From: Paraburkholderia ginsengiterrae | GTDB lineage: Bacteria > Pseudomonadota > Gammaproteobacteria > Burkholderiales > Burkholderiaceae | Assembly: GCF_001645125.1 (NCBI RefSeq) | Contig: NZ_LXKA01000371.1 | Span: 62,001-126,000, forward strand | Length of the DNA: 64,000 bases | Reading direction: 5' to 3' | In this document: positions 1-64,000 of the stretch, in pieces | How the letters are laid out: every line of letters begins with the position of its first letter | Numbering within the stretch: position 1 is the first letter of the stretch | The notes under the pieces: model-generated | The model's input: only the letters and a program-made list of their open reading frames with translations | What the model was told of the DNA's origin: nothing | Databases searched by the model: none | Made by a program: the position numbers and the translations under genes

Positions 1-134
1 ATACGTCCGTCGTAGAACAGCGTGCGTTTGATGAAGCGCTGCCCAATGACCTTGACGAAGAAGTCAACGTCCCCTTGCGCAGTCGACGTGCAGAGCGTGA
101 TGTGGTGGAGCCCACGGATTAGCCCAGTTTCCAT
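1..134 (-). CDS. PcpA/LinE-type ring-cleaving dioxygenase (VOC fold), N-terminal fragment
   Basis: Only the first 44 codons are inside the window; the gene continues off the left edge. Reading the minus strand from the ATG at 134 gives a start of the form METGLIRGLHHITLC followed by a DVDFFVKVIGQRF segment. This resembles my memory of PcpA-family (chloro)hydroquinone 1,2-dioxygenases, whose first VOC module begins with LHHIT and supplies an iron-ligand histidine. An AGGAG ribosome site lies just upstream of the ATG. The family opens hydroquinone-type rings. The neighbouring LysR gene on the same strand and the FAD hydroxylase nearby fit a hydroquinone route. Family assignment is fairly good; the substrate is inference. 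Confidence 0.7.
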   Translation of the reverse strand, partial: METGLIRGLHHITLCTSTAQGDVDFFVKVIGQRFIKRTLFYDGR

Positions 135-287
135 TGCGTCTCCTAGTTGATGAACAGCCCATCCGGCACAACTTCTTTAGAGCCGGTAGGCATGGGAGCG
201 AGTATGGATAAGGGGGGAAAGAAGCGCCACCCTCTTCGCTGAATGGGCTGCATGCCGAATCAGCATGAAACTAGGAAAGTGAAGGCG

Positions 288-1265
288 TCAGCCGCCCAGC
301 GTCGTCGAATCGGGAGGAGCAAGCCCGTCGACGCCCTCGAGACCATCAGGATTGGCCAGCAAAGTGTAGATCAAATCCCGGAACCACTTGTTCGCGGAGT
401 CCTTGTGGAAGCGCTCGTGCCAGAATTGCCGCACGGTGAAACCAGGGATATCGACGGGCAATTCCAGGACCTGGGCGCCAAGGAGTTGTGAAATCTGCTC
501 GCCTGCTCGCCGGGAGACGGTGAAGAGCGCGTCTGAGCTCGGGAGTGTAGTGATTGCTGTAAGGAAGTTCGGGACAATGACCGCGAAGCGCGCGGCGGGA
601 ATATTTTCCAACAAGAAGCGTTCCAAGGCTTCATAACCAGTCGGAAGTGGAGCAACCAACGCGTGAGAAGCGGACAAATAGTCACTACGCGTCAGGTTCC
701 CATGTATCGTCGGATGCGCGCGGCGCACGAGACAAACATAGTCGGAGTAATACAAGCGCCGCTGGTAGAACGCTTGCCGGTTGACAGCGAAGCTGCCCAC
801 GGCCACGTCCACCTCGCCCTGCTCCAGCATTTCATCGACCCCGTGACGCGGAGCATTGGTAGCCCGGACGCGAATTCCCGGTGCATTCCTCGACAGGAAT
901 GAAAGCAGCTTTGGCAATAGGAAGGCAGCGCCAAAATCCGTTGCCGCAAAACTGAACGTGCGGGACGAAGTAGCAGGGTCGAAGTCGGTCGAGCCCTCTA
1001 GCGCCTCCTGCATCAGCTGAATCATCAAGGCAATCTTTGGGGCAAGTTCATGCGCTCGCGGCGTCGGCGACATGCCGCCAGATACCCGCACGAATAAAGG
1101 GTCACCAAAATACTGCCGCAACCTTGCGAGCGACTGACTCACTAGCGGCTGGCTCATTCCGAGACTGTCACCCGCTACCGTGAGACTACCTTTGCGCATA
1201 ACCGCGTCGAACACGACCAACAGCCGTAAATCGAGCGACGCAGCGAGACCATTGCTGACTGTCAC
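288..1265 (-). CDS. LysR-family regulator, NahR/PcpR-like
   Basis: About 325 residues. It has an N-terminal winged helix-turn-helix (LDLRLLVVFDAVM..., then SLTVAGDSLGMSQPLVSQSL) followed by a LysR effector-binding domain. I chose the GTG at 1265 because GGGAGG (minus strand, 1274-1279) sits 8 nt upstream; an in-frame ATG at 1301 and a longer start at 1358 lack a good ribosome site. The 'LRLLVVFDAVM' opening is typical of the NodD/NahR/PcpR branch, whose members often control aromatic catabolic genes. It lies upstream of the PcpA-type dioxygenase on the same strand (153-bp gap) and is divergent from the porin-hydroxylase pair, so it probably controls one or both. Confidence 0.85.
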   Translation of the reverse strand: MTVSNGLAASLDLRLLVVFDAVMRKGSLTVAGDSLGMSQPLVSQSLARLRQYFGDPLFVRVSGGMSPTPRAHELAPKIALMIQLMQEALEGSTDFDPATSSRTFSFAATDFGAAFLLPKLLSFLSRNAPGIRVRATNAPRHGVDEMLEQGEVDVAVGSFAVNRQAFYQRRLYYSDYVCLVRRAHPTIHGNLTRSDYLSASHALVAPLPTGYEALERFLLENIPAARFAVIVPNFLTAITTLPSSDALFTVSRRAGEQISQLLGAQVLELPVDIPGFTVRQFWHERFHKDSANKWFRDLIYTLLANPDGLEGVDGLAPPDSTTLGG

Positions 1266-1465
1266 CGCTGAGACCTCCCTTGATTTCGCAGCGATCCTCA
1301 TATACCAGCGCTTGCACGTCAATAGGGAAAGACCTTGACCGCTGCCAAGGACGCGCATTCATATTTGGCATAACGTGAATGCAGGTTCATGTGTCGACAG
1401 CACGCGGTTGGCCCGTTAGTTTGCTAGGAGCAGCAAACGACAAACAGAACGGGTTTAGGAGACAA

Positions 1466-2629
1466 ATGAGCAAATCGATCATCAAGGTTGTGGTGCTTGC
1501 TTCAGCGATAACCATGACCGCAGCCGCACATGCGCAAAGTTCAGTGACACTCTATGGGATCATCGACACTGGGATTGACTGGGAGAACCACGTTGCCAAT
1601 GGACCTGGACAAAAAACCTCCAGTGGCTCTGCTGTTCGCATGACATCCCTGTCATCTTCACTACCATCGCGGTGGGGACTGAGAGGCGATGAAGACCTCG
1701 GCAACAACTTGCATGCGATCTTTGAACTCGAGAACGGATTTTCGCCCAGCACGGGCGTTCTGGAGAACGGCGGGCGTCTGTTTGGACGCTCAGCGTGGGT
1801 CGGTGTGCAAACACCTTATGGTACGGTTAAATTCGGTCGGCAAATCAACATGACCTATGTTGGGCTACTCAGAAGTACCGTGTTGGGCCCCAGCCTGTAT
1901 TCCATCGCCTCGCTTGATCCGTATTTGCCGAACGCACGCTCCGATAACGCGGTTAGCTACCTCGGCACTTATCAGCACTTCGTCCTGGGCGCAACATACA
2001 GCTTTGGGCGCGATGCTGCTTCCGTACCGTCAGCAACAGGTGGCGCATCGTTCAGTCCGAGTGCATCGAATTGCCCAGGCAACGTGGCAGGTGACACGCT
2101 CGCGTGTCGCCAGATCACTGCGCTGGTCGGATACTGGGGCGACAACGTAGGCGGCCAACTTGTCTATGACGAACTACGCGGGGGGCCGGGAGGACTGCCC
2201 AATAGTGTGGCATTCGATCCGTCGTCGCCAATCCTGTTGCGCAGCAGCGCAGACAAGACCACTCGCTATATGGCGAGCGGCTACGTCAAATACGGCAACT
2301 TCGACATCGAAGGTGGCGTAATTCATCGTCGGACAAAAACACAATCAACGTATGAGACAAATATCTTCTACGGAGGCGTGTCTTATCGACTTCGCCCCGA
2401 TCTGATTTTCGACGGTGAAGTTTCGCGTATCACCACGACTGATCATGAAAACGCCAATTACTATGTCTTAAGGTCAACATATCTTCTATCAAAGAGGACA
2501 TCGATCTATTCGATGCTCGGCTTCGCACAAAACAATAGCCACGCTTCCTACTCAGTCGGCTCGGGGTATTTCACGACGCCAGGCGCAAAGCAGGTTGGTT
2601 TGTTGTTCGGATTTCAGAACCGATTCTGA
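1466..2629 (+). CDS. General porin, Burkholderia Gram-negative porin family
   Basis: About 387 residues. The start is the ATG at 1466 with AGGAG at 1457-1461; an in-frame start at 1379 would add 29 residues with no function. A signal peptide (lysine, hydrophobic core, AHA|QS cleavage) is followed by the SSVTLYGIIDTGIDW opening typical of 16-stranded trimeric porins of beta-proteobacteria. The last residue is phenylalanine (QNRF), as needed for outer-membrane assembly. It is closely similar in sequence to the porin at 21911-23080. The FAD hydroxylase begins 55 bp downstream with only a hairpin between, so the two are probably co-transcribed. Its likely role is uptake of aromatic acids. Confidence 0.92.
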   Translation: MSKSIIKVVVLASAITMTAAAHAQSSVTLYGIIDTGIDWENHVANGPGQKTSSGSAVRMTSLSSSLPSRWGLRGDEDLGNNLHAIFELENGFSPSTGVLENGGRLFGRSAWVGVQTPYGTVKFGRQINMTYVGLLRSTVLGPSLYSIASLDPYLPNARSDNAVSYLGTYQHFVLGATYSFGRDAASVPSATGGASFSPSASNCPGNVAGDTLACRQITALVGYWGDNVGGQLVYDELRGGPGGLPNSVAFDPSSPILLRSSADKTTRYMASGYVKYGNFDIEGGVIHRRTKTQSTYETNIFYGGVSYRLRPDLIFDGEVSRITTTDHENANYYVLRSTYLLSKRTSIYSMLGFAQNNSHASYSVGSGYFTTPGAKQVGLLFGFQNRF

Positions 2630-2634
2630 GGGAC

Positions 2635-2655
2635 GCCGGGGAGCGCTTCCCCGGC
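2635..2655 (+). promoter_or_regulatory. Intercistronic hairpin between porin and hydroxylase
   Basis: A perfect 8-bp stem (GCCGGGGA / TCCCCGGC) with a 5-nt loop lies just after the porin stop. No T-run follows, so it is probably not a full terminator. It may stabilise the porin mRNA or reduce read-through into the hydroxylase gene. Confidence 0.5.
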
Positions 2656-2684
2656 ACGATTAAACGCATCACTAGGAAAGCAAC

Positions 2685-3893
2685 ATGCATCAAGATGAAA
2701 GAATCGCGATTATTGGCGCGGGGCCCGTTGGCCTGACGACAGCACTTGGGCTCGCGCGTCGCGGCGTGCCTTGCGTCGTCTATGAGTCACTGAGCACACT
2801 TGCCCGCGAACAGCGTGGCGCTGCCTTTCACCCGCCTACGCTTGAAATGCTACATGAGCTCGGCCTAGGCGAAGCTCTCATGCACATGGGCCTGCGCATA
2901 CCTGTCTGGCAGATGAGAGACCGCGTCAATGGCATCTACGCAGAATTTGATCTCGGATCGCTCGCTGACGTGACGAAATTTCCGTTCCGATTTCATTTGC
3001 CACAACACTACCTCTCTGCTGCTCTTCTCGACGAGCTGCGACGACATCCACTCGTAGAGATCCGTTTCGGCGAAACGCTCGAGCGCGTAGAGCTGGAGGA
3101 CAAGTCAGTGCGCCTCATCTTCTCGACGGAAAACGAGCACCGCGAGACACGTGTACCGTGGGTCGTTGGCGCCGATGGTGCACGCAGTACGGTTCGCAAG
3201 ACGGGAGGCTTTGAATTCGACGGCTTCACATGGCGCGAGAAATTTCTGGTGACGAATGTTCATAACGCACTCGAAACACTCGGCTATACGGGTACAGCGT
3301 ACGTTTCAGATCCGGATGCGTGGGCTGTCGTGCTGAAGCTCTACGACGATGCATGTGATGATCTGTGGCGCGTCGCAATGCCCGCCGATCCACATGTTGA
3401 AGACGAGGTCCTCCTTGAACCTGAAAACGTCCAGCGCCGCTTGAGAGAGGTGCTCGGCAGCGATATGACCTTTTCCGTGGCCTACTCTGGGACCTACCGC
3501 GTGCATCAACGCGTTGCGGATACTTTCTTCAAGGGGCGAATTCTCCTTGCTGGAGACGCTGCACACATCAATAACCCAATCGGCGGCTTTGGCCTCAACG
3601 GCGGCATACACGATGCCTGCAATCTCGCACCCAAACTCGCAGACGTATGGGAGGGGCTCGCCGGAGAAGATGCGTTGGAGCTCTATTCGCGCCAGCGCCG
3701 TACGGTCGCGCTCGAAGTCGTACAGAAGAATAGCATTCGGAACAAAAACTTGATGGACGAACACGATCCCAATGTTCGCCTTCGCAACCAGCAAGCGATG
3801 CACGAGATTTCTCTCGACCCACAAAAGAGTCGAGAATATCTCATGGAAACGTCTATGCTGAGTTCGATCGTACGCGCCGATCAGATCTGCTGA
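2685..3893 (+). CDS. FAD-dependent aromatic-ring hydroxylase (class A flavoprotein monooxygenase)
   Basis: 402 residues. Three family motifs are visible: an N-terminal GxGxxG FAD fingerprint (IIGAGPVGLTTALGLA, residues 8-23), the 'DG' motif (GADGARSTVR, near 162-171), and the 'GD' motif (GRILLAGDAAHINNPIGGFG, near 284-303). These enzymes use NAD(P)H and oxygen to hydroxylate, sometimes with decarboxylation, phenolic acids in the cytoplasm. Beside a PcpA-type dioxygenase it could make a hydroquinone; that substrate is inference. It is preceded by a porin gene and ends at a strong terminator, giving a two-gene unit. UbiH-like or MhpA-like roles are alternatives, but ubiquinone synthesis is unlikely in this setting. 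Confidence 0.85.
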   Translation: MHQDERIAIIGAGPVGLTTALGLARRGVPCVVYESLSTLAREQRGAAFHPPTLEMLHELGLGEALMHMGLRIPVWQMRDRVNGIYAEFDLGSLADVTKFPFRFHLPQHYLSAALLDELRRHPLVEIRFGETLERVELEDKSVRLIFSTENEHRETRVPWVVGADGARSTVRKTGGFEFDGFTWREKFLVTNVHNALETLGYTGTAYVSDPDAWAVVLKLYDDACDDLWRVAMPADPHVEDEVLLEPENVQRRLREVLGSDMTFSVAYSGTYRVHQRVADTFFKGRILLAGDAAHINNPIGGFGLNGGIHDACNLAPKLADVWEGLAGEDALELYSRQRRTVALEVVQKNSIRNKNLMDEHDPNVRLRNQQAMHEISLDPQKSREYLMETSMLSSIVRADQIC

Positions 3894-3967
3894 CGACGCC
3901 ATCTCGAATTTTCCAAATATCAGCTGTACCATCCCCCGAAAATTTGCCCCCCACAGACTAATGTCAC

Positions 3968-4004
3968 AAAGGCAGGGTTCCGAGTTGTGTGGAACCCTGC
4001 CTTT
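3968..4004 (+). terminator. Rho-independent terminator after the FAD hydroxylase
   Basis: A perfect stem of about 14 bp (AAAGGCAGGGTTCC pairing with GGAACCCTGCCTTT, 9-nt loop at 3982-3990) is followed by a short T-run. It closes the porin-hydroxylase unit. Confidence 0.9.
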
Positions 4005-4914
4005 TCATTTCAAGCTCCCTATTCACTGCAAACTCCCTCATAGTTACATGATAAATATAAATACCAATCGATCATATACGTGACACACGTTGAGGATGAA
4101 CCGACAGGAGATTTTCTGCTCCATCTCAAGTTCGCTCCACGCCGCACAGCGGCTGCCAGATGAAATTGCAATTCATCTGGTCCGCAGTCTTCTCGAAACG
4201 CGACATTGCATTGCCGATGCAGGCGTTGGCCGATGACACCTCAGAAAGGTCGATACCTGATGCTCATGATGGAAGCAGTCGCGACCGCCAAATCGTTTTC
4301 GGCAGCCTACCCGACAATACATTCTTGAAGCATTCGCGTCCCCCGAATCGCTCGCTTTGCACGGCAGAGGCGACCCGTCTGGTGTCTCCGATTACAGCAT
4401 GGTCAGCTGGTAGCCAAGCAAGAACATTCTTACCAACGTAGCATGAAAAATGATAAAAAATGCCATTGACCGAGCTTCTTTTGCTATCTAAGCAAGGTGC
4501 CGACATTTCCACATAATCGAAAATCGGGAAACTACGATGACAAGTCCACATTGTCCGGGTCGAGACACTCTGAAAGCCCGAAACCTCACCGTGTTCGATG
4601 ATTCAGAGTGTGTTTAATATGACGTGCCACAGAAAGCATGCACGTTGAGACGTTAATTTCCTGTATCCAACACACGGAGATTGGCAGCACATCCAAACAT
4701 GGACAGATGAGTCAGTCGCGCATAGTTTAAACGCACCATCTTTGTCAACTGATCTCGGAGCAGGATCTGGTCGACCGGGCCACGCCTCCATGCTGTGGTT
4801 ACTATGATTCGGAGGAGATACTTCAGTCGCGTTTGAACCGCGGACCCTGCCCGGGAACAAGTTAGAATGCGGCACCGCAATTAGAGAAACGATTTGCGGC
4901 GCCGTCCTTAACTA
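4005..4914. other. Gene-poor spacer, 0.9 kb
   Basis: No convincing gene on either strand. Short open frames at 4160-4441 (+) and 4603-4875 (-) show no recognisable motif or good ribosome site. Mixed composition suggests decayed sequence between the hydroxylase and the tannase, which converge on this spacer. Confidence 0.5.
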
Positions 4915-6807
4915 CTAGCTACAGGTAAAACTCGACGCCGCGCCGACCGGCCCTCCGCGGTAAGTGAGCTTCGACGGATACATGCAGATCGGGCGAGTGA
5001 TCGTTGCATCCTGGCTCTGCAAGGGAATCTTATCTGGCGCCACACCGTTCTCAACCCAATTCTTCAGCTGGGCGTACAGCTGATTGAGAGCAAGCTGCGG
5101 CGGATCCGCAGGCGGACTCACACCGGTAATTCCATTCACGGAGACGCCGGCACAGTGTCCCATCCCGGGGATAAGGAACAAGCGATAGAAGTTCTGGGTC
5201 GCCGCAACTCCCCCCATTCCGTTCGCCACATTGGCGAAGTAGCTGATCGACCCTTGGGGGGGGATCAACGGATCGGCCATGCCATGAAACGTAATGAGCT
5301 TGCCATTGTGGGCCTTGAAACCTGAAAGGTCCGTGCTGTCGGTATTGATGTTGCCAAACACCGTGTTCAGAGCCACTCCCTGAGCGAAAGCAGACGCAAG
5401 ACTCGCATACGACAGCGACATCCAGCCATTCGCCGTTCCGTTTCCGGTGGCGTTCTGGAAGAACGGTGACGCGAGGCTCGGCTTCTGCAGTTCAAGCGCA
5501 ACCTGCTGCGTAGCAAATGGAATCGGCATCGGCACACCATTCGCCGAGTCAGCAACTGCCAGGCCAGTCCCACCAGCGGTCAATTGCGCCCCTCGGGGAT
5601 AGCCGAACCAGAGCTGGTTCGGCTGCAATTGTTCCGCGAAGCCAGTCGCCTGCTGGGGTGCAGGAACACTGCCATCGGTCGTCATACCATACCAGATCTT
5701 GTTTACCGCTCTTGCCTGCACGGTCGTCACGCACGCGCTCGTTGTGTTGGTTCCCCCACTCGAGGTACACAGCACGGATTTGTCCTGTGTTGGATCATAG
5801 TTACATGAGGCCGCGTCACTAATGAAGCCGTCATGCTGCCCCGTAAGCGTTGTGTCACACGCACTGACGGCCGAAGACGAAACGAGGTTAACCTGGGCTG
5901 GCGTCAGGACTACACCACCCAGATCTTGCTGCATAACGACTTGCGGGAAAAGTTGAGCTGTCTGGAACCGGGACATGTTGGCTGCGGCGTCCCCGGCAAG
6001 AATTCCGTCGAAGTCATCCGGGAAACTTTGTGCCTCCTCCAGTCCCTGCCGGCCACCGGTCGAGCACCCGTCCCAATACGAATATTTGGCCGGCGCTGAA
6101 TAATAGGCCGTAGCTAGCGCCTTCGTCTGCACGGCCATTTGATGAATGCTTCGACTTGTGAAATCCGTCGCAAGGGTAGTATTGATGCTGCCGTCCGGAT
6201 TCATCAGGAAGGAGCCGTCCAAAACGCTGCTAATCGGATTGAAGGAGATATGGCCAGTGTCGGTAATAGCACTGACTGCGCCCTCCACCCCCGCGACGTC
6301 TGCGGCCGTTCCGGACACACCCAGTGCCATGATGCCACCAACGTCTGTAAGCGAGCTTATCTGGGGATAGCCAGCAAATCCACCGCCACCAAGTACGTGA
6401 ATCCGACCATTCCAGTTAGCTGTGGACGGCAGCCAAACTTCGACCCCAATACCCGCTGAAGTGGAGGGCGCGCCGGCAGGTCCGGGATTGCCGGGGCCAA
6501 CGTTAAGTTTCACGAGGCACTCGTCATTTGCTGCGGTGACACCTGATGCTTTCCCGTTCAAGTTGATATCATCGCCTTTTTTGAAGGCCTTCACGAGAGT
6601 CACCGTCGTGTTTGCGTCGGGCTTGAATGCCGTCTTCATGGAATCGTCGCACGTCAGCGGCTTGGCAGCGGCGGCCGTTTGAGAGCCGGCGATCGAGCCC
6701 CCGCTGCACGCAGCAAGCACAACAACGCCTGTGCAAATTGCAGCGAGAAGTGGCACACCCACCCTTACCCTGTATCGATACACGAAAGAATCTTGACTTT
6801 GTCTCAT
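4915..6807 (-). CDS. Tannase / feruloyl esterase family lipoprotein
   Basis: 630 residues. The start ATG at 6807 has AGGAG 8-9 nt upstream. A membrane-spanning signal with a lipobox (LAAC, Cys34) predicts a secreted lipoprotein. The serine-hydrolase triad is visible: nucleophile Ser249 in G-C-S-T-G-G, an Asp in GMADPLIPP and a His in GMGHC. The Cys beside the Ser and the Cys beside the His are the pair that forms the conserved disulfide holding the triad together in this family. Tannases release gallate, and feruloyl esterases release ferulate, from plant esters; both products could feed the downstream aromatic pathways here. A DsbG-like gene directly upstream on the same strand (61-bp gap) fits the need for that disulfide. 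Confidence 0.93.
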   Translation of the reverse strand: MRQSQDSFVYRYRVRVGVPLLAAICTGVVVLAACSGGSIAGSQTAAAAKPLTCDDSMKTAFKPDANTTVTLVKAFKKGDDINLNGKASGVTAANDECLVKLNVGPGNPGPAGAPSTSAGIGVEVWLPSTANWNGRIHVLGGGGFAGYPQISSLTDVGGIMALGVSGTAADVAGVEGAVSAITDTGHISFNPISSVLDGSFLMNPDGSINTTLATDFTSRSIHQMAVQTKALATAYYSAPAKYSYWDGCSTGGRQGLEEAQSFPDDFDGILAGDAAANMSRFQTAQLFPQVVMQQDLGGVVLTPAQVNLVSSSAVSACDTTLTGQHDGFISDAASCNYDPTQDKSVLCTSSGGTNTTSACVTTVQARAVNKIWYGMTTDGSVPAPQQATGFAEQLQPNQLWFGYPRGAQLTAGGTGLAVADSANGVPMPIPFATQQVALELQKPSLASPFFQNATGNGTANGWMSLSYASLASAFAQGVALNTVFGNINTDSTDLSGFKAHNGKLITFHGMADPLIPPQGSISYFANVANGMGGVAATQNFYRLFLIPGMGHCAGVSVNGITGVSPPADPPQLALNQLYAQLKNWVENGVAPDKIPLQSQDATITRPICMYPSKLTYRGGPVGAASSFTCS

Positions 6808-6868
6808 ACAATCATCTCCTAGCCTCTATATGGCTGCTTTGTTAATTTTGTCGCCCGGCATTTGACTC

Positions 6869-7792
6869 TTATCGAAAGCGATCGAGACTCCTGTCGGTCT
6901 GGGGCTGCTCTGGAAGGCCACTAATGGTGGCCAGTTCGGATAACGGTGGCATGCCAGATTTCGTCCGAATGGCACCGCGACTGTCTTTCCAGACAAAAGT
7001 CGGTGTCCCGTGGCCACCGAATGCGTCCATCAGCGCACGATTGGCCGTCAGGGCACTGAGCGTTCCTGGTTTCGCCACCGACAAAGAGGTAATACCGCCT
7101 TCTTCTGCCGAAGCGACAAATCCTGTTTCGTTAATTTCAAGCGCCCGCGTGGGCTCCTTCGCTTCCAGAATCGCAACTGCGCGTTGGGAAGACGTTGGTT
7201 TGAGAAAGCCGACTGGAATCCACCTCACCTGTAAGCCAGCCTGAATGTAAGGCCGCAAAGCTTTCCATGCGAAGTTGCAGAAGATGCAATTTGGATCGAA
7301 GAAAACGTAAATTACATGCGTCGACGTAACTGGTCCGTCAGTTACATAGCGTGCGCTATCTAGTTGTCTGTACGATGAGGTGAGATCCGGTCGACGTTCA
7401 TAAGTCGAGGCATAAACGGAGGTCAGGTTTCGGCCATTTTCGTCAATGAGTGAACCGACAATGAGATGTTGCCCGTCGGACGTCGTGTAAGCGACAACCT
7501 GGCGACCTTCGCTTGCGAGCACCCAGCCTGCAAGGCCAGCTTCCGCCTTGAAACTCGTGACCACTGTCATGTGTTGCGCGACGAGCTTTCGAATGGGCAT
7601 GGGCAGCTCGGCAGTCGCCGCTGTCTCCGGGGTCTGCGGACTACTTGCTGTTGCTGCGGCGACGCTCACGGGAACGCTTAGAAGTGCCGAGTATCCTAAG
7701 AAGAGCATTAGGACCTTCACTGCGAAACAGGTCGAACGCGTGATTGGCAAAGGTCGAAAAGCTAGAGTATTTCGACCTCCATTGACAATCAT
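6869..7792 (-). CDS. DsbG-like periplasmic thiol:disulfide oxidoreductase
   Basis: About 307 residues from the ATG at 7792; the frame stays open to 8008, but the preferred start is followed by a basic stretch and hydrophobic core (KVLMLFLGYSALLSVPVSVAAA), a good signal peptide. Mature sequence shows a DsbC/G-like dimerisation part and a thioredoxin fold with the active site DPNCIFC, so a CIFC motif replaces the usual CPYC of DsbG. The conserved cis-Pro region appears as GHGTPTFV. Its placement just upstream of the tannase on the same strand suggests it oxidises, isomerises or protects the tannase disulfide. A start without a clear Shine-Dalgarno site is a weak point. Confidence 0.82.
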   Translation of the reverse strand: MIVNGGRNTLAFRPLPITRSTCFAVKVLMLFLGYSALLSVPVSVAAATASSPQTPETAATAELPMPIRKLVAQHMTVVTSFKAEAGLAGWVLASEGRQVVAYTTSDGQHLIVGSLIDENGRNLTSVYASTYERRPDLTSSYRQLDSARYVTDGPVTSTHVIYVFFDPNCIFCNFAWKALRPYIQAGLQVRWIPVGFLKPTSSQRAVAILEAKEPTRALEINETGFVASAEEGGITSLSVAKPGTLSALTANRALMDAFGGHGTPTFVWKDSRGAIRTKSGMPPLSELATISGLPEQPQTDRSLDRFR

Positions 7793-9391
7793 GCTGATGA
7801 ATGATCGCCATTTCACTCTATGCACTGACCTTCTGCACACAATTCCGTGAGGCACTGGCGAAATCAATGCACTACCGCGTATTTCACGAATCAATTCGAC
7901 TCCAAGGGGATTGCACTGCCCCTTGGATCGGAATCGAAAGATCGGCCTGATTCCCCGAACAAACAGCGTCAACATGAGTTGGGACCTCTCCGTGTTTCTG
8001 GAATTCATTAGGATTTCTCAGTGACATCAAAAATATGGAATCACCTAATCCAGACCCCATTCCTTTCAATGCATAAAATTTCCCCAGATCATTGTGGACA
8101 CCAATCCGCCAAGCGAAATCACTTCGCTCGAAATTTCGCCATTCGCAGAATGACTCGACCTAATCTGAACAGATCGGCAAGTTCTCACTTCGCGTCCATT
8201 TCAGTTTGATGAAGATGCTTCATCAGAGATCGGCATGGAAAGTAGAGGCGCATCGAATAAATAGATTAGTTCGACAATTTTTTAAACCAACCTACCAAAG
8301 AAATTAATTTCAAATCCCTCTGGTTTGCCACAACACAAAACCTCCCTTCTCAATCACGATAAATCTCAATATGCGCTTAATCAATTCATCAGTTTAAAAT
8401 CCACGCCACACTAGAAAGTGAATCAAAAATATAGCCATCCGGCACCACTCGGCTTTGGTGGATAAACGCAAATCGCCGGCTACAGGTGGCAATCTTAAAT
8501 TTTAACGCCCAACCTCTTCTGATCATATGAACTTAATGCCGACGCCAACGCGCATGCATGAAGCCTCGTCGACTCGCGGGATTTTCTAGAACTATGGATA
8601 CGTCACTTTTATATTAAATATCGGCATCCTCATAACATTAAAAATCAGATGCACCATCCCGTCGCAATAGGTGTGTACATCTCAACCTAATCAATATGGG
8701 GCGAATGTTAGTGACACGCAGACTGTCGCGCATATAAGGAGCAACCCCTACCCCTCGACCTCGCGCGCTCAATTCTCCGCACGAGACTGCATACAGCCGC
8801 GATTCCCGCACACAATGCAGAAAATGCATAGTTGTTATTAGCGCGTGCCGCGATTCCTGTGCCTCGGACAGAATGCCTCGCTCCGTGCGATTCCAAGAGG
8901 GGCTCGAAGACACGATCGATATTCTTCATTCGATCTCGCCCCCATCGGATAAGCGAAGGATCGCCCGACAGGCTTGCGGATTAGCCATCTCATGACGACC
9001 TAAGCCATACAAAGAGTCCAAAATAGTTTGCGAGTTGTGCGCCGGACCAAGGACGTTGAAGAATCATTCCGTATGACAATCGTTCTCCGCGTGTCCGACA
9101 TTCTTTCCGCACAACATCACTACAGTGAGCGGGCCACGCAACCTGCATTCTGATATCACTGTGTCACGCCAATAGGGCTCAGACATCTTCATTGCAGTAT
9201 GCAAGTTTCGCATCCGTACGATTAGGGTTTGCACATTGATGCTGACAACCAAGTTAGCTAGTCTTGAGTTAGACCCGGAGCATAGGGTCTCAACGCGACA
9301 TAACAAAATTTAGCGCCACGCATGCTCGTGAACTCGCCTGCCAGGCCACGAGGATGCGTCGCTTTCCCGTATTGGACATGGAGACGAAAGA
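7793..9391. other. Long gene-poor, AT-richer spacer, 1.6 kb
   Basis: I find no coding frame with family motifs on either strand; frames at 8021-8209, 8638-8913 and 9064-9306 look random. The stretch from about 8200 to 8640 is notably AT-rich for this window. It must hold the promoter for the dsbG-tannase pair (minus) and for the MFS gene (plus), but I could not assign boxes. Confidence 0.5.
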
Positions 9392-10735
9392 GTGAGTGTC
9401 ATTGTAGACAGCGCAAAATCTGCGCAGCCAGAGACACCTGGCGAAGTAAAAGGGAAATTGTCCACGCTGCAGTCTTTGCTGGTTTTTCTCTGCTTCCTCG
9501 TCGTCGTATTCGACGGACTTGACACCGTGGTGACAGGATTCGTCGCTCCATCATTGGCGCACGACTTCTCGGTTGCACATACCGCCTTGGGGCCATTTCT
9601 CAGCATGGCGCTTATCGGCATGACCGTCGGCGCATTGATTTCAGGACCACTCGCCGACCGTATCGGGCGCAAACCTGTACTCCTCGGTTCAGTGTTGCTA
9701 TTCGGCCTCTGCACACTATCCTGCGCTGCGTCCGATTCCATTCTCGAACTCACCGTCCTTCGGCTGTTCACAGGTCTCGGTCTCGGTGGTGCAATGCCGA
9801 GCGCCGGCACTTTGCTCTCCGAATACATGCCGCCATCGCGTCGAGCTTTCTTTACGAATCTCATGTATTGCGGCTTTCCGCTCGGCGCATCGCTGGGCGG
9901 ATTTCTCGCTGCGACCATCATTCCACATTGGGGCTGGCGGGGTGTCTTCTTCGCGGGCGGTATTGCCCCATTGTTCCTGCTGCTGGGCCTCTTCGCGATG
10001 CCAGAGTCCATTCGTTTCATGAAGGTCAGGAACTGGCCAGAAACGAAGATAAGTCGAGTCCTCTCACGCCTTCCAGCCGGAACCATCGTGTTAGGTACTG
10101 ATACAGCGGCGTCAGAGGGCAAATCCGAAGGCGGCGGTCTCCGCATGATCATGTCACGCCGCTTTATGCCAGGCACGGTCCTGTTGTGGCTCGCGTATTT
10201 CATGGGCTTGCTCGTTTTCTACCTGCAGACGAGCTGGTTGCCCACGTTGCTGCAAGGCGCTAACTTTAGTCCACGCCAATCAGCCACGATTTCCGCTCTT
10301 CTGCCGTTTGGCGGCGTACTCGGAACAGTAGTCTGTGGCTGGATGCTAGATCGCTTCGCATCGTATCGAGTTGTAGCATGCGCATTTGCTCTCGGAGGCT
10401 TAAGCCTGTTCGCCGCAAGCCGATCTCTCTCAAGTGTTGCCCCGCTTTCTGCCGCCATGTTCGCTTCAGGAGTATTTCTGGTCGGCGCGCAGAGCTCCAT
10501 GCTCTCGTTGGCGATGAGCTTCTATCCCACCAGCTGTCGCGCAACGGGAAGCGCGTGGATGCTCGGCGTCGGACGAGCGGGCGGGATCGTCGGTGCATTC
10601 GCGGGAGGCTACTTGCTGCATGAAGGCCTCGGAATAGAAACGACGGTAAGCTTGCTAGCGCCAGCTGCCCTGTTGGCAGCAGCATCCGTGGCGGTCTGCG
10701 GCTCCCTCCGACCGAGAACATCTCAGTCGCTCTAG
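9392..10735 (+). CDS. MFS transporter, aromatic acid:H+ symporter (AAHS) type
   Basis: 447 residues, twelve predicted membrane segments. The start is a GTG at 9392 with GGAG 8 nt upstream. TM1 carries the DGLDT sequence resembling the D-G-x-D motif of aromatic-acid symporters such as PcaK/BenK, and the loop between TM2 and TM3 has the MFS signature ADRIGRKP. The family imports benzoate-type acids with protons across the inner membrane. Between a tannase and oxygenase genes, likely cargo is gallate, protocatechuate, vanillate or a related acid; the exact substrate is inference. Confidence 0.88.
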   Translation: MSVIVDSAKSAQPETPGEVKGKLSTLQSLLVFLCFLVVVFDGLDTVVTGFVAPSLAHDFSVAHTALGPFLSMALIGMTVGALISGPLADRIGRKPVLLGSVLLFGLCTLSCAASDSILELTVLRLFTGLGLGGAMPSAGTLLSEYMPPSRRAFFTNLMYCGFPLGASLGGFLAATIIPHWGWRGVFFAGGIAPLFLLLGLFAMPESIRFMKVRNWPETKISRVLSRLPAGTIVLGTDTAASEGKSEGGGLRMIMSRRFMPGTVLLWLAYFMGLLVFYLQTSWLPTLLQGANFSPRQSATISALLPFGGVLGTVVCGWMLDRFASYRVVACAFALGGLSLFAASRSLSSVAPLSAAMFASGVFLVGAQSSMLSLAMSFYPTSCRATGSAWMLGVGRAGGIVGAFAGGYLLHEGLGIETTVSLLAPAALLAAASVAVCGSLRPRTSQSL

Positions 10736-10934
10736 TACAAACATTTCGTACGTCGGGAGGTAGATACGGGGATGCAAATAGTGCGACTACCGCATCCTCT
10801 GGCAGCTCCGTATTGACTTCAGCCACCGGATTATGGAGCCATGCGGAGCTGAACGCAGCCTGACCGATAAGTATGCTCGCGCGTACCGGTCTGCCCGATC
10901 CCGTTCGTCGCTTTAGCAACTAAACAGCTTGCAA

Positions 10935-12345
10935 GTAAGCGTGGCAGCAATGACGCCTTAACTGGGGATCGTGATCGTCAGACTGCGCTGCGGAGCTGAG
11001 CGGTGACGACCCACGAGTTGAGTTCGTCGATGCGGTTGATCGCATGGTCGGCGGTGCGTGCTAGTACGTAGCGTAGATACGCCTCAGGACCGATGCCATT
11101 GGGTTTTGCGGTGCGAACGAAGCTGTAGATGGCAGCGGCACGTTCGCCCCCAGAGTCTGCTCCATCAAACATATAGCTGCGCCGACCGACGGCCAACCCG
11201 CGTACCGCGCTTGACTGGCAGATTGTCGATTTCGAGCTGGCCGTTATCGCAATAGCGCGTGAGCGCTTCCCATCGGTTCAACGCATAGAGGATCGCCTGA
11301 CTTGTATCCGATTTGCGCGAGAGCGGCTCCAGCGCCGCTGCGAGCCACACACGGAATCGATCGAGTAGCGGTCGCGCATGTTCCTGGCGATGCGTACTCC
11401 GCTCGTCGGGCGGTTTGCCGCGGATCGCTTCTTCAATCCTCTATAGCGCGGCGATACGCTCGAGCGCTTCGGTGTTCAACGCATTGGGGCGCGCTGCGTG
11501 TAATTCATAGAACTGTCGTTGGGCGTGCGCCCAGCAAGCCGCCTCCGTGACACGTCCTGTTTCGTAGATAGCCTGATAACCACCGTAAGCGTCAGCTTGC
11601 AGCGTACCGTTGAATGACTCGAGGTGCTGCGGAGGATGGATGCCTTTGCGATCCGGCGTATAGGCAAACCAGACCGCAGGCGGCGTCATGTCGGCCGACG
11701 CACGATCATCGCGCACGTACACCCACGAGCGTCCAGTCTTCGGCTTGCCATTGCCCGGTGCAAGCACGGGAACCGGTGTGTCGTCCGCATGCAGTTTCGT
11801 CGCCGACATCACGTAACGAAGCGGGGTTTCAACGAGCGGCTGCAGCAGCGTCGCCGCGTGCCCGACCCACTTCGCGAGCAGCGAGCCATCAAGTTCGACG
11901 CCCTCCCGCGCGTACATGACCGACTGCCGGTAAAGCGGCTCTTGATCTGCGAACTTCGAGACCAGCACGTGTGCCGACAGTCCGAGGCCGGCGAGATCAC
12001 GGTCGATCGAGCGGCTCGGTGCCGGCGCCTGAGAGATGTGGTCGCAACACACGCATGCAAATTTCAGGCGAACATGACGGATGACCCAGAAGCTGGCCGG
12101 TACGTACTCAAGCTGTTCGGAGACGTCTTCGCCGAGCGACTTCATCAGGCCACCACACTGCATGCACTTCCCGGTGGATTCGGGCAGGTGTGTTTGAATC
12201 GCGCGCGGCAGATGTTCGGGCAGTGGCTTGCGCGGGGCCTGTTCCACGGCCGTGCGTGGCGTCTTCGGGATTTCGATCGGTGCCGAGCTTTCGTCGGTCT
12301 CAAGCCCTTCGAGACGCAGCAAGGCGCCGGATCGTGACAATGCCT
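10935..12345 (-). mobile_element. Decayed IS66-family element
   Basis: One boundary is suggested at 10935 by GTAAGCG, the usual IS66-family terminal start, followed by the 3' part of a TnpC-type transposase. At the other side (about 12345) the transposase N-terminus and the matching inverted repeat are missing, so the copy is truncated. tnpA and tnpB are absent. It sits between the MFS gene and the 3' end of the GMC oxidoreductase gene. Confidence 0.8.
10978..12340 (-). pseudogene. IS66 TnpC transposase, broken
   Basis: Two in-frame blocks match IS66 TnpC. The first (12340-11441) contains the zinc-binding CMQCGG...CVCCDH region and the DDE-domain entry ([14 protein letters not shown]). It ends at an in-frame TAG where the family normally continues AALxRIEEAIRG. 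Reading beyond the stop continues the same protein to NLPV, where a frameshift near 11190 moves to another frame (VGRRSYMFDGADSGGERAA...) ending at 10978. With one nonsense mutation, one frameshift and a missing N-terminus it cannot encode a working transposase. Confidence 0.88.
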
Positions 12346-12418
12346 GCGTGCAAGTACGGTCCCTCGCAAGCTACGCGTTAACTCACCTACGCGTCGGCCC
12401 GTGATCGATGCCGCCCGT

Positions 12419-14014
12419 TCAGCACGCGCCCATCATGATGTCAACACCTCTGTCGGCAACCGCCATAACCGTCGCGTTCGTATTTGCGCTAATCACCGAC
12501 GGCATCATTGAGGCATCAAAGACCCGCAATCCCGGCACTCCCTTCACTCGAAGATCGGCCGTCAACACCGCCATGGGATCATCTGCTCTGCCCATGCGGC
12601 AAGTCCCACAAGGGTGATAGTTGCTCTCCGTGGTACGACGCATATAGCTCAGCAACTGTTCGTCCGATTGAAACTCTGCACCGGGTTGACTTTCCTTATG
12701 AATCACATCGGAAAGCGGTGCGGTCGCCGCGATGCGGCGAAGGTATTTAATCGCACCTAGCAGTCGCGATTGGTCAGAGGGATCGCTCAGCCAGTTTGGA
12801 TCGATCAATGCATCATCCTCGGGGTCCGAAGAACGTAGCTTCACCGAACCTCGGGAGCGTGGTTTGACCAGATTCGCCATCAGCGAAATGCCGTGCGAAA
12901 TCTCACCACCTTGAGGATCTGGCCACATCACGCCTACGCCGTAAATTTGAAGGTCAGGGTCGGAGTCCGGGTTCTCCAGATTTACAAATGCCATCGTTTC
13001 CGCACCGTTCGAAGAAACCGGTCCGTCACGAAACGCCAAATAGCGCAAGCCGTTTGTCAGCATTCGCAGGCCTTTGTCTTCGCCGAAGTAACCGTGCGCA
13101 CCCTTGGTAGTCATGGAAACCACGACAGAATTGTGATCCTGCAGGTTTTGGCCAACACCACGCAGGTCGACTCTGACCTTGATGCCGTGCTCAGCGAGGT
13201 GCTCGGCCGGGCCAATACCCGACAGCATCAACAGCCGAGGGGTCGCATAGGCGCCCGCAGTGAGGATCACCTCTGCGACTGCGTAAGCCGTTTCGGTGCT
13301 ACCGTAGATGCTGTATTCGATACCTACGACCCGATCTCCTTCAAATAGCAGCCGGCTAACCTTTGCTTTAGATATCACGGTAAGTTCCGGCCGATCCATA
13401 ATCGGACGTAGGAACGCGGTGGCGGCACTGCAACGTTCCCCGCGAAATGTCGTCGTTTGCATGTAGCCGACACCGCCCAACGTGCCTGCGTTGAAATCCG
13501 CAGTAAAGGGCAGACCCATTCGCTGCATGGTGCGTACGAAGAGATCAGCAGCATCGACGACGTAGCGAGGATCTGAAACCTTTAGTGGCCCATCGCCACT
13601 GTGTGCATCGTTATCGAAGCGCTGGTTGCCCTCCTGACGCCTGAAATATGGAAGAAGATCGTCCCAACTCCAACCTTGCCCGCCGACTGCCTCATTCCAG
13701 CAATCGTAGTCGAAGCGTGACCCACGGACATACGCCATCGCGTTTACAGAACTGCTCCCCCCTATGACGCGCCCCTGCGGCACCGAGACTGTTCGGCCAC
13801 CAAGAGAAGGTTGCGCCTCCGATTCGTACCGCTTGATAAAAGGACTGCCCTCAAAGAGCATCTTGAAGGTGCCGGCAGGCATCTTTAGCAGCATACCGGT
13901 ATCGAGCGGACCCTCTTCGAGAACCAGAACGCGTTTGCCGTGCTCCGTCACGAGTCTGTTGGCGGTTACGCATCCGGCACTCCCCGCACCGACGATAATA
14001 TAGTCGTAGTTCAT
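12419..14014 (-). CDS. GMC-family FAD alcohol dehydrogenase/oxidase
   Basis: 531 residues. The FAD fold starts at the N-terminus (DYIIVGAGSAGC), with GMC signature 1 near residue 80 (GGSSSVNAMAYVRG) and signature 2 near 255 (GAYATPRLLMLSGIG). The C-terminal substrate domain contains YHPCGTCRMG with the catalytic-type His, and the final block has the second active-site region (SANTNATVMAVADRG). The enzyme oxidises a primary alcohol to an aldehyde. It lies 23 bp downstream of the aldehyde dehydrogenase gene in the Rieske operon, so the pair likely converts an alcohol side chain to the acid. A benzylic (vanillyl-type) alcohol is a guess. Confidence 0.88.
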   Translation of the reverse strand: MNYDYIIVGAGSAGCVTANRLVTEHGKRVLVLEEGPLDTGMLLKMPAGTFKMLFEGSPFIKRYESEAQPSLGGRTVSVPQGRVIGGSSSVNAMAYVRGSRFDYDCWNEAVGGQGWSWDDLLPYFRRQEGNQRFDNDAHSGDGPLKVSDPRYVVDAADLFVRTMQRMGLPFTADFNAGTLGGVGYMQTTTFRGERCSAATAFLRPIMDRPELTVISKAKVSRLLFEGDRVVGIEYSIYGSTETAYAVAEVILTAGAYATPRLLMLSGIGPAEHLAEHGIKVRVDLRGVGQNLQDHNSVVVSMTTKGAHGYFGEDKGLRMLTNGLRYLAFRDGPVSSNGAETMAFVNLENPDSDPDLQIYGVGVMWPDPQGGEISHGISLMANLVKPRSRGSVKLRSSDPEDDALIDPNWLSDPSDQSRLLGAIKYLRRIAATAPLSDVIHKESQPGAEFQSDEQLLSYMRRTTESNYHPCGTCRMGRADDPMAVLTADLRVKGVPGLRVFDASMMPSVISANTNATVMAVADRGVDIMMGAC

Positions 14015-14037
14015 GTATCCTCGTATGCTAACGGGGC

Positions 14038-15513
14038 TTATGCTTGCGGCAAATAGACAGCTTGGTACTCCAGAAAGGCGTCCAATCCTTCGGGGCCGCC
14101 TTCTCGCCCAATTCCCGACTGTTTAAATCCGCCAAAGGGAACGTTAGGAGCCATTTCCAGGCCATTGACGGTCACGTTCCCAGTCTTCATGCGCTTCGCG
14201 ACGTGATAGCCCCGGGCGGGGTCACTTGTAAAGACAGTGCCACTCAGGCCGAAATCTGAAGCATTTGCGATTCTTATCGCCTCTTCGACGTCGTCATAGA
14301 CCATCAAGGAGACCACAGGACCAAATATCTCTTCTTTGGCTATCGTCATCTCCGATGTGACATCGGCAAATACGGTAGGCTCGACAAAATACCCACGTTC
14401 GAACTGCTTGCTGCGGATACCGCCCGCCATGAGGCGAGCGCCCTCCTTCTTGCCTTCGTCCATATAGCGAAGGACACGCTCGAGTTGCGCTGCGGTCGAA
14501 AGAGGACCGACGTGCGTCGCGTCGTCCCATGGGTCGCCAACCACCATGCTCCTCACGCCGGCAACATAGGCATCCAGAAATTCCTCGTACCTCGATCGCG
14601 GTAAAAGGATCCGCGTTTGCGCAAAACAGATCTGACCGGAAAAAGGCATTGAAAACGGGATCAGCGCAGATAGCGTTTTCTCGAGGCCCGCGTCGTCAAG
14701 CACAACCGCAGCCGACTTCCCGCCGAGTTCCAGCGTGAAGCGCGCCATGCGCGCCAAGCACGCCGCGCCAATTTGCTTTCCAGCCGCCGTGCTGCCAGTG
14801 AAGCTCACCTTGTCTACTTTTGGCGATGCCACCAGATGTGCACCCACATCCCTGTCCGCCGTAATGACGTTCAACACCCCTGGCGGCAGTCCGACCTCAT
14901 GCGCACACTCAGCAAGAAGCAGTGCATCCAGCGGAGTCTCGGGCGAGGACTTCACCACCACAGTACAGCCGGCGGCCAACGCCGCTCCGAGTTTGTAGGA
15001 CAGAATCGGCAACTGCGCGTTCCAGGGCGAGATGAGAACCGCAACACCCACCGGCGTCCCAAGTACCCGCGCCTCCCCCTGCGGCGTCTTGCGGGTCTCC
15101 AGGAACGGGTAGCCTTCGGCGAGCGCAGCATAGTAATCGAGCATTGCTGGCGCGACTGGAGTAAACATCGAAGCGAAACTTACTGGTGCCCCAACCTGCG
15201 CCGTCCAAATGCGACTCAGCAACGGCAAACGTTCTTTCACCGCAGCCGAAAGTTTCCTCAAATACACAGCCCGCTCTGCGCCGCTCATACGGGGCCAGAC
15301 GCCCTTGTCGAAAGCGACGCGAGCGGCATCAATGGCCCGCTCCGCATCGGTCTCGTCGGCCAGCGGAGCGTCCAGCAAGAACTCTTCTGTCGAGGGTGTC
15401 GTCAACGTGCTACGTCGCGACGAATGACTTGCAACCCATGCTCCGCCAATATAAAACCGGGAGCGTACGTCGTCGGAAACTTCGGTCGCAGGACTGAATG
15501 GCGGCTGTCTCAT
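14038..15513 (-). CDS. NAD(P)+-dependent aldehyde dehydrogenase
   Basis: 491 residues, normal for the ALDH superfamily. It contains the Rossmann motif FTGSTAAGKQIG, the catalytic Glu in LELGGKS, the catalytic Cys in GQICFAQTR, and the C-terminal PFGGFKQSGIGREGG. It oxidises an aldehyde to a carboxylic acid. Its gene lies between the Rieske reductase (51-bp gap) and GMC oxidoreductase (23-bp gap) on the same strand, so it is part of that operon. It probably acts on the aldehyde made by the GMC enzyme; the exact substrate cannot be told from sequence. Confidence 0.9.
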   Translation of the reverse strand: MRQPPFSPATEVSDDVRSRFYIGGAWVASHSSRRSTLTTPSTEEFLLDAPLADETDAERAIDAARVAFDKGVWPRMSGAERAVYLRKLSAAVKERLPLLSRIWTAQVGAPVSFASMFTPVAPAMLDYYAALAEGYPFLETRKTPQGEARVLGTPVGVAVLISPWNAQLPILSYKLGAALAAGCTVVVKSSPETPLDALLLAECAHEVGLPPGVLNVITADRDVGAHLVASPKVDKVSFTGSTAAGKQIGAACLARMARFTLELGGKSAAVVLDDAGLEKTLSALIPFSMPFSGQICFAQTRILLPRSRYEEFLDAYVAGVRSMVVGDPWDDATHVGPLSTAAQLERVLRYMDEGKKEGARLMAGGIRSKQFERGYFVEPTVFADVTSEMTIAKEEIFGPVVSLMVYDDVEEAIRIANASDFGLSGTVFTSDPARGYHVAKRMKTGNVTVNGLEMAPNVPFGGFKQSGIGREGGPEGLDAFLEYQAVYLPQA

Positions 15514-15564
15514 GGTTATTTCCGTATTGTGATGACTCTGATGACCGCGTGTACAACAATCTCA

Positions 15565-16530
15565 CTAGAGATCAAGAACCAGTCGGGGCGATTTGGATCT
15601 CGAAATGCAGATCGCCATGCAATTGCCCTGCGCTTTTTCCTGTGAAGTGAGGAAGCAATCGCGATGATCAGGCGTCCCCTCAAGGACGGATGTCACGCAG
15701 GTACCGCAGACGCCTTGCTCGCACGAAGTTTCAACATCAATTCCACGAGCGCGCAGCACATCGATAATGGTATCGCCGGCGCCGACCTCGACTGTCACGC
15801 CACTTTGAGCCAACGTCACCTGAAAGCCCGTATTTCCCGTCGTATCGGTGCTTGCTTCGGAGGCACTGAAATACTCGAGATGCACCGCCTCCTCCGGCCA
15901 CCCCGATTGTGCAGCAGCGGCCTGTACTGCATCCATAAACGGCCGTGGACCGCAAAGATACAGATGGCCCCCGTCAGGGCGCGGAGAAAGCGCATCATGC
16001 AGAGCGGCAGTTACGTCGTCCCTATTCAGCCCAAGGAGGAGACGGGAGGCAGTGGAAAGCGCCCCGGTCTCGAGTTCATCGCGAAAGGCCACATGCTCGA
16101 GCGAACGGCTGAAATAAAGCAGCTCAAACGATTGCCCCTGCGCCTGAAGCGAACGCGCCATGCTGATCAACGGCGTGATGCCGATTCCGCCCGCCACCAG
16201 GATACTGTGTTGCGCCTGCGCCGCCATCGGGAAGTTGTTGCGAGGTACCGAGATATCTAACTCATATCCAGCATAGAGCTTCTCGTGAACCCATTTCGAC
16301 CCACCGCGCGATTCTGGCTCGAGCTTCACAGCAACAGAGTAGCTGGAAGCATCGTCTTGCGGTCCGCAAAGCGAGTATTGCCGTATTAAACCCGACCTGA
16401 GGTGCAAGTCGATGTGCGAGCCAGGCTGATACGCGGGCAGTTCAGAACCATCAACCGCAGCCAGTGTGATCAGGCGAATGTCTTGCGCAATCGGCAACGC
16501 CGAGGTCACCCGCACGAGAATGGTCTTCAT
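15565..16530 (-). CDS. Phthalate-dioxygenase-reductase/VanB-type FMN, 2Fe-2S oxidoreductase
   Basis: About 321 residues from the ATG at 16530; the frame stays open to 16740, but this start gives the usual length and N-terminus for class IA reductases. Order of domains: FMN-binding (RQYSLCG near 50-56), NAD-binding (GGIGITP near 114-120) and a C-terminal plant-type ferredoxin with the C-x4-C-x2-C cluster (CEQGVCGTC) plus a fourth Cys further on. It passes electrons from NADH to the Rieske oxygenase encoded 157 bp upstream on the same strand. The ribosome site of the chosen start is weak. Confidence 0.9.
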   Translation of the reverse strand: MKTILVRVTSALPIAQDIRLITLAAVDGSELPAYQPGSHIDLHLRSGLIRQYSLCGPQDDASSYSVAVKLEPESRGGSKWVHEKLYAGYELDISVPRNNFPMAAQAQHSILVAGGIGITPLISMARSLQAQGQSFELLYFSRSLEHVAFRDELETGALSTASRLLLGLNRDDVTAALHDALSPRPDGGHLYLCGPRPFMDAVQAAAAQSGWPEEAVHLEYFSASEASTDTTGNTGFQVTLAQSGVTVEVGAGDTIIDVLRARGIDVETSCEQGVCGTCVTSVLEGTPDHRDCFLTSQEKAQGNCMAICISRSKSPRLVLDL

Positions 16531-16687
16531 CAGTGAAAAATCCAGTTCATGGGAAACGATGTGGGTGGCGGGCATCCAGTCGTCTCCGACGAGATGCCCA
16601 CGTCCTTCGTCTCCGTATAACAACACCGGCTTCCGTCGTTTTACAGAGAAACAGCCAACCGGTTCTTCGTACAGCGCGTGAACGCCG

Positions 16688-18016
16688 TCACTTGCCTGAG
16701 GCTTTAGATTCCAAAGCGAAGAGACTATGGTCACCGGCATATCGCGAGCAGTAACTCTCCCGGGATTCGGTCGAGTCGATCTCGCCCGTGATCACCACCA
16801 AGTCCGTGAAATCGTTCTCTGCGGTATTGCGGACCACGCCGCGCGGGTCCTCCCCCGCCGCTACCGCGTTGGCCGCCTCGTCGAGCATGCGGCGTGCGCG
16901 TACGATAGCGATGTCGGATGACGAAAGATGTTCGCCAGTCTGATCGTGGATCGTGCCTTGCGACTGAGTGATAGCAATGTCGTGAACCGAAAAGCACTCA
17001 CCGAGGCCCAGGTAAGCTTCGCTCTTCATCGAACCACGGTCCTGCGAATACAGATCGTCCTTGGCGCGGCGCATGCGATCCCCCTCAGCCTTCTCCGATT
17101 CGTACTGCTGTTCGAGGGCAGCTTTGTCCAGATTTCCGCTGCGATGAAAGATGAACTCCCAGCGCCAGTGATGTTCGTCGTCGATAGGAACGTCCCACAA
17201 CATCGTGACACCGCCTTCACCAAGGTATCCCTCGAAGCCGCCGACCGCGCAGGCGTTGGGCATCACAAAATTGGTAATACGGATCGAAGAGCGGTCCGCA
17301 CCTTCAATCTTGCGCAGTGTGTAGAGCCTCACTCCGAAGCGGGTGTCCTCAACGCCGAGTTCGGGTCTAGCCTGATTCGAAAACACGCCCCAACGGGCTT
17401 GCATGTCAGGACTGGACAGCTCCAGTTGATGCAGATAGGAGGTATGGACCGGATCGATATTGCCTTCGCTTGCCTGCATCCAGTTGCAGTCGCCGAACCA
17501 ACGCGTGGTGTAGCGATATTCGCTGCCACCAGCAAGTGCCGGATAATTGGGGAAAAGCGGCGGATCACCAGGGCCCATGTACGCCCAGAACGCACCAGCC
17601 ACCTCAAGGATTGGGTAGGATTTCATCCGGATGCGGTCCTTGGCAGTCGGCGACGCTTCGGCCGGCTGATCCAGACAGCGACCATTCACGTCGAACAGCC
17701 AGCCATGATACGGACAACGGATGCCACCAGATTCGATACGACCCAGCGCGAGATCAGTGCAGCGGTGTGCGCATTTTCGGTCGATCAGGCCTACCTGACC
17801 GCCGTCATCGCGGAATAGCACCAGATCTTCGCCCATGATGCGGATCGGCTGCGGCGCCGCGCCAGGCGGCAGCGAATCGCTCAAGGCAACAGGTTGCCAG
17901 TAACGTCGAAGCAGTTCACCTGCTGGCGTGCCCGCGTTGGTTTGTGTCAGGTATTGGTAGCGATCCGCCCCTCGCGGACGAGGCTTCACCGTGATTGGAT
18001 GCGTGGTGGCTTCCAT
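16688..18016 (-). CDS. Rieske non-heme iron oxygenase, large (phthalate-dioxygenase-like) alpha subunit
   Basis: 442 residues; AGGAG precedes the ATG. The Rieske centre is Cys82-x-His84 and Cys101-x2-His104. The mononuclear iron site is Asp188-x2-His191-x4-His196 in NIDPVHTSYLH. At ~440 residues with no beta-subunit gene it resembles the phthalate 4,5-dioxygenase / 3-chlorobenzoate dioxygenase / LigX-type O-demethylase group rather than the ~350-residue VanA vanillate demethylases. No dihydrodiol dehydrogenase or decarboxylase gene is present nearby, which slightly favours O-demethylation or monohydroxylation over dihydroxylation. Products would reach the protocatechuate-cleavage operon at 24.6-29.6 kb. 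Confidence 0.9.
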   Translation of the reverse strand: MEATTHPITVKPRPRGADRYQYLTQTNAGTPAGELLRRYWQPVALSDSLPPGAAPQPIRIMGEDLVLFRDDGGQVGLIDRKCAHRCTDLALGRIESGGIRCPYHGWLFDVNGRCLDQPAEASPTAKDRIRMKSYPILEVAGAFWAYMGPGDPPLFPNYPALAGGSEYRYTTRWFGDCNWMQASEGNIDPVHTSYLHQLELSSPDMQARWGVFSNQARPELGVEDTRFGVRLYTLRKIEGADRSSIRITNFVMPNACAVGGFEGYLGEGGVTMLWDVPIDDEHHWRWEFIFHRSGNLDKAALEQQYESEKAEGDRMRRAKDDLYSQDRGSMKSEAYLGLGECFSVHDIAITQSQGTIHDQTGEHLSSSDIAIVRARRMLDEAANAVAAGEDPRGVVRNTAENDFTDLVVITGEIDSTESRESYCSRYAGDHSLFALESKASGK

Positions 18017-18088
18017 GACGTCTCCTGTGTTCTATTCAAAAAAGCTGATTAAATAAAAAGTGGGCGTGGTCGCCCGGGCTGTAAAGGT

Positions 18089-18346
18089 CTATGCGCCGTC
18101 ACCAGATTCCTGCCGACGCGGGCCCCTGGCAAGAAACGGGAATGCCAGCACGACCACTGCGGCAGATCCGGCGTAGCCTATGATCAAGCGCCGCATCAAC
18201 TCGCTCGGGTCGAGTGCGTAATCGTGCCTGTCGAGCAGCACGTTGAGCAGAGTCCCCGCGAGGCAGGTAAGAAACGAACAGAACAGGCCCATGCCGATAA
18301 CAACGCTTCCGCGCTGCCATACTCTGACGATTCGCAGCAAATCCAT
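18089..18346 (-). CDS. Small two-TM membrane protein of unknown function
   Basis: About 85 residues from the ATG at 18346 (an earlier in-frame start at 18367 is possible). Two hydrophobic helices (VVIGMGLFCSFLTCLAGTLL and a second around IIGYAGSAAVVVLAFPFLA) are separated by a charged loop with DRHDYALDPSELMRR. I do not recognise the family. It is first in the Rieske operon, 72 bp ahead of the oxygenase gene, and is divergent from the LysR gene, so it may help transport or sensing. Confidence 0.6.
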   Translation of the reverse strand: MDLLRIVRVWQRGSVVIGMGLFCSFLTCLAGTLLNVLLDRHDYALDPSELMRRLIIGYAGSAAVVVLAFPFLARGPRRQESGDGA

Positions 18347-18451
18347 TACTCGTCCACTCGATGTCAACGAGTGTTAAGATATATTGATATCAGACTTAAA
18401 CAAATCGGATTTCTGGCATATCTGTTATGCACATTCAGCAGGGGCTAGCGT

Positions 18452-19393
18452 ATGGAAATCAAGCAACTCCAGCACTTCTCTCGCATTGCCGAGATTGGAA
18501 ACCTGACACGGGCCGCGACCGTCCTTGGTCTGACGCAGGCCGCCTTGAGCCGTCAGGTCGCGCAACTTGAGGCGGAACTTGGCACTGACCTATTCCGGCG
18601 AAACGGCCGCGGGCTTGTTCTAACCGATGCCGGCCAGCGGCTGCTCGATCATGTGCCAAACATTCTTCGTCAGATCGCGCTGGCGGAACGCGCAGTAAGA
18701 GGAAGTACCGCACCGGTTCAAGGTACGCTGGTGCTCGGTTTGCCGCCGAGCCTTGCGCGAACTGTCGTTGTGCCGCTGATCGATGCTTTCCGGGAACGGC
18801 TACCTGAGGTTGCGCTGCGTACTGTCGACGGCCTTTCGGCGAATCTGGTGGAGTTGGTTGGCATCGGCAAGCTCGACTGCGCTGTGGTTTATAACCAGCC
18901 TCAAAGCGATGCCGCCGAATTGCGCCTGCTGGCAGACGAGGAGTTGTACCTCGTCGCCGGATCCAAGACCGGTCGCGCGGGAAAAGCGCTGCCACGTACG
19001 CTCACGCTCGCGGACGTAGCGTCGCTGCCGCTTGTGACTGCGGGAAACGCGAATGCAGTGCACGCAGTATTGGCAACTGCGATGGCGGCGATAGGCCTTC
19101 AGCCACAAGTCGCGCACGAGATCGAGAACCTAACCGCAATCCTCGACCTGGTCCGGAAGGGTTATGGAAGTTCGGTCATCCCGTTGAGCGGAGTCCATTC
19201 ATGTATTGGTGACCCGGAGTTGCGATTGCATCGCATCCGCAAGGCCGTCCTAAGATGCAGTCTTTCAGTAGCGACGCCGACCCGCGCGCTTCAGGATGCG
19301 TTGATCGCGCAAAGCACGTTGCTGATCCGCGAAGTCGTGCGTCAGCAACTCGCGCAATTTCACAAAGACGTCGAGCAAGCCATCGGCGTATAG
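18452..19393 (+). CDS. LysR-family regulator of the Rieske operon
   Basis: 313 residues: N-terminal helix-turn-helix (LTRAATVLGLTQAALSRQVAQL) and LysR substrate-binding domain. It is divergent from the small membrane protein and Rieske operon, the usual LysR layout, and the spacer at 18368-18451 includes the palindrome TGATATCA and a TTAAG...CTTAA inverted repeat that could be operator parts. It is clearly related to the LysR protein at 30079-31020 (same MExxQLxxF opening, RNGRGxxLTxAG wing and LPPSxxxTxxxPL segment), suggesting duplicated regulators for the two aromatic operons. Confidence 0.88.
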   Translation: MEIKQLQHFSRIAEIGNLTRAATVLGLTQAALSRQVAQLEAELGTDLFRRNGRGLVLTDAGQRLLDHVPNILRQIALAERAVRGSTAPVQGTLVLGLPPSLARTVVVPLIDAFRERLPEVALRTVDGLSANLVELVGIGKLDCAVVYNQPQSDAAELRLLADEELYLVAGSKTGRAGKALPRTLTLADVASLPLVTAGNANAVHAVLATAMAAIGLQPQVAHEIENLTAILDLVRKGYGSSVIPLSGVHSCIGDPELRLHRIRKAVLRCSLSVATPTRALQDALIAQSTLLIREVVRQQLAQFHKDVEQAIGV

Positions 19394-20337
19394 GTCAAGA
19401 CATCGTCCACTGGTAACACAGCCCGAGCGCAAGCACCGGAATTGCCGTTCAGCTTCATAGTAGCCGCCGCATAGCGGCGCAGGTCCTCTGTTCCCGGCAG
19501 GCACAGTGTCGCGCGACGACCTGACCGAGCATCCTGTTCTGGACTTTCACGCCGCCATACGTCTTAGTTCTCGATTGCGGGTCGCAACGGCTGATGGTTC
19601 GCATATCTCGAGACAAGTACATCCACGGGCAAGCTCGGATTGGTGATGCGCCGCTCAGCCCTGACTCGAGGGAGGGCAATAGTGCTGCAGCACGGAAAAA
19701 TGCGTGAGCGGGATCGTCCCAGAGGCGTCGACCGTCACTGCGAACCGCACGGGTTTTTCTGGCACAGCCGCGCCGAAGACCTGCATTAGGCTCTGCTTCT
19801 TCTGCCACCGACTATAACGACCGGGCTTGAGCCACCTGCCGCGGAAATGAAACGTACCACGCGAGCGAGACTGCCCCCCCCTATACAGATCGTGCCCGGG
19901 GATCGGGCATCGAACCAAAGCGCTCCACTTGAACTCGTTGCGATCACGACCCGCTGTGATCGAGTGGATTCTTGCGCGGAACCCTAGTGGCACATCACCA
20001 ATATTCAGCTCAAGTGGTTTCGACATTTGGAATACCCACGATCTCGCGCGGCCTAAAATAGAAAGTTCGGGCTTGACGACACGGAGGGATGATTACAGAA
20101 GCGTGCGCCAGTTCCCCCACGAATATCACTCGTACACGCCGCCGGATCGACACAGGAATGCCGCAGGCCACGCTTTGATGTGCCGTAGTCAAGCAAAATT
20201 CGATATAGCTTCCAATACGACCGGATTGGGCGTGCATTTCCAGGACATGAAAAGCCTCCTGCATTAGAACGTCCCGTAATGCTTTAATAATGGTCGCGCC
20301 AGCCAGATTCTTCTGACCAGGGCACGACGGCGATGTC
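19394..20337. other. Spacer between convergent LysR and chemoreceptor genes
   Basis: About 0.9 kb with no recognisable gene. One open frame on the minus strand (19655-20026) is listed separately with low confidence; the rest looks like decayed sequence. Confidence 0.4.
19655..20026 (-). CDS. Possible hypothetical protein, weak support
   Basis: A 123-codon frame beginning MSKPLELNIGDVPLGFRARI. It is basic, has no membrane segment and no motif I recognise, and no strong ribosome site. It may be a decayed fragment of a larger gene or a chance frame. Confidence 0.2.
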   Translation of the reverse strand: MSKPLELNIGDVPLGFRARIHSITAGRDRNEFKWSALVRCPIPGHDLYRGGQSRSRGTFHFRGRWLKPGRYSRWQKKQSLMQVFGAAVPEKPVRFAVTVDASGTIPLTHFSVLQHYCPPSSQG

Positions 20338-21831
20338 TCAAATATCGAAGAGCGATACTGCCTGCGCGACTCCAACCGCGCGCTGGCGCATGTCTTCCGA
20401 GATCGACGCAACATCATTGACGAGTGCCGCGTTCTGCTGCGTAGTCAGATCGATCGCCGCGATGGCCTCCTCTATTTGCGTCATTCCATCGCGCTGCTCG
20501 GAACACGCAACCTTGATCTCCCCGATCAGGCTGCTGACTGCCACCACGGCAGCCTCAGTCTCCCGCATTCTCGCACCGGCAGTCTCGGCCACCTCGCGCC
20601 CCTCTCGTGCCAAATTAACGCTTCTTGTGGCGAGGATGCGAATTTCACTAGCAGCAGCGGCGCTCCGCTGGGCGAGCGTCCGGACTTCGGAGGCGACAAC
20701 CGCAAAGCTACGCCCCTCAGTTCCCGCTCGCGCAGCCTCTACCGCAGCATTGAGCGCAAGGATATTGGTCTGAAATGCAATGCCGTCTATCACTCCGAGT
20801 ATGTTTTCGCTCTCTGAGCTCGATGTATCAACCTGCCGCATGATTTCAATGACCCGCTCGACGCTCTCTGCGCCTGCGCGCGCCACGAGCGTAGATTCGC
20901 GCGCAAGTCGATCGGCTTCAGTCGCCGACTCGGTGTTATTAAAAATTGTCGCATTCAACTGCTCAACACTGGCAGCGGTATTTTGAACGCTACTGACCTG
21001 CTGATCAGTTCTTGCCGACAGGTCGCTATTCCCGCTCGACAACACGCTGGTTCGCGATGACATATGCATAACGCCATCGCGCACGTCAGCAACCGTAGTT
21101 CGAAGGTTGAGGATCGCTTGGTTGAGCAGTACCAACACGTCACCGATCTCGTCCTCGCTCGGTACGTTCGGTGCGATATCGAGTTGACCACCAGCCAATC
21201 CGACCGCAACGCGAGTGATGTCCAGCAACGGCCGATAGAACAAGTTCGTCAGGATTGAACCCGCGATAGCGAAAAGTGGAAGCAAGGTAATGCAGACGAT
21301 CGGCAAAGAGCCCCCCCTCGAGGATGCCGCGCAAGCTGCCAACGACATTAGCGACAGGCCCAAAATAATACCCGCAACCTTCAAGCGCAAGCCCACACGC
21401 TTGATCCCAGGCAAAGACCCGAACCACCTTCTCCTGGTCACCCTGCCGCCGCGAATCGCCCAACGGGTGCTTTCATCGCTAAGCTTCTGATAGGCATACG
21501 CCACATCCGCGGCTTCAGCCGGTTCAATCGGTTGAATCAGCGCCACCGCCCGCCTGCCTGACCGGCTCGGCATAACGTTAGATCGCGCCCAGAAGATCTC
21601 GCCGGCCGCCGTCCGATAGGACAAGAATCCTATCCACGGCCGATTGCTCCGCACTGTTTCCTGGATGTCGAGGACGACCGCTTTAGGTATATCCGCCAAC
21701 AATGACGACGCTGCCATATAGAGCAAAGCGTCGCGTGACCACCCCAGCGATTCCACGAACTCATCATTCACATAATCAACTTGACCATCTAGGGTGACCA
21801 TTACCAGCGGGCGGCGTGCATTTGGCGTCAT
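20338..21831 (-). CDS. PAS-domain methyl-accepting chemotaxis protein, Aer-like
   Basis: About 497 residues from the ATG at 21831; a TTG at 21852 would add seven residues. N-terminal PAS-like sensor ([22 protein letters not shown]), two hydrophobic segments around residues 160-205, a HAMP-like stretch, then the cytoplasmic signalling domain with the highly conserved hairpin tip ([24 protein letters not shown]). There is no periplasmic ligand domain, as in Aer redox/energy sensors. It is last in the run of minus-strand genes after lig, FadL and porin, so it likely steers cells towards aromatic substrates through metabolism-linked sensing. Confidence 0.9.
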
Positions 21832-21910
21832 ATATCCAGCCTGTTCGTGCAATAAGCGCTTGCTTCAAGTAGGCGGAATGCCGGGATCTTCCAGATACAG
21901 CGCGTATGCA

Positions 21911-23080
21911 TTAAAAACGCTGCTGAACGCCGACGAGGATGCCCGTCTGCTTTGCACCAGGCACCGTATAGTATCCTGCGCCAACCGCATACGACGCACG
22001 ACTATTGTTCTGTATGAAACCTACCATCGTGTAAAGCGACGTTCGCTTGGACAGAAAATACGTAGCGCGCATCACGTACAAGTTAGCGTTCTTTTGATCT
22101 GATGTCGCAATTCTTGAGATCTCACCGTCCAGTTCAACATACGGCGTAACCATGTACGATGCGCCACCATAGAAGATGTTCGTCTGGTAGTCCGTCGTGG
22201 TGGTCGTCTTTCGATGGATGACACCGCCACGCAATGCGACATCTCCCAGCTGAAAATAGCCGCTGGCCATGTATCGAGTCGTCTTCTGGCTCGAGTTCGA
22301 AAGCAAAAGTGGCATCGACGGATCGTAAGAAACACTGCCGGGCAGCAGGCCGGGGCCGCCGCGCAGCTCATCATAGACAAACTGCACGCCCACCTGATCG
22401 CCCCAGTATCCGGCCAGCGCCGTGATCTGGCGACAGGATGTCGAGCTACCTGGAACGTTGCCAGGGCAATTCGTTGCACCGGGGTTGTACGCCGCCCCGC
22501 CATTCACCGTCGCACTTCCCGCTGAGCTCGCCGAATCCCGGCCAGTGCTATATGTTCCCCCCAACACAAAATGATGGAGTTCTCCGAAGTAACTCACTGT
22601 GTTATCGGACCGGCTATTGGGCAGGTACGGATCAAGCGACGCCAGAGAGTACAAGGCCGGCCCCATGACCGTCGACTTCATCAACGCGATGTACGTCATG
22701 TTAATCTGACGACCGGCGCGGATCGTTCCATACCGCGTCTCAAGTCCTACCCACGCTGACCGACCAAATAACCGATTGCCGTTCTGTAGGGCCCCGGAGT
22801 TCGGCGCGAAACCACTCTCGAGTTCAAAAATAGCATTCATCCCCGAACCCAGATCTTCCTTGCCACGCAGCCCCCAACGTGACGGTAGCGAGCTCGAGAG
22901 CGATGTCATCCGGATGGCAGATCCGGACGCACTTATTTGCCCCGGCGCCTTCGCCGCCTGGCTCTCCCAATCTATGCCCGTATCAATAATGCCATAGAGC
23001 GTCACGCTGCCCTGTGCACGTGCACAAACCGAAGCCAGCACCATCGTTGTAACCAACGTCGCCTTCAGAACTAGTTTCAT
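21911..23080 (-). CDS. General porin, paralogue of the porin at 1466-2629
   Basis: 389 residues with signal peptide (VCARAQ|GS), the YGIIDTGIDWE opening, and a terminal phenylalanine (QQRF). GGAG lies just before the ATG. Blocks such as SRWGLRG, LFGRSAWVG and GRQINMTY are shared with the first porin, so the two are recent relatives. It sits downstream of the FadL-type gene and lig operon on the same strand, with 79 bp to the chemoreceptor gene that follows. Likely an outer-membrane channel for aromatic acids. Confidence 0.92.
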   Translation of the reverse strand: MKLVLKATLVTTMVLASVCARAQGSVTLYGIIDTGIDWESQAAKAPGQISASGSAIRMTSLSSSLPSRWGLRGKEDLGSGMNAIFELESGFAPNSGALQNGNRLFGRSAWVGLETRYGTIRAGRQINMTYIALMKSTVMGPALYSLASLDPYLPNSRSDNTVSYFGELHHFVLGGTYSTGRDSASSAGSATVNGGAAYNPGATNCPGNVPGSSTSCRQITALAGYWGDQVGVQFVYDELRGGPGLLPGSVSYDPSMPLLLSNSSQKTTRYMASGYFQLGDVALRGGVIHRKTTTTTDYQTNIFYGGASYMVTPYVELDGEISRIATSDQKNANLYVMRATYFLSKRTSLYTMVGFIQNNSRASYAVGAGYYTVPGAKQTGILVGVQQRF

Positions 23081-23177
23081 GTCTCCAATCCTTCAAGAAT
23101 AATTCTTATACTTTCACTGCACGCGATCGCTAATCTCTAATGTCCAAAAGCATGAATGTCTTCCAAATGCACCACCT

Positions 23178-24359
23178 TCAGAAATTGTGACCAAAGCTAA
23201 GACCAAATACTTCCGTCTTTGAGTAACTACTAAAGCCTGCACTCGCGCCGGTCCCGTTGACCGTCACTGGAAATCCGTACTCGAACACACCGCTTACTTC
23301 GTTGTCTCGTCCAATTCGATATGTCGTCCCAACGGAAATGGAAGTGGAATTGGGCAACGCCGACAACAGATTTTGCGCCACCACAGAGGGTCCGAATGCG
23401 TGGTTTCCTCGTGAGAATCCGGTACGCAACGTCCAGCGAGAGCTAACGTCCCAGGCGGCGCCGATGCGAAAGACATCCTGGTTCTGCCACCCGAATCCCT
23501 GCGCTGAACCCAAGACTGTGTTGGAAACCTCGAAGTGCATCCAGTCAGCCGCTAGCACGACGGCGGGTACGATCTTGTACGCGATACCTACTCCGTATTG
23601 CTCCCCGACATCTATGCGACCACCCGCCGCCGCAAGCAAGTCGTTGTCATACCCAGACAACCTCCCCATCCGAATACGTGTCGCGTAGCTCGCGCCAAAT
23701 GTGAAGACCCGGGTTGGTTGCCACAGATAGCCAAAACGTGCACCATAACCAAATGCACTTGCGATGCCATGAGACGGGACCGGCTGCAGATCCCCTGACC
23801 CCGTTGGCACAATCGCGCCCTCCGCTGAAAACCGCTGATACGCGAGAGCCAGGCTTGCACCTATGATGTTGTGTTCGTCCAGTCTGTAGGTGATCGTTGG
23901 CGCTGCAATTGCCGTCTGCAGACTCGATTGCGCGACGCCTGCGCCGGGTATGGGCAGCGCCGGTCGACCGTAACTTGTTCCCACTCCGGCTCCAAACAGT
24001 GAGACGCCGAGCGTAACGCGAGGACTCAATTGCCAATTGATCCCGCCTTCCGGTACCGGGTACACCTTTCCCGAATGCAGCTTGTTCGACGGATCACCAT
24101 ACTGAAAATCGATCAATGGCTCGAGTAGTTGCACACCAAAGTCGGCACGCGATCCAACAAGAGCCATCCCCGCCGGGTTGGTTCCGGCCGCCCCGCTGTC
24201 CTGTGGAAATGCAATCGAGGTCCCGGCCATGCCTGCCGATTTCACATCCAGTGCACTGAGGTATAGCCCGTCGACCGCCATCGCTCCAGCGGAGTGAATG
24301 ATCGCGAACGCACCCAGGACCATCGAGCAGCTTCGGCCCGAACGGCTAGAATTCCTCAA
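23178..24359 (-). CDS. FadL/TodX-family outer-membrane transporter
   Basis: 393 residues. The start is a TTG at 24359 with GGAG 8 nt upstream; there is no better ATG. A signal peptide leads into the family's N-terminal hatch region, with the typical AGMAGTSIAF and GAAGTNPAGMA segments, and the chain ends in phenylalanine (SFGHNF). FadL relatives such as TodX and XylN bring hydrophobic aromatics through the outer membrane by lateral diffusion. Its place between ligC and a porin suggests uptake of a lignin-derived substrate or its ester. Confidence 0.88.
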   Translation of the reverse strand: MRNSSRSGRSCSMVLGAFAIIHSAGAMAVDGLYLSALDVKSAGMAGTSIAFPQDSGAAGTNPAGMALVGSRADFGVQLLEPLIDFQYGDPSNKLHSGKVYPVPEGGINWQLSPRVTLGVSLFGAGVGTSYGRPALPIPGAGVAQSSLQTAIAAPTITYRLDEHNIIGASLALAYQRFSAEGAIVPTGSGDLQPVPSHGIASAFGYGARFGYLWQPTRVFTFGASYATRIRMGRLSGYDNDLLAAAGGRIDVGEQYGVGIAYKIVPAVVLAADWMHFEVSNTVLGSAQGFGWQNQDVFRIGAAWDVSSRWTLRTGFSRGNHAFGPSVVAQNLLSALPNSTSISVGTTYRIGRDNEVSGVFEYGFPVTVNGTGASAGFSSYSKTEVFGLSFGHNF

Positions 24360-24638
24360 AATGATGTCTCCATCTGGCTTTATTTAGCCATACTAATTAT
24401 TTAACCAACTTATTTTTATAAGTCAGTGCGTATCCTATGACACGCCCTTGTCCCGTTTCTGACTTCAATCAGATGCCTAAAGCGAATCGCCAACCCGACG
24501 CGAGTTCTGCTCTGACTTAACGCAAGACAAACCCGAACCAATTTGATTTACTGTATTCGAATAACGTCGCGCGAGAAATACCACTTCGTACATAGCTGCT
24601 ATGTCAGCGCCGATACACAAATTCGTTAATAAAATTTC

Positions 24639-25592
24639 TCATTTCAGCTTCTGCTCTAGCTGGTGCAGCACCCGATAGCATGGAAGCACACCCATCACGC
24701 TCGCGTTCGGTTCGCGCCTTTCGCGGATCGCAGCGAAAAATTCACGATCTTGTCGTGCGACACCTCCCAATCCTAGCTCGCTCAAGTCGAGATTGACGCT
24801 TTCTCCCTTTCCGTCGGTCAACTCGTCATAGCGTGCAATATAGGTCGAGCCATCACCTATATATCGAAAGGTCGATCCCAGTGGCCCTGCATTATTGAAA
24901 CTCAGCGAAAGCGTACACAACGCACCACCTCGGCTTTTTAGCTGGATTGACATATCAAGCGCAATGCCAAGCGCCGGATGAATCGGCCCTTCAAGCACGT
25001 TAGCCGCGATGATGTCTTCTCCGGTTTGATACTGAAACAGGTCGACAGTATGAGCTGCATGGTGCCAGAGCAGATGATCTGTCCAGCTTCGCGGTTGCCC
25101 GAGTGCATTCGTATTTGATCGGCGCAGAAAATGGGTCTGCACGTCAAGCTGGCGCAACGAAAACTGTCCGGCGAGGATACGATTTCGCAGCCACTGGTGG
25201 CCTGGATTAAAGCGTCGCGTGTGTCCACACATCGCAACCAAACCTGTACGCTCCTGCCAAAGTGCTACCGTTTCAGCATCGTCTAGGGAGTCGGCCAACG
25301 GAATCTCGACTTGCACGTGCTTACCGGACTGGAGACAGGCAATCGCCTGCGCGGCATGCAAGGGCGTCGGCGTACAAAGAATCACCGCGTCAATCTCGGG
25401 ACGTGCCAGGACCTCGTCCAGCTCGGCGCTAGCCCGCGCAATACCATAGCGACTGGCAATTTCGTGCGTCCCCTGCAAGTCCCTGCCTACAAGCGCAACG
25501 ACCTCCGCTTCGTTGAGCTTCGAAATCGCATCCAGATGCTGAATACCGAAAGCCCCGGCACCGACCACCGCGACCTTGACCGAAGTTGTCAC
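24639..25592 (-). CDS. ligC: 4-carboxy-2-hydroxymuconate-6-semialdehyde dehydrogenase
   Basis: About 317 residues. I place the start at the GTG at 25592, which overlaps the ligB stop (GTGA) and gives the length of known LigC (about 315); a longer frame opens at 25700 inside ligB. Gfo/Idh/MocA fold: VGAGAFGIQHLD NADP-binding loop and a C-terminal domain with GHTRRFNPGHQWL. It oxidises CHMS, the LigAB product, to 2-pyrone-4,6-dicarboxylate. It is last of six lig genes, apparently translationally coupled to ligB. Confidence 0.93.
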   Translation of the reverse strand: MTTSVKVAVVGAGAFGIQHLDAISKLNEAEVVALVGRDLQGTHEIASRYGIARASAELDEVLARPEIDAVILCTPTPLHAAQAIACLQSGKHVQVEIPLADSLDDAETVALWQERTGLVAMCGHTRRFNPGHQWLRNRILAGQFSLRQLDVQTHFLRRSNTNALGQPRSWTDHLLWHHAAHTVDLFQYQTGEDIIAANVLEGPIHPALGIALDMSIQLKSRGGALCTLSLSFNNAGPLGSTFRYIGDGSTYIARYDELTDGKGESVNLDLSELGLGGVARQDREFFAAIRERREPNASVMGVLPCYRVLHQLEQKLK

Positions 25593-26431
25593 GCGTCCTC
25601 CAATACCAGTAAGCCGAAGGCTGTGTTCGATGCAGGTACATGGTAGAAGCGATGAATCTGACGTACGGATTCGTTCATCGCTCCACGCATGATGAGCCAC
25701 ATGATGATCTCGAGACCTTCAGAGCCAGCCTCGCGCAGGAGCTCGGTGTGCCCGACCTTCGTCAGCGACAACGGGTCATTCGCCATGCAGTCTAGCCAAC
25801 GTTGATCATACGCAGCGTTGATCAATCCGGCACGCTCACCTTGCAGTTGATGAGACATTCCGCCCGTTCCGAGCAGCGCCACTTTGATATCCGGGCCATA
25901 CGAATCGATCGCTCGACGAAGTGCTTGTCCCAGCTTGAAGCAGCGCAAAGCGGTCGGCTGAGGATATTGAATCACATTGACGCACAGCGGAATCACACGA
26001 CAAGGCCACTGATCGGGCTGCCCGAACATCAGCGACAGTGGCACCGTAAGGCCGTGGTCGACCGACATCTCGCCAACCATTGCGACGTCGAATTCGTCTT
26101 TCAATACCAGCGACTCAGTCAGATGCCAAGCCAAGTCCGGATCGCCTTGACACACGGGAACAGGTCGCGGGCCATAACCTTCGTCGTGAGGCGGGAACTC
26201 CTCTGCCATGCCTATGGCGAAAGTGGGTGTCAAATCGAGTCCGAATCGTGAAGCGTGATCGTTATAGATAACGATCACGACGTCGGGCTTGACTGCGTCC
26301 ATCCACTCACGTGCAGGAGCAACGCCGTCAAATAGCGGCTTCCAGTAGGGATCCTGCGTCTTGGCATGATCGATTGCCGCGCCAATCGATGGCACGTGCG
26401 AAGTGCCGACGCCTCCAACAAACTTAGCCAT
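25589..26431 (-). CDS. ligB: Protocatechuate 4,5-dioxygenase beta subunit
   Basis: About 280 residues from the ATG at 26431, which overlaps the 3' end of ligA. Class III extradiol fold with Fe(II) ligands His12 (GTSHVP), His59 (NDHA) and Glu241 (GLE), and the catalytic base His194 in GTGGMSH. With LigA it opens protocatechuate, and often gallate, next to the hydroxyl groups. The residues line up with the SYK-6 LigAB active site as I remember it, so it should be functional. Confidence 0.95.
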   Translation of the reverse strand: MAKFVGGVGTSHVPSIGAAIDHAKTQDPYWKPLFDGVAPAREWMDAVKPDVVIVIYNDHASRFGLDLTPTFAIGMAEEFPPHDEGYGPRPVPVCQGDPDLAWHLTESLVLKDEFDVAMVGEMSVDHGLTVPLSLMFGQPDQWPCRVIPLCVNVIQYPQPTALRCFKLGQALRRAIDSYGPDIKVALLGTGGMSHQLQGERAGLINAAYDQRWLDCMANDPLSLTKVGHTELLREAGSEGLEIIMWLIMRGAMNESVRQIHRFYHVPASNTAFGLLVLEDA

Positions 26432-26834
26432 GAGTCCACTCCTCAACGGTGCGATTACCCTCGATTGATCTTCCCCCAGAAGTCATCATCGTGCGGAACT
26501 CATCCACGGACATCGCGTTTGCCGACATGGCGGCCCCAACGTGTTGCATTGTCAGGCCATCGAAGATGGCGAGCTTAAAAGTGTAATAAATGTTTCCGCC
26601 GAGTCTCAGCATAGCGAGCCAATCCCGATCCAGCACCGCGCGACACTGATCTTCGCTCATCTTGAATTTCTGCAGATAACCCCACGAATCGGACCGAAAG
26701 GCTTCACGATTGCTCTCCAGATCGAGTGATTTGCAGAACATATTCAACGCGTATCCATTGCGGCAATGTTCACCATCGAACACGTAGGTCCCAGGGATCG
26801 TGCGATAGTCGCGCTCGGTAGCTGTATCCATCAT
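26424..26834 (-). CDS. ligA: Protocatechuate 4,5-dioxygenase alpha subunit
   Basis: 136 residues, matching LigA (about 139). Segments IPGTYVFDGEHCRNGYALN and FKLAIFDGLTMQHVGAAMS are characteristic of the small helical subunit that covers the LigB active site. It overlaps ligI upstream by 4 bp (ATGA) and ligB downstream by 8 bp, so the three are read as one coupled unit. Separate alpha and beta genes show this is the two-subunit LigAB type, not a fused DesB/GalA gallate dioxygenase. Confidence 0.95.
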   Translation of the reverse strand: MMDTATERDYRTIPGTYVFDGEHCRNGYALNMFCKSLDLESNREAFRSDSWGYLQKFKMSEDQCRAVLDRDWLAMLRLGGNIYYTFKLAIFDGLTMQHVGAAMSANAMSVDEFRTMMTSGGRSIEGNRTVEEWTHG

Positions 26835-27745
26835 TCTCCCCAGTACAGGCGTAGAGGGTTATCGACGAGCAACTTTTTCTGAAGTTCCGCGGTTGTGGCT
26901 ATTCGAGGGATGAAATCAACGAGCAAACCATCATCTGGCATATGGCTCTTCAGATTTGGGTGAGGCCAGTCAGTGCCCCAAAGCACGCGATCAGGGAATG
27001 TTTCGACTATCCGCCTAGCGAACGGAACGACATCGTGATAGGCATCTTGCTCGCCGTTCAGCGCAGGTTTTCCAGTCAGAGATAGTCGCTCCGGACAGCT
27101 TACTTTAGACCATACGTTCGGATGCTCGTGCATGAATCTCACGAAGAGATCAAACTCCTCTCCGTCGACAGGCATGGATACGTCAGGCCGCCCCATGTGA
27201 TCAATCACCAGAATCGTCGGCAAGTCCGTAAAGAAGTCCCAGAGTTCTGGTAAATCTGCAGCTTCAAAATAGACAACAATATGCCAGCCGAGTCGGGCGA
27301 CGCGATGCGCAATGTCGATCAAATCTTCCTTTGGCGTGAAGTCAACCAGCCTCTTGACGAAATTGAATCGTACTCCGCGTATGCCAGCGTCATGCAATCC
27401 TTGCAACTCGTGCTCGCTCACATCGCGTTTGACAGTTGCTACGCCGCGCGCCTTGCCATCAGAGTTCAAGCACGCATCGACTAGTGCGCGGTTATCTGCA
27501 CCGTGGCAGGTGGCCTGCACAATCACGTTGCGCTCAAAGCCCAAGTGATCGCGCAGCGCAAAGAGTTGGTCCCTGGTAGCGTCACAGGGAGTGTACTTGC
27601 GCTCAGGAGCATAAGGAAACCGCTCTGCCGGCCCGAAAACATGGCAGTGGGCGTCCACTGATCCGGGCGGCAACTTGAATTGGGGCAACGAAGGACCTTC
27701 GAACCAGTCGAGCCAACCGGGTGTTTTATGGAAACGCTCACTCAT
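26831..27745 (-). CDS. ligI: 2-pyrone-4,6-dicarboxylate lactonase
   Basis: 304 residues, an amidohydrolase-family TIM barrel. It begins with a conserved leader ending in the VDAHCHVFG motif (His33 and His35), and has VIDHMGRPD and WGTDWPHPN near the C-terminus carrying further active-site residues. It hydrolyses PDC to 4-oxalomesaconate. It overlaps ligA by 4 bp and follows ligK after 117 bp. Confidence 0.94.
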   Translation of the reverse strand: MSERFHKTPGWLDWFEGPSLPQFKLPPGSVDAHCHVFGPAERFPYAPERKYTPCDATRDQLFALRDHLGFERNVIVQATCHGADNRALVDACLNSDGKARGVATVKRDVSEHELQGLHDAGIRGVRFNFVKRLVDFTPKEDLIDIAHRVARLGWHIVVYFEAADLPELWDFFTDLPTILVIDHMGRPDVSMPVDGEEFDLFVRFMHEHPNVWSKVSCPERLSLTGKPALNGEQDAYHDVVPFARRIVETFPDRVLWGTDWPHPNLKSHMPDDGLLVDFIPRIATTAELQKKLLVDNPLRLYWGE

Positions 27746-27862
27746 CTTCTTTCTCGCACCATCTCAGGTTATTTCTTGATCGGATGTAATATGGCCTGAA
27801 TCTCAATAGACCACGACATGCCAGCGTCAGAGGCGTTAAACGCGGTCTGCAGACGATCGAGG

Positions 27863-28564
27863 TCAATCGATGTACTTGAGACCTGCCCGGTTTAGCGATT
27901 CGCGCATTGAATACATGTCAAGACCGAGCTCACCCGCGGCCAGCTTCTTCCGTTTCTGTGCCTCGTTAGCTTCGCGCGCTAAACCAGCATCGGCGACCTG
28001 CGCCGCCAACGCGGCGGGTACGACGACAACACCGTCATCGTCAGCGATCACAACATCACCCGGATTCACTAGGGCTCCAGCGCACACGACAGGTATATTT
28101 ACCGATCCGAGCGTCGCCTTGACCGTACCCTTTGCACTGACTGCCTTCGAGAATACGGGGAACTTCATTTCGGTTAGGCCGTAGACATCGCGGCATCCCC
28201 CATCGATTACTAGACCCGCCGCTCCGCGGGCTAGAAAGCTAGTGGCTAAAAGGTCCCCAAAGAACCCGTCCGTACTGTCGGCCGTTACCGCCGCAACGAC
28301 GACGTCACCCGGCTGAATCTGTTCGGCAACCACGTGCATCATCCAGTTGTCACCCGGGTGCAAAAGCACGGTCACTGCGGGACCACAGGCGTACGCCCCG
28401 GCATAAATTGGACGCATGTAGGTTTTCATCAACCCCATTCGGCCCATTGCCTCATGGATAGTTGCTACGCCCAAAGCTGAAAGCTGCTGTACTGCACCTG
28501 GGTCAGCACGAACGATGTTGCGCTTCACCACACCAAGCTGGCTACCAAGATTGGTATCGATCAT
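27863..28564 (-). CDS. ligK: 4-carboxy-4-hydroxy-2-oxoadipate (CHA) aldolase
   Basis: About 233 residues from the ATG at 28564; a GTG at 28573 overlapping the ligJ stop is an alternative start. RraA-like fold with family blocks [26 protein letters not shown] and the metal-site motif [10 protein letters not shown]. It cleaves CHA into pyruvate and oxaloacetate, the last step of the pathway, and such enzymes also act on 4-hydroxy-4-methyl-2-oxoglutarate. It follows ligJ directly. Confidence 0.94.
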
Positions 28565-28569
28565 GATTC

Positions 28570-29598
28570 TCACAGCCCTTTCTGTTTTAGTTGCACATCA
28601 AGGCGTGGATAAACACGTCTTGCATTACCTTCATAAATCTTGTGCCGATCCTCTGATGACAGATTGATCGAAGCCTCGATATAGCGTTTGGTGTCGTCGT
28701 AGTAGAAGTTTGTCTCCGGATCGACACCGCGCACTGCACCAATCATTTCGCTTGCAAACAGGACGTTGTCAACTGGTATAACCTTTGTCAGCAGGTCAAT
28801 GCCTGGTTGGTGATATACGCAGGTATCAAAGAAAATATTCTTGAGTAGGTGCTCACTGAGCAACGGCTTCTTCAACTCCTGCGCGAGTCCGCGGAAGCGC
28901 CCCCAGTGGTATGGAACTGCACCCCCGCCATGTGGGATCACAAACTTCAGATCCGGAAAATCCTTGAACAGATCCGAGGTAAGACACTGCATGAATGCTG
29001 TTGTGTCGGCGTTCAAATAATGCGCGCCTGTGGTATGGAAGCAGGCGTTGCAACTGGTCGAAACATGCACCATCGCTGGAATCTGGTACTCGACCATCTT
29101 TTCGTAGATGGGATACCAGTAACGATCCGACAATGGCGGCGAGGTCCAATGTCCACCCGACGGATCAGGGTTCAGGTTAAGACCAACAAATCCGTACTCC
29201 TTGACGCATCTCTCTAACTCAGGGATGCAGGTCTTCGGGTCGACGCCCGGAGACTGGGGCAGCATTGCGGCGCCAATAAAATTATCAGGAAAGAGTTGCG
29301 AAACTCGATAGCAGAGTTCGTTGCATATCGCGCTCCACGTCGCGCTCGTCTCGAAGTCGCCGATGTGGTGGGCCATGAAACTGGCACGCGGAGAGAAGAT
29401 CGTCAGGTCGCTGCCGCGCTCCTGCATCTTCTTCAACTGATTGGAAGCAATTGATTCGCGGAGTTCGTCATCGTTGATCTTTAGATCTTTCATTGCCGGT
29501 TTTTCAACCGGAGCGTTCAGCGCAGCGATCTGGCGGTTGCGCCACTCCTCCAACGACTTCGGCGCAGTCGTGTAGTGGCCGTGACAATCAATGATCAT
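28570..29598 (-). CDS. ligJ: 4-oxalomesaconate hydratase
   Basis: 342 residues, the length of SYK-6 LigJ. Amidohydrolase_2 fold opening with the metal-binding MIIDCHGHY (His6, His8) and later the segments [18 protein letters not shown] and [23 protein letters not shown] precedes the ATG. It hydrates 4-oxalomesaconate to CHA. It is the promoter-proximal gene of the lig operon, divergent from the LysR gene at 30079. No OMA tautomerase (LigU/GalD) gene is visible in the window. Confidence 0.94.
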
Positions 29599-30078
29599 GT
29601 TGCGTCTTCTCCAATATGTACCGAGTTACCCACCATGACCTCGCCGCGCGTATTCAATCGCGCCATCCGCAGAAACTCCACGCGTCGAAATGTATGAGGA
29701 TTGTTTGGGTCGATCTCAACGCAGCGAGTCAAACAGGGACTCCGGATCTATGCCGGGCCGGTTGCGGCGGCTCGCTATCCCGAACTTGCCCATCAGGGGT
29801 GCGCCTCACTCAGTCAGTGAATCCGACCCCGATTGGGGGACACCATTACACCAAGCCGCAGTCGGTCGCACGTATCGACATCGATCGGAAGATTGATGAC
29901 GTCGAAAGTTCGCCCGTCCGACGTGTCGGCACGCATGAGGCGACATGACATTGCGCGCTGCAGGGACTTCATCGATCTCGCCGCGTTGATGTGCTTGCAT
30001 TCTTTCGCTTTATCTGTCATTCTGCAATGACATATCCGTCATATTAGATATGCATAAATTGCAACTCAGGAGACTGCC
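29599..30078. other. Divergent promoter region of the lig operon and its LysR gene
   Basis: 480 bp without a gene. It should hold the lig promoter on the minus strand and the LysR promoter on the plus strand. The most striking element is a perfect inverted repeat close to the LysR gene, listed separately. Confidence 0.6.
30015..30032. promoter_or_regulatory. Perfect 18-bp inverted repeat, likely LysR operator
   Basis: TGTCATT at 30015-30021 and AATGACA at 30026-30032 form a perfect 7-bp dyad with a 4-nt spacer, 47 bp before the LysR start. A further ATGAC...GTCAT half-site pair overlaps it (30027-30042). The position suits autoregulation and control of the divergent ligJ operon. Confidence 0.6.
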
Positions 30079-31020
30079 ATGGAGCTTCGTCAGTTGGAAT
30101 TCTTCGTCCATGTCGCGGAACTGGGAAGCTTCACACGGGCCTCGAATTTCCTTTCCGTCGCCCAGCCAGTACTGAGTCGGCAGGTGCGCGCATTAGAGGT
30201 GGAGTTCCGGCAGACGCTTCTGGAGCGTAACGGTCGGGGCGTAACGTTGACCGAAGCGGGCAAGCGCTTTCTGGAGCACGGGCGGAGCGTCCTCGCACAA
30301 ATTGAGCGAGCCCAACTCGACATGGAGGAAGGTCGAGGCGCCTCGACGGGACGGCTCGTAGTGGCGCTGCCGCCTAGCGTCAGCCATACGCTTACGGCGC
30401 CACTCGTCAGAGCCTTTCGCGAGCGCTTCCCCAAAGCTACCCTTAGCGTCCTTGAGGGGTTGTCCACATACGTGCTGGAGTGGCTGGCGATTGGGCGTGT
30501 CGACTGCGCCGTGGTCTATACTGTCCCCACTTCTTCTGGCGTTGATTTAGCGCCAGTACTCGATGAGCAGCTATATCTGGTCTCCGGTCGCAAAACCGGC
30601 GCGGCTCGAGCCACCATTCCAATCGACGACGAAATTAGCCTGGCAGAAGTAGCCGAACGGGATCTCGTCATGCCGAGCCGGCCTCATTCGATTCGTATGC
30701 TCGTCGAAGCAAGCATGGCGCAGGCCGCGCTGAAGCCACGAATCGCGCTCGAAATCGAAAGTATCCCAGCGATCCTGACTCTCGTACGTGATGAAGACGT
30801 ACATGCGGTACTGTCGCTTAAGGCAGTCCGATCGCGCGGGCACGAGCATGATTTTCACGTGCGGCCTATCCGTCAGCCGACTCTCGAAACCACGTTATGG
30901 ATCGCCACTTCCGCACAACGTCCACACGGGCCGCTGCTTAACCAAGCAGTTCCCCTATTGCACAGCCTATTGCGCGAACATTGGATGACCGCTGTTCAAG
31001 GCGAACCATCACTAGCGTGA
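30079..31020 (+). CDS. LysR-family regulator of the protocatechuate 4,5-cleavage operon
   Basis: 313 residues with an N-terminal helix-turn-helix (FTRASNFLSVAQPVLSRQVRAL) and effector domain. It is divergent from ligJ with an inverted repeat in the spacer, so it is the likely activator of the lig operon. It is related to the regulator at 18452-19393 rather than to the NahR-type one at the left edge. The inducer is probably protocatechuate or a pathway intermediate (inference). Confidence 0.88.
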   Translation: MELRQLEFFVHVAELGSFTRASNFLSVAQPVLSRQVRALEVEFRQTLLERNGRGVTLTEAGKRFLEHGRSVLAQIERAQLDMEEGRGASTGRLVVALPPSVSHTLTAPLVRAFRERFPKATLSVLEGLSTYVLEWLAIGRVDCAVVYTVPTSSGVDLAPVLDEQLYLVSGRKTGAARATIPIDDEISLAEVAERDLVMPSRPHSIRMLVEASMAQAALKPRIALEIESIPAILTLVRDEDVHAVLSLKAVRSRGHEHDFHVRPIRQPTLETTLWIATSAQRPHGPLLNQAVPLLHSLLREHWMTAVQGEPSLA

Positions 31021-31868
31021 ACTCTGGCATCCGAAAAGTTAGTCGGGTGCCGATGACGGTGCGAGCCGATGGCCTCGCGGGAGACGTCTCTTCTTTACCT
31101 TATCGCGCGGGTTGCGGAACTCACCGCACTGCGACGAACCAATGCTGACCTGAGCGTCCGTTCGGATTCACGAGATCAGATGCCAAACATATCGGCACCT
31201 GGCAATGAGTCGATGCCGGGTAGTACCACAACCCTCTGCACATGGAACAATGTTAGCTTTTCAGTTCAAATCCCTCGTTCGCCTTGCGAAAACGTTGGCG
31301 AAACACCAACACACAGTTCTGCCCTAAATCCGAGCGCCAACCCCGCCTCTCGTGACACTACGAAGACATTGCGCCCGAGAATTGGGGAGTAAAACACTGC
31401 TGTGCAGTACTCTCCACCACGGAAGAAGCGATGTCGATACGGAAGAATGTGACCGCCCTGAATCATCGATAAGTGTTACATGCCTGCATCTAACAACGTC
31501 CTCGGCGAACACCCAACGATCTCTCGATTGTTCGCCAACTGAATTGGTTTTCCGACAACGCAAGGACCATTCCGACGCTGGAATCTCGCTAGAGTCTCTG
31601 AGCGTCCCACCTCGGCCAAGGTCGAAATTGCAGATTCGCCGTTTGAGCTACTGCCCACCGGGATTGAGGGAAATCGTGTCACCACTCCCACGTTCGACTG
31701 CGATCGCTTGCTCTTCACCGCGACGCACATCGCGATGTCCCGCTGTAACATTTGGGAAGTAATACCTCTGCCCTCCCGAGCCCCCCCAGATTTTCGATGC
31801 TCTATTTTTGGTCTTGCAGAACGGCGCCCATATATGCGATCATCATTGATACATTTAAAGAGGTACCC
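31021..31868. other. Gene-poor spacer, 0.85 kb
   Basis: No gene recognised on either strand. Frames at 31069-31392 and 31352-31762 lack motifs and ribosome sites. The last part must carry the ene-reductase promoter. Confidence 0.45.
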
Positions 31869-32912
31869 ATGATAGCGAACGAACTTCTCACTCCCGTCTC
31901 ACTTGGCGCGCTACGCCTTGAGAATCGCGTAATCATGTCGCCAATGACACGAATGCGCGCAGATGCCGATCAAGCGCCACCAGATTACGTCGGTACGTAC
32001 TACGCTCAGCGCGCCACGGCAGGCCTGATCATTTCTGAGTCTATCGCTATCCGAAATTATGGCGATGGCTGGCCGAATGTCCCAGGGTTATATACGGACA
32101 CTCAGCTCGCTGCGTGGCGAAGCGTTGTGAATGCCGTTCACGCTCGAGGTGGTCTGATCGCAGCGCAACTCTGGCACGTCGGGCGTGCCCGATTGAATCC
32201 ACCTGGTGAGGAGCGACCGAAATACTGGGCACTCACGGATGAACTGCACCCACACGATTTGGACGCTATCGATATTGTGCAAATCCCGTTGGACTTCGCG
32301 AGAGCTGCACAGCGCGCGCGAGAGATCGGATTTGACGCAGTAGAAATTCATAGCGGTAGCTCTAACCTGCTCGATCGCTTTCTTCGTCCGTCGGCAAATT
32401 TGCGTGTCGACCACTACGGAGGGGATACGAGCAACCGTACGCGGTTGACACGAGAAATCGTCGCGGCGGTTGCAAACGCCATCGGACCAGACCGCGTGGG
32501 CATCAAATTCTCTCCGAGTGCACCAGTTCGTGGCGAATCGGACACTGCGTCGTCCGTTACGTTTGCGTCGCTTCTGGCTGATCTATCGCGTATTGAGTTG
32601 GCGTACGTTCATGTGACGCGTGTTACGCACGATGATCGTGCACGAGGATGGGGCGAGGGGTTATCTTTCGAAGAAATCCGCGACATGTACCGTGGGCGGT
32701 TGATTGGCGCAGGTGATTTCGTGCCCGGCGATGGCCGGCGGGCCGTCGAGAGTGGCGTGCTTGATGCAGTTGCATTCGGGCGCGTGTTTCTCGCAAATCC
32801 GGATCTCGTCCGTCGAATCGCCCTTGATGCGCCCCTCAACGCGCCCGACCACTCGACATTTTATGCACCCGGCCCGCGCGGGCTCACGGACTATCCTACG
32901 CTTGAGACTTAA
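31869..32912 (+). CDS. Old Yellow Enzyme-family protein with altered active site
   Basis: 347 residues from the ATG at 31869; an open frame to 31752 has no reason to be translated. FMN-binding TIM-barrel features are clear: NRVIMSPMTRMRA, AAQLWHVGR, RVDHYGGDTSNRTRL and the C-terminal GAGDF...VAFGRVFLANPDLVRR. In usual OYE ene-reductases the substrate-binding pair His-x2-His/Asn is followed two residues later by the proton-donor Tyr (HSAHGYL in PETN reductase). Here the aligned segment is HSGSSNL, keeping His161 but replacing the second His by Ser164 and Tyr by Asn166. It may have another substrate or be a poor ene-reductase. No operon partner. Confidence 0.85.
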   Translation: MIANELLTPVSLGALRLENRVIMSPMTRMRADADQAPPDYVGTYYAQRATAGLIISESIAIRNYGDGWPNVPGLYTDTQLAAWRSVVNAVHARGGLIAAQLWHVGRARLNPPGEERPKYWALTDELHPHDLDAIDIVQIPLDFARAAQRAREIGFDAVEIHSGSSNLLDRFLRPSANLRVDHYGGDTSNRTRLTREIVAAVANAIGPDRVGIKFSPSAPVRGESDTASSVTFASLLADLSRIELAYVHVTRVTHDDRARGWGEGLSFEEIRDMYRGRLIGAGDFVPGDGRRAVESGVLDAVAFGRVFLANPDLVRRIALDAPLNAPDHSTFYAPGPRGLTDYPTLET

Positions 32913-33235
32913 GCCCGGATGAGCAATGCTCGGGATCTCATGTGGCCTAAGTCGTCTCGCTGCGCCCCTCGCTTTTGAATATTGAGACGGTTGAGGTCTA
33001 ACGTCGCTCCTTTCGTGGCAACGCCGACACGGAAGGCGGCGACGAGTTTTTGAGGTCATCCGGTAAGCGCAAATGATCCTGTCCCGGGAATCCTCGCACA
33101 CGAGACAGGCGACGTTAAATGACCATGACGATTCGAGGACGATTCTTTTCTAGAACTTTCGAGCTTCCTATCCGCAACGAGCACACGAATACTCTCCCCA
33201 AGCAGGCGGCGTTCAATACTGACGAAACGACATCG

Positions 33236-33290
33236 TGTCGATTTGCACGGAATCCTGACCCCCACGATTTGCATTGAATTCTCACCCTCC
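33236..33290. mobile_element. Possible terminal remnant of an IS21-type element
   Basis: The stretch begins TGTCGATTTGCACGG and contains two spaced near-repeats of the form GATTTGCAxxGAATyCTsACCC, the style of repeated binding sites at IS21-family ends. No istA or istB remains. Assignment rests on pattern memory only. Confidence 0.35.
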
Positions 33291-33569
33291 CATTGGAACA
33301 ACTTTGCGGGCTATGGTCGTACGCGAGCTGGGTTCGTTTCTATGGTTCTCTTGGAACGCTATTTGAAAGAATTTGTGCGAAGCGAAGCGCCCTCCAGCAG
33401 ATTTTACGCATTAAACACTACTCCGGTAATCACTCTGCTCTCGCCACAAACAGCGGCGTTTTCGGTAGTTTCCTCTGACCGTTCCGCAAGCAATCAGCAG
33501 CGAACATTCTGAAGGGCCAGGCGTGCAACACGCCTGACTGCTTGATACCTCAAATCGTATACCGCGTTA

Positions 33570-33585
33570 AACATTTGCAGATAAT
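33570..33585 (+). repeat. Copy 1 of a 16-bp repeat flanking abiEi
   Basis: AACATTTGCAGATAAT, 52 bp upstream of the AbiEi start. A 15/16 match lies at 34648-34663. AbiEi-type antitoxins repress their own promoters through short repeats, so this may be an operator. Confidence 0.45.
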
Positions 33586-33637
33586 CAAATGAAGTCGGCA
33601 TATACTGAGACCAGATAACGCGAAACGGCGGGAGACG

Positions 33638-34369
33638 ATGAGCAACAAAACAGTCCAGCGATTGATGCAGGAAAGCCGGCGCGGCCATCCTGTCGATTCA
33701 GGCATGCTCAGGGACATGGGAATCAGTGCTGCGCTCGCGTCCCACATGGTCAAATCCGGCTGGCTGCAACGGCTCTCGAACGGCGCATACCTTTTGACCG
33801 GGGACGCGCCAACAAGGGATGGTTCGATCGCGTATCTGAGTCGACGCATCGCCGGTCTTCACGTTGGGGGAAAAACTGCGCTTTCGTGGCAGGGCGTCCG
33901 TCACAACATCGCGTTTCACGAGAAGGTTGTGCTATGGGGCCAGAAGCCCTATCGCATCCCCTCGTGGGTGGACCAGCACCTCAGCTACTCGTTTCAGACC
34001 ACGGCGCTGTTCGACGTCGATCTGCCCTACGAAAACGGCCTCAAGCCACTCCCCTCTGGCGACCCGGAGGTCAAGGTGTCAGTGCCAGAACGCGCCATCC
34101 TGGAACTTGCCAGCGACATCGGCAAGGGGCAGTCGTTTGAGGAAGCGAGCAACCTGATGGTAGGCCTGCGCAATCTGCGCGCCGACGTGCTGGACGAGTT
34201 TCTGAGCCATTGCCACCGGGTGAAGGTGGTCAGGCTCGTGCGGGACCTCGGCCTTGAGGCGGATTTTTCGTGGGCTCGGGGACTTCAGAAGCATGTAGAC
34301 CGTCTCGGTGCCGGGACAAGATGGTCGAATCGGACAAAAAATGGACGGCTAACTCTCAAACCGGAATGA
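33638..34369 (+). CDS. AbiEi-family antitoxin (type IV TA), no partner toxin
   Basis: 243 residues. The N-terminal winged helix (LRDMGISAALASHMVKSGWLQRLSNGAYLLTGD) and the C-terminal antitoxin domain with SVPERAILELASDIG match the longer AbiEi transcription-factor antitoxins. These normally precede AbiEii, a nucleotidyltransferase toxin; no such gene follows, only about 500 bp of spacer and then IS3 remains. The toxin has probably been lost or the protein kept as a stand-alone repressor. GGGAGA lies a few nt before the ATG. Confidence 0.82.
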   Translation: MSNKTVQRLMQESRRGHPVDSGMLRDMGISAALASHMVKSGWLQRLSNGAYLLTGDAPTRDGSIAYLSRRIAGLHVGGKTALSWQGVRHNIAFHEKVVLWGQKPYRIPSWVDQHLSYSFQTTALFDVDLPYENGLKPLPSGDPEVKVSVPERAILELASDIGKGQSFEEASNLMVGLRNLRADVLDEFLSHCHRVKVVRLVRDLGLEADFSWARGLQKHVDRLGAGTRWSNRTKNGRLTLKPE

Positions 34370-34863
34370 ATGTAAATCCCGTCTAGTTGATGCTCGCATT
34401 GCGCCGTTTAATGATTCGATCCGCGCATGTGAATGAGGCCGGCTACGATTCACCGTCACCCTGTCGCTTGCATATGTATGTCGAGCGGCGCAACGAATCG
34501 TGAAGCCCCGAACGCACTGAGGATATCCCGGCTTCCAATCGTTCCAAATGATTTATCAGACATTACGCCGCACTTGAACAGCGCGCGGCGAGGCACCATG
34601 AAGTTCCTCTCAGCGCGAACGAGCCGAAATTAACACGATTATCTTTTAACATTTACAGATAATTCCAAAAGAATCGAAATACCGATAATCTGTATTTATT
34701 GCAAAAATTTATAACCATATATATATTTAACGTAGCTACACTAATTGATCCCGACCCTGTCTGGAAACAGTGAAACTCCGGCGGGCACTCGGCACCGCCA
34801 TGGATCGATGGCGTTCATTCCGTAGGTGAGAAATTCCGCCAAAGATTGCTTTCTTGACGAGCC
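34370..34863. other. AT-rich spacer downstream of abiEi
   Basis: No gene, and no trace of an AbiEii toxin that I can recognise. The part 34620-34740 is strongly AT-rich and contains repeat copy 2 and an inverted TACAGAT...ATCTGTA pair. Confidence 0.45.
34648..34663 (+). repeat. Copy 2 of the 16-bp repeat, upstream of the IS3/tns region
   Basis: AACATTTACAGATAAT, one mismatch from the copy before abiEi. It is followed about 25 bp later by an inverted half (GATAATCTGTA), giving a TACAGAT...ATCTGTA dyad. It could be a second AbiEi binding site, in front of the transposition genes. Confidence 0.4.
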
Positions 34864-34879
34864 TTAGGAGGACCTATCG

Positions 34880-35560
34880 ATGCTTATCGTGAATCGTCTG
34901 CGACGTGACAAGGGGCGCTCCAACCTGAACCGCAAATCGCTGCATCGGTCCATGAGCCAAAACAATCTGCTGCTGCATTGCCCTTCGGATAAGGCACCGG
35001 ACCATCGGCATGAGGGCAAGATCATTACCCCCGGCCCGAATTTGCGTTGGGTATCGGATAACTTGGAATTGCGGTGTGAAAACGGGGAAATCGTCCGTGT
35101 GACATTCGCCATTGACACCTATTCCCACGAAATCATTGGGTGGACGGCGGGCAAGGTCGGTTTTACCGGGGATTCACTGCGAGACTTCATGCGCCTGTGT
35201 ATAAAGCGGCGATTTAGGCAGCATCGAACGCCGCATGCAGTCGAATGGCTCTCGGACAAAGGGCGTGTCAACACTTCATACGAGACAGTAGCCTTTGCGA
35301 TAGGACTTGGCCTGCTGCCGCGCTTTGCGGCACTTAGCTGTACCGCATCCAAAGGCGTGGCGGAGTCGTTCGCGAGGACGTTACTGGTTGACTACCTCTA
35401 CGCTTATGGTCGGCGCGACGCAGTAACCGTCCTCGCCCAGCTCGACAGCTGGTTCGAAGGCTACGGGGCACACCCGCGCAGAGCGTGAAGACACAGTCAC
35501 CGCGCGAGACCATCCGCGAAGAAATGACGGTCGCCTGCTCGAATGAACCGCCTCAATTCA
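34880..35560 (+). pseudogene. IS3-family (IS2-like) OrfB transposase remnant
   Basis: The first frame (34880-35488, 202 codons) keeps the integrase core with all three catalytic acids (Asp60, Asp126, Glu162; the last two 35 residues apart) but lacks the usual N-terminal HTH region. After AHPRRA the frame stops, while the conserved C-terminus (KTQSPRETIREE) continues in the +1 frame from 35485, so there is a frameshift. AGGAGG stands 8 nt before the ATG, so a shortened product could still be made. The remnant runs directly into tnsA, leaving no room for a transposon end between them. Confidence 0.75.
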
Positions 35561-36298
35561 AATCACAGCATCGATATCAGATTCGACGAACCCCCTTCGA
35601 CCAGGGTCCGCATGCAAACACCCATCAGCGCGTCCGGGAACCGGATTGTCTCCATTCTTCACCCTGCCGAGGGCCAGTTACGTGCCAAAACTATCGTCAG
35701 CCGATCCAACGCGACGCCATCCGGGAAATATCCGTCATGGAAGATGGGAAGGATGATGCAGTGGGGAAAAAGCAGCGAGCTAAACGCGTTCCGCTTGCTT
35801 GACGCAGAACCGAGAGTCCTCGCCTTCAGAGAATATCCTTTAGCGATCCAACTCATCTGCAACGACCGGGCGTTCAAGCACTATCCAGAAATACAGGTCG
35901 ATCTAAGCTCGGGACGCGAGCTTTGGCGCGTGTGCACAGCAGAACAGGCTGCCTCCCCTGACGAAGTTGCCTTGACTTCTCTACTGAAGGCCCAGCTCCC
36001 GTCCTATGGGTATACCTATCGCATCGTTACCTCGGAATCCCTTGCCCTGGAACCTCGTCTTTCAATCGCACTTTCGCTGCTGCGCTACGGGCGCAAGACC
36101 ATCACGTTGACAGAACGCGAGCACCTGCTGCGCATCCTCGAAAAAACGGGTTATATCCACTGGGGTACAGCGGATGCCGGCCTACTTGGTCCACGCAGCC
36201 GCACAATCATCTCCCGGCTCGCGCTCGAAGGCATGCTTAGCGTCTCCTGCGACGCTCCCTTGAATCCCAAAACCACTTTCATCTGGTGCAGTATTTAA
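35543..36298 (+). CDS. tnsA: TnsA-like endonuclease with altered catalytic residues
   Basis: 251 residues from the ATG at 35543; an ATG at 35612 preceded by AGGG may be the true start. The family opening (GKYPSWKMGRMMQW, residues 61-74), then SSELNAFRLLDAEP with the first catalytic Glu79, places it with TnsA nucleases that cut the 5' strands in Tn7-type cut-and-paste. The next core motif, normally PD..., is HYPEIQVD (Glu116 in place of Asp), and the usual E/Q-V-K triplet is R129-V-C131. Two or three of the four active-site positions are therefore changed. The C-terminal part (IHWG..., ISRLALEG) looks like a winged helix that could bind TnsC. Confidence 0.78.
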   Translation: MNRLNSNHSIDIRFDEPPSTRVRMQTPISASGNRIVSILHPAEGQLRAKTIVSRSNATPSGKYPSWKMGRMMQWGKSSELNAFRLLDAEPRVLAFREYPLAIQLICNDRAFKHYPEIQVDLSSGRELWRVCTAEQAASPDEVALTSLLKAQLPSYGYTYRIVTSESLALEPRLSIALSLLRYGRKTITLTEREHLLRILEKTGYIHWGTADAGLLGPRSRTIISRLALEGMLSVSCDAPLNPKTTFIWCSI

Positions 36299-36308
36299 GG
36301 AATCCAAA

Positions 36309-38318
36309 ATGAGTACATCGAGATTTCGAGCAGGAGTGCGTGTCATAATCGATGGCATAGATGGGACTCTATTTAGAAAGCTCGACGACGATACGTGGCA
36401 GATCGAGGACGACCGCACAAGGCGAATCCGTGAATACAGACAAGGTGACCTTCTTGCGCTGTATCAATCTGGAAAGCTTGTGTTCGCCGTCCGCCCAGAA
36501 GGAAATTCTCGGCGCCGCTATCTCCCTGAGGCTCACGCTGACAAGGCAGCGTGGGATATCGCAAAAATACGGCGCAGATATGTTCTAGCCGTGATGGATA
36601 TGCCAAGCCTGGGACAGCAAACCAGGGATTTGATACATCGGACATGGGAGAAGCTGAAAAACAAGCCAGCGAAATGTCCATCGGAGGTAACCGTTTGGCG
36701 TTGGAAGCTCCGCTACCTTAATGCCGGGAGGGATATCCGTGCACTACTTCCGGCCAAGGCACTCAGGGGCAATAGAAAGGAACGCTATCCGGATGAAGTT
36801 CTCACATTCGTCGCAGAATCTATTGAAGACATCTATCTGACTTCGGAGAGAAAAACAATCCAGGACACTCTCGATGAAGCACTGGATAGGGTTATCAAAG
36901 AGAACAAGCTTCGACCGAGCTCTCAGCAACTGCCCTTGCCTACGTTCCGTCTCGTTGCACGTGCGATCGCCAGGATTCCCGAATTCGACCGCTATGTGGC
37001 CCGTTATGGCCGTACTGCCGCGGAAAAACGCTTCCGGGCAGTCCTGCATCATCACGTGACCGGCGCCCCCCTGGATCGCGCACAAATAGACCATACGCCA
37101 CTTGATCTGATTGTAGTTGACGATGAGTCGCTGCTCCCGCTGGGACGACCGTATGTAACAGCGTGTCTGGACTGTGCCACACGTTGTGTACTCGGCTTGC
37201 ATATCAGCTTCGAACCCCCTAGCCACCTAACTGTGGCCCGCTGTCTGCAACATGCTTTTATGCCGAAAACGTCGCTCATTCAATCATATCCAGAAGTCAA
37301 GAATGCATGGATAGCTTACGGTGTCATGAGCCAGCTAGATGTAGACAATGGTCTCGAATTTCATAGTGACAGTTTCGAAAATGGATGCTATTCGTCGGGT
37401 ATCGAAATTAACTATTCACCACGCAAAAAAGCGTGGTTCAAGGGAAAGATCGAGCGATTCCTGAAGACATTTAATGAGAACGTTTCTCACGGAATACCGG
37501 GAACAACATTCAGAAATATTCTCGAAAAGGACGACTACGATCCAACAAAATTCGCGGTTGTGCGGTGGAGTACCCTCAAGAAAATTTCGCATATCTGGGT
37601 GGTCGATGTATATCACCAAAAAATACACCGATCGCTGGGCGTACCACCCGCGATCAAATGGGCTTCCAGTATTCGCCAGGAAGACATCCCTCTCCCCGAC
37701 GACCCGAAATCACTCAATTTCATCTTCGGAAAGTGCGATGAGCGGACCTTGTCTCATAAGGGAATTGAACTTCACGGCCTCTTCTACAACTCCGTAGAAC
37801 TCACCTACCTGCGACGAAGGCTCGGCGACAGCCTTCGTGTAGAAGTGCGCATCGACACATCGAACCTGGGACATATTGTTGTACTCGCACCAGACAAGGC
37901 AGAAATGTACGACGTACCTTGTCTTCGTATCGACTATGCGGCTTCGCTGTCGCTATATCAACATAGAATTTGCAAGCGATTCGCCAACAGGCACCTTGAA
38001 AACTACTCTCCGGAAGGATGGCTAGAAGCAAAATCCCTGATCCGGAAGATTGTAGAGGAAGAAATCTTTCATAAAAAACGTCGGACGCGCTCGAAGGCGG
38101 CACGTTTCAGAAACATGGATGCCACCGAGTCGTCCACTGCTGAACGCGTTCCGCAGACACCAGCCCTTCCAGTTTCCTCAAGCAGTGCTGCTGACGACTT
38201 TGATAGCTCTCTTCAGGATGACGTTGCCCCCACTCCGGATACGCACCCGGCATCAACCTCCAACCCGTCGCCACGGCGGATTACCCCAAGGTACCGCGAC
38301 CGCGGACCGTCAGAATGA
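36309..38318 (+). CDS. tnsB: TnsB-type DDE transposase
   Basis: 669 residues. Rve-type integrase core with an intact triad: Asp261 (QIDHTPLD), Asp346 (QLDVDNGLEFHS) and Glu382 (FKGKIERFLKTFNE), with 35 residues between the last two. N-terminal DNA-binding helices precede it, a Mu-type C-terminal barrel follows, and the tail (residues ~610-669) is Ser/Pro/Thr-rich, probably for contact with TnsC. It cuts and joins the 3' ends and should bind the ATTTCANTTTATGG repeats at 41779-41902. It begins 10 bp after tnsA and overlaps tnsC by 4 bp. Confidence 0.93.
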   Translation: MSTSRFRAGVRVIIDGIDGTLFRKLDDDTWQIEDDRTRRIREYRQGDLLALYQSGKLVFAVRPEGNSRRRYLPEAHADKAAWDIAKIRRRYVLAVMDMPSLGQQTRDLIHRTWEKLKNKPAKCPSEVTVWRWKLRYLNAGRDIRALLPAKALRGNRKERYPDEVLTFVAESIEDIYLTSERKTIQDTLDEALDRVIKENKLRPSSQQLPLPTFRLVARAIARIPEFDRYVARYGRTAAEKRFRAVLHHHVTGAPLDRAQIDHTPLDLIVVDDESLLPLGRPYVTACLDCATRCVLGLHISFEPPSHLTVARCLQHAFMPKTSLIQSYPEVKNAWIAYGVMSQLDVDNGLEFHSDSFENGCYSSGIEINYSPRKKAWFKGKIERFLKTFNENVSHGIPGTTFRNILEKDDYDPTKFAVVRWSTLKKISHIWVVDVYHQKIHRSLGVPPAIKWASSIRQEDIPLPDDPKSLNFIFGKCDERTLSHKGIELHGLFYNSVELTYLRRRLGDSLRVEVRIDTSNLGHIVVLAPDKAEMYDVPCLRIDYAASLSLYQHRICKRFANRHLENYSPEGWLEAKSLIRKIVEEEIFHKKRRTRSKAARFRNMDATESSTAERVPQTPALPVSSSSAADDFDSSLQDDVAPTPDTHPASTSNPSPRRITPRYRDRGPSE

Positions 38319-39367
38319 ACCTAAGACTATCCACGAGAAAAAAGATGAAAAAACAGAAGCCACCCATTAGCCTGATCGAAGACACTCTGGTGCCACATCA
38401 GCCGTTTGAAAACGCGACGAGTCGTCTCGAACAATGCTTCGCATTTTCACACAGCAAAAGGGAGCCAATATGTATTGCGGTCGTAGGCGAATCGCGCACC
38501 GGAAAAAGCCGCGTCCTTACAGAGTTTTCCGACGCGCATCCAATTACACGCAGTGAGGAGGGACTGCACATTCCTATCCTCTGTGTCACTGCACCGTCCA
38601 AACCAACGGTGAAAGGCCTGGCCGAAACGATGCTCGAAGGCATGCAGGATCAAACATTGAATAGTGGAACGGAAAATTATAAAACGCGAAGACTGGTTCG
38701 CTTGATGAAGGAATGCGGCACATTGATGATCTTAATTGACGAGTTCCAACATTTCGTCGACAAAGCTTCAGACAGAGTAATCTACGATGCCGCAGACTGG
38801 CTAAAAACGCTAGTTGACAAATTGCGTTGTGTGCTGGTCGTCGCAGGCTTACCCTCGTCCGTTGGAATCCTAACCCAGAACGAGCAGTTTCAAGGGCGTT
38901 TCTATGCTCCGGTTCATATGCCGAGATTTGACTGGAAGATTGAAGCCCACCGGGATGAATTCATCGCCATTCTCGGTGCATTTCATGAATCAATGAGCAG
39001 ATATTTCGATTTACCGAAGCTGGATGATAGAGGCATGGCTTTTCGATGCTACTGTGGTTCCGGCGGCCTCATTGGCTATGTGACGAAGTTCCTGAGGCAG
39101 GTCGTCTGGAATGCGATCGATGGAGGCAAGGAGACAATCACGCTGGCCGATCTTGCCGCTGCGCAAGATCAGGCAATATGGGCAGAAGAGGGGCGCACCG
39201 ATCTGTTGAATCCGTTTTCGAGGTCGTTCCGTCCCACTCCCAACGATCAGCTTCTATCAGCCGCCCATACTATTGGAAAATCCGTTGAACCACCCCCAAA
39301 GAGCAGAAGAGGCGCCACTGGCCGCTCCAAGCGCATGACGAGCCGCGAGGCACTGAGCGCCACATGA
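38315..39367 (+). CDS. tnsC: TnsC/TniB-type AAA+ ATPase
   Basis: 350 residues. Walker A GESRTGKS (58-65), Walker B LMILIDE (137-143) and a sensor-type segment VVAGLPSS. The ATG overlaps tnsB's stop (ATGA), though an internal Met11 is a possible start. TnsC filaments link the target selector TniQ to the TnsB transposase. The basic C-terminus (SRRGATGRSKR) may contact DNA or TnsA. It overlaps tniQ by 4 bp. Confidence 0.93.
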   Translation: MNLRLSTRKKMKKQKPPISLIEDTLVPHQPFENATSRLEQCFAFSHSKREPICIAVVGESRTGKSRVLTEFSDAHPITRSEEGLHIPILCVTAPSKPTVKGLAETMLEGMQDQTLNSGTENYKTRRLVRLMKECGTLMILIDEFQHFVDKASDRVIYDAADWLKTLVDKLRCVLVVAGLPSSVGILTQNEQFQGRFYAPVHMPRFDWKIEAHRDEFIAILGAFHESMSRYFDLPKLDDRGMAFRCYCGSGGLIGYVTKFLRQVVWNAIDGGKETITLADLAAAQDQAIWAEEGRTDLLNPFSRSFRPTPNDQLLSAAHTIGKSVEPPPKSRRGATGRSKRMTSREALSAT

Positions 39368-41652
39368 TGCTCGTACGCACGCCTTTTCACGCGCCAACCG
39401 AAAGCCTGCTCGGCTATGCGCTGCGCGTGTCCGAGACAAACGGATATGAAACGCCGTGGCATATCCTCAAACTCGCTGGAATTGAGCAGGGGGCAATGAC
39501 GAATGCGGGTTTCCCTGTGGCGAAACTTGCAGCCATTCTGGGCCGGCGTCCGGAAGCGCTTCGCAACATCGCGTATATGATGCCCGTCGGTCGCCAGACG
39601 AGCTTCGTAATCCTTGAACATCAGCTTGGTGGCAGCCTCACTACCAGCCCTTTGAGATTACAACGTCCTGCACTGTGTCCGGAATGCGTATCTGATCGAG
39701 GATTCATAGAAGCCTTCTTTGATCTGAGTCTCGCCGTTGCTTGCCCCGTGCATGGGCGGGAGTTGCTATCTCAATGCGAGCGTTGCGGGAATCGACTGAC
39801 ACACTTTCGTCCCGGATTGCTCATCTGCAGATGTAGCGCATCTTTAGCGGAGCAGATCCGACCTACCGTAAGTGAGCGGATCATTGCACTGATGGCCGTT
39901 CTGAAGGCCAATCTCGAGCGCGTTGAACTCTCATCAACCACGCCAGTAGCAGGCTTCCCGACTGGCCAGTTGCTAAGCATGCCGCTGCGCTCATTGCTGA
40001 CGCACCTTCCGAAATTCGGCCGCTTCAATCGTGCGACCTACGCGCCAGATTCACTGGAGTTTATTGATGGCGCCGCAGAGGCTCTTGAGGATTGGCCTCA
40101 CGGCTTCCATCGGTTTCTCGACCTACACGGCCAGAGCAAGGAGGCTCCCTCATTTCATAAGCGCTTCGAGCAGTTCTCCGAACTGTTCTTCGGCGCACCA
40201 GAAACGCGCATGAAATTTAACTGGCTGCATTCCGAGTTTCTCCAGTTCGGACTGGCACACGAAAAGCGATCGTACGTAGATCCGAGAGCCATACCTGATC
40301 GCTCTCATGAACGCAGGCGCATCCCGTTGAGAGAGTTTTCAAGACGTACCGGCCACGACATACGCTCACTTGAAGCATGGCATCAGAGAGGATCTCTGGA
40401 TATTATCAGTGTAGGAGCCGGGACGAACCGGCGGTACGTCGTCGATACCGAATCGATTACTTTGCCGCCTCGACCGCAAAGAAATGAGATTCTCGGAGAG
40501 CGCCAGGCAGCCGCCTGGATAGGAATCCCAGTGAGTGTCCTCGAGCGCTTACGGGATCTGGGCCAGTTCCCTATGCGTCACCATCTTTCATTCCGATATG
40601 GCTATCATCGGGCTGATCTGATGGCGTTCAGGGAGCGACTGATCGATCGTAGCCCGCTCATCGCACACGCGGCTTTACCCGATCAGATGATCAGCCTGAG
40701 TCAGATATTGCGCACGTTACGGCTCCATAGTGTGGAGCATAAGGCGCAACTTCTTATCGGCTACCTGAACGGTGAGCTGTCGTCTTTGGGCAGAACAGGC
40801 GACACCCTGGGTGAAATCTTCTTTGACAGAGAGCGAGTCATGGCACTCGCAGAAGCAAGCCGCGCTGTCATTGCCGAAGGCGCACTTACACAGAGGCAGG
40901 CCGCTCAAGCGATTGGGTGCGACGTTCAGGTAATAAGCGGCTTGCTCCATGAAAAATACCTCAAGAACGTGACGAGAGGTAAGTCGGTCCACATTGATGC
41001 AGATTCGGTCGAGCGGTTCGCCCAGAGCTACGTACCGCTCGCCAGATGCGCTGCCGACTGGGCGTCGAGTTCGCGGCATCTGAAACAGATCTGCCGTCAA
41101 GCACGAATCAAAGTACTCGAAATTGCACATTACGAAAACGGCAAGTCTCCTTTCATCAAACGCCGCGATTCTCAGCTTTTGCATCAAGCATTCAACGACG
41201 ATAACCGCGCCAGATCTGCTGGGACGCCAAAAGAAACGAAACCAAACCCCGTCGACCAACTCCGCGCATATCTTCAGAATCTCACAGACAACGGGCAACC
41301 CCTGCCATGGCGAGGCGGCCTGCCTAACAAAATCGCAGTCGCGAGAGCGTGCGGTTTCGATCGCGACGTGTTCTACACCAATCCAGAAGCAATCGAACTT
41401 TTTCGCGCTTTTGTGTGCAAGGAACGTGATCGACGAGTAGTTGCAGGCGACTTCACGGATCGCCCCGTAGTCCGATTGCGGAGCTACCTGGAACAGTTGA
41501 AACAAAGCGGCGAGTCGCTTCCCACGTGTTACGGAAGGCCAAACAAGAGCGTCATCGCCAGGAACGCTGGCGTCGACCGCGACCTCTTTCATCGCAGCAT
41601 TGAAGCAGCGAGGATGCTGGAGACGTTCGTGAACCCGAACCGGCGTAGATAG
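39364..41652 (+). CDS. tniQ: TniQ/TnsD-type target-selection protein with C-terminal tandem repeat
   Basis: 762 residues, far longer than the ~400-residue TniQ of CRISPR-associated Tn7 elements, hence TnsD-like. The N-terminal TniQ domain carries zinc-finger positions Cys105-x2-Cys108, Cys127-x2-His130, Cys138-x2-Cys141 and Cys155-x-Cys157. The middle has at least two helix-turn-helix-like stretches (PLREFSRRTGHDIRSLEAW and LTQRQAAQAIGCDVQVISGL). The end has two ~60-residue repeats (about 629-688 and 701-758) sharing LRxYLxxL, LPxxxGxPNK and GxDRDxF. A long DNA-reading C-terminus suits recognition of one fixed chromosomal site, probably the hydroxyacid dehydrogenase gene beside the right end. 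Confidence 0.88.
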   Translation: MMLVRTPFHAPTESLLGYALRVSETNGYETPWHILKLAGIEQGAMTNAGFPVAKLAAILGRRPEALRNIAYMMPVGRQTSFVILEHQLGGSLTTSPLRLQRPALCPECVSDRGFIEAFFDLSLAVACPVHGRELLSQCERCGNRLTHFRPGLLICRCSASLAEQIRPTVSERIIALMAVLKANLERVELSSTTPVAGFPTGQLLSMPLRSLLTHLPKFGRFNRATYAPDSLEFIDGAAEALEDWPHGFHRFLDLHGQSKEAPSFHKRFEQFSELFFGAPETRMKFNWLHSEFLQFGLAHEKRSYVDPRAIPDRSHERRRIPLREFSRRTGHDIRSLEAWHQRGSLDIISVGAGTNRRYVVDTESITLPPRPQRNEILGERQAAAWIGIPVSVLERLRDLGQFPMRHHLSFRYGYHRADLMAFRERLIDRSPLIAHAALPDQMISLSQILRTLRLHSVEHKAQLLIGYLNGELSSLGRTGDTLGEIFFDRERVMALAEASRAVIAEGALTQRQAAQAIGCDVQVISGLLHEKYLKNVTRGKSVHIDADSVERFAQSYVPLARCAADWASSSRHLKQICRQARIKVLEIAHYENGKSPFIKRRDSQLLHQAFNDDNRARSAGTPKETKPNPVDQLRAYLQNLTDNGQPLPWRGGLPNKIAVARACGFDRDVFYTNPEAIELFRAFVCKERDRRVVAGDFTDRPVVRLRSYLEQLKQSGESLPTCYGRPNKSVIARNAGVDRDLFHRSIEAARMLETFVNPNRRR

Positions 41653-41740
41653 CTCCAATTTTCCGGCACTCCTACGGCGAGCAAAAGCTTGCACTACATG
41701 CAATATTCACAGTGCGGTTCGGTTATTCCGAAATCGCCGC

Positions 41741-41760
41741 GCCTTACGGGGTAAGGCTTT
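41741..41760 (+). terminator. Possible terminator of the tns operon
   Basis: GCCTTAC, a 3-nt loop and GTAAGGC form a 7-bp hairpin followed by TTT, 88 bp after the tniQ stop and before the end repeats. Short T-run, so moderate support. Confidence 0.5.
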
Positions 41761-41778
41761 GCGCCCGTTTTGGAGGAA

Positions 41779-41913
41779 ATTTCACTTTATGGGGAAAAGT
41801 GTGGTGAATATTTCACTTTATGCGGTCGGTTGATTTCAATTTATGGTGAATGGACCCATCGTAAGTCATTGATTTTATTAGAAACATCATTTCATTTTAT
41901 GGTGTAACCGACA
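41779..41913 (-). repeat. Right terminal region with four TnsB-site-like repeats
   Basis: Copies of ATTTCANTTTATGG stand at 41779-41792, 41810-41823 (last base C), 41833-41846 and 41889-41902, all in the same orientation. The outermost copy runs into the terminus, which reads 5'-TGTCGGTTACACCATAAAAT on the minus strand from 41913 inward. TGT starts and several ~14-22 bp repeats are standard for Tn7-like ends. Confidence 0.85.
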
Positions 41914-41918
41914 GCTCA
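41914..41918. other. Candidate 5-bp target duplication at the insertion point
   Basis: GCTCA directly outside the terminus. Tn7-type elements duplicate 5 bp. Here the last three bases are the reverse complement of the dehydrogenase TGA stop, so the duplication would include the stop codon. It cannot be confirmed without the left junction. Confidence 0.4.
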
Positions 41919-42848
41919 GATCGGCGTCAACACCGCTTCACCCGCGAAATGCCGCCGGGCGTTGCTCAGGAAATTCTCGACCGAGGCGGCGACCGCCTCC
42001 GGCGAGCGCCCGCCCACATGCGGCGTCAGCACGACATTGCGCAGCGCCAGCAACGCTTCCGGCGGATGCGGTTCGCCCTCATAGACGTCGAGCGCAGCGC
42101 CGGCAATCGTGCCCGCCGTGAGCGCCTGGGCGAGTGCCGCCGTGTCGAGCACACTGCCACGCGAGACGTTGACCACGAAGCCCCGTGGACCGAGCGCCTC
42201 GAACACCGTCTTGCCGATCAGATGACGCGTGCCCGCACCACCGGGCGTCGCCACCACCAGGAAATCGCTCCATTGCGCGAGCGCTGCCACGCTGTCGAAA
42301 TACCGCAGCGGCGAACCTTCACGTGGCTTGCGATTGTGATAGCCCATTTCCATGTCGAAGCCTGCGCCACGGCGCGCCACCTTGTCGCCGATATTGCCCA
42401 GCCCGACAATGCCAAGGCGTTTGCCGGCGACGTTCGGGCGCATCGGCAGCGTGTCGCGCCAGGCGCCCTTGCGCGTCTCCCGATCGAGTTGCGGCACGTC
42501 GCGCACCACCGCGAGCAGCAAGGCGAACGCGTGATCGGCCACGCAATGATCGTTGGTGCCCGCGCCGTTGACGAGCACGATGCCGCGCGCGCGGGCGTGC
42601 TCGATGGCGAGATTTTCATAACCGGCGCCCAGCGCGCTGACCAGTTCGAGTTGCGGCATGCGGTCGATTTCCGCGGCGCTCAGTCCGGTCGTGCCGTTGG
42701 TCAGCACGGCGCGAATCGTGCCGCCATGCGCGGCGACCGCGGCGGCTCGCCGGGTCGCATCGGGCGCGTAGACGACGTTGAACACGGCCTCGATACTCGC
42801 GCGGCTTGCATCGGTTAGCGGAATCAGAACCAGCAGGGATGGCGTCAT
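41916..42848 (-). CDS. D-isomer-specific 2-hydroxyacid dehydrogenase
   Basis: 310 residues. NAD(P)-binding GIVGLGNIGDKVAR, the catalytic Arg in NVSRGSVLDT, Glu in the DVYEGEP region and His in LTPHVGGRS are all present. It reduces glyoxylate/hydroxypyruvate-type 2-oxoacids. GC-rich core-type sequence. Its stop codon lies 2 bp from the Tn7-like terminus, and the complete C-terminus (EAVLTPI) is retained, so the insertion left the protein intact, as with glmS and Tn7. Confidence 0.9.
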   Translation of the reverse strand: MTPSLLVLIPLTDASRASIEAVFNVVYAPDATRRAAAVAAHGGTIRAVLTNGTTGLSAAEIDRMPQLELVSALGAGYENLAIEHARARGIVLVNGAGTNDHCVADHAFALLLAVVRDVPQLDRETRKGAWRDTLPMRPNVAGKRLGIVGLGNIGDKVARRGAGFDMEMGYHNRKPREGSPLRYFDSVAALAQWSDFLVVATPGGAGTRHLIGKTVFEALGPRGFVVNVSRGSVLDTAALAQALTAGTIAGAALDVYEGEPHPPEALLALRNVVLTPHVGGRSPEAVAASVENFLSNARRHFAGEAVLTPI

Positions 42849-43113
42849 GTGTGTGGCGGCGTCGGCGGGCTGAACGGGTTGCGGGTCAGTGTAGCAAGGC
42901 TCTGAAAGACGTGCCGGCCGACGCCCCTGCCGCGCGCGGTCCGCATGCCGCAGCGCACGCCGCCAAACGCGGCCTGACGCGGCTCAAGTCCATCCCCGCC
43001 CGGCCGTTATCGTGTTGGATAGTCCGGCGCAACGATCATGCGCATCCGGTCTTTCTTTTCGGCCACAGCGCGACCCGCCTTAGAATAGCCGTACTTCCGA
43101 CCCCGAGAACACC

Positions 43114-44598
43114 ATGCTGGACATTCCCCCAAGCGCCCCCGCCCTCGCCAACGACGATTCCGAGATGTTCGAACTCGCGCCCGTCTCGCTCTGGCTCGAG
43201 GACTTCAGCGGCGTACGCGCACTGTTCGACGCATGGCGCGAAGAAGGCATTACCGATCTGCGTGCCCACTTCGCCGCCAATCCGGGCTGTGTTGCGGACT
43301 GCGCGCACAGCATCCGGGTCATCAAGGTCAATCAGAAGACGCTGACGCAATTCGAGGCGGCCGATTTCGAGGCGCTCAACGACAATCTCGCCTCGGTATT
43401 CCGCGACGACATGCTCAAGACGCACCTCGAAGAGCTATGTCAGTTGTGGGCGGGGCAATCGCACTTCACGAGCCAGACGGTCAACTACACGCTCGGCGGA
43501 CGGCGGCTCGACGTGCTGCTCAAGGGCGCCGTGCTGCCCGGCCACGAAGCGCGCTGGGACCGCGTGCTGGTGTCCGTCGAGGACATCACCGAGATGGAAA
43601 AGGCGCGGCAGCGCGTGACGCTCGCGGAACAGTATGTGCGCGGCCTGTTCGAGCATTCGCCGGTGTCGCTCTGGGTGGAGGATTTCAGCGCGGTCAAGCG
43701 CCTGCTCGACGAAGCGCGCTCGGCCGGCATCAACGATTTCCGCGTGTTTACCGACGTGCATCCCGAGTTTGTCGAGCGCTGCATGCAGGAAATCCACGTG
43801 CTCGACGTGAACCAGCACACGCTCGACATGTTTGCGGCGAAAGACAAGAAGACACTGCTATCGCATCTCGCCGACGTGTTCCGCGACGATATGCGTCCGC
43901 ATTTCCGCGAGCAGCTGATCGATCTTTGGGACGGCAAACTGTTCCAGCAGCGCGAAGTGCTCAACTATTCGCTCGACGGTAGCGAGGTGCACGTGCACCT
44001 GCAATTCTCCGTGCTGCCGGGTCACGAAAACAATTGGGATCTGGTGCTGGTCGCGCTCACCGATATCACCGCGCGCAAGAAGGCCGAAGCGTACCTCGAA
44101 TTCCTCGGCAAGCATGACGTGCTGACCAAGCTGCGCAACCGCTCCTTCTATATGGACGAGCTGAACCGCCTGGAGCGCAAGGGTCCGTGGCCGGTGACGA
44201 TCATCATGGCCGACCTGAACGGCTTGAAGCGCGTGAACGACCAGCTTGGCCACGCGGCGGGCGACGCGCTCCTGCGCCGCGCCGGTGAAGTGCTCGCCAA
44301 GGCGACCGAGACGCCGTTTCACGCGGCCCGCATTGGCGGCGATGAATTCGCGATCCTCATGCCCGATACGGATGAACGCGGCGGCACCGCGATGATCGAA
44401 GCGATCCACCAGCTGGTGGAGATGAACAACCAGTTTTATCCCGGTTCGCCGCTGAGTTTCTCGATGGGCGCCGCGACCTGCCAGCGCGGCGACCGGCTCG
44501 AAGCGGGCGTGCAGCGTGCCGATCTGCTGATGTACGAAGAAAAACGCGCGCACTACACGAACCAGCCGGTGAGCCAGGGCGACGCGGCCGGCGGCTGA
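43114..44598 (+). CDS. Diguanylate cyclase with two related PAS sensors
   Basis: 494 residues. Two PAS-like modules are tandem duplicates (residues ~20-165 and ~180-325): both have SPVSLW/APVSLW-xEDFS, then VFRDDM, then NYxL and VLPGHExxWD. The GGDEF domain follows (ARIGGDEFAIL) with the intact active-site motif, so it can make c-di-GMP. The RxxD inhibitory site expected just upstream is ETPF here, so product inhibition is probably absent. No membrane segment, so it is a cytoplasmic sensor. Confidence 0.9.
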   Translation: MLDIPPSAPALANDDSEMFELAPVSLWLEDFSGVRALFDAWREEGITDLRAHFAANPGCVADCAHSIRVIKVNQKTLTQFEAADFEALNDNLASVFRDDMLKTHLEELCQLWAGQSHFTSQTVNYTLGGRRLDVLLKGAVLPGHEARWDRVLVSVEDITEMEKARQRVTLAEQYVRGLFEHSPVSLWVEDFSAVKRLLDEARSAGINDFRVFTDVHPEFVERCMQEIHVLDVNQHTLDMFAAKDKKTLLSHLADVFRDDMRPHFREQLIDLWDGKLFQQREVLNYSLDGSEVHVHLQFSVLPGHENNWDLVLVALTDITARKKAEAYLEFLGKHDVLTKLRNRSFYMDELNRLERKGPWPVTIIMADLNGLKRVNDQLGHAAGDALLRRAGEVLAKATETPFHAARIGGDEFAILMPDTDERGGTAMIEAIHQLVEMNNQFYPGSPLSFSMGAATCQRGDRLEAGVQRADLLMYEEKRAHYTNQPVSQGDAAGG

Positions 44599-44604
44599 AG
44601 CGGT

Positions 44605-45567
44605 TTATACCGCGGTGACGTAACGCGGCGCCGGCTTCTCCACGCGCGGCGCTTCGTGGACAGAACGCATGCGCTTGACCTCGTCGACCGGACTCAGGCC
44701 GAACAGGCGCTTGAACTCGCGGCTGAACTGCGATGCGCTTTCGTAACCCACGCGCGCCGCGGCCGCGCCCGCGTTCAACCCATCCTGCACCATCAGCACG
44801 CGCGCGTGATGCAAACGCGTGGTCTTCACATATTGCATCGGCGAGGTCGCCGTCACGGCCTTGAATTGCGCGTGAAACACGGCGAGGCTCATGCCCGCTT
44901 CGGCGGCGAGCGTGTCGACGTCGAGATCGCCGTGGTAGTCCGCGTGGATGCGCCGCAGTGCCTTCGCGATCCGGCCGAAATGATTCTGATGCGTGAGCGC
45001 CGCACGGATCGCATCGCCCTGCTCGCCGGTCAGCACGCGATAACAGATTTCGCGCACCACGCCCGGCGCGAGAATGCGCGCGTCGAGCGGCGAGGCCAAC
45101 GCTTCCAGCAGACGCTGCACCGCGTTGCTCAGTGCGGGATCGAGCGGCGTCGAGTAGATGCCGACCGGTTCGTTCTGCGCGGCGCCCTGCGTTTCGTTCA
45201 ACGCCATCAGCAGATCCGCCACCATGGTCAGATCGACGCGCACCGAGATGCCGAGGAACGGCGTCTCAGGACTCGCCTCGGTCTCGCATTCGAACGGCAG
45301 CGGCACGGAGAGTACGAGGTATTGCTGCGCGTCGTACTGAAACACCTGATCGCCGAGAAAGCCGCGCTTGCGCCCCTGGCAGACGATCACGATGCTCGGC
45401 TCGTACATCACAGGTATGCGCGGCATGGGGCGATTCGCGCGCAACAGCTTGACGCCTTCGAGACTCGATTGCGTCATGCCCGGATTAGGCGCGAGCGCGT
45501 CGAACAATTCGATCACACGCTGCTGGGCGGGATCGGCCAGAACGGCCTGAGCGGAATGGGTTGACAT
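44605..45567 (-). CDS. AraC-family regulator, YqhC-like
   Basis: About 320 residues from the ATG at 45567 (an open frame extends to 45786 without reason). N-terminal AraC_N cupin part (MYEPSIVIVCQGRKRGFLG) and C-terminal double helix-turn-helix (DTLAAEAGMSLAVFHAQFKAVT; AAARVGYESASQFSREFKRLFG). YqhC in E. coli activates an alcohol dehydrogenase in response to aldehydes. The divergent neighbour is also an alcohol dehydrogenase, so the same logic is likely. Confidence 0.88.
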   Translation of the reverse strand: MSTHSAQAVLADPAQQRVIELFDALAPNPGMTQSSLEGVKLLRANRPMPRIPVMYEPSIVIVCQGRKRGFLGDQVFQYDAQQYLVLSVPLPFECETEASPETPFLGISVRVDLTMVADLLMALNETQGAAQNEPVGIYSTPLDPALSNAVQRLLEALASPLDARILAPGVVREICYRVLTGEQGDAIRAALTHQNHFGRIAKALRRIHADYHGDLDVDTLAAEAGMSLAVFHAQFKAVTATSPMQYVKTTRLHHARVLMVQDGLNAGAAAARVGYESASQFSREFKRLFGLSPVDEVKRMRSVHEAPRVEKPAPRYVTAV

Positions 45568-45885
45568 GACGGTATAGTGACGCGCAATAGAATAATGCTT
45601 GAAATTTAGCATCAAACAGCCTATCGCGCTCCTTCCCAGGAGATTTAGGCAAACCTTCAAGACATTCAGGTATTCCCGGGCTCCTGTTGCGCTCCTAAGA
45701 TGGGAACCCTGCCGGATCACCTTTTTCCCCGCTGCGCAGGGCTCGGCTGCCCATTCTCCATCCGACGGATTCGTCAGCCACCGCACGCGCCGTGATCCCG
45801 GTCCATGACGAGGTTGGCGTGAACGGCGACATGCGTCGACTGCCGCCCGCGCCTTGCAACGTTACCTTCTTAGCTGGAGCTACCC

Positions 45886-46938
45886 ATGAGCACGACTTAC
45901 GCCTATGCAGCGACCGACGCCAGCGCGCCGCTCGCCCCGTTCGAAATCCAGCGCCGCGCACTGCGCGCCCATGACGTGCAGATGGAAGTTCTGTTTTGCG
46001 GTGTGTGCCATTCCGATTTGCATCAGGCGCGTAACGAGTGGAAGAACACGGTATTTCCGGTGGTGCCGGGACACGAAATTGTCGGCCGCGTTACCGCGGT
46101 GGGTCCGGACGTGACGAAGTACAAGGCAGGCGATCTGGTGGGCGTCGGCTGTCTGGTCGATTCGTGCCGCACGTGCGCGAGTTGCGAGGAAGGTCTCGAG
46201 CAGTTTTGCGAAAACGGCTTTGTGGGCACGTATAACGGTGTCGATCGCGTCGACGGTCAGCTTACGTACGGCGGCTATTCCACCCAACTCGTTGTAGACG
46301 AAGCATTCACGCTGCGCGTGCCGGAGAATCTCGACCCGGCCGCGGTTGCGCCATTGCTGTGCGCGGGCATCACGACGTATTCGCCGCTGCGCACATGGGG
46401 TGCGGGTCCTGGCAAAAAGGTCGGCATTGTCGGCCTTGGCGGCCTCGGGCATATGGGGGTGAAGCTGGCGCGGGCGATGGGCGCGCATGTCGTGTTGTTT
46501 ACGACGTCGCCGTCGAAGATTGAGGATGCGAAGCGTCTTGGCGCGCATGAGGTGGTGATTTCGAAGAATGCGCAGGAGATGGAAGCGCATTCGAATAGTT
46601 TCGATTTCATTCTGAATACGGTTGCCGCGCAGCATGATCTGAATCCGTTTTTGAATCTGCTCAAGCGGGATGGGACGATGACGCTGGTGGGCGCGCCGGA
46701 GCATGATCATCCGTCGCCGCAGGTTTTCAATCTGATTTTCAAGCGGCGGAGGCTGGCGGGGTCGCTGATTGGCGGGATCGCCGAGACGCAGGAGATGCTG
46801 GATTTCTGCGGTGAGCATGGGATTACTTCTGATGTTGAGCTGATTGCCATGCAGGGGATTAATCAGGCTTATGAACGGATGCTTAAGGGGGATGTTAAGT
46901 ATCGGTTTGTTGTTGATCTGGATTCCTTACGGAAGTAA
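45886..46938 (+). CDS. Zinc NAD(P)-dependent alcohol dehydrogenase, YahK/CAD type
   Basis: 350 residues. Catalytic zinc ligands in CGVCHSD and PGHE, structural zinc cysteines in SCRTCASCEEGLEQFC, and the GIVGLGGLGHMG Rossmann motif. The family reduces a broad set of aldehydes to alcohols with NADPH. It is divergent from the YqhC-like regulator, which suggests aldehyde-inducible detoxification. Confidence 0.92.
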   Translation: MSTTYAYAATDASAPLAPFEIQRRALRAHDVQMEVLFCGVCHSDLHQARNEWKNTVFPVVPGHEIVGRVTAVGPDVTKYKAGDLVGVGCLVDSCRTCASCEEGLEQFCENGFVGTYNGVDRVDGQLTYGGYSTQLVVDEAFTLRVPENLDPAAVAPLLCAGITTYSPLRTWGAGPGKKVGIVGLGGLGHMGVKLARAMGAHVVLFTTSPSKIEDAKRLGAHEVVISKNAQEMEAHSNSFDFILNTVAAQHDLNPFLNLLKRDGTMTLVGAPEHDHPSPQVFNLIFKRRRLAGSLIGGIAETQEMLDFCGEHGITSDVELIAMQGINQAYERMLKGDVKYRFVVDLDSLRK

Positions 46939-47017
46939 GCTTTTTCTATCATTTTTTGTGTTGGCCTTCCTTGAATTCGCGGTGATCTATTAGCGTTGCC
47001 CCTGTGCGGGGCGGCAC

Positions 47018-47047
47018 CTACTTTCTTTGCCGCGGCAAAGAAAGTAG
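47018..47047. repeat. 30-bp perfect palindrome, copy 1
   Basis: CTACTTTCTTTGCCG and its exact reverse complement with no spacer; repeated at 47442-47471 in the other arm. Confidence 0.85.
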
Positions 47048-47441
47048 GCAAAGAAAGCCGCTTCACACCGCAAATTCTTAAGCGGGTCCCCTGGCTTGGA
47101 GGGGGCAGTGGTGCATCTGGAATCGGTGCCCCCCGCACATTCAGCCGTGGTGACAAAGCCGTCATACTTCCCGCCTCGCGCTACGCGCTTGCCGGAAGGG
47201 TCCGCACGGAAAACTAGCGCGTTGCCTCTGCGCGGCGGAGCCGTCGGCTTCGCCTCGGCGACACGCTAAAAAAGCAGCAATCCCAAAGAAATACCGCGAC
47301 GGCGCGCGCAGCGCCGCCGGAAGAATGACTGCCTTGTCACGAACGCGGAGTGTGCGAGGCGACGGATTCCAGATGTTCCACTGCCCCCTCCAAGCCAGGG
47401 GACCCGCTTAATGGTTAGCGGTGTGAAGCGGCTTTCTTTGC

Positions 47442-47471
47442 CTACTTTCTTTGCCGCGGCAAAGAAAGTAG
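47442..47471. repeat. 30-bp perfect palindrome, copy 2
   Basis: Identical to the palindrome at 47018-47047; it lies in the right arm of the large inverted repeat. Confidence 0.85.
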
Positions 47472-47500
47472 GTGCCGCCCCGCACAGGGGCAACGCTAAT

Positions 47501-47573
47501 AGACCACCGTGAATTCAAGGAAAGGCCAACACTACAAAACAGACCACCACGAATTCAAGAAAAGGCCAACACC
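47501..47573 (+). repeat. Two ~33-bp direct repeats, 40-bp period
   Basis: AGACCACC...GAATTCAAG...AAAGGCCAACAC occurs at 47501-47533 and 47541-47573. The first copy is the outer edge of the large inverted repeat, so the second is a partial extra copy of that edge. Confidence 0.75.
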
Positions 47574-47642
47574 ATAAGAACACAGCCAAACCCGCCGCGC
47601 AGGCAAAAAACCGTAACCCCAAAACCCACAGGAGCACGAACC

Positions 47643-48599
47643 ATGATCGACAGAATAACCGCCATGCGCACGTTCATCCGAATCGTGGACACGAACAGCT
47701 TCACCCGCGCGGCGGAATCATTAAACATTCCACGCGCGACAGCGACCACAACCGTCCAGAATCTGGAAGCCCTACTGGGCACAACCCTCCTAACCCGCAC
47801 CACGCGGCGCCTGAGCATCACACCAGAAGGCGCAGCCTACTACGAACGCTGCGCACAAATCCTCGCCGACATCGACGAAATGGAAGCCAGCATCCGTCAC
47901 GCGACCGACAACCTGACAGGCCGTCTGCGTATCGAAATGCCCGGTGCCGTAGCAAGCGCCATCGTCCTCCCCGCGTTGGACGATTTCCACGCCCGCTACC
48001 CCAACCTCGACCTGGCGATCGGCGTCAGCAATCGCACCGTCGATCTGGTATCCGAAGCAATCGACTGCAGCATCCAACTCGGCGAACTGCCGGACTCAAA
48101 TCTGGTCGCACGGCAACTGGGCACGCTCGAACACGCGACCTGCGCAAGTCCGGCCTACCTGGCCCGCTACGGCACGCCCGCCAATCTCGACGATCTGCGT
48201 GGACACGCCGCGGTCAATTGCATGTCGCCCCACAACGGACGCGAAGTGGATTTCGATTTCGAAGTGGACGGCGAAGCGCGAAGCGTCAAGGTCGGCGGAT
48301 TTGTCAAAGTCAGCGACGAACAGGCCTACCTCACCTGCGGACTGCAAGGCCTCGGCCTGATCCAGCCCGCCCGCATCGCCGCGCAACCGTTCCTCGACTC
48401 GGGACTGCTGCGCGAAGTGCTGCCGCAATGGAAACCCGTGCCAATGCCGGTGTCGATTGCGTATGTGAAAAATCGCCGCGTGTCGCCTCGGGTGAGGGCC
48501 TTCGTCGACTGGCTCGCGGAACTGTTCGAGAAAGCAGAGCACGTCGATCAGGATCTCTCGCGTGTCCGTCAGCTGCTGCGCGGCCTGCATCCCGCCTGA
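47643..48599 (+). CDS. LysR-family regulator
   Basis: 318 residues from the ATG at 47643 (MIDRITAMRTFIRIVDTNSF); the frame upstream lies in repeat sequence. It has an N-terminal HTH (FTRAAESLNIPRATATTTVQNL) and LysR domain of the 'MDRLxAMxxFVRVVE' subgroup, which often controls nearby oxidoreductase genes. Its target is unknown; it is convergent with the nucleoside hydrolase and follows the repeat region. Confidence 0.88.
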   Translation: MIDRITAMRTFIRIVDTNSFTRAAESLNIPRATATTTVQNLEALLGTTLLTRTTRRLSITPEGAAYYERCAQILADIDEMEASIRHATDNLTGRLRIEMPGAVASAIVLPALDDFHARYPNLDLAIGVSNRTVDLVSEAIDCSIQLGELPDSNLVARQLGTLEHATCASPAYLARYGTPANLDDLRGHAAVNCMSPHNGREVDFDFEVDGEARSVKVGGFVKVSDEQAYLTCGLQGLGLIQPARIAAQPFLDSGLLREVLPQWKPVPMPVSIAYVKNRRVSPRVRAFVDWLAELFEKAEHVDQDLSRVRQLLRGLHPA

Positions 48600-48639
48600 G
48601 GCGGGCTGGACGCAGGCGCGCAATACAGCCTGAACTACA

Positions 48640-49782
48640 TCAGTTCGATAGCGTGACCGGCACCGGCCGTGTCAGCAGATCGACATAGAAATTGAAAAAA
48701 TTCGGATTATCGAAGCGTTTCACAATGGTCATCTTCTGCAATCCCGCCGGCGGCGAACTCGCATAACCGGTAGCCTTGCCATCGTTGGCGCCGAAACTCA
48801 TGTCCACATCCACCCACTCGTCCACCGTTTGCGTGGCAAACGAGGGATGCATCAGATAGGCAAGCGTGAGCGTGTCCCAGATGTTCGTCGTGTAGTTCGG
48901 GTTCGTCTCGAATCCATTCTTGCCGTCGTACCCATAACCGTTCAACGTCTTGAACAGTTGCGTAATGATGGTCTGCTTCGCCGGATCATGCGCGACGCGG
49001 TCGTAAAGCGCCTTGTCCATCTTCACGGTGTCCGTCACATCGAGCGGAATCACCACCTGTTTGATCGGCAGACGCAATACCGTTTTTGCGGCCTCCGGAT
49101 CGAACCACCAGTTGAATTCCGCTGTCGGTGTGGTGTTGCCGGGCACGTCGATCGCTCCGCCCATGTAAATGATCTGCTTGATCAACGGCACGATCTCGGG
49201 GTGCTGACGAGTGGCCAGTGCAATATTGGTCAGCGGACCAATCGCCAGAATGGTCACCTCGCCGGGATACTGCTTCACCGAATCGACGATGAAATCCACC
49301 GCGCTCTTGCTCTGCACTTTGGTGTGCGTGGCAAAACCATCCGGCGGGGCCACGAGGTCACTGTCCGATTTCGGCTCGGGTGTGCTCCATGCGCCAAGAT
49401 AGCCGTCGCCGCCAGGGAATTTCTTCAATTCGGCCTGAATGGTGGAGAAATCGTGAGACAACGCATAGTTGGCGCCGGCATACACACCAATCTCTTTCTC
49501 AACGCCCAGACGTTCGACCGATTTCAACGCGTCAGACACACCCTGCTTCAACCATTGGTTGCCCGACACCACCGTAATGCCCAACTCTTTCAGCGAGCCC
49601 TGCGCCTGTAATTGCGCGGCCATGACACCGAGCTGGCCGTCGTCGCTCAACGTGTTGTAGTCGCTGTCGATAATGACTTTGGGAGGATCTTGAGCCGTGA
49701 TCTCGCTGCCGCCACACGCCGACAGCGTCGAGAGCGCCATCACGCTCGCCACGCACGTCATTGCCACGAAGAGTCGCTTCAC
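48640..49782 (-). CDS. Exported nucleoside hydrolase (IunH-like) lipoprotein
   Basis: 380 residues. The signal ends in a lipobox (LSAC, Cys23), so the enzyme is probably anchored in the periplasm. The metal-binding Asp cluster appears as VIIDSDYNTLSDDGQL, slightly different from the usual DTDxGxDDAxAL. Further family blocks are ILAIGPLTNIALA and YMGGAIDVPGN, plus NIWDTLTLAYL late in the chain. It should split ribonucleosides into base and ribose for salvage. Confidence 0.88.
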   Translation of the reverse strand: MKRLFVAMTCVASVMALSTLSACGGSEITAQDPPKVIIDSDYNTLSDDGQLGVMAAQLQAQGSLKELGITVVSGNQWLKQGVSDALKSVERLGVEKEIGVYAGANYALSHDFSTIQAELKKFPGGDGYLGAWSTPEPKSDSDLVAPPDGFATHTKVQSKSAVDFIVDSVKQYPGEVTILAIGPLTNIALATRQHPEIVPLIKQIIYMGGAIDVPGNTTPTAEFNWWFDPEAAKTVLRLPIKQVVIPLDVTDTVKMDKALYDRVAHDPAKQTIITQLFKTLNGYGYDGKNGFETNPNYTTNIWDTLTLAYLMHPSFATQTVDEWVDVDMSFGANDGKATGYASSPPAGLQKMTIVKRFDNPNFFNFYVDLLTRPVPVTLSN

Positions 49783-50013
49783 TGATATCTCCTTTTTTAT
49801 ATTGCTGTACCGGACGAAAGTCCAGGGTGGCCATCTCCCTGCACGAATACGCGCAATGCCCGGTTTTGTTGACGGAACACGTGCGCCTGGAATGGCGCGC
49901 AGAGCAAGCGGCGAGCCGCAACGGGACGAAGCCCATTGCGGCCGATAACGCTCGTGGAAGGCACTAGCCGAACGGTTCGCGCGCCGCAGTAACCGGACGC
50001 GCCAAGCTGGACA

Positions 50014-50928
50014 CTACTGTGGACGAGCCGGCGTCGCCGACCCAGGACATGCCGGATCCTTACCCCAATGGCCGTCGCACACACGCCAGCGGCACAACTG
50101 GTCTTCGAAAAAGCCGCGCTGTCCGCACTCCTTGACGCGCTCGGCGAGTTTGGCATCACCCGTTGTCGATGCGCTGACCTTGGTGGCGACGTTGCCGCTG
50201 GCGGTTTTAGTCTCCGCCGGTTTGGTCCGTGCGACGAGCGCCGCCAATAGATCGGCATCCGAATCATCTTTTGCAGCAGTGCCGCTCGGGCGCGTTTTCT
50301 TCGCCTGAGCGACCGCTGTCGGCGCGCTTGCGTGGTGACTGCTGGCGGTTGCGCTTTCCTTCTTGCCGTGCTTGTCTCTCGCTGCAACCGCCGTCGCGGC
50401 TTTGCCATGCTTCGCCGCCGGCACGGTGACCGCCGAAGCGGACGTTGCGGACGCAACAGGTGCAGGTGCGCTGCTCGGCTCGGCGCCGTCGGCGAGCGCA
50501 CGCGACAGGCGGCTCTCGTCGCCACTCACGGATCCCGACGCGGCCTTGCTGTCGGAATCGTCCGCCACGATCGTCGCCGCTTGCGACGACGCCGGAGCCG
50601 GCGCCTCCGCTTTTGCCGCAACCTGCGGCACGGCACTCGCTGCAGCCGCAGCCATGGCTGGCTTCTCGACGCTGGCCGAGGTAGCCGATGCCAACGACTC
50701 GCTCTGCCCACGCTGCTGCAAATGCCAGGCGCCCCAGCCGCCTGCCGCGATAACGAGCAAGGCGATCAGCGCAAGCGGAGCTTTGGACCGGCGTGGCTTT
50801 TCCGTAGGCGGCGCGACGCGGCCTTCGAGGTTTGCAAGAATTCGCGAACCATTGCCATCAGTGCCCTTAGCCTTATCGGATAGCAGGCTAGGCGGGACTT
50901 TGGAATTCGAACTTTCCGGCGCACTCAT
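50014..50928 (-). CDS. Single-pass membrane protein with Cys-rich C-terminus, T6SS neighbour
   Basis: 304 residues: short cytoplasmic part, one TM helix (residues ~51-67, LALIALLVIAAGGWGAW), a long low-complexity Ala/Ser/Lys/Pro linker, and a compact end with three cysteines (CGQRGFFEDQLCRWRVCDGHWG). The end is the only conserved-looking part and probably lies in the periplasm. I do not know the function. It is divergent from tagX, so a role in the T6SS envelope complex is possible. Confidence 0.65.
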   Translation of the reverse strand: MSAPESSNSKVPPSLLSDKAKGTDGNGSRILANLEGRVAPPTEKPRRSKAPLALIALLVIAAGGWGAWHLQQRGQSESLASATSASVEKPAMAAAAASAVPQVAAKAEAPAPASSQAATIVADDSDSKAASGSVSGDESRLSRALADGAEPSSAPAPVASATSASAVTVPAAKHGKAATAVAARDKHGKKESATASSHHASAPTAVAQAKKTRPSGTAAKDDSDADLLAALVARTKPAETKTASGNVATKVSASTTGDAKLAERVKECGQRGFFEDQLCRWRVCDGHWGKDPACPGSATPARPQ

Positions 50929-51052
50929 TCACTGTCTCATTGAATCCTGGATTATTTCGCCGTGATAATACGTTCTGGCTCATCTTCGAGCAGGCCTGAT
51001 TCTAAGAGCAAGCATTACAAAATACAATTGTTTCCAATTTCCGGGGTCGCCT

Positions 51053-51898
51053 TTGATTGCCGTAGTCCTTCTCGCTTATTTCGCCGTCGCGGTCCTGATC
51101 GCCGCAATGCTGCTATTGCCGGCTGTACGCGCCTCTTTATTGGGCGCGGCACTCACTATTCACGGACGATTTATGCGCGGGGCATCGCGCGGCGCATCTC
51201 GTGCTCGCGGTCAATTAACTCGCTCGGCAAAAATTTCGCAATCAGCCGCAGTGGATATGCAAAAGTTACTGATTAAGCGGCGCTTGCTGATTTTCACTAC
51301 GACAGGTATTCTTGCGACGCCGCCATTGGTGGCATTGGTATTACGCGGCAGGCAATTATTCCAATTCGATGACACCGCTCGGGTTCCGGACGAGAAAATT
51401 GCTGCGTTATTGAACGGCGAACAGCTCGTACCCCCGCCGCCGCTACCGCCCGAGGTGTTCGCAACGCAGGAAGTCGAGCAGATTCGGCCCGCGCTTAAAG
51501 ACGCGAGCCGCGACTGGAATTTGCTCGATGCCGATTTCAGAACCCGTTTGCTGCTCGTCTACAAAATCATGCACGAGCAATACGGATATGAAATGGCTTT
51601 GCTGGAAGGTTATCGCAGTCCGGAGCGGCAAAACCGGCTTGCGCAAATGGGGGGTAACGTCACCAATGCCGCAGCGTTTCAAAGCTATCACCAATACGGC
51701 CTTGCCGCGGACAACGCGTTTTTGCGTGACGGCAAGCTCGTCATTTCAGAAAAAGATCCCTGGGCCATGCGAGGTTATCAGTTATACGGGCAGACAGCCG
51801 AACAGGTAGGTCTGACGTGGGGTGGCCGCTGGAAATTGATGGATCTTGGGCATGTTGAGTATCACAAACCCGGCTTCGTCATCGGGCGCGCTCATTAA
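51053..51898 (+). CDS. tagX: TagX-like peptidase of the M15 (D,D-/L,D-peptidase) family
   Basis: 281 residues with a TTG start (no ATG or GTG is better placed). Two hydrophobic segments near the N-terminus (residues 1-22 and ~78-98), then the M15 domain: YRSPERQ, the zinc motif SYHQYGLAAD (His-x6-Asp) and a C-terminal GHVEYH His. TagX opens the peptidoglycan so that the T6SS can assemble. It stands upstream of tssM. Confidence 0.82.
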   Translation: MIAVVLLAYFAVAVLIAAMLLLPAVRASLLGAALTIHGRFMRGASRGASRARGQLTRSAKISQSAAVDMQKLLIKRRLLIFTTTGILATPPLVALVLRGRQLFQFDDTARVPDEKIAALLNGEQLVPPPPLPPEVFATQEVEQIRPALKDASRDWNLLDADFRTRLLLVYKIMHEQYGYEMALLEGYRSPERQNRLAQMGGNVTNAAAFQSYHQYGLAADNAFLRDGKLVISEKDPWAMRGYQLYGQTAEQVGLTWGGRWKLMDLGHVEYHKPGFVIGRAH

Positions 51899-52148
51899 GG
51901 TGAGGCGGGTAGTAATGAGGTCGGCAATGGGGCATTCAAGCAAATTTTCTGGCGAAACGCGGCAATGCCGCGCGCATAACGGCGTTGATCCCGATACCGT
52001 CATGGCGACCCGTTATTATGGATTTAACAATTCGGCCGAATTTCCATTCTTTTGAATATGCTTTCGTTTTGTTTCAAACGCAGCACACGCGCCATGCTGT
52101 CTGCCACGCCACGCGCCACAACACCTATTACCAAGACCTGAACGGCTT

Positions 52149-55100
52149 ATGCGACGCATCCTCAACGTGTTGACCCACACACGCACGCTCTCGATCATCG
52201 GCCTGCTCGCGCTCGCTGCTGTTTTATTCATCGGCGCCGATACCTTGCAGATCGACCTGATGTGGCCCGCCATCGTGCTCGGCACGGTGATCGCGCTATG
52301 GCTGCTGGTCTGGCTGGTGCGCCGCCTGCGCACGCGGAGCGCGAACCGCAAGCTCGGCGACATGCTCGAACAGCAAGCTGAGCAGCAAACCGAGGCCGGC
52401 CCGGCGCCCACTCTCGCGCGCCAGGCCGAACTCGACGTATTGCGCACGCGCCTTGTCGACGCCGTGAAGACCATCAAGACCTCGAAGATCGGCCAGGTCT
52501 CGGGCGGCTCGGCGCTGTATGAACTGCCGTGGTACATCGTGATCGGCAACCCCGCCGCCGGCAAGAGCAGCGCGGTGCTGAATTCGGGCTTGCAATTCCC
52601 CTTCGCCGACAAGAACAACGCGGTGATTCACGGCATTGGCGGCACGCGTAACTGTGACTGGTTCTTCACGACGGAAGGCATTCTGCTCGACACCGCCGGG
52701 CGCTACTCCGTGCACGAAGAGGACCGCACGGAATGGCTCGGCTTTCTCGGCCTGCTCAAGCGTTTCCGGCCGAAGGCGCCGATCAACGGCATCATCGTCA
52801 CGGCCAGCATTGCCGAGTTGACCAGCAGCAAGCCCGAGTTCGCGATCAATCTCGCGAAAAATCTTCGCCAGCGCGTGCAGGAGCTGACCGAGAAACTCGA
52901 AGTGTTCGCGCCGGTGTACGTGATGTTCACCAAGGCCGACCTGATTACCGGCTTCACCGAATTCTTCAGCGGCAGCGACCGCCAGGAATTTGACCGCGTG
53001 TGGGGAGCCACCCTGCCCTACGAACCCGATGAGAAGCGCGACGTGGTCGGCCTGTTCGACGAGCGTTTCGAAGAACTGTACGACGGCCTGAAAGAAATCA
53101 GCGTCGCGCAGATGTCGATCAACCGCGGCAACAAGCTCTCGCCAGGCCAACTGAGCTTTCCGCTCGAATTCTCGACCATCAAGCCCGCGTTGCGCGCGTT
53201 TCTCGCCACGCTGTTCGAGACCAACCCGTTCCAGTACAAGCCGATTTTTCGCGGCTTCTACTTCACCAGCGCCTTGCAGGAAGGCGAAACCAATAGCGCG
53301 GCGGCCACGCGCATCGCGAATCGTTTTGGCCTGAGCGCGGACAGCCTGCCCAAGCCGCATAGCGCGTTCTCGAAGAACGGTTTTTTCCTGCGTGATCTGT
53401 TCTCGAAGGTCATCTTTGCCGACCGGCAAACGGTCAGGCAATTCGCCAGCCCTGCCAAGACGCGCATGCGCTATGCAACCTTCTTCGGTTTCGTGGCAGT
53501 GCTTGCGTTGGCGCTCGGCGGCTGGACCTGGTCGACGGTCAACAACGAACAGCTCACGGCCAACGTGAAGGCCGACCTCGACAACGTGGTGCGCCTGCAG
53601 CAGAACCGCAACGACCTGCAATCGCGCCTGCAGGCCATGGACGTGCTCGAGGACCGCATCGACCAGCTCGAGCAGTTCCGCCGCGACCGGCCGCTCGCCG
53701 TGTCGCTTGGCCTTTATCAGGGCGACCGCCTCGAACAGCGCCTGCTCACCGAGTACTACAACGGCGTGCGTCAGATCCTGCTCGACCCGGTTTCGCAGAA
53801 TCTCGCGTCGTTCCTGAAAGACGTCAACGCGCATCCCGATCAGCTCGCGCCGTTGAACCGTACGCCGGACGCCGCCGCCATGCCGGTGTCCGCGCATTCG
53901 GCGATGGCGGCGAACAGCCAGGGCGGCCTGTATAGCGATGCCTCGCCGACCAACGTCGAAGACGCGTATAACGCGCTCAAGACCTATCTGATGCTGGGCG
54001 ACAAGCGTCACGTGGAAACGGCCCACCTCACCGACCAGGTGGCCCGCTTCTGGCGCGGCTGGCTCGAAACGAATCGCGGCAACATGCCCCGCGACGAGAT
54101 GATCCGCAGCGCCGAACGCATGATTACGTTCTACCTCTCGCGCGTGTCGGACGACGACTGGCCGATGATCGACCAGAACCTCGGCCTCGTCGACCAGACA
54201 CGTGAAAATCTGCGCCGCGTGGTGCGTGGCATGCCGGCACGTCAGCGCGTCTACGAAGAAATCAAGGCGCGTGCCTCGACCCGTTTCGCGCCGATGACGA
54301 TTGCGCGCATCGTCGGCGAAAACAATACGGCGCTGGTGGCAGGCAGCTATGCGATCCCCGGCACCTTCACGCGTGAGGCCTGGTTCCAGTATGTGCAGCC
54401 CGCGATTCGCGACGCCGCCACCAAGGAACTGCAGGCGAAGGACTGGGTGCTCAACACGTCCGCACACGACGATCTGACGCTGGAAGGCAGCCCCGAGCAG
54501 ATCCAGAAGGCGCTCGTCACGATGTACAAGACCGAGTACGCGATGCACTGGCAGAAGTTCATGCAGGGCATTGCGGTGCAGAGCTTCGGCAGCTTCGGCC
54601 AGGCCGTGGACGCGATGAACCGTCTGGGCGATCCGCAGGATTCGCCGATCCGCAAGGTGCTCGAAACCGCGTACGACCAGACTTCGTGGGACAACCCGTC
54701 GCTCTTCAATGCGAACCTGAAGCGCGCGCAAACCGGTGTCACCAGCTGGTTCAAGAACTGGTTCTCGCGCGCGCCGACCGGCCAGCTCAACGCGAACATC
54801 GACATCAACGGCAATCCGGTTGAAATGCCGATGGGTCCGATCGGCCAGGAGTTTTCTGCGCTGGGCCGCATTGTCGTCACCGGCGACAACGGTTCGATGC
54901 TCAAAGGCTATATGGACACGCTGTCGAAAGTCCGCACCCGCTTCAACGTCATCAAGAATCAGGGTGATCCGGGACCGGGCGCGCGTCAGCTGATGCAGCA
55001 GACGCTCGACGGCAGCGGCTCCGAACTCGCCGATTCGCTGAAGTACGTCGACGAACAGATGCTCACGGGCCTCACCGACTCGCAGCGCAAGGCTCTGCGT

Positions 55101-56045
55101 CCGCTGCTGGTGCGTCCGCTGATGGCCGCGTATGCGGTGGTGATCCAGCCCGCCAGCGTCGAAGTCAACAAGGTGTGGAACGCGCAGGTCTACCAGACCT
55201 TCCAGGGTTCGCTCGCGAACAAGTATCCGTTCGCCAGCGACGCCAAGGTCGAAGCCGGCGCCGGCGAGATCGCCCAGGTGTTTGGCCCGGATGGCGCGAT
55301 CGCCAAGTTTGTCGGCACCACGCTCGGACCGCTCGCGGTGCGTCGCGGCGACACACTGACGGCACGCACTTGGGGTGATATGGGGCTCGCGCTCACGCCT
55401 GACTTCACCAGTGGCTTCGCGCGCTGGGTGGCGCCGCTTGCCGGCGGTGCGGCAGGCAGCGCGGCGGGCCAGAGTTCGTCCGAGCCGCAGACCGTGTTCC
55501 AGATCCTGCCGCAGCCGAGCAGCGGCACGACGGAATACACGCTGGCGATCGACGGTCAGCAAATGCGCTACCGCAATACGCCGCCGCAATGGACCAACTT
55601 CGTGTGGCCGAATCCGTCGGGTTCGCCGGGCGCCACCTTGAACGCGACGACCTTCGACGGGCGCACGCTGCAACTGGTCAACGAACCGGGCCGCTACGGT
55701 CTGGAGAAGCTGATCAACTCGGCGCAACGCAAGCGCCGCCCGGACGGCACCTTCGATCTGTCGTGGACGCAGGGCAACGTGACGGTGGCGGTCAGCATGC
55801 GCATCATCAGCACGTCGCAGGCTTCGAGCGGCAGCAGCGATGCGCCACAACAACAGAGCCTGCGCGGCTTGCGGCTGCCGTCTTCGGTGGCGGACGTGAG
55901 CGCGGCGGCGAATTCGGTCAACGCGACAGCCGCGGGCGCACCGGGCGCCGTGCCCGCGCAAGCGCCGGCGATTGCGCCGGCTTCACCAGCGGTACGGCCG
56001 GCCACGGCCGCCGCCGCGGTTTCGAACACAGGGGGTGCGCAATGA
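52149..56045 (+). CDS. tssM: T6SS membrane-complex protein TssM (IcmF)
   Basis: 1298 residues. Two N-terminal TM helices (about 14-31 and 39-58), an NTPase domain with intact Walker A (GNPAAGKS, 133-140), a third TM (about 437-457), then the large periplasmic part that contacts the outer-membrane lipoprotein TssJ. The tail after about residue 1230 is Ala/Pro-rich. The stop overlaps the tagF start. No tssJ, tssK or tssL is in the window. Confidence 0.96.
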   Translation: MRRILNVLTHTRTLSIIGLLALAAVLFIGADTLQIDLMWPAIVLGTVIALWLLVWLVRRLRTRSANRKLGDMLEQQAEQQTEAGPAPTLARQAELDVLRTRLVDAVKTIKTSKIGQVSGGSALYELPWYIVIGNPAAGKSSAVLNSGLQFPFADKNNAVIHGIGGTRNCDWFFTTEGILLDTAGRYSVHEEDRTEWLGFLGLLKRFRPKAPINGIIVTASIAELTSSKPEFAINLAKNLRQRVQELTEKLEVFAPVYVMFTKADLITGFTEFFSGSDRQEFDRVWGATLPYEPDEKRDVVGLFDERFEELYDGLKEISVAQMSINRGNKLSPGQLSFPLEFSTIKPALRAFLATLFETNPFQYKPIFRGFYFTSALQEGETNSAAATRIANRFGLSADSLPKPHSAFSKNGFFLRDLFSKVIFADRQTVRQFASPAKTRMRYATFFGFVAVLALALGGWTWSTVNNEQLTANVKADLDNVVRLQQNRNDLQSRLQAMDVLEDRIDQLEQFRRDRPLAVSLGLYQGDRLEQRLLTEYYNGVRQILLDPVSQNLASFLKDVNAHPDQLAPLNRTPDAAAMPVSAHSAMAANSQGGLYSDASPTNVEDAYNALKTYLMLGDKRHVETAHLTDQVARFWRGWLETNRGNMPRDEMIRSAERMITFYLSRVSDDDWPMIDQNLGLVDQTRENLRRVVRGMPARQRVYEEIKARASTRFAPMTIARIVGENNTALVAGSYAIPGTFTREAWFQYVQPAIRDAATKELQAKDWVLNTSAHDDLTLEGSPEQIQKALVTMYKTEYAMHWQKFMQGIAVQSFGSFGQAVDAMNRLGDPQDSPIRKVLETAYDQTSWDNPSLFNANLKRAQTGVTSWFKNWFSRAPTGQLNANIDINGNPVEMPMGPIGQEFSALGRIVVTGDNGSMLKGYMDTLSKVRTRFNVIKNQGDPGPGARQLMQQTLDGSGSELADSLKYVDEQMLTGLTDSQRKALRPLLVRPLMAAYAVVIQPASVEVNKVWNAQVYQTFQGSLANKYPFASDAKVEAGAGEIAQVFGPDGAIAKFVGTTLGPLAVRRGDTLTARTWGDMGLALTPDFTSGFARWVAPLAGGAAGSAAGQSSSEPQTVFQILPQPSSGTTEYTLAIDGQQMRYRNTPPQWTNFVWPNPSGSPGATLNATTFDGRTLQLVNEPGRYGLEKLINSAQRKRRPDGTFDLSWTQGNVTVAVSMRIISTSQASSGSSDAPQQQSLRGLRLPSSVADVSAAANSVNATAAGAPGAVPAQAPAIAPASPAVRPATAAAAVSNTGGAQ

Positions 56046-57034
56046 CGCAAACCGTGCAGGCGCAAGTCGCCTACTTCGGCAAGATCCCGTCGCGCGGCGA
56101 CTTTGTGAAGAGCGCGCACAATCCGCAGTTGCTGGCCACGCTCGACCGCTGGATTGCGGAAGCCATGAAGCTGCTCACCGACGACCCGCGCTGGAAGATC
56201 GTCTACGAAAACGCCAAGCCGATGCACTTTGCGTTCCTCGGCTCGCGCAGCAGGCTGGCGATCGCTGGACACATGGTGGCGAGTCAGGATCAGTCGTCGC
56301 GGCGTTTTCCGTTTCTTGCCGCAACCGCGCTCGAAGTCGAAAAGCCGCTCACGTTCCTCGCGCACAGTCCGCTTGCCTTCGCGCGCCTGTGGTCACGCGT
56401 CGCGACGCAGATGAAACCGCTGCTGGGTGCGAGCGAGCCACCCGGCGCATTGCAGGCGCTCGGCGAAACGCAGGTGCCGATCGAGATCGGCGGCGGCCCC
56501 GGCAATCCGCACGACGGCACCTTCAACGATTTCGTCGAGCATCAGACGCTCTCGGGTCTCGAACAGATGCTGCTCGCGAGCGGCCACCCGGTGCGCCTGC
56601 GTGGCGCGATGCTGGCGCTCGGCTCGCTGCTGCGTCCGGTGATGCAAAGCGGTTCGTCGCATCTCGAACGCGGGCTGACCTTGCCGTTGCCGAACGATCC
56701 GTTCTACCGCAGCCTGGTTGCCGCATTCTGGCTCGAACTGATCGCGCCGTTCGTCGCGCAGGCGGATTTCGAACTGGCGATTTTCATCGGCACGATCGCC
56801 GAGCGCGAGCGGCTCATCATCGGCTTTAACGGCGCGTCGGCCAAAACGCTGCATAGCGTGGTCGATCCGCAGACCTACGCGGCACACAACATCGATATCG
56901 ACGACCCCGAGTGGATCGACGAACACGCACAGAACGATCATGGCATCAGCAAGCTCGTCAGCTACCTCGACCAACCGCAACTGTCGCTGCGCGTCAGCAT
57001 CGACACGTTCCGCGAAGCATTCACGGGAGCGTGA
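56042..57034 (+). CDS. tagF: T6SS-associated protein TagF
   Basis: 330 residues from the ATG overlapping the tssM stop (ATGA). The opening VAYFGKIPSRGDFV is the TagF family signature. TagF is a post-translational brake on T6SS assembly in other species. It is apparently translationally coupled to tssM and is followed after 4 bp by an OmpA-like gene. Confidence 0.93.
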   Translation: MTQTVQAQVAYFGKIPSRGDFVKSAHNPQLLATLDRWIAEAMKLLTDDPRWKIVYENAKPMHFAFLGSRSRLAIAGHMVASQDQSSRRFPFLAATALEVEKPLTFLAHSPLAFARLWSRVATQMKPLLGASEPPGALQALGETQVPIEIGGGPGNPHDGTFNDFVEHQTLSGLEQMLLASGHPVRLRGAMLALGSLLRPVMQSGSSHLERGLTLPLPNDPFYRSLVAAFWLELIAPFVAQADFELAIFIGTIAERERLIIGFNGASAKTLHSVVDPQTYAAHNIDIDDPEWIDEHAQNDHGISKLVSYLDQPQLSLRVSIDTFREAFTGA

Positions 57035-57038
57035 CACG

Positions 57039-57995
57039 ATGCTGAATACCTCCGCCCGCATGGCCGTGTTGCTCACGGGCCTTCTGGTCAGCGTCTGCGC
57101 GCATGCCGACAACGACGGTCCCGCGCGCGTCACGCCGGTCGACAACAGCGGCATGTCGATTCGTACCACCGTCCTGCCGCCGGCTTCGTCCGCGCAGGCG
57201 GGCAATGCCGGCCCCGCGGTGAATCAGGCGGGACTCGCGAGCAGCACGACCGGCGCCGGCACCGGCGCGATCACGGCGGCGCCCCCGCCCGCCAACGCCA
57301 CACCGGGCCAGGTGGTGGTCGGCGGCAAGGTGCCGGATGAAGCGACCAAGGCGGCCGTGCTCGCGCGTCTGCGCGATACGTACGGCGCGGCCAACGTCGT
57401 CGATCAGATCGAAGTCGCCGACGTGGCGACGCCGCCGAACTGGTCGGCCAACGTGCAGAAGCTGATCGGCCCGCAACTGAAGCAGATCAGCAAAGGCCAG
57501 TTGAAAATCGACGGCACGCAGATCGACGTGAAGGGCGAAGTGCACAACGAATCGCAGCGTCAGCAGCTTGCAAGCGACATGGCGAACGCGTTGAACCCAA
57601 CCTACACGATCAGGAACGGCCTGCGCGTGAGCACGTCGGAGCAAGGGCTGCTCGACCAGACGCTCGCGAACCGCACGATTGAATTCGAAACCGGCAGCGC
57701 GACGCTCACGCCGCAAGGCCGCGCGATTCTCGACCAGATGGCCGCCGCCATGGCAAAAATGACGACCAGGACCGTCGCGATCATCGGGCACACCGACAAC
57801 TCGGGCAATCGCACGTCGAATATCGCATTGAGCCAGGCACGCGCGGATGCGGTGAAGGGTTATCTGGTCGCCAAGGGTATTCCGCCGCAACAGATGACGA
57901 CGACCGGCGTCGGCCCGGATCAGCCGATCGCATCGAATGACTCGGCCGACGGCCGGGCGCGGAACCGGCGCATCGAGTTTCGTGCGGGCTCCTGA
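57039..57995 (+). CDS. OmpA-family peptidoglycan-binding protein of the T6SS
   Basis: 318 residues from the ATG at 57039 (in-frame codons upstream are inside tagF). Signal peptide (VCAHA|DN), Ala/Pro/Thr-rich linker, BON-like segment and a C-terminal OmpA domain with GHTDNSGN and the ARNRRIEF end. It probably fixes the T6SS envelope complex to peptidoglycan. Last gene before a strong two-way terminator. Confidence 0.88.
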   Translation: MLNTSARMAVLLTGLLVSVCAHADNDGPARVTPVDNSGMSIRTTVLPPASSAQAGNAGPAVNQAGLASSTTGAGTGAITAAPPPANATPGQVVVGGKVPDEATKAAVLARLRDTYGAANVVDQIEVADVATPPNWSANVQKLIGPQLKQISKGQLKIDGTQIDVKGEVHNESQRQQLASDMANALNPTYTIRNGLRVSTSEQGLLDQTLANRTIEFETGSATLTPQGRAILDQMAAAMAKMTTRTVAIIGHTDNSGNRTSNIALSQARADAVKGYLVAKGIPPQQMTTTGVGPDQPIASNDSADGRARNRRIEFRAGS

Positions 57996-58020
57996 GTTGT
58001 TGGTCACGTAGCGCACATAA

Positions 58021-58058
58021 AAAAGCCTGACCTCGGTGGTGACCGAGGTCAGGCTTTT
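58021..58058. terminator. Two-way terminator between ompA-like and tssA
   Basis: A perfect 17-bp stem (AAAAGCCTGACCTCGGT and its complement, loop 58038-58041) with A-run and T-run on the two sides. It serves both convergent operons. Confidence 0.95.
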
Positions 58059-58080
58059 CGCTTTCTAGCCGACGCCTGTT

Positions 58081-59187
58081 TTAGCTGCTCTCTTCCGGCT
58101 TCACGCCTAGCAACTCGCGAATATGCGCGAGCGACCCATCGTCTTTCACCACCATCGAAAGCCATTGATGCAATGGCATGTCCGCGGCTTCTGCAGCCTT
58201 GTCAGCAAAATAGGCCGCCGGATTATGGGGCTCGGTGGCGCGAAAGAATTTGGCGACCGCCCGTAATTGCGCGACGGCCTGTGCACGGCTCTGAATTCCC
58301 GCGATCGGGCTGGTGGGCATGCTCGTCAACACGGGTTCCTCGCGTTGCTGTGAGGTCTTGAAGGTGGGCTCGGCCCGTTCGTGCGGGTCCGGCGCGGGCG
58401 TTTGCGCGGGCGGCGGCGCATCCGCGTTCACGCCCAGTTCGCGCGCGAAGCGCTCGGCCAACCGATAGACGCTTTGATACGCGTCCTTCGCCTGACGGAA
58501 GCTTGGCGCCGAGTCCGCGGCGCGCCGGTCCAGCTCCTGTTCAAGCGCGAGCATCGCGGCCTCGAATGCCTTCAGATCGATCAGCAATGCCGAGTAAAAC
58601 GCCGGTGCTGTGGCACGCTTCGACGCCTCGATCTGATCAATCGAGGGTTTGCCTCGCGCAATGTCGTCGGCATGATCCGGGTCGCGCTTGACGGCTTGCG
58701 CGACATGCGTGGCCACATCCCAATCGATCGTGCTATACGAACTGCCTGGCGATGACGTAAGCGGCATGGCGCGCAGCAGCTCACCCGTGCGCCCGACCAG
58801 CCACGCGACGTTACCGAGGCGGTACTCGGTGTCGTCGCCTTCCGGCAGCGGATGCACGTGATCCCAGTAACGCTCGCAGAGGCCCGTGAGCAACGCAAAA
58901 CCTTGCGTGAGGCCGCCAATGCCTTCTTCGATCGCGAGAGCTTCGGTGAGCCAGACGGCCAGGCGCAAATCCTTGGTCTGCGTTTGCAGCAGGCTGCCCG
59001 AGCGCTCGACGACAAAGGACCAGTCGGCCTCCTTGACATCCGTGACCCATTCGCCCTGATCCAGCGACGGGTCTTCGAATCGGCGCGCATGCAGGATGGC
59101 GTCGAAGTCGGCGGAAAACAGCAGATCCTCGCCGCAGGACGAGGTTTCGCTGAGCGGCGCCAGCAGCGTGTTCAGGTTAATCGGCAT
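58081..59187 (-). CDS. tssA: T6SS baseplate/sheath cap protein TssA
   Basis: 368 residues with the ImpA N-terminal domain (LLAPLSETSSCGEDLLFSADFDAI and ...PLPEGDDTEYRLGNVAWL), a Pro-rich linker near 260-280, and a shorter C-terminal domain with HQWLSMVV. TssA primes sheath growth. It is 65 bp downstream of clpV on the same strand. Confidence 0.93.
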   Translation of the reverse strand: MPINLNTLLAPLSETSSCGEDLLFSADFDAILHARRFEDPSLDQGEWVTDVKEADWSFVVERSGSLLQTQTKDLRLAVWLTEALAIEEGIGGLTQGFALLTGLCERYWDHVHPLPEGDDTEYRLGNVAWLVGRTGELLRAMPLTSSPGSSYSTIDWDVATHVAQAVKRDPDHADDIARGKPSIDQIEASKRATAPAFYSALLIDLKAFEAAMLALEQELDRRAADSAPSFRQAKDAYQSVYRLAERFARELGVNADAPPPAQTPAPDPHERAEPTFKTSQQREEPVLTSMPTSPIAGIQSRAQAVAQLRAVAKFFRATEPHNPAAYFADKAAEAADMPLHQWLSMVVKDDGSLAHIRELLGVKPEESS

Positions 59188-59252
59188 GACTGAATGCGAT
59201 AAGGGTTCGATACGTCATTAAAAAAGATAGGCGAACGCGTGGGCGCGTCCGC

Positions 59253-61928
59253 TCACACCACGCTGTAGTCGAACTCACCCGCCTCGCTCGCGCGCACCGA
59301 AATGCGTTCGATCGCGGCGCCGTTCGCCACGCGCTCCAGCACCTGCTGCGCCACCTCGGGCAACAGCGTGCCATTCAGAATGTGATCCACGTTGCGCGCG
59401 CCGGAATCCACTTCCGTGCAGCGCGCGAGCACCGCATCGACCAGCGACTCGTCCCACTCGAACACCGCCTTATGATTCGACTCGATGCGGCGGCGAATCC
59501 GCTCGAGCTTCAGCTCGATGATGTCGGCGAGCACGTCGTCGGAAATCGGGTAGTACGGCACCACCTTCATACGGCCAAGGAACGCCGGTTTGAACGCTTT
59601 GTACAGCTGCGGGCGCAGGGTCTCGGCAAGTTCGTCCGCGTCCGGCAACTCTTCGGCGCTCTTGTTCAGACAGGCTTGCATCACCGCCTGCGAGCCAACG
59701 TTCGAGGTCAGAATGATCAACGTATTGCGGAAATCGATCTCGCGGCCTTCGGCGTCGTCCATTGTGCCTTTGTCGAAGACCTGGAAGAACATTTCAAGCA
59801 CGTCGGGGTGGGCCTTTTCGACTTCGTCGAGCAGCACGACCGAATACGGATTGCGACGCACGGCTTCGGTCAGCACGCCGCCTTCGCCGTAACCGACATA
59901 GCCCGGCGGCGAGCCTTTCAGTCCGGAGACGCTGTGCGCTTCCTGATACTCGCTCATGTTGATCGTGACCATCTTGCGCTCGCCGCCATAAAGCACATCG
60001 GCCAGCGCCAATGCGGTTTCGGTCTTGCCGACGCCCGACGGCCCGACGAACATGAACACGCCGCGCGGCTTGTTCGGGTCTTCGAGATTCGCGCTGGCGG
60101 TACGCACACGCTGCGCGATCGCGTCGAGCGCGTGATCCTGGCCGATCACGCGCGCGGCCAGCAGCGACTGCAGATTCAACACGGTCTGAATCTCGTCCTT
60201 GACCATACGGCCAAGCGGAATGCCGGTCCACGAAGCAACGATTTCAGCGACCACGTGGCCGTCGACCTGCAACGGGACCATCGGCTGGCCGCCTTGCAAC
60301 GTCTGCAATTCGGCCACGCGCGCCGCGAGCATTTCGCGCGCCTGCTGTGCCCTCCCCGCTTGCTCTGCATCGGCACTGCTGACACGCGCGGCGTCGATCT
60401 CCGAGCGCAAGCCGACTATCTCCGTCACCAGCGCACGCTCCTTGTCGTAGCGCACTTCATCTTCCGCGAGATTCTTGAGGTCTTCTTCGCGCAGGCCGCG
60501 CAACTCGCCGAGCCGCTCGTCGTGCAGCGCGCCGCTCGCTACCTCGCGTTCCAGCGCGGCGATCTCCGCGTCGATGCGCTCGAGGCGTTTCTTCGTATCG
60601 TCGATGGCGGCGGGTGTGGAACTGTGCGCCAGCGCGACTTTCGCGCACGCGGTGTCGAGCACGCTGATCGCCTTGTCGGGCAGTTGCCGGCCGCTAATGT
60701 AGCGATGCGACAGGCGCACCGCTTCGGTGATCGCGTCGTCGAGCACGCGGACGTTGAAGTGCTTTTCCATCAGCGCGGCCATGCCGCGCAGCATGGCCGC
60801 CGCGAGCGTCTCGCTCGGCTCCTCGATCTTCACGACCTGAAAACGCCGCGCGAGTGCCGCGTCTTTCTCGAAGTACTTCTTGTACTCGCTCCACGTGGTG
60901 GCCGCGATCGTGCGCAATTCGCCGCGCGCCAGCGCCGGCTTCAACAGGTTCGCCGCATCGTTCTGCCCGGCCTGGCCGCCTGCGCCGATGATGGTGTGCG
61001 CTTCGTCGATAAACAGAATGATCGGATGCGGGCTCTTCTTCACCTCGTCGATCACGTTCTTCAGGCGGTTCTCGAATTCGCCTTTCACGCTCGCGCCCGC
61101 TTGCAGCAGCCCCATATCGAGCACGTGCAGCGCCACGCCTTTCAGGGGCGCGGGAACGTCGTCCGCGGCAATGCGCAGCGCGAGCCCTTCGACCACCGCT
61201 GTCTTACCAACCCCCGCTTCGCCGGTCATGATCGGATTGTTCTGCCGGCGGCGCATCAGAATGTCGATGGTCTGGCGGATCTCGCCTTCGCGGCCGATCA
61301 CCGGGTCGATCTTGCCTTCGCGCGCGCGCTGCGTGAGATTGCTGGTGTACGTATCGAGCGCCGGCGTTTTCGACGGCCCGCCCGGCGCGGCGTCGGTCTC
61401 CAGTGGATCAGCCGCGCCCTGCGCATCGTTTTGCGCCGCCGTGCTGCGCTCGACTTCGCGCGAGCCCGCCGTCAGTTCGTCGAACTTGTGCTTCAGGTCG
61501 GTCACGCGCACTTCGCGCAGTAACGGCGACATACGCTCGGCGAATTGCGCGAGATCCGGCGCGGTCAGCAGCGCCAGCAGCAAATGCCCGGAGCGAATCC
61601 GTCCGATCTGCGAATCGAGCGAGGCAATCAGCCACGCTTGTTCAAGCAGTTCAATCAGATGCTTCGAGAATACCGGCGTGCGCGTATTGCCGGTCTTCAG
61701 GCGCTGCAATTCGCGTTCGATATCCGCCCGCAACGCGTGCACGTCGATCCTGCTTGCGCGCAGCACCAGCGCGACATCGCTCGCCGGTTCGTCCAGCAGC
61801 GCCAGCAGCAGATGCTCGAGGTCGACCTCGTAGTGACCACGCGCCAGACAGTTGTTCGCCGCCAGCAAAGCCGCCTGCCGGCAGGTCGGATTCAGTTTGG
61901 CGATCAGGGTATTGAGGGACGTGCTCAT
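59253..61928 (-). CDS. clpV: T6SS sheath-recycling AAA+ ATPase ClpV (TssH)
   Basis: 891 residues. N-terminal Clp repeat domain, first AAA+ with Walker A GEAGVGKT (about 235-242) and Walker B ILFIDEAH, coiled-coil middle region, second AAA+ with GPSGVGKTETALAL (about 627-640) and VVLLDEVEKAHPDV. ClpV dismantles the contracted TssBC sheath. The partner tssB/tssC genes lie outside the window. Confidence 0.96.
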   Translation of the reverse strand: MSTSLNTLIAKLNPTCRQAALLAANNCLARGHYEVDLEHLLLALLDEPASDVALVLRASRIDVHALRADIERELQRLKTGNTRTPVFSKHLIELLEQAWLIASLDSQIGRIRSGHLLLALLTAPDLAQFAERMSPLLREVRVTDLKHKFDELTAGSREVERSTAAQNDAQGAADPLETDAAPGGPSKTPALDTYTSNLTQRAREGKIDPVIGREGEIRQTIDILMRRRQNNPIMTGEAGVGKTAVVEGLALRIAADDVPAPLKGVALHVLDMGLLQAGASVKGEFENRLKNVIDEVKKSPHPIILFIDEAHTIIGAGGQAGQNDAANLLKPALARGELRTIAATTWSEYKKYFEKDAALARRFQVVKIEEPSETLAAAMLRGMAALMEKHFNVRVLDDAITEAVRLSHRYISGRQLPDKAISVLDTACAKVALAHSSTPAAIDDTKKRLERIDAEIAALEREVASGALHDERLGELRGLREEDLKNLAEDEVRYDKERALVTEIVGLRSEIDAARVSSADAEQAGRAQQAREMLAARVAELQTLQGGQPMVPLQVDGHVVAEIVASWTGIPLGRMVKDEIQTVLNLQSLLAARVIGQDHALDAIAQRVRTASANLEDPNKPRGVFMFVGPSGVGKTETALALADVLYGGERKMVTINMSEYQEAHSVSGLKGSPPGYVGYGEGGVLTEAVRRNPYSVVLLDEVEKAHPDVLEMFFQVFDKGTMDDAEGREIDFRNTLIILTSNVGSQAVMQACLNKSAEELPDADELAETLRPQLYKAFKPAFLGRMKVVPYYPISDDVLADIIELKLERIRRRIESNHKAVFEWDESLVDAVLARCTEVDSGARNVDHILNGTLLPEVAQQVLERVANGAAIERISVRASEAGEFDYSVV

Positions 61929-61963
61929 GTCGTGCGATCCGGGTCCAGGTTCTATCGTTTTAG

Positions 61964-63058
61964 TCAGTGAATCACGTGCAATTCATAGCGCGCGTCCGCG
62001 CGGTCGCTGTCGGCTTCCTTCGTGCAGAGGAACGCGTCCCAGCCGAGGCGCGCGCCCTGGCTCAACAGGCTCGGCCCGACTGCCTCGCGGCGCAGCACCA
62101 GCGACACCTCGTATTCGAGCGTGACGCCGGCCAGCAGGGTCAGCATGCGTTCGAGCGCGATCGCACGGTCGGCGCCGGGCAAAAACGCTTCGTAGTCCGC
62201 TTTGTCGAGCGGTCCGATCACGAGCCGGGCGCGCATGTCGCGCTGCCAGACGCGCTCGCCCGCCAGCGCGGTGGCGCCGAGCGTCGCGTTGACGCTGCCG
62301 AGCAAGGTCAACTGATCGCGCGGCACGTCGTACCATTTGCCGATGAACTGCTCGACGCGCACCGGCACCTTGAAGTACTCAGACAGCGTGCGCTGCAAAT
62401 AGGCCGCCGACACCGGCCGATGCCGCGCGGCCAGTGCATACCCGGCAATCGCCTCGTCGAACAACGCACCTTCGCCGTCTTGCAGACTGTTGCGCGTGTC
62501 ATCATCGGCGACGCCGGCGAGCGCGAGCAGCAACGGCAAATAGCGTTCGTCGCGATCCAGTTCGTAGTGAAACGGCAGGCGGTATTTCTTCCACGCCGCG
62601 TAGAACAGCGCCGTCGCGCGGTTCGAGAACACGTCGAAGAATTCACGCGCGGCGCGGTCGCGCTTGATCTGCTCGCGCGCGATAATCTGCTCGGTGTAAT
62701 GCAGCGGCAACGCGCCCTGCCCGCCAAGCAAACCGAAGAACGCGGGCGTGATATCCACTTTCTCCAGCGTGCCGTCTGCGAGCGCGGCCGTGCGTTGCGC
62801 TTTCTCTTTCAGCGGCGCGCCTGCCTCGTCGTAAGACTGCGCGCCGTGGATCTCGCTCGGTGGGAACGACATCGACAGCGAATTGCGAAAGGCAATCCGC
62901 TGCGCGACGATCTCGCCGGGACGTCCGGGCTGGGAAGGCGCCTGCTGGGCGAACCACTTCTCGAGAATCCGCACTGCCTGAAAAAATTCAAAGCGATGCG
63001 GCTCGTCGAGAAGCTGTTCGACTACGCCAGGATCGATTCGCCGCTGCGCGGTTTGCAT
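61964..63058 (-). CDS. tssG: T6SS baseplate protein TssG
   Basis: 364 residues from the ATG at 63058, which overlaps the 3' end of tssF by 37 bp; the open frame extends much further but only in the shadow of tssF. The opening DEPHRFEFFQAVRILEK and the FFGLLGGQGALPLHYTE block are standard for TssG. It forms the baseplate wedge with TssF, TssE and TssK. Confidence 0.95.
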   Translation of the reverse strand: MQTAQRRIDPGVVEQLLDEPHRFEFFQAVRILEKWFAQQAPSQPGRPGEIVAQRIAFRNSLSMSFPPSEIHGAQSYDEAGAPLKEKAQRTAALADGTLEKVDITPAFFGLLGGQGALPLHYTEQIIAREQIKRDRAAREFFDVFSNRATALFYAAWKKYRLPFHYELDRDERYLPLLLALAGVADDDTRNSLQDGEGALFDEAIAGYALAARHRPVSAAYLQRTLSEYFKVPVRVEQFIGKWYDVPRDQLTLLGSVNATLGATALAGERVWQRDMRARLVIGPLDKADYEAFLPGADRAIALERMLTLLAGVTLEYEVSLVLRREAVGPSLLSQGARLGWDAFLCTKEADSDRADARYELHVIH

Positions 63059-64000
63059 CGCAGAATCTCCTCGCCGGTGCGCTTCGACACCACGACCAGT
63101 TGCACAAAGCTGTTCAGATGCACGTACAGCCCAAAAAACGTGTCGATCACCCGCACGAACGAGGCGAGACTCGTGCCGACGAAATGTTCTTCGTCGATCG
63201 TCAAACGAATCTCGATGCCGCGCACGAACGTGGCGAACGGCTTGCCCGGCAGCCATTGCACGGCGGCACGCTGCTCGATGCCCACCAGACCGTCGATATG
63301 CCGCGCCGACACCGCCGTGCGCCGCAAATCGTAGAGCACGAGCATTTCCTTGAGTGCCGACAAACCGCTGTTCGCGAGCGATACGTGATTCAGCGCCAGA
63401 TGCGAGATCAGCCGCCAATGCGCGGCGCGCCCGCGCTCGAAACGCACGCTCGGTGTGGGCCGGCGCAGCATCGAGATACTGCCGGTGAGCGAGCCGCCCT
63501 CCAGAAACAGATCGCCGCCTTCCAGACCCACGGCGAGCCCCGCGGGCAAGTCGCGATTGGTGCAGGTCAGGTCGAGGCTCAGCGTATCGGTTTGCGGCGC
63601 GGCCGGTTCGAAGCCGATATCGACAATCGAGATTTCAGTCTCGTAGCCGGGGCTTTTCTGCGCGACCCAGTCATTGCGGCGCGCGAACCAGTAATGTCCC
63701 GCACGCGCCGCTTCACCGTGATGCAGCGAATAGAACGGCCGGAACTCGATCACCGATTCCTCGTGCGCCTGCTGTCTGACGAGCTTCACCGAGTCGATCG
63801 AATAGACCTCGTATGCAAACGCACGGCGCGCTTCGGCGATCACCGGATAGGAAATCGCCTGATGACTGATGCGGATCGGTTCGCCGTGTTGCTCGAACAG
63901 ATTCACCACCGGCGTGCAGAACAGCCGGAAATGATGCGCGGACAATGCATCCAGCAGGCGCGCGACATGCGAATCGCTGCGCACTTCCTTGAGCACGACA
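63022..64000 (-). CDS. tssF: T6SS baseplate protein TssF, C-terminal part
   Basis: About 325 residues visible; the gene runs off the right edge. Segments FRLFCTPVVNLFEQHGEPI and HYWFARRND, and the C-terminal FGLYVHLNSFVQL, match TssF. It overlaps tssG by 37 bp, showing tight coupling. The N-terminal ~300 residues are outside the window. Confidence 0.94.
   Translation of the reverse strand, partial: VVLKEVRSDSHVARLLDALSAHHFRLFCTPVVNLFEQHGEPIRISHQAISYPVIAEARRAFAYEVYSIDSVKLVRQQAHEESVIEFRPFYSLHHGEAARAGHYWFARRNDWVAQKSPGYETEISIVDIGFEPAAPQTDTLSLDLTCTNRDLPAGLAVGLEGGDLFLEGGSLTGSISMLRRPTPSVRFERGRAAHWRLISHLALNHVSLANSGLSALKEMLVLYDLRRTAVSARHIDGLVGIEQRAAVQWLPGKPFATFVRGIEIRLTIDEEHFVGTSLASFVRVIDTFFGLYVHLNSFVQLVVVSKRTGEEILRCKPRSGESILA

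Follow-up and report, generated by a model that had tools for sequence, protein, structure and literature searches.

A 103-kb Tn7-like transposon of Paraburkholderia that very likely homes to the 3' end of nrdJ

Tn7 (TnsABCDE) inserts at glmS, with its right, tns-bearing end facing that gene. As described in the portions of the cited papers drawn on here, other Tn7-like elements use other attachment genes, among them Tn6230 (yhiN) and Tn6022, which inactivates its target comM and uses TnsF together with TniQ (PMC11406308, PMC10293859). The guides of type I-F3 CRISPR-associated transposons are largely confined to guaC, yciA, ffs and rsmJ (Hsieh and Peters 2024, PMC11406308). Tn5053 is without TnsA and targets plasmid resolution sites (PMC9527255, PMC11406308). 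BGImetal islands are Tn7-like tnsABC-tniQ islands of Burkholderia with metal-resistance cargo, and a search of the main text found no mention of nrd genes or ribonucleotide reductase (PMC10702557). The window analyzed here is a 64,000-nucleotide stretch of a Paraburkholderia ginsengiterrae contig that contains a tns operon. The evidence makes it very likely that this operon belongs to a 103-kb Tn7-like transposon that encodes TnsA-like, TnsB, TnsC and TniQ proteins and targets the nrdJ 3' end.

Structure and extent of the element

The whole element measures 103,276 bp (C361:638-103913 in the window's genome, G000) and extends beyond the left edge of the window (Table 1). A genome search located its left end, with three repeats, at C361:638. 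Both ends have the TGT...ACA form with arrays of TnsB-type sites assigned from sequence, three on the left and four on the right. The first-pass annotation of this DNA had reported a unit of tnsA, tnsB, tnsC and tniQ, four end-type repeats, a terminus at 41913 that starts with TGT, and the stop codon of a dehydrogenase gene (ddh), and all of these were confirmed. Its identification of a Tn7-like element is likewise borne out by the family matches of TnsB, TnsC and TniQ together with the TGT...ACA ends.

Table 1. Coordinates of the element and its surroundings in the window.
Feature	Position	Strand	Evidence or remark
In-window part of element	1..41913		Remainder at C361:638-62000, outside the window to the left on the same contig
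AbiEi-family antitoxin gene near tnsA	33638..34369	+	Pfam AbiEi_3
tnsA-like gene	35543..36298	+	NCBIfam NF033179 match below cut-off; alignments, tblastn
tnsB, DDE transposase	36309..38318	+	Mu-transpos_C (Pfam), 5e-7
tnsC, AAA+ ATPase (TniB family)	38315..39367	+	TniB PF05621, E 1.2e-30
tniQ/tnsD-type target selector, 762 aa	39364..41652	+	PF06527, E 1e-10
Four TnsB-site-like right-end repeats	41779-41792, 41810-41823, 41833-41846, 41889-41902	-	Repeat search
Right terminus TGT/ACA	41911..41913	-	Read from sequence
GC between terminus and ddh TGA	41914..41915		Possible remnant of right-hand 5-bp copy
D-2-hydroxyacid dehydrogenase (ddh), convergent chromosomal neighbor	41916-42848	-	Pfam 2-Hacid_dh_C, 7e-51; TGA at 41918-41916

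The short end repeat alone is not rare in the window, with 5 occurrences at up to 3 mismatches and 2.6 expected, so the evidence for the right-end repeats is their clustering and the register they have in common with relatives. Their spacing is nearly identical in G100 and in the first G079 copy. When up to 3 mismatches are allowed, the sequence TGTCGGTTACACCATAAA has a single occurrence in the window, and shuffled sequences give an expectation of 0.

The residues assigned here as the TnsB catalytic triad, D261, D346 and E382, are invariant in all five aligned elements. A TnsB profile was compared with solved TnsB chains and matched PseTnsAB and Tn6677 TnsB (E 3e-95 and 5e-79) far more strongly than Tn7 TnsB (1e-14). 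TniQ matches a PDB TniQ at E 0.001, and self-similarity and alignments place two copies of a C-terminal repeat at about residues 629-688 and 699-758. The tns proteins of G020 and G083 are 58-73% identical to those of the window. Inspection of the open frames in the tns region revealed no tnsE, and none of those read around the operon was recognized as a cas gene.

The reading as a single transposon accounts for an island of more than 100 kb of defense and aromatic-degradation genes. Relatives of the AbiEi-family gene lie near tnsA in G100, where the match is in two frames, and in G020 (tblastn). A tyrosine recombinase (Pfam Phage_integrase) is encoded elsewhere in G000. Relatives of it occur in G020 and G082, but none was found in the complete 31.9-kb G083 element.

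nrdJ as the very likely attachment gene

The nrdJ stop codon is followed, after exactly 27 bp, by the left end of the window's element. Identification of the gene used the full-length homologue next to the G083 element, which scores 585 bits against TIGR02504 NrdJ_Z (cut-off 400). Its product is an adenosylcobalamin (B12)-dependent class II ribonucleotide reductase. The DNA downstream of nrdJ was read in all 115 genomes with the gene (116 loci, G006 contributing two), and left ends with at least two repeats were found in seven. The distance to the stop codon is 27 bp in five of these, 28 bp in G079 and 29 bp in G133, the two longer distances belonging to degenerate copies. Four loci with one loose repeat were excluded from the count; those in G107 and G077 look like chance matches, and those in G007 and G010 like remnants of ends.

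Close TniQ relatives are present in 6 of 145 genomes of the genus at E <= 1e-40, the window's own included, and every one of the six has a left end after nrdJ, at 27 bp in five and 28 bp in one. Four genomes (G000, G020, G083 and G079) have nrdJ, tniQ and ddh on one contig with tniQ in between. The other two (G100 and G082) have nrdJ and the left end on one contig and tniQ and ddh on another, consistent with the same layout. A relative in a Rhodocyclaceae MAG (G542; TniQ 39-40%) has its left end 11 bp after its nrdJ. The two element ends are on different contigs in this MAG as well as in G100 and G082. No nrdJ tail was detected in the genomes of the more distant TniQ relatives G216 and G222, and the wider TniQ family is therefore not tied to nrdJ. 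The G222 TniQ contig is 4.8 kb long, and a search for the ends of the G216 element gave no result. A plasmid search with TniQ returned no match at E <= 1e-20.

Both flanks were read for six elements. Perfect 5-bp target-site duplications flank three of them (ATGCG in G020, GTTCC in G083 and ACGCT in the Rhodocyclaceae MAG), and the flanks of the other three are mismatched (CGTGC/GCTCA in G000, GCTGA/TGAAT in G100 and ATTGC/GCGGC in G082). The right flank of each mismatched case opens with the last two or three bases of the left 5-mer (GC, TGA, GC), a pattern that was spotted afterward. Small deletions at the right junction are the sole explanation offered for it, and only tentatively. The left end of the window's element is preceded by CGTGC (C361:633-637), and the right-hand duplication was perhaps shortened to its last two bases by such a deletion.

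An empty site is seen in G107 and G001, where about 30 bp lie between the nrdJ stop codon and the start of the DNA that flanks the G020 element on the right. The same DNA is 3.3-4.4 kb from nrdJ in two of the five relatives of G020 compared, because other genes intervene. The species of the window itself yielded no empty site.

Of the parts of nrdJ examined, the final 60 bp are the most conserved: 36 of these positions do not vary across 46 loci. The loci came from 44 genus genomes and lineages, each represented once except G006 and G069, which entered twice; the rows were stacked gapless, and some of the low conservation seen upstream of about -90 may reflect misalignment. The nrdJ tail encodes redox cysteines and must be conserved for that reason, by the same logic as glmS. 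By analogy with the reading of glmS by TnsD, the long TniQ would recognize the final ~70 bp of nrdJ, a conserved stretch that encodes its Cys-rich tail. TniQ would then recruit TnsC and TnsB and fix distance and orientation, placing the insertion 27 bp past the stop codon. The elements are thus read as a Tn7-like family homing to nrdJ, probably through TniQ. The earlier proposals of an attachment gene other than glmS and of a host gene that stays intact are both supported, with nrdJ as that gene at the target-facing end. The left, cargo-bearing end of the element points toward nrdJ, and the tns operon is distal, beside downstream DNA that here is ddh.

The first-pass annotation had instead taken the 3' end of ddh as the attachment site, recognized from the right end, with the duplicated target GCTCA containing the ddh stop codon. 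The right terminus is indeed two bases from that codon, and the six genus copies lie within, or are consistent with, the nrdJ-ddh interval. Both points could be read in favor of ddh, but this proposal now has hardly any credibility. The right ends of G083, G100, G082 and G020 are 2.6, 4.8, 8.5 and 12 kb from ddh, and that of the Rhodocyclaceae copy adjoins a NUDIX-domain gene; in the 10 kb read at that end, the best match to ddh is not significant (E 1.3). The spacing between left end and nrdJ is fixed. The left end of the window's element is preceded by CGTGC, and GCTCA was rejected as the target duplication for want of a copy there. Contact of the right end with ddh in the window reflects the gene order of the genus, in which ddh is the convergent neighbor of nrdJ; matched ends of the two genes lie within 113 bp in five genomes without the element. 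It might also be supposed that nrdJ is not actively targeted and that the elements descend from one old, vertically inherited insertion or occupy a tolerant nrdJ-ddh hotspot, as the gap between the genes varies from ~20 bp to tens of kb, also in genomes without the element. This too is very unlikely. The 27-bp spacing is identical while the flanking letters differ, and perfect duplications surround the G020 and G083 elements, whose tns proteins are 58-73% identical to those of the window. The empty sites in G020 relatives and the presence of an element at nrdJ in another family, the Rhodocyclaceae, argue in the same direction. In G079, a second left end lies seven bases behind a right end, as repeated insertion predicts. 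Active homing to nrdJ is the reading retained; in the literature searched, nrdJ was not found described as a Tn7 site.

TnsA and the mode of transposition

TnsA gives a sub-threshold match to the TnsA-like family NF033179 (7e-8, 32 bits, cut-off 110), and the window's copy has no Pfam match. The tnsA start codon is uncertain, and homology to the G100 protein starts at about residue 24. The structure model predicted for TnsA is of low confidence (pLDDT 48.6). The catalytic residues of the PD-(D/E)xK motif are not conserved in the window's copy (HYPEIQVDL...RELWRVCTA), and alignment shows the motif to be degenerate in all five Paraburkholderia copies that have tnsA. Where the PD aspartate would stand, four copies have E, Q, G and E. 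In place of the ExK lysine, four have C and the fifth (G082) has R; in G082, Gln also replaces the first Glu, and Glu occupies the position of D120. The Rhodocyclaceae TnsA retains the canonical motif and matches PF08722.

Because TnsA has lost these residues, the Paraburkholderia copies may transpose replicatively through cointegrates, a reading that the sequences suggest weakly. One possible, tentative view of the nrdJ-homing lineage is that TnsA is kept as a structural subunit with its nuclease site lost and that the element moves replicatively at a fixed site, with the number of TniQ C-terminal repeats perhaps setting the insertion distance. The Rhodocyclaceae TniQ has one repeat and an offset of 11 bp, and the Paraburkholderia proteins have two repeats and an offset of 27 bp. 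It is also possible, though less likely than not, that the element homes to nrdJ with a TnsA that is still an active nuclease, using relocated residues such as D120 and E126, and moves by cut and paste. These two residues are invariant in four aligned copies, and tnsA is conserved under purifying selection, with dN/dS of 0.16 against G083 and 0.22 against G100 over a 223-codon core (the value of 0.40 for the full gene against G100 came from the unalignable start region, and the core figure was used). Against an active site of this kind stand the replaced PD aspartate and ExK lysine, the Glu of G082 at the D120 position, and the canonical motif of the Rhodocyclaceae protein. Because the TnsA proteins of this one family range from an intact to a lost motif, they allow a direct test of cut-and-paste versus replicative movement, and comparing its one-repeat and two-repeat TniQ proteins offers a test of how a selector measures distance.

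Comparison with known systems

The element shares with Tn5053/Tn402 a TniQ, a TniB-family TnsC and possibly replicative transposition; it differs in targeting a chromosomal gene and in retaining a tnsA gene, though one whose product appears from its sequence to be nuclease-dead. Unlike Tn6022, it leaves its target gene intact and has no TnsF-type gene in its operon. As far as BGImetal is described in the parts of its source used here, the likeness extends to gene order, to residence as a genomic island in a related genus and to three left and four right TnsB sites. Type I-F3 elements provide some of the closest solved TnsB chains, that of Tn6677 and also PseTnsAB, which is of the same type. 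They differ from the present element, whose target is nrdJ and whose targeting gene encodes a single long TniQ that carries repeats in its C-terminal part.

The element resembles Tn7 in combining TnsA, TnsB and TnsC with a TniQ-family selector, in its TGT...ACA ends with three left and four right TnsB-type sites, and in inserting behind a conserved gene at a short, fixed spacing with a 5-bp duplication (three of six elements here). It departs from Tn7 in a TnsB profile much closer to PseTnsAB and Tn6677 TnsB, in a degenerate TnsA motif, and in its orientation, the left end facing the target and the tns operon lying distal. The target itself, nrdJ, is apparently an unreported addition to the short list of Tn7-like attachment genes.

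Ends and extent of the element

The first-pass annotation had read a tnsA-tnsB-tnsC-tniQ unit, four repeats, a terminus at 41913 and an adjacent stop codon of the D-2-hydroxyacid dehydrogenase gene (ddh), and this reading was borne out (table). The window spans C361:62001-126000 of its genome (G000). The CATAAARTGAAAT-type repeats (n = 4) are arrayed inward from the right terminus, and the ddh stop codon lies 2 bases beyond it. A Pfam search of the window TnsA gave no match. An IS3-family (IS2 OrfB-like) transposase fragment lies directly upstream of tnsA, and an AbiEi-type antitoxin gene is found near tnsA in the window's genome (G000) and two others; relatives of the G000 antitoxin are 86-91% identical in G100 and 40% identical in G020. 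The antitoxin may regulate the tns operon. G000 also contains a second, distant TniQ-like region (28-30% identity).

Features of the element and its relatives (G, genomes; C, contigs; L, loci; bare coordinates in the first nine rows are window positions)
Feature	Position	Strand	Remark
tnsA	35543-36298	+	open frame; sub-threshold NCBIfam match to TnsA-like family
tnsB	36309-38318	+	open frame; Mu-transposase C domain
tnsC	38315-39367	+	open frame; match to TniB
tniQ	39364-41652	+	open frame; match to PF06527
Right terminus	41913	-	TGTCGGTTACACCATAAA; single occurrence within window
Left end	C361:638		opposite strand to right terminus; TGTGGGGTGCACCATAAAATGAAAT, 3 repeats
Element	C361:638-103913		103,276 bp
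IS3-family fragment	34880-35488
AbiEi-type gene, G000	33638-34369
AbiEi-type gene, G100	L022:11032-11844
AbiEi-type gene, G020	L112
Second TniQ-like region, G000	C1:228046-230098		L012, L017
Right end, G083	1043138		2.6 kb from ddh
Right end, G100	89170		4.8 kb from ddh
Right end, G082	C222:2062		8.5 kb from ddh
Right end, G020	287077		12 kb from ddh
Right end, G542	C37:19,984		13 kb past tniQ
Tandem copies, G079	C10:103957-149082		L117-L119
One-repeat remnant, G007	C20, near 39390		L171
One-repeat remnant, G010	C52, near 88380		L188

The left, cargo-bearing end was sought across the whole 8.5-Mb G000 genome using the right terminus with ≤3 mismatches. The pattern occurs at 3 places compared with 1 for a reversed control pattern. 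In a scan of C361:1-126000 for end-type repeats, the left end is the only other cluster, and one lone repeat lies at 69810. The two ends therefore delimit an element of 103 kb, which has a G+C content of 0.563 compared with 0.625 in the right flank. A duplicated target containing the ddh stop (GCTCA) had been predicted, and the opposite end is preceded by CGTGC instead.

An open frame truncated by the contig start ends in a stop codon exactly 27 bp before the left end. Within the genus, most relatives of this frame span about 850-1,000 codons, and the full-length homologue next to the element in G083 scores 585 bits (cut-off 400) against TIGR02504 (adenosylcobalamin-dependent ribonucleoside-diphosphate reductase NrdJ) and matches a Pfam barrel domain at 2e-129. 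The truncated frame is accordingly assigned as nrdJ, the gene for a B12-dependent (class II) ribonucleotide reductase.

Position relative to nrdJ and ddh

A search of 145 genus genomes for TniQ (E ≤ 1e-40) found the family in 6: G000, G100 (89% identical to G000), G083 (62%), G020 (61%), G082 (split over two contigs) and G079 (fragments). Weaker matches (E 1e-18 to 1e-3) occur at other places and in other genomes. Searches of 118 genomes each recovered ddh (E ≤ 1e-80) in 100 and the tail of nrdJ (E ≤ 1e-50) in 115. In four of the six (G000, G020, G083, G079), a single contig carries nrdJ, tniQ and ddh, with tniQ in the middle, facing ddh; in G100 and G082, tniQ faces ddh on one contig and nrdJ lies with the left end on another. 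The left end is 27 bp past the nrdJ stop in G000, G020, G083, G100 and G082 and 28 bp past it in the degenerate G079 copy. Examination of the sequence downstream of nrdJ in all 115 genomes (116 loci; G006 twice) detected a left end with at least 2 repeats in 7. The seventh, in G133, is 29 bp past the stop, and neither TniQ nor TnsB of the family was detected in this genome at the thresholds applied. The G007 and G010 remnants, about 26-29 bp behind nrdJ, look like left-end scars of the element. Orientation is identical in all seven elements where it could be judged (three across split contigs).

The first-pass annotation proposed ddh as the attachment gene. The right ends in G083, G100, G082 and G020 are 2.6-12 kb away from ddh and the left ends are fixed at nrdJ; in a Rhodocyclaceae genome, a NUDIX-domain gene lies beside the right end. 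The target of the element is nrdJ, not ddh. In five element-free genomes, the convergent nrdJ-ddh gap between matched ends is 21 (G126), 40 (G115), 88 (G118), 104 (G025) and 113 bp (G014). The window's element evidently entered a compact site like these, which accounts for the contact between its right end and ddh. No empty site from the window's own species was found among the genomes compared. The DNA right of the G020 element begins 31 bp (G107) and 29 bp (G001) behind the nrdJ stop, with 75% and 74% identity over about 785 bases. The same flank matches G111 from its base 132, 138 bp behind nrdJ, and is 4.4 and 3.3 kb from nrdJ in G066 and G132.

A pattern-based scan with the TniQ alignment of genomes of 84,980 species confirmed 3 loci, in Paraburkholderia gardini LMG 32171, Paraburkholderia sp. 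BCC1885 and the Rhodocyclaceae MAG mtb01 (G542; TniQ 39-40% identical). The nrdJ-tail search of G542 gave one match, and a left end with 3 repeats (CATAAGCTGCAAG) lies 11 bp past its stop on contig C18. The tnsABC-tniQ unit is on contig C37 (159,861 bp), where ACGCT follows the right end, just as it precedes the left end on C18; a hairpin and the NUDIX-domain gene (Pfam 6e-15) come next. The 10 kb read around this right end has no significant ddh match (best E 1.3). From the matching repeats and duplication, we infer that both ends belong to one element. Among 399 genomes of the order, the only other TniQ relatives at E ≤ 1e-30 are in G222 (4.8-kb contig) and G216 (510 aa, lacking the C-terminal part). 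The nrdJ tail was undetected in both genomes, so neither counts in favour of nrdJ, and the data suggest that the wider TniQ family uses sites other than nrdJ.

Both flanks were readable for 6 elements, and 3 have a perfect 5-bp duplication: ATGCG in G020, GTTCC in G083 and ACGCT in G542. The flanks do not match in G000 (CGTGC/GCTCA), G100 (GCTGA/TGAAT) and G082 (ATTGC/GCGGC). In a pattern noticed post hoc, the right flank in these three opens with the final 2-3 bases of the 5-mer on the left (GC, TGA, GC), and the imperfect flanks could be duplications shortened from the right end. In G079, the second left end of the tandem copies behind nrdJ starts 7 bases after the first right end, an arrangement expected from insertion of a second element at the same site. 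Both copies are degenerate, with tniQ as fragments only and no TnsB at E ≤ 1e-10.

TnsA and the proposed targeting mechanism

Across the loci compared (window 35543-36298; L022:12653-13501, L112, L110, L115, L122), the PD-(D/E)xK residues are lost in 5/5 Paraburkholderia copies with tnsA and kept in the Rhodocyclaceae protein, which has the motif HYPD...RELWEIKEA, the first Glu and a PF08722 match. The PD aspartate is replaced by E in G000 and G100, Q in G020 and G in G083, and the motif lysine is C in all four; G082 has R at the lysine position and Gln in place of the first Glu. The motif is co-located when the TnsA family profile is compared with the solved chain 9bw1 (E 0.06) and the Rhodocyclaceae TnsA with 30ga (E 1.7), although neither match is strong enough by itself. 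A TnsA structure model had low confidence and was left out of the evidence. The dN/dS values are 0.22 versus G100 (tnsA core) and 0.16 versus G083 for tnsA, similar to 0.24 and 0.15 for tniQ; TnsA is thus conserved despite the motif loss. According to Benler et al. 2021 (PMC8649781), catalytic mutations in TnsA block cut-and-paste transposition while replicative transposition persists, and elements without tnsA typically acquire a resolvase. A TnsA kept without its nuclease activity would, if real, represent an intermediate state. G000 encodes a tyrosine recombinase (Phage_integrase) with relatives in G020 and G082, and a search of the complete 31.9-kb element of G083 yielded no homologue.

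Of the stretches examined, conservation is highest in the final 60 bp of nrdJ, which encode IRKDGCDFCTACGEVGACG plus the stop: 36 of these 60 positions do not vary across 46 loci (two genomes counted twice). TnsD acts at glmS to direct Tn7 insertion. By analogy, and as the simplest interpretation, the long TniQ would bind the conserved nrdJ 3' end and direct TnsC and TnsB to insert the element behind the stop, left end first. Paraburkholderia TniQ has two copies of the C-terminal repeat and Rhodocyclaceae TniQ has one, with offsets of 27 and 11 bp, respectively; that repeat number determines the offset is speculation.

Cargo and comparison with known elements

Ten larger cargo proteins from the part of the element outside the window (G000:C361:638-62000; L018-L020) were compared with PADLOC models (E ≤ 1e-5), and 9 matched, some weakly. 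Strong matches are Mokosh MkoA and MkoB (E 0 and 9e-121), Lamassu-type LmuB and LmuA (8e-117 and 9e-39) and a CBASS-type E1-E2/JAB protein (8e-75), whose neighbour has a weak phospholipase-effector match (3e-6). Next to this defence-type cargo, the window part (1-33000) carries what we take, from translations, to be an aromatic-degradation gene cluster. The defence cargo agrees with Benler et al. (PMC8649781), who list defence genes among Tn7-like cargo.

Full-text literature searches found no report of nrdJ as a Tn7-like attachment site; a supplementary table may list it. The main texts of Faure et al. 2023, Hsieh and Peters 2024 (PMC11406308) and the Burkholderia island paper (PMC10702557) contain no nrd or ribonucle words, and in that of Benler et al. 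2021 (PMC8649781) nrd is absent and the single ribonucle word concerns ribonucleases. Among solved TnsB chains, the window TnsB best matches PseTnsAB (E 2.9e-95), followed by Tn6677 TnsB (5.3e-79), whereas Tn7 TnsB is a much weaker match (1.4e-14). The element is of a known type, with an apparently new attachment gene and an unusual TnsA.
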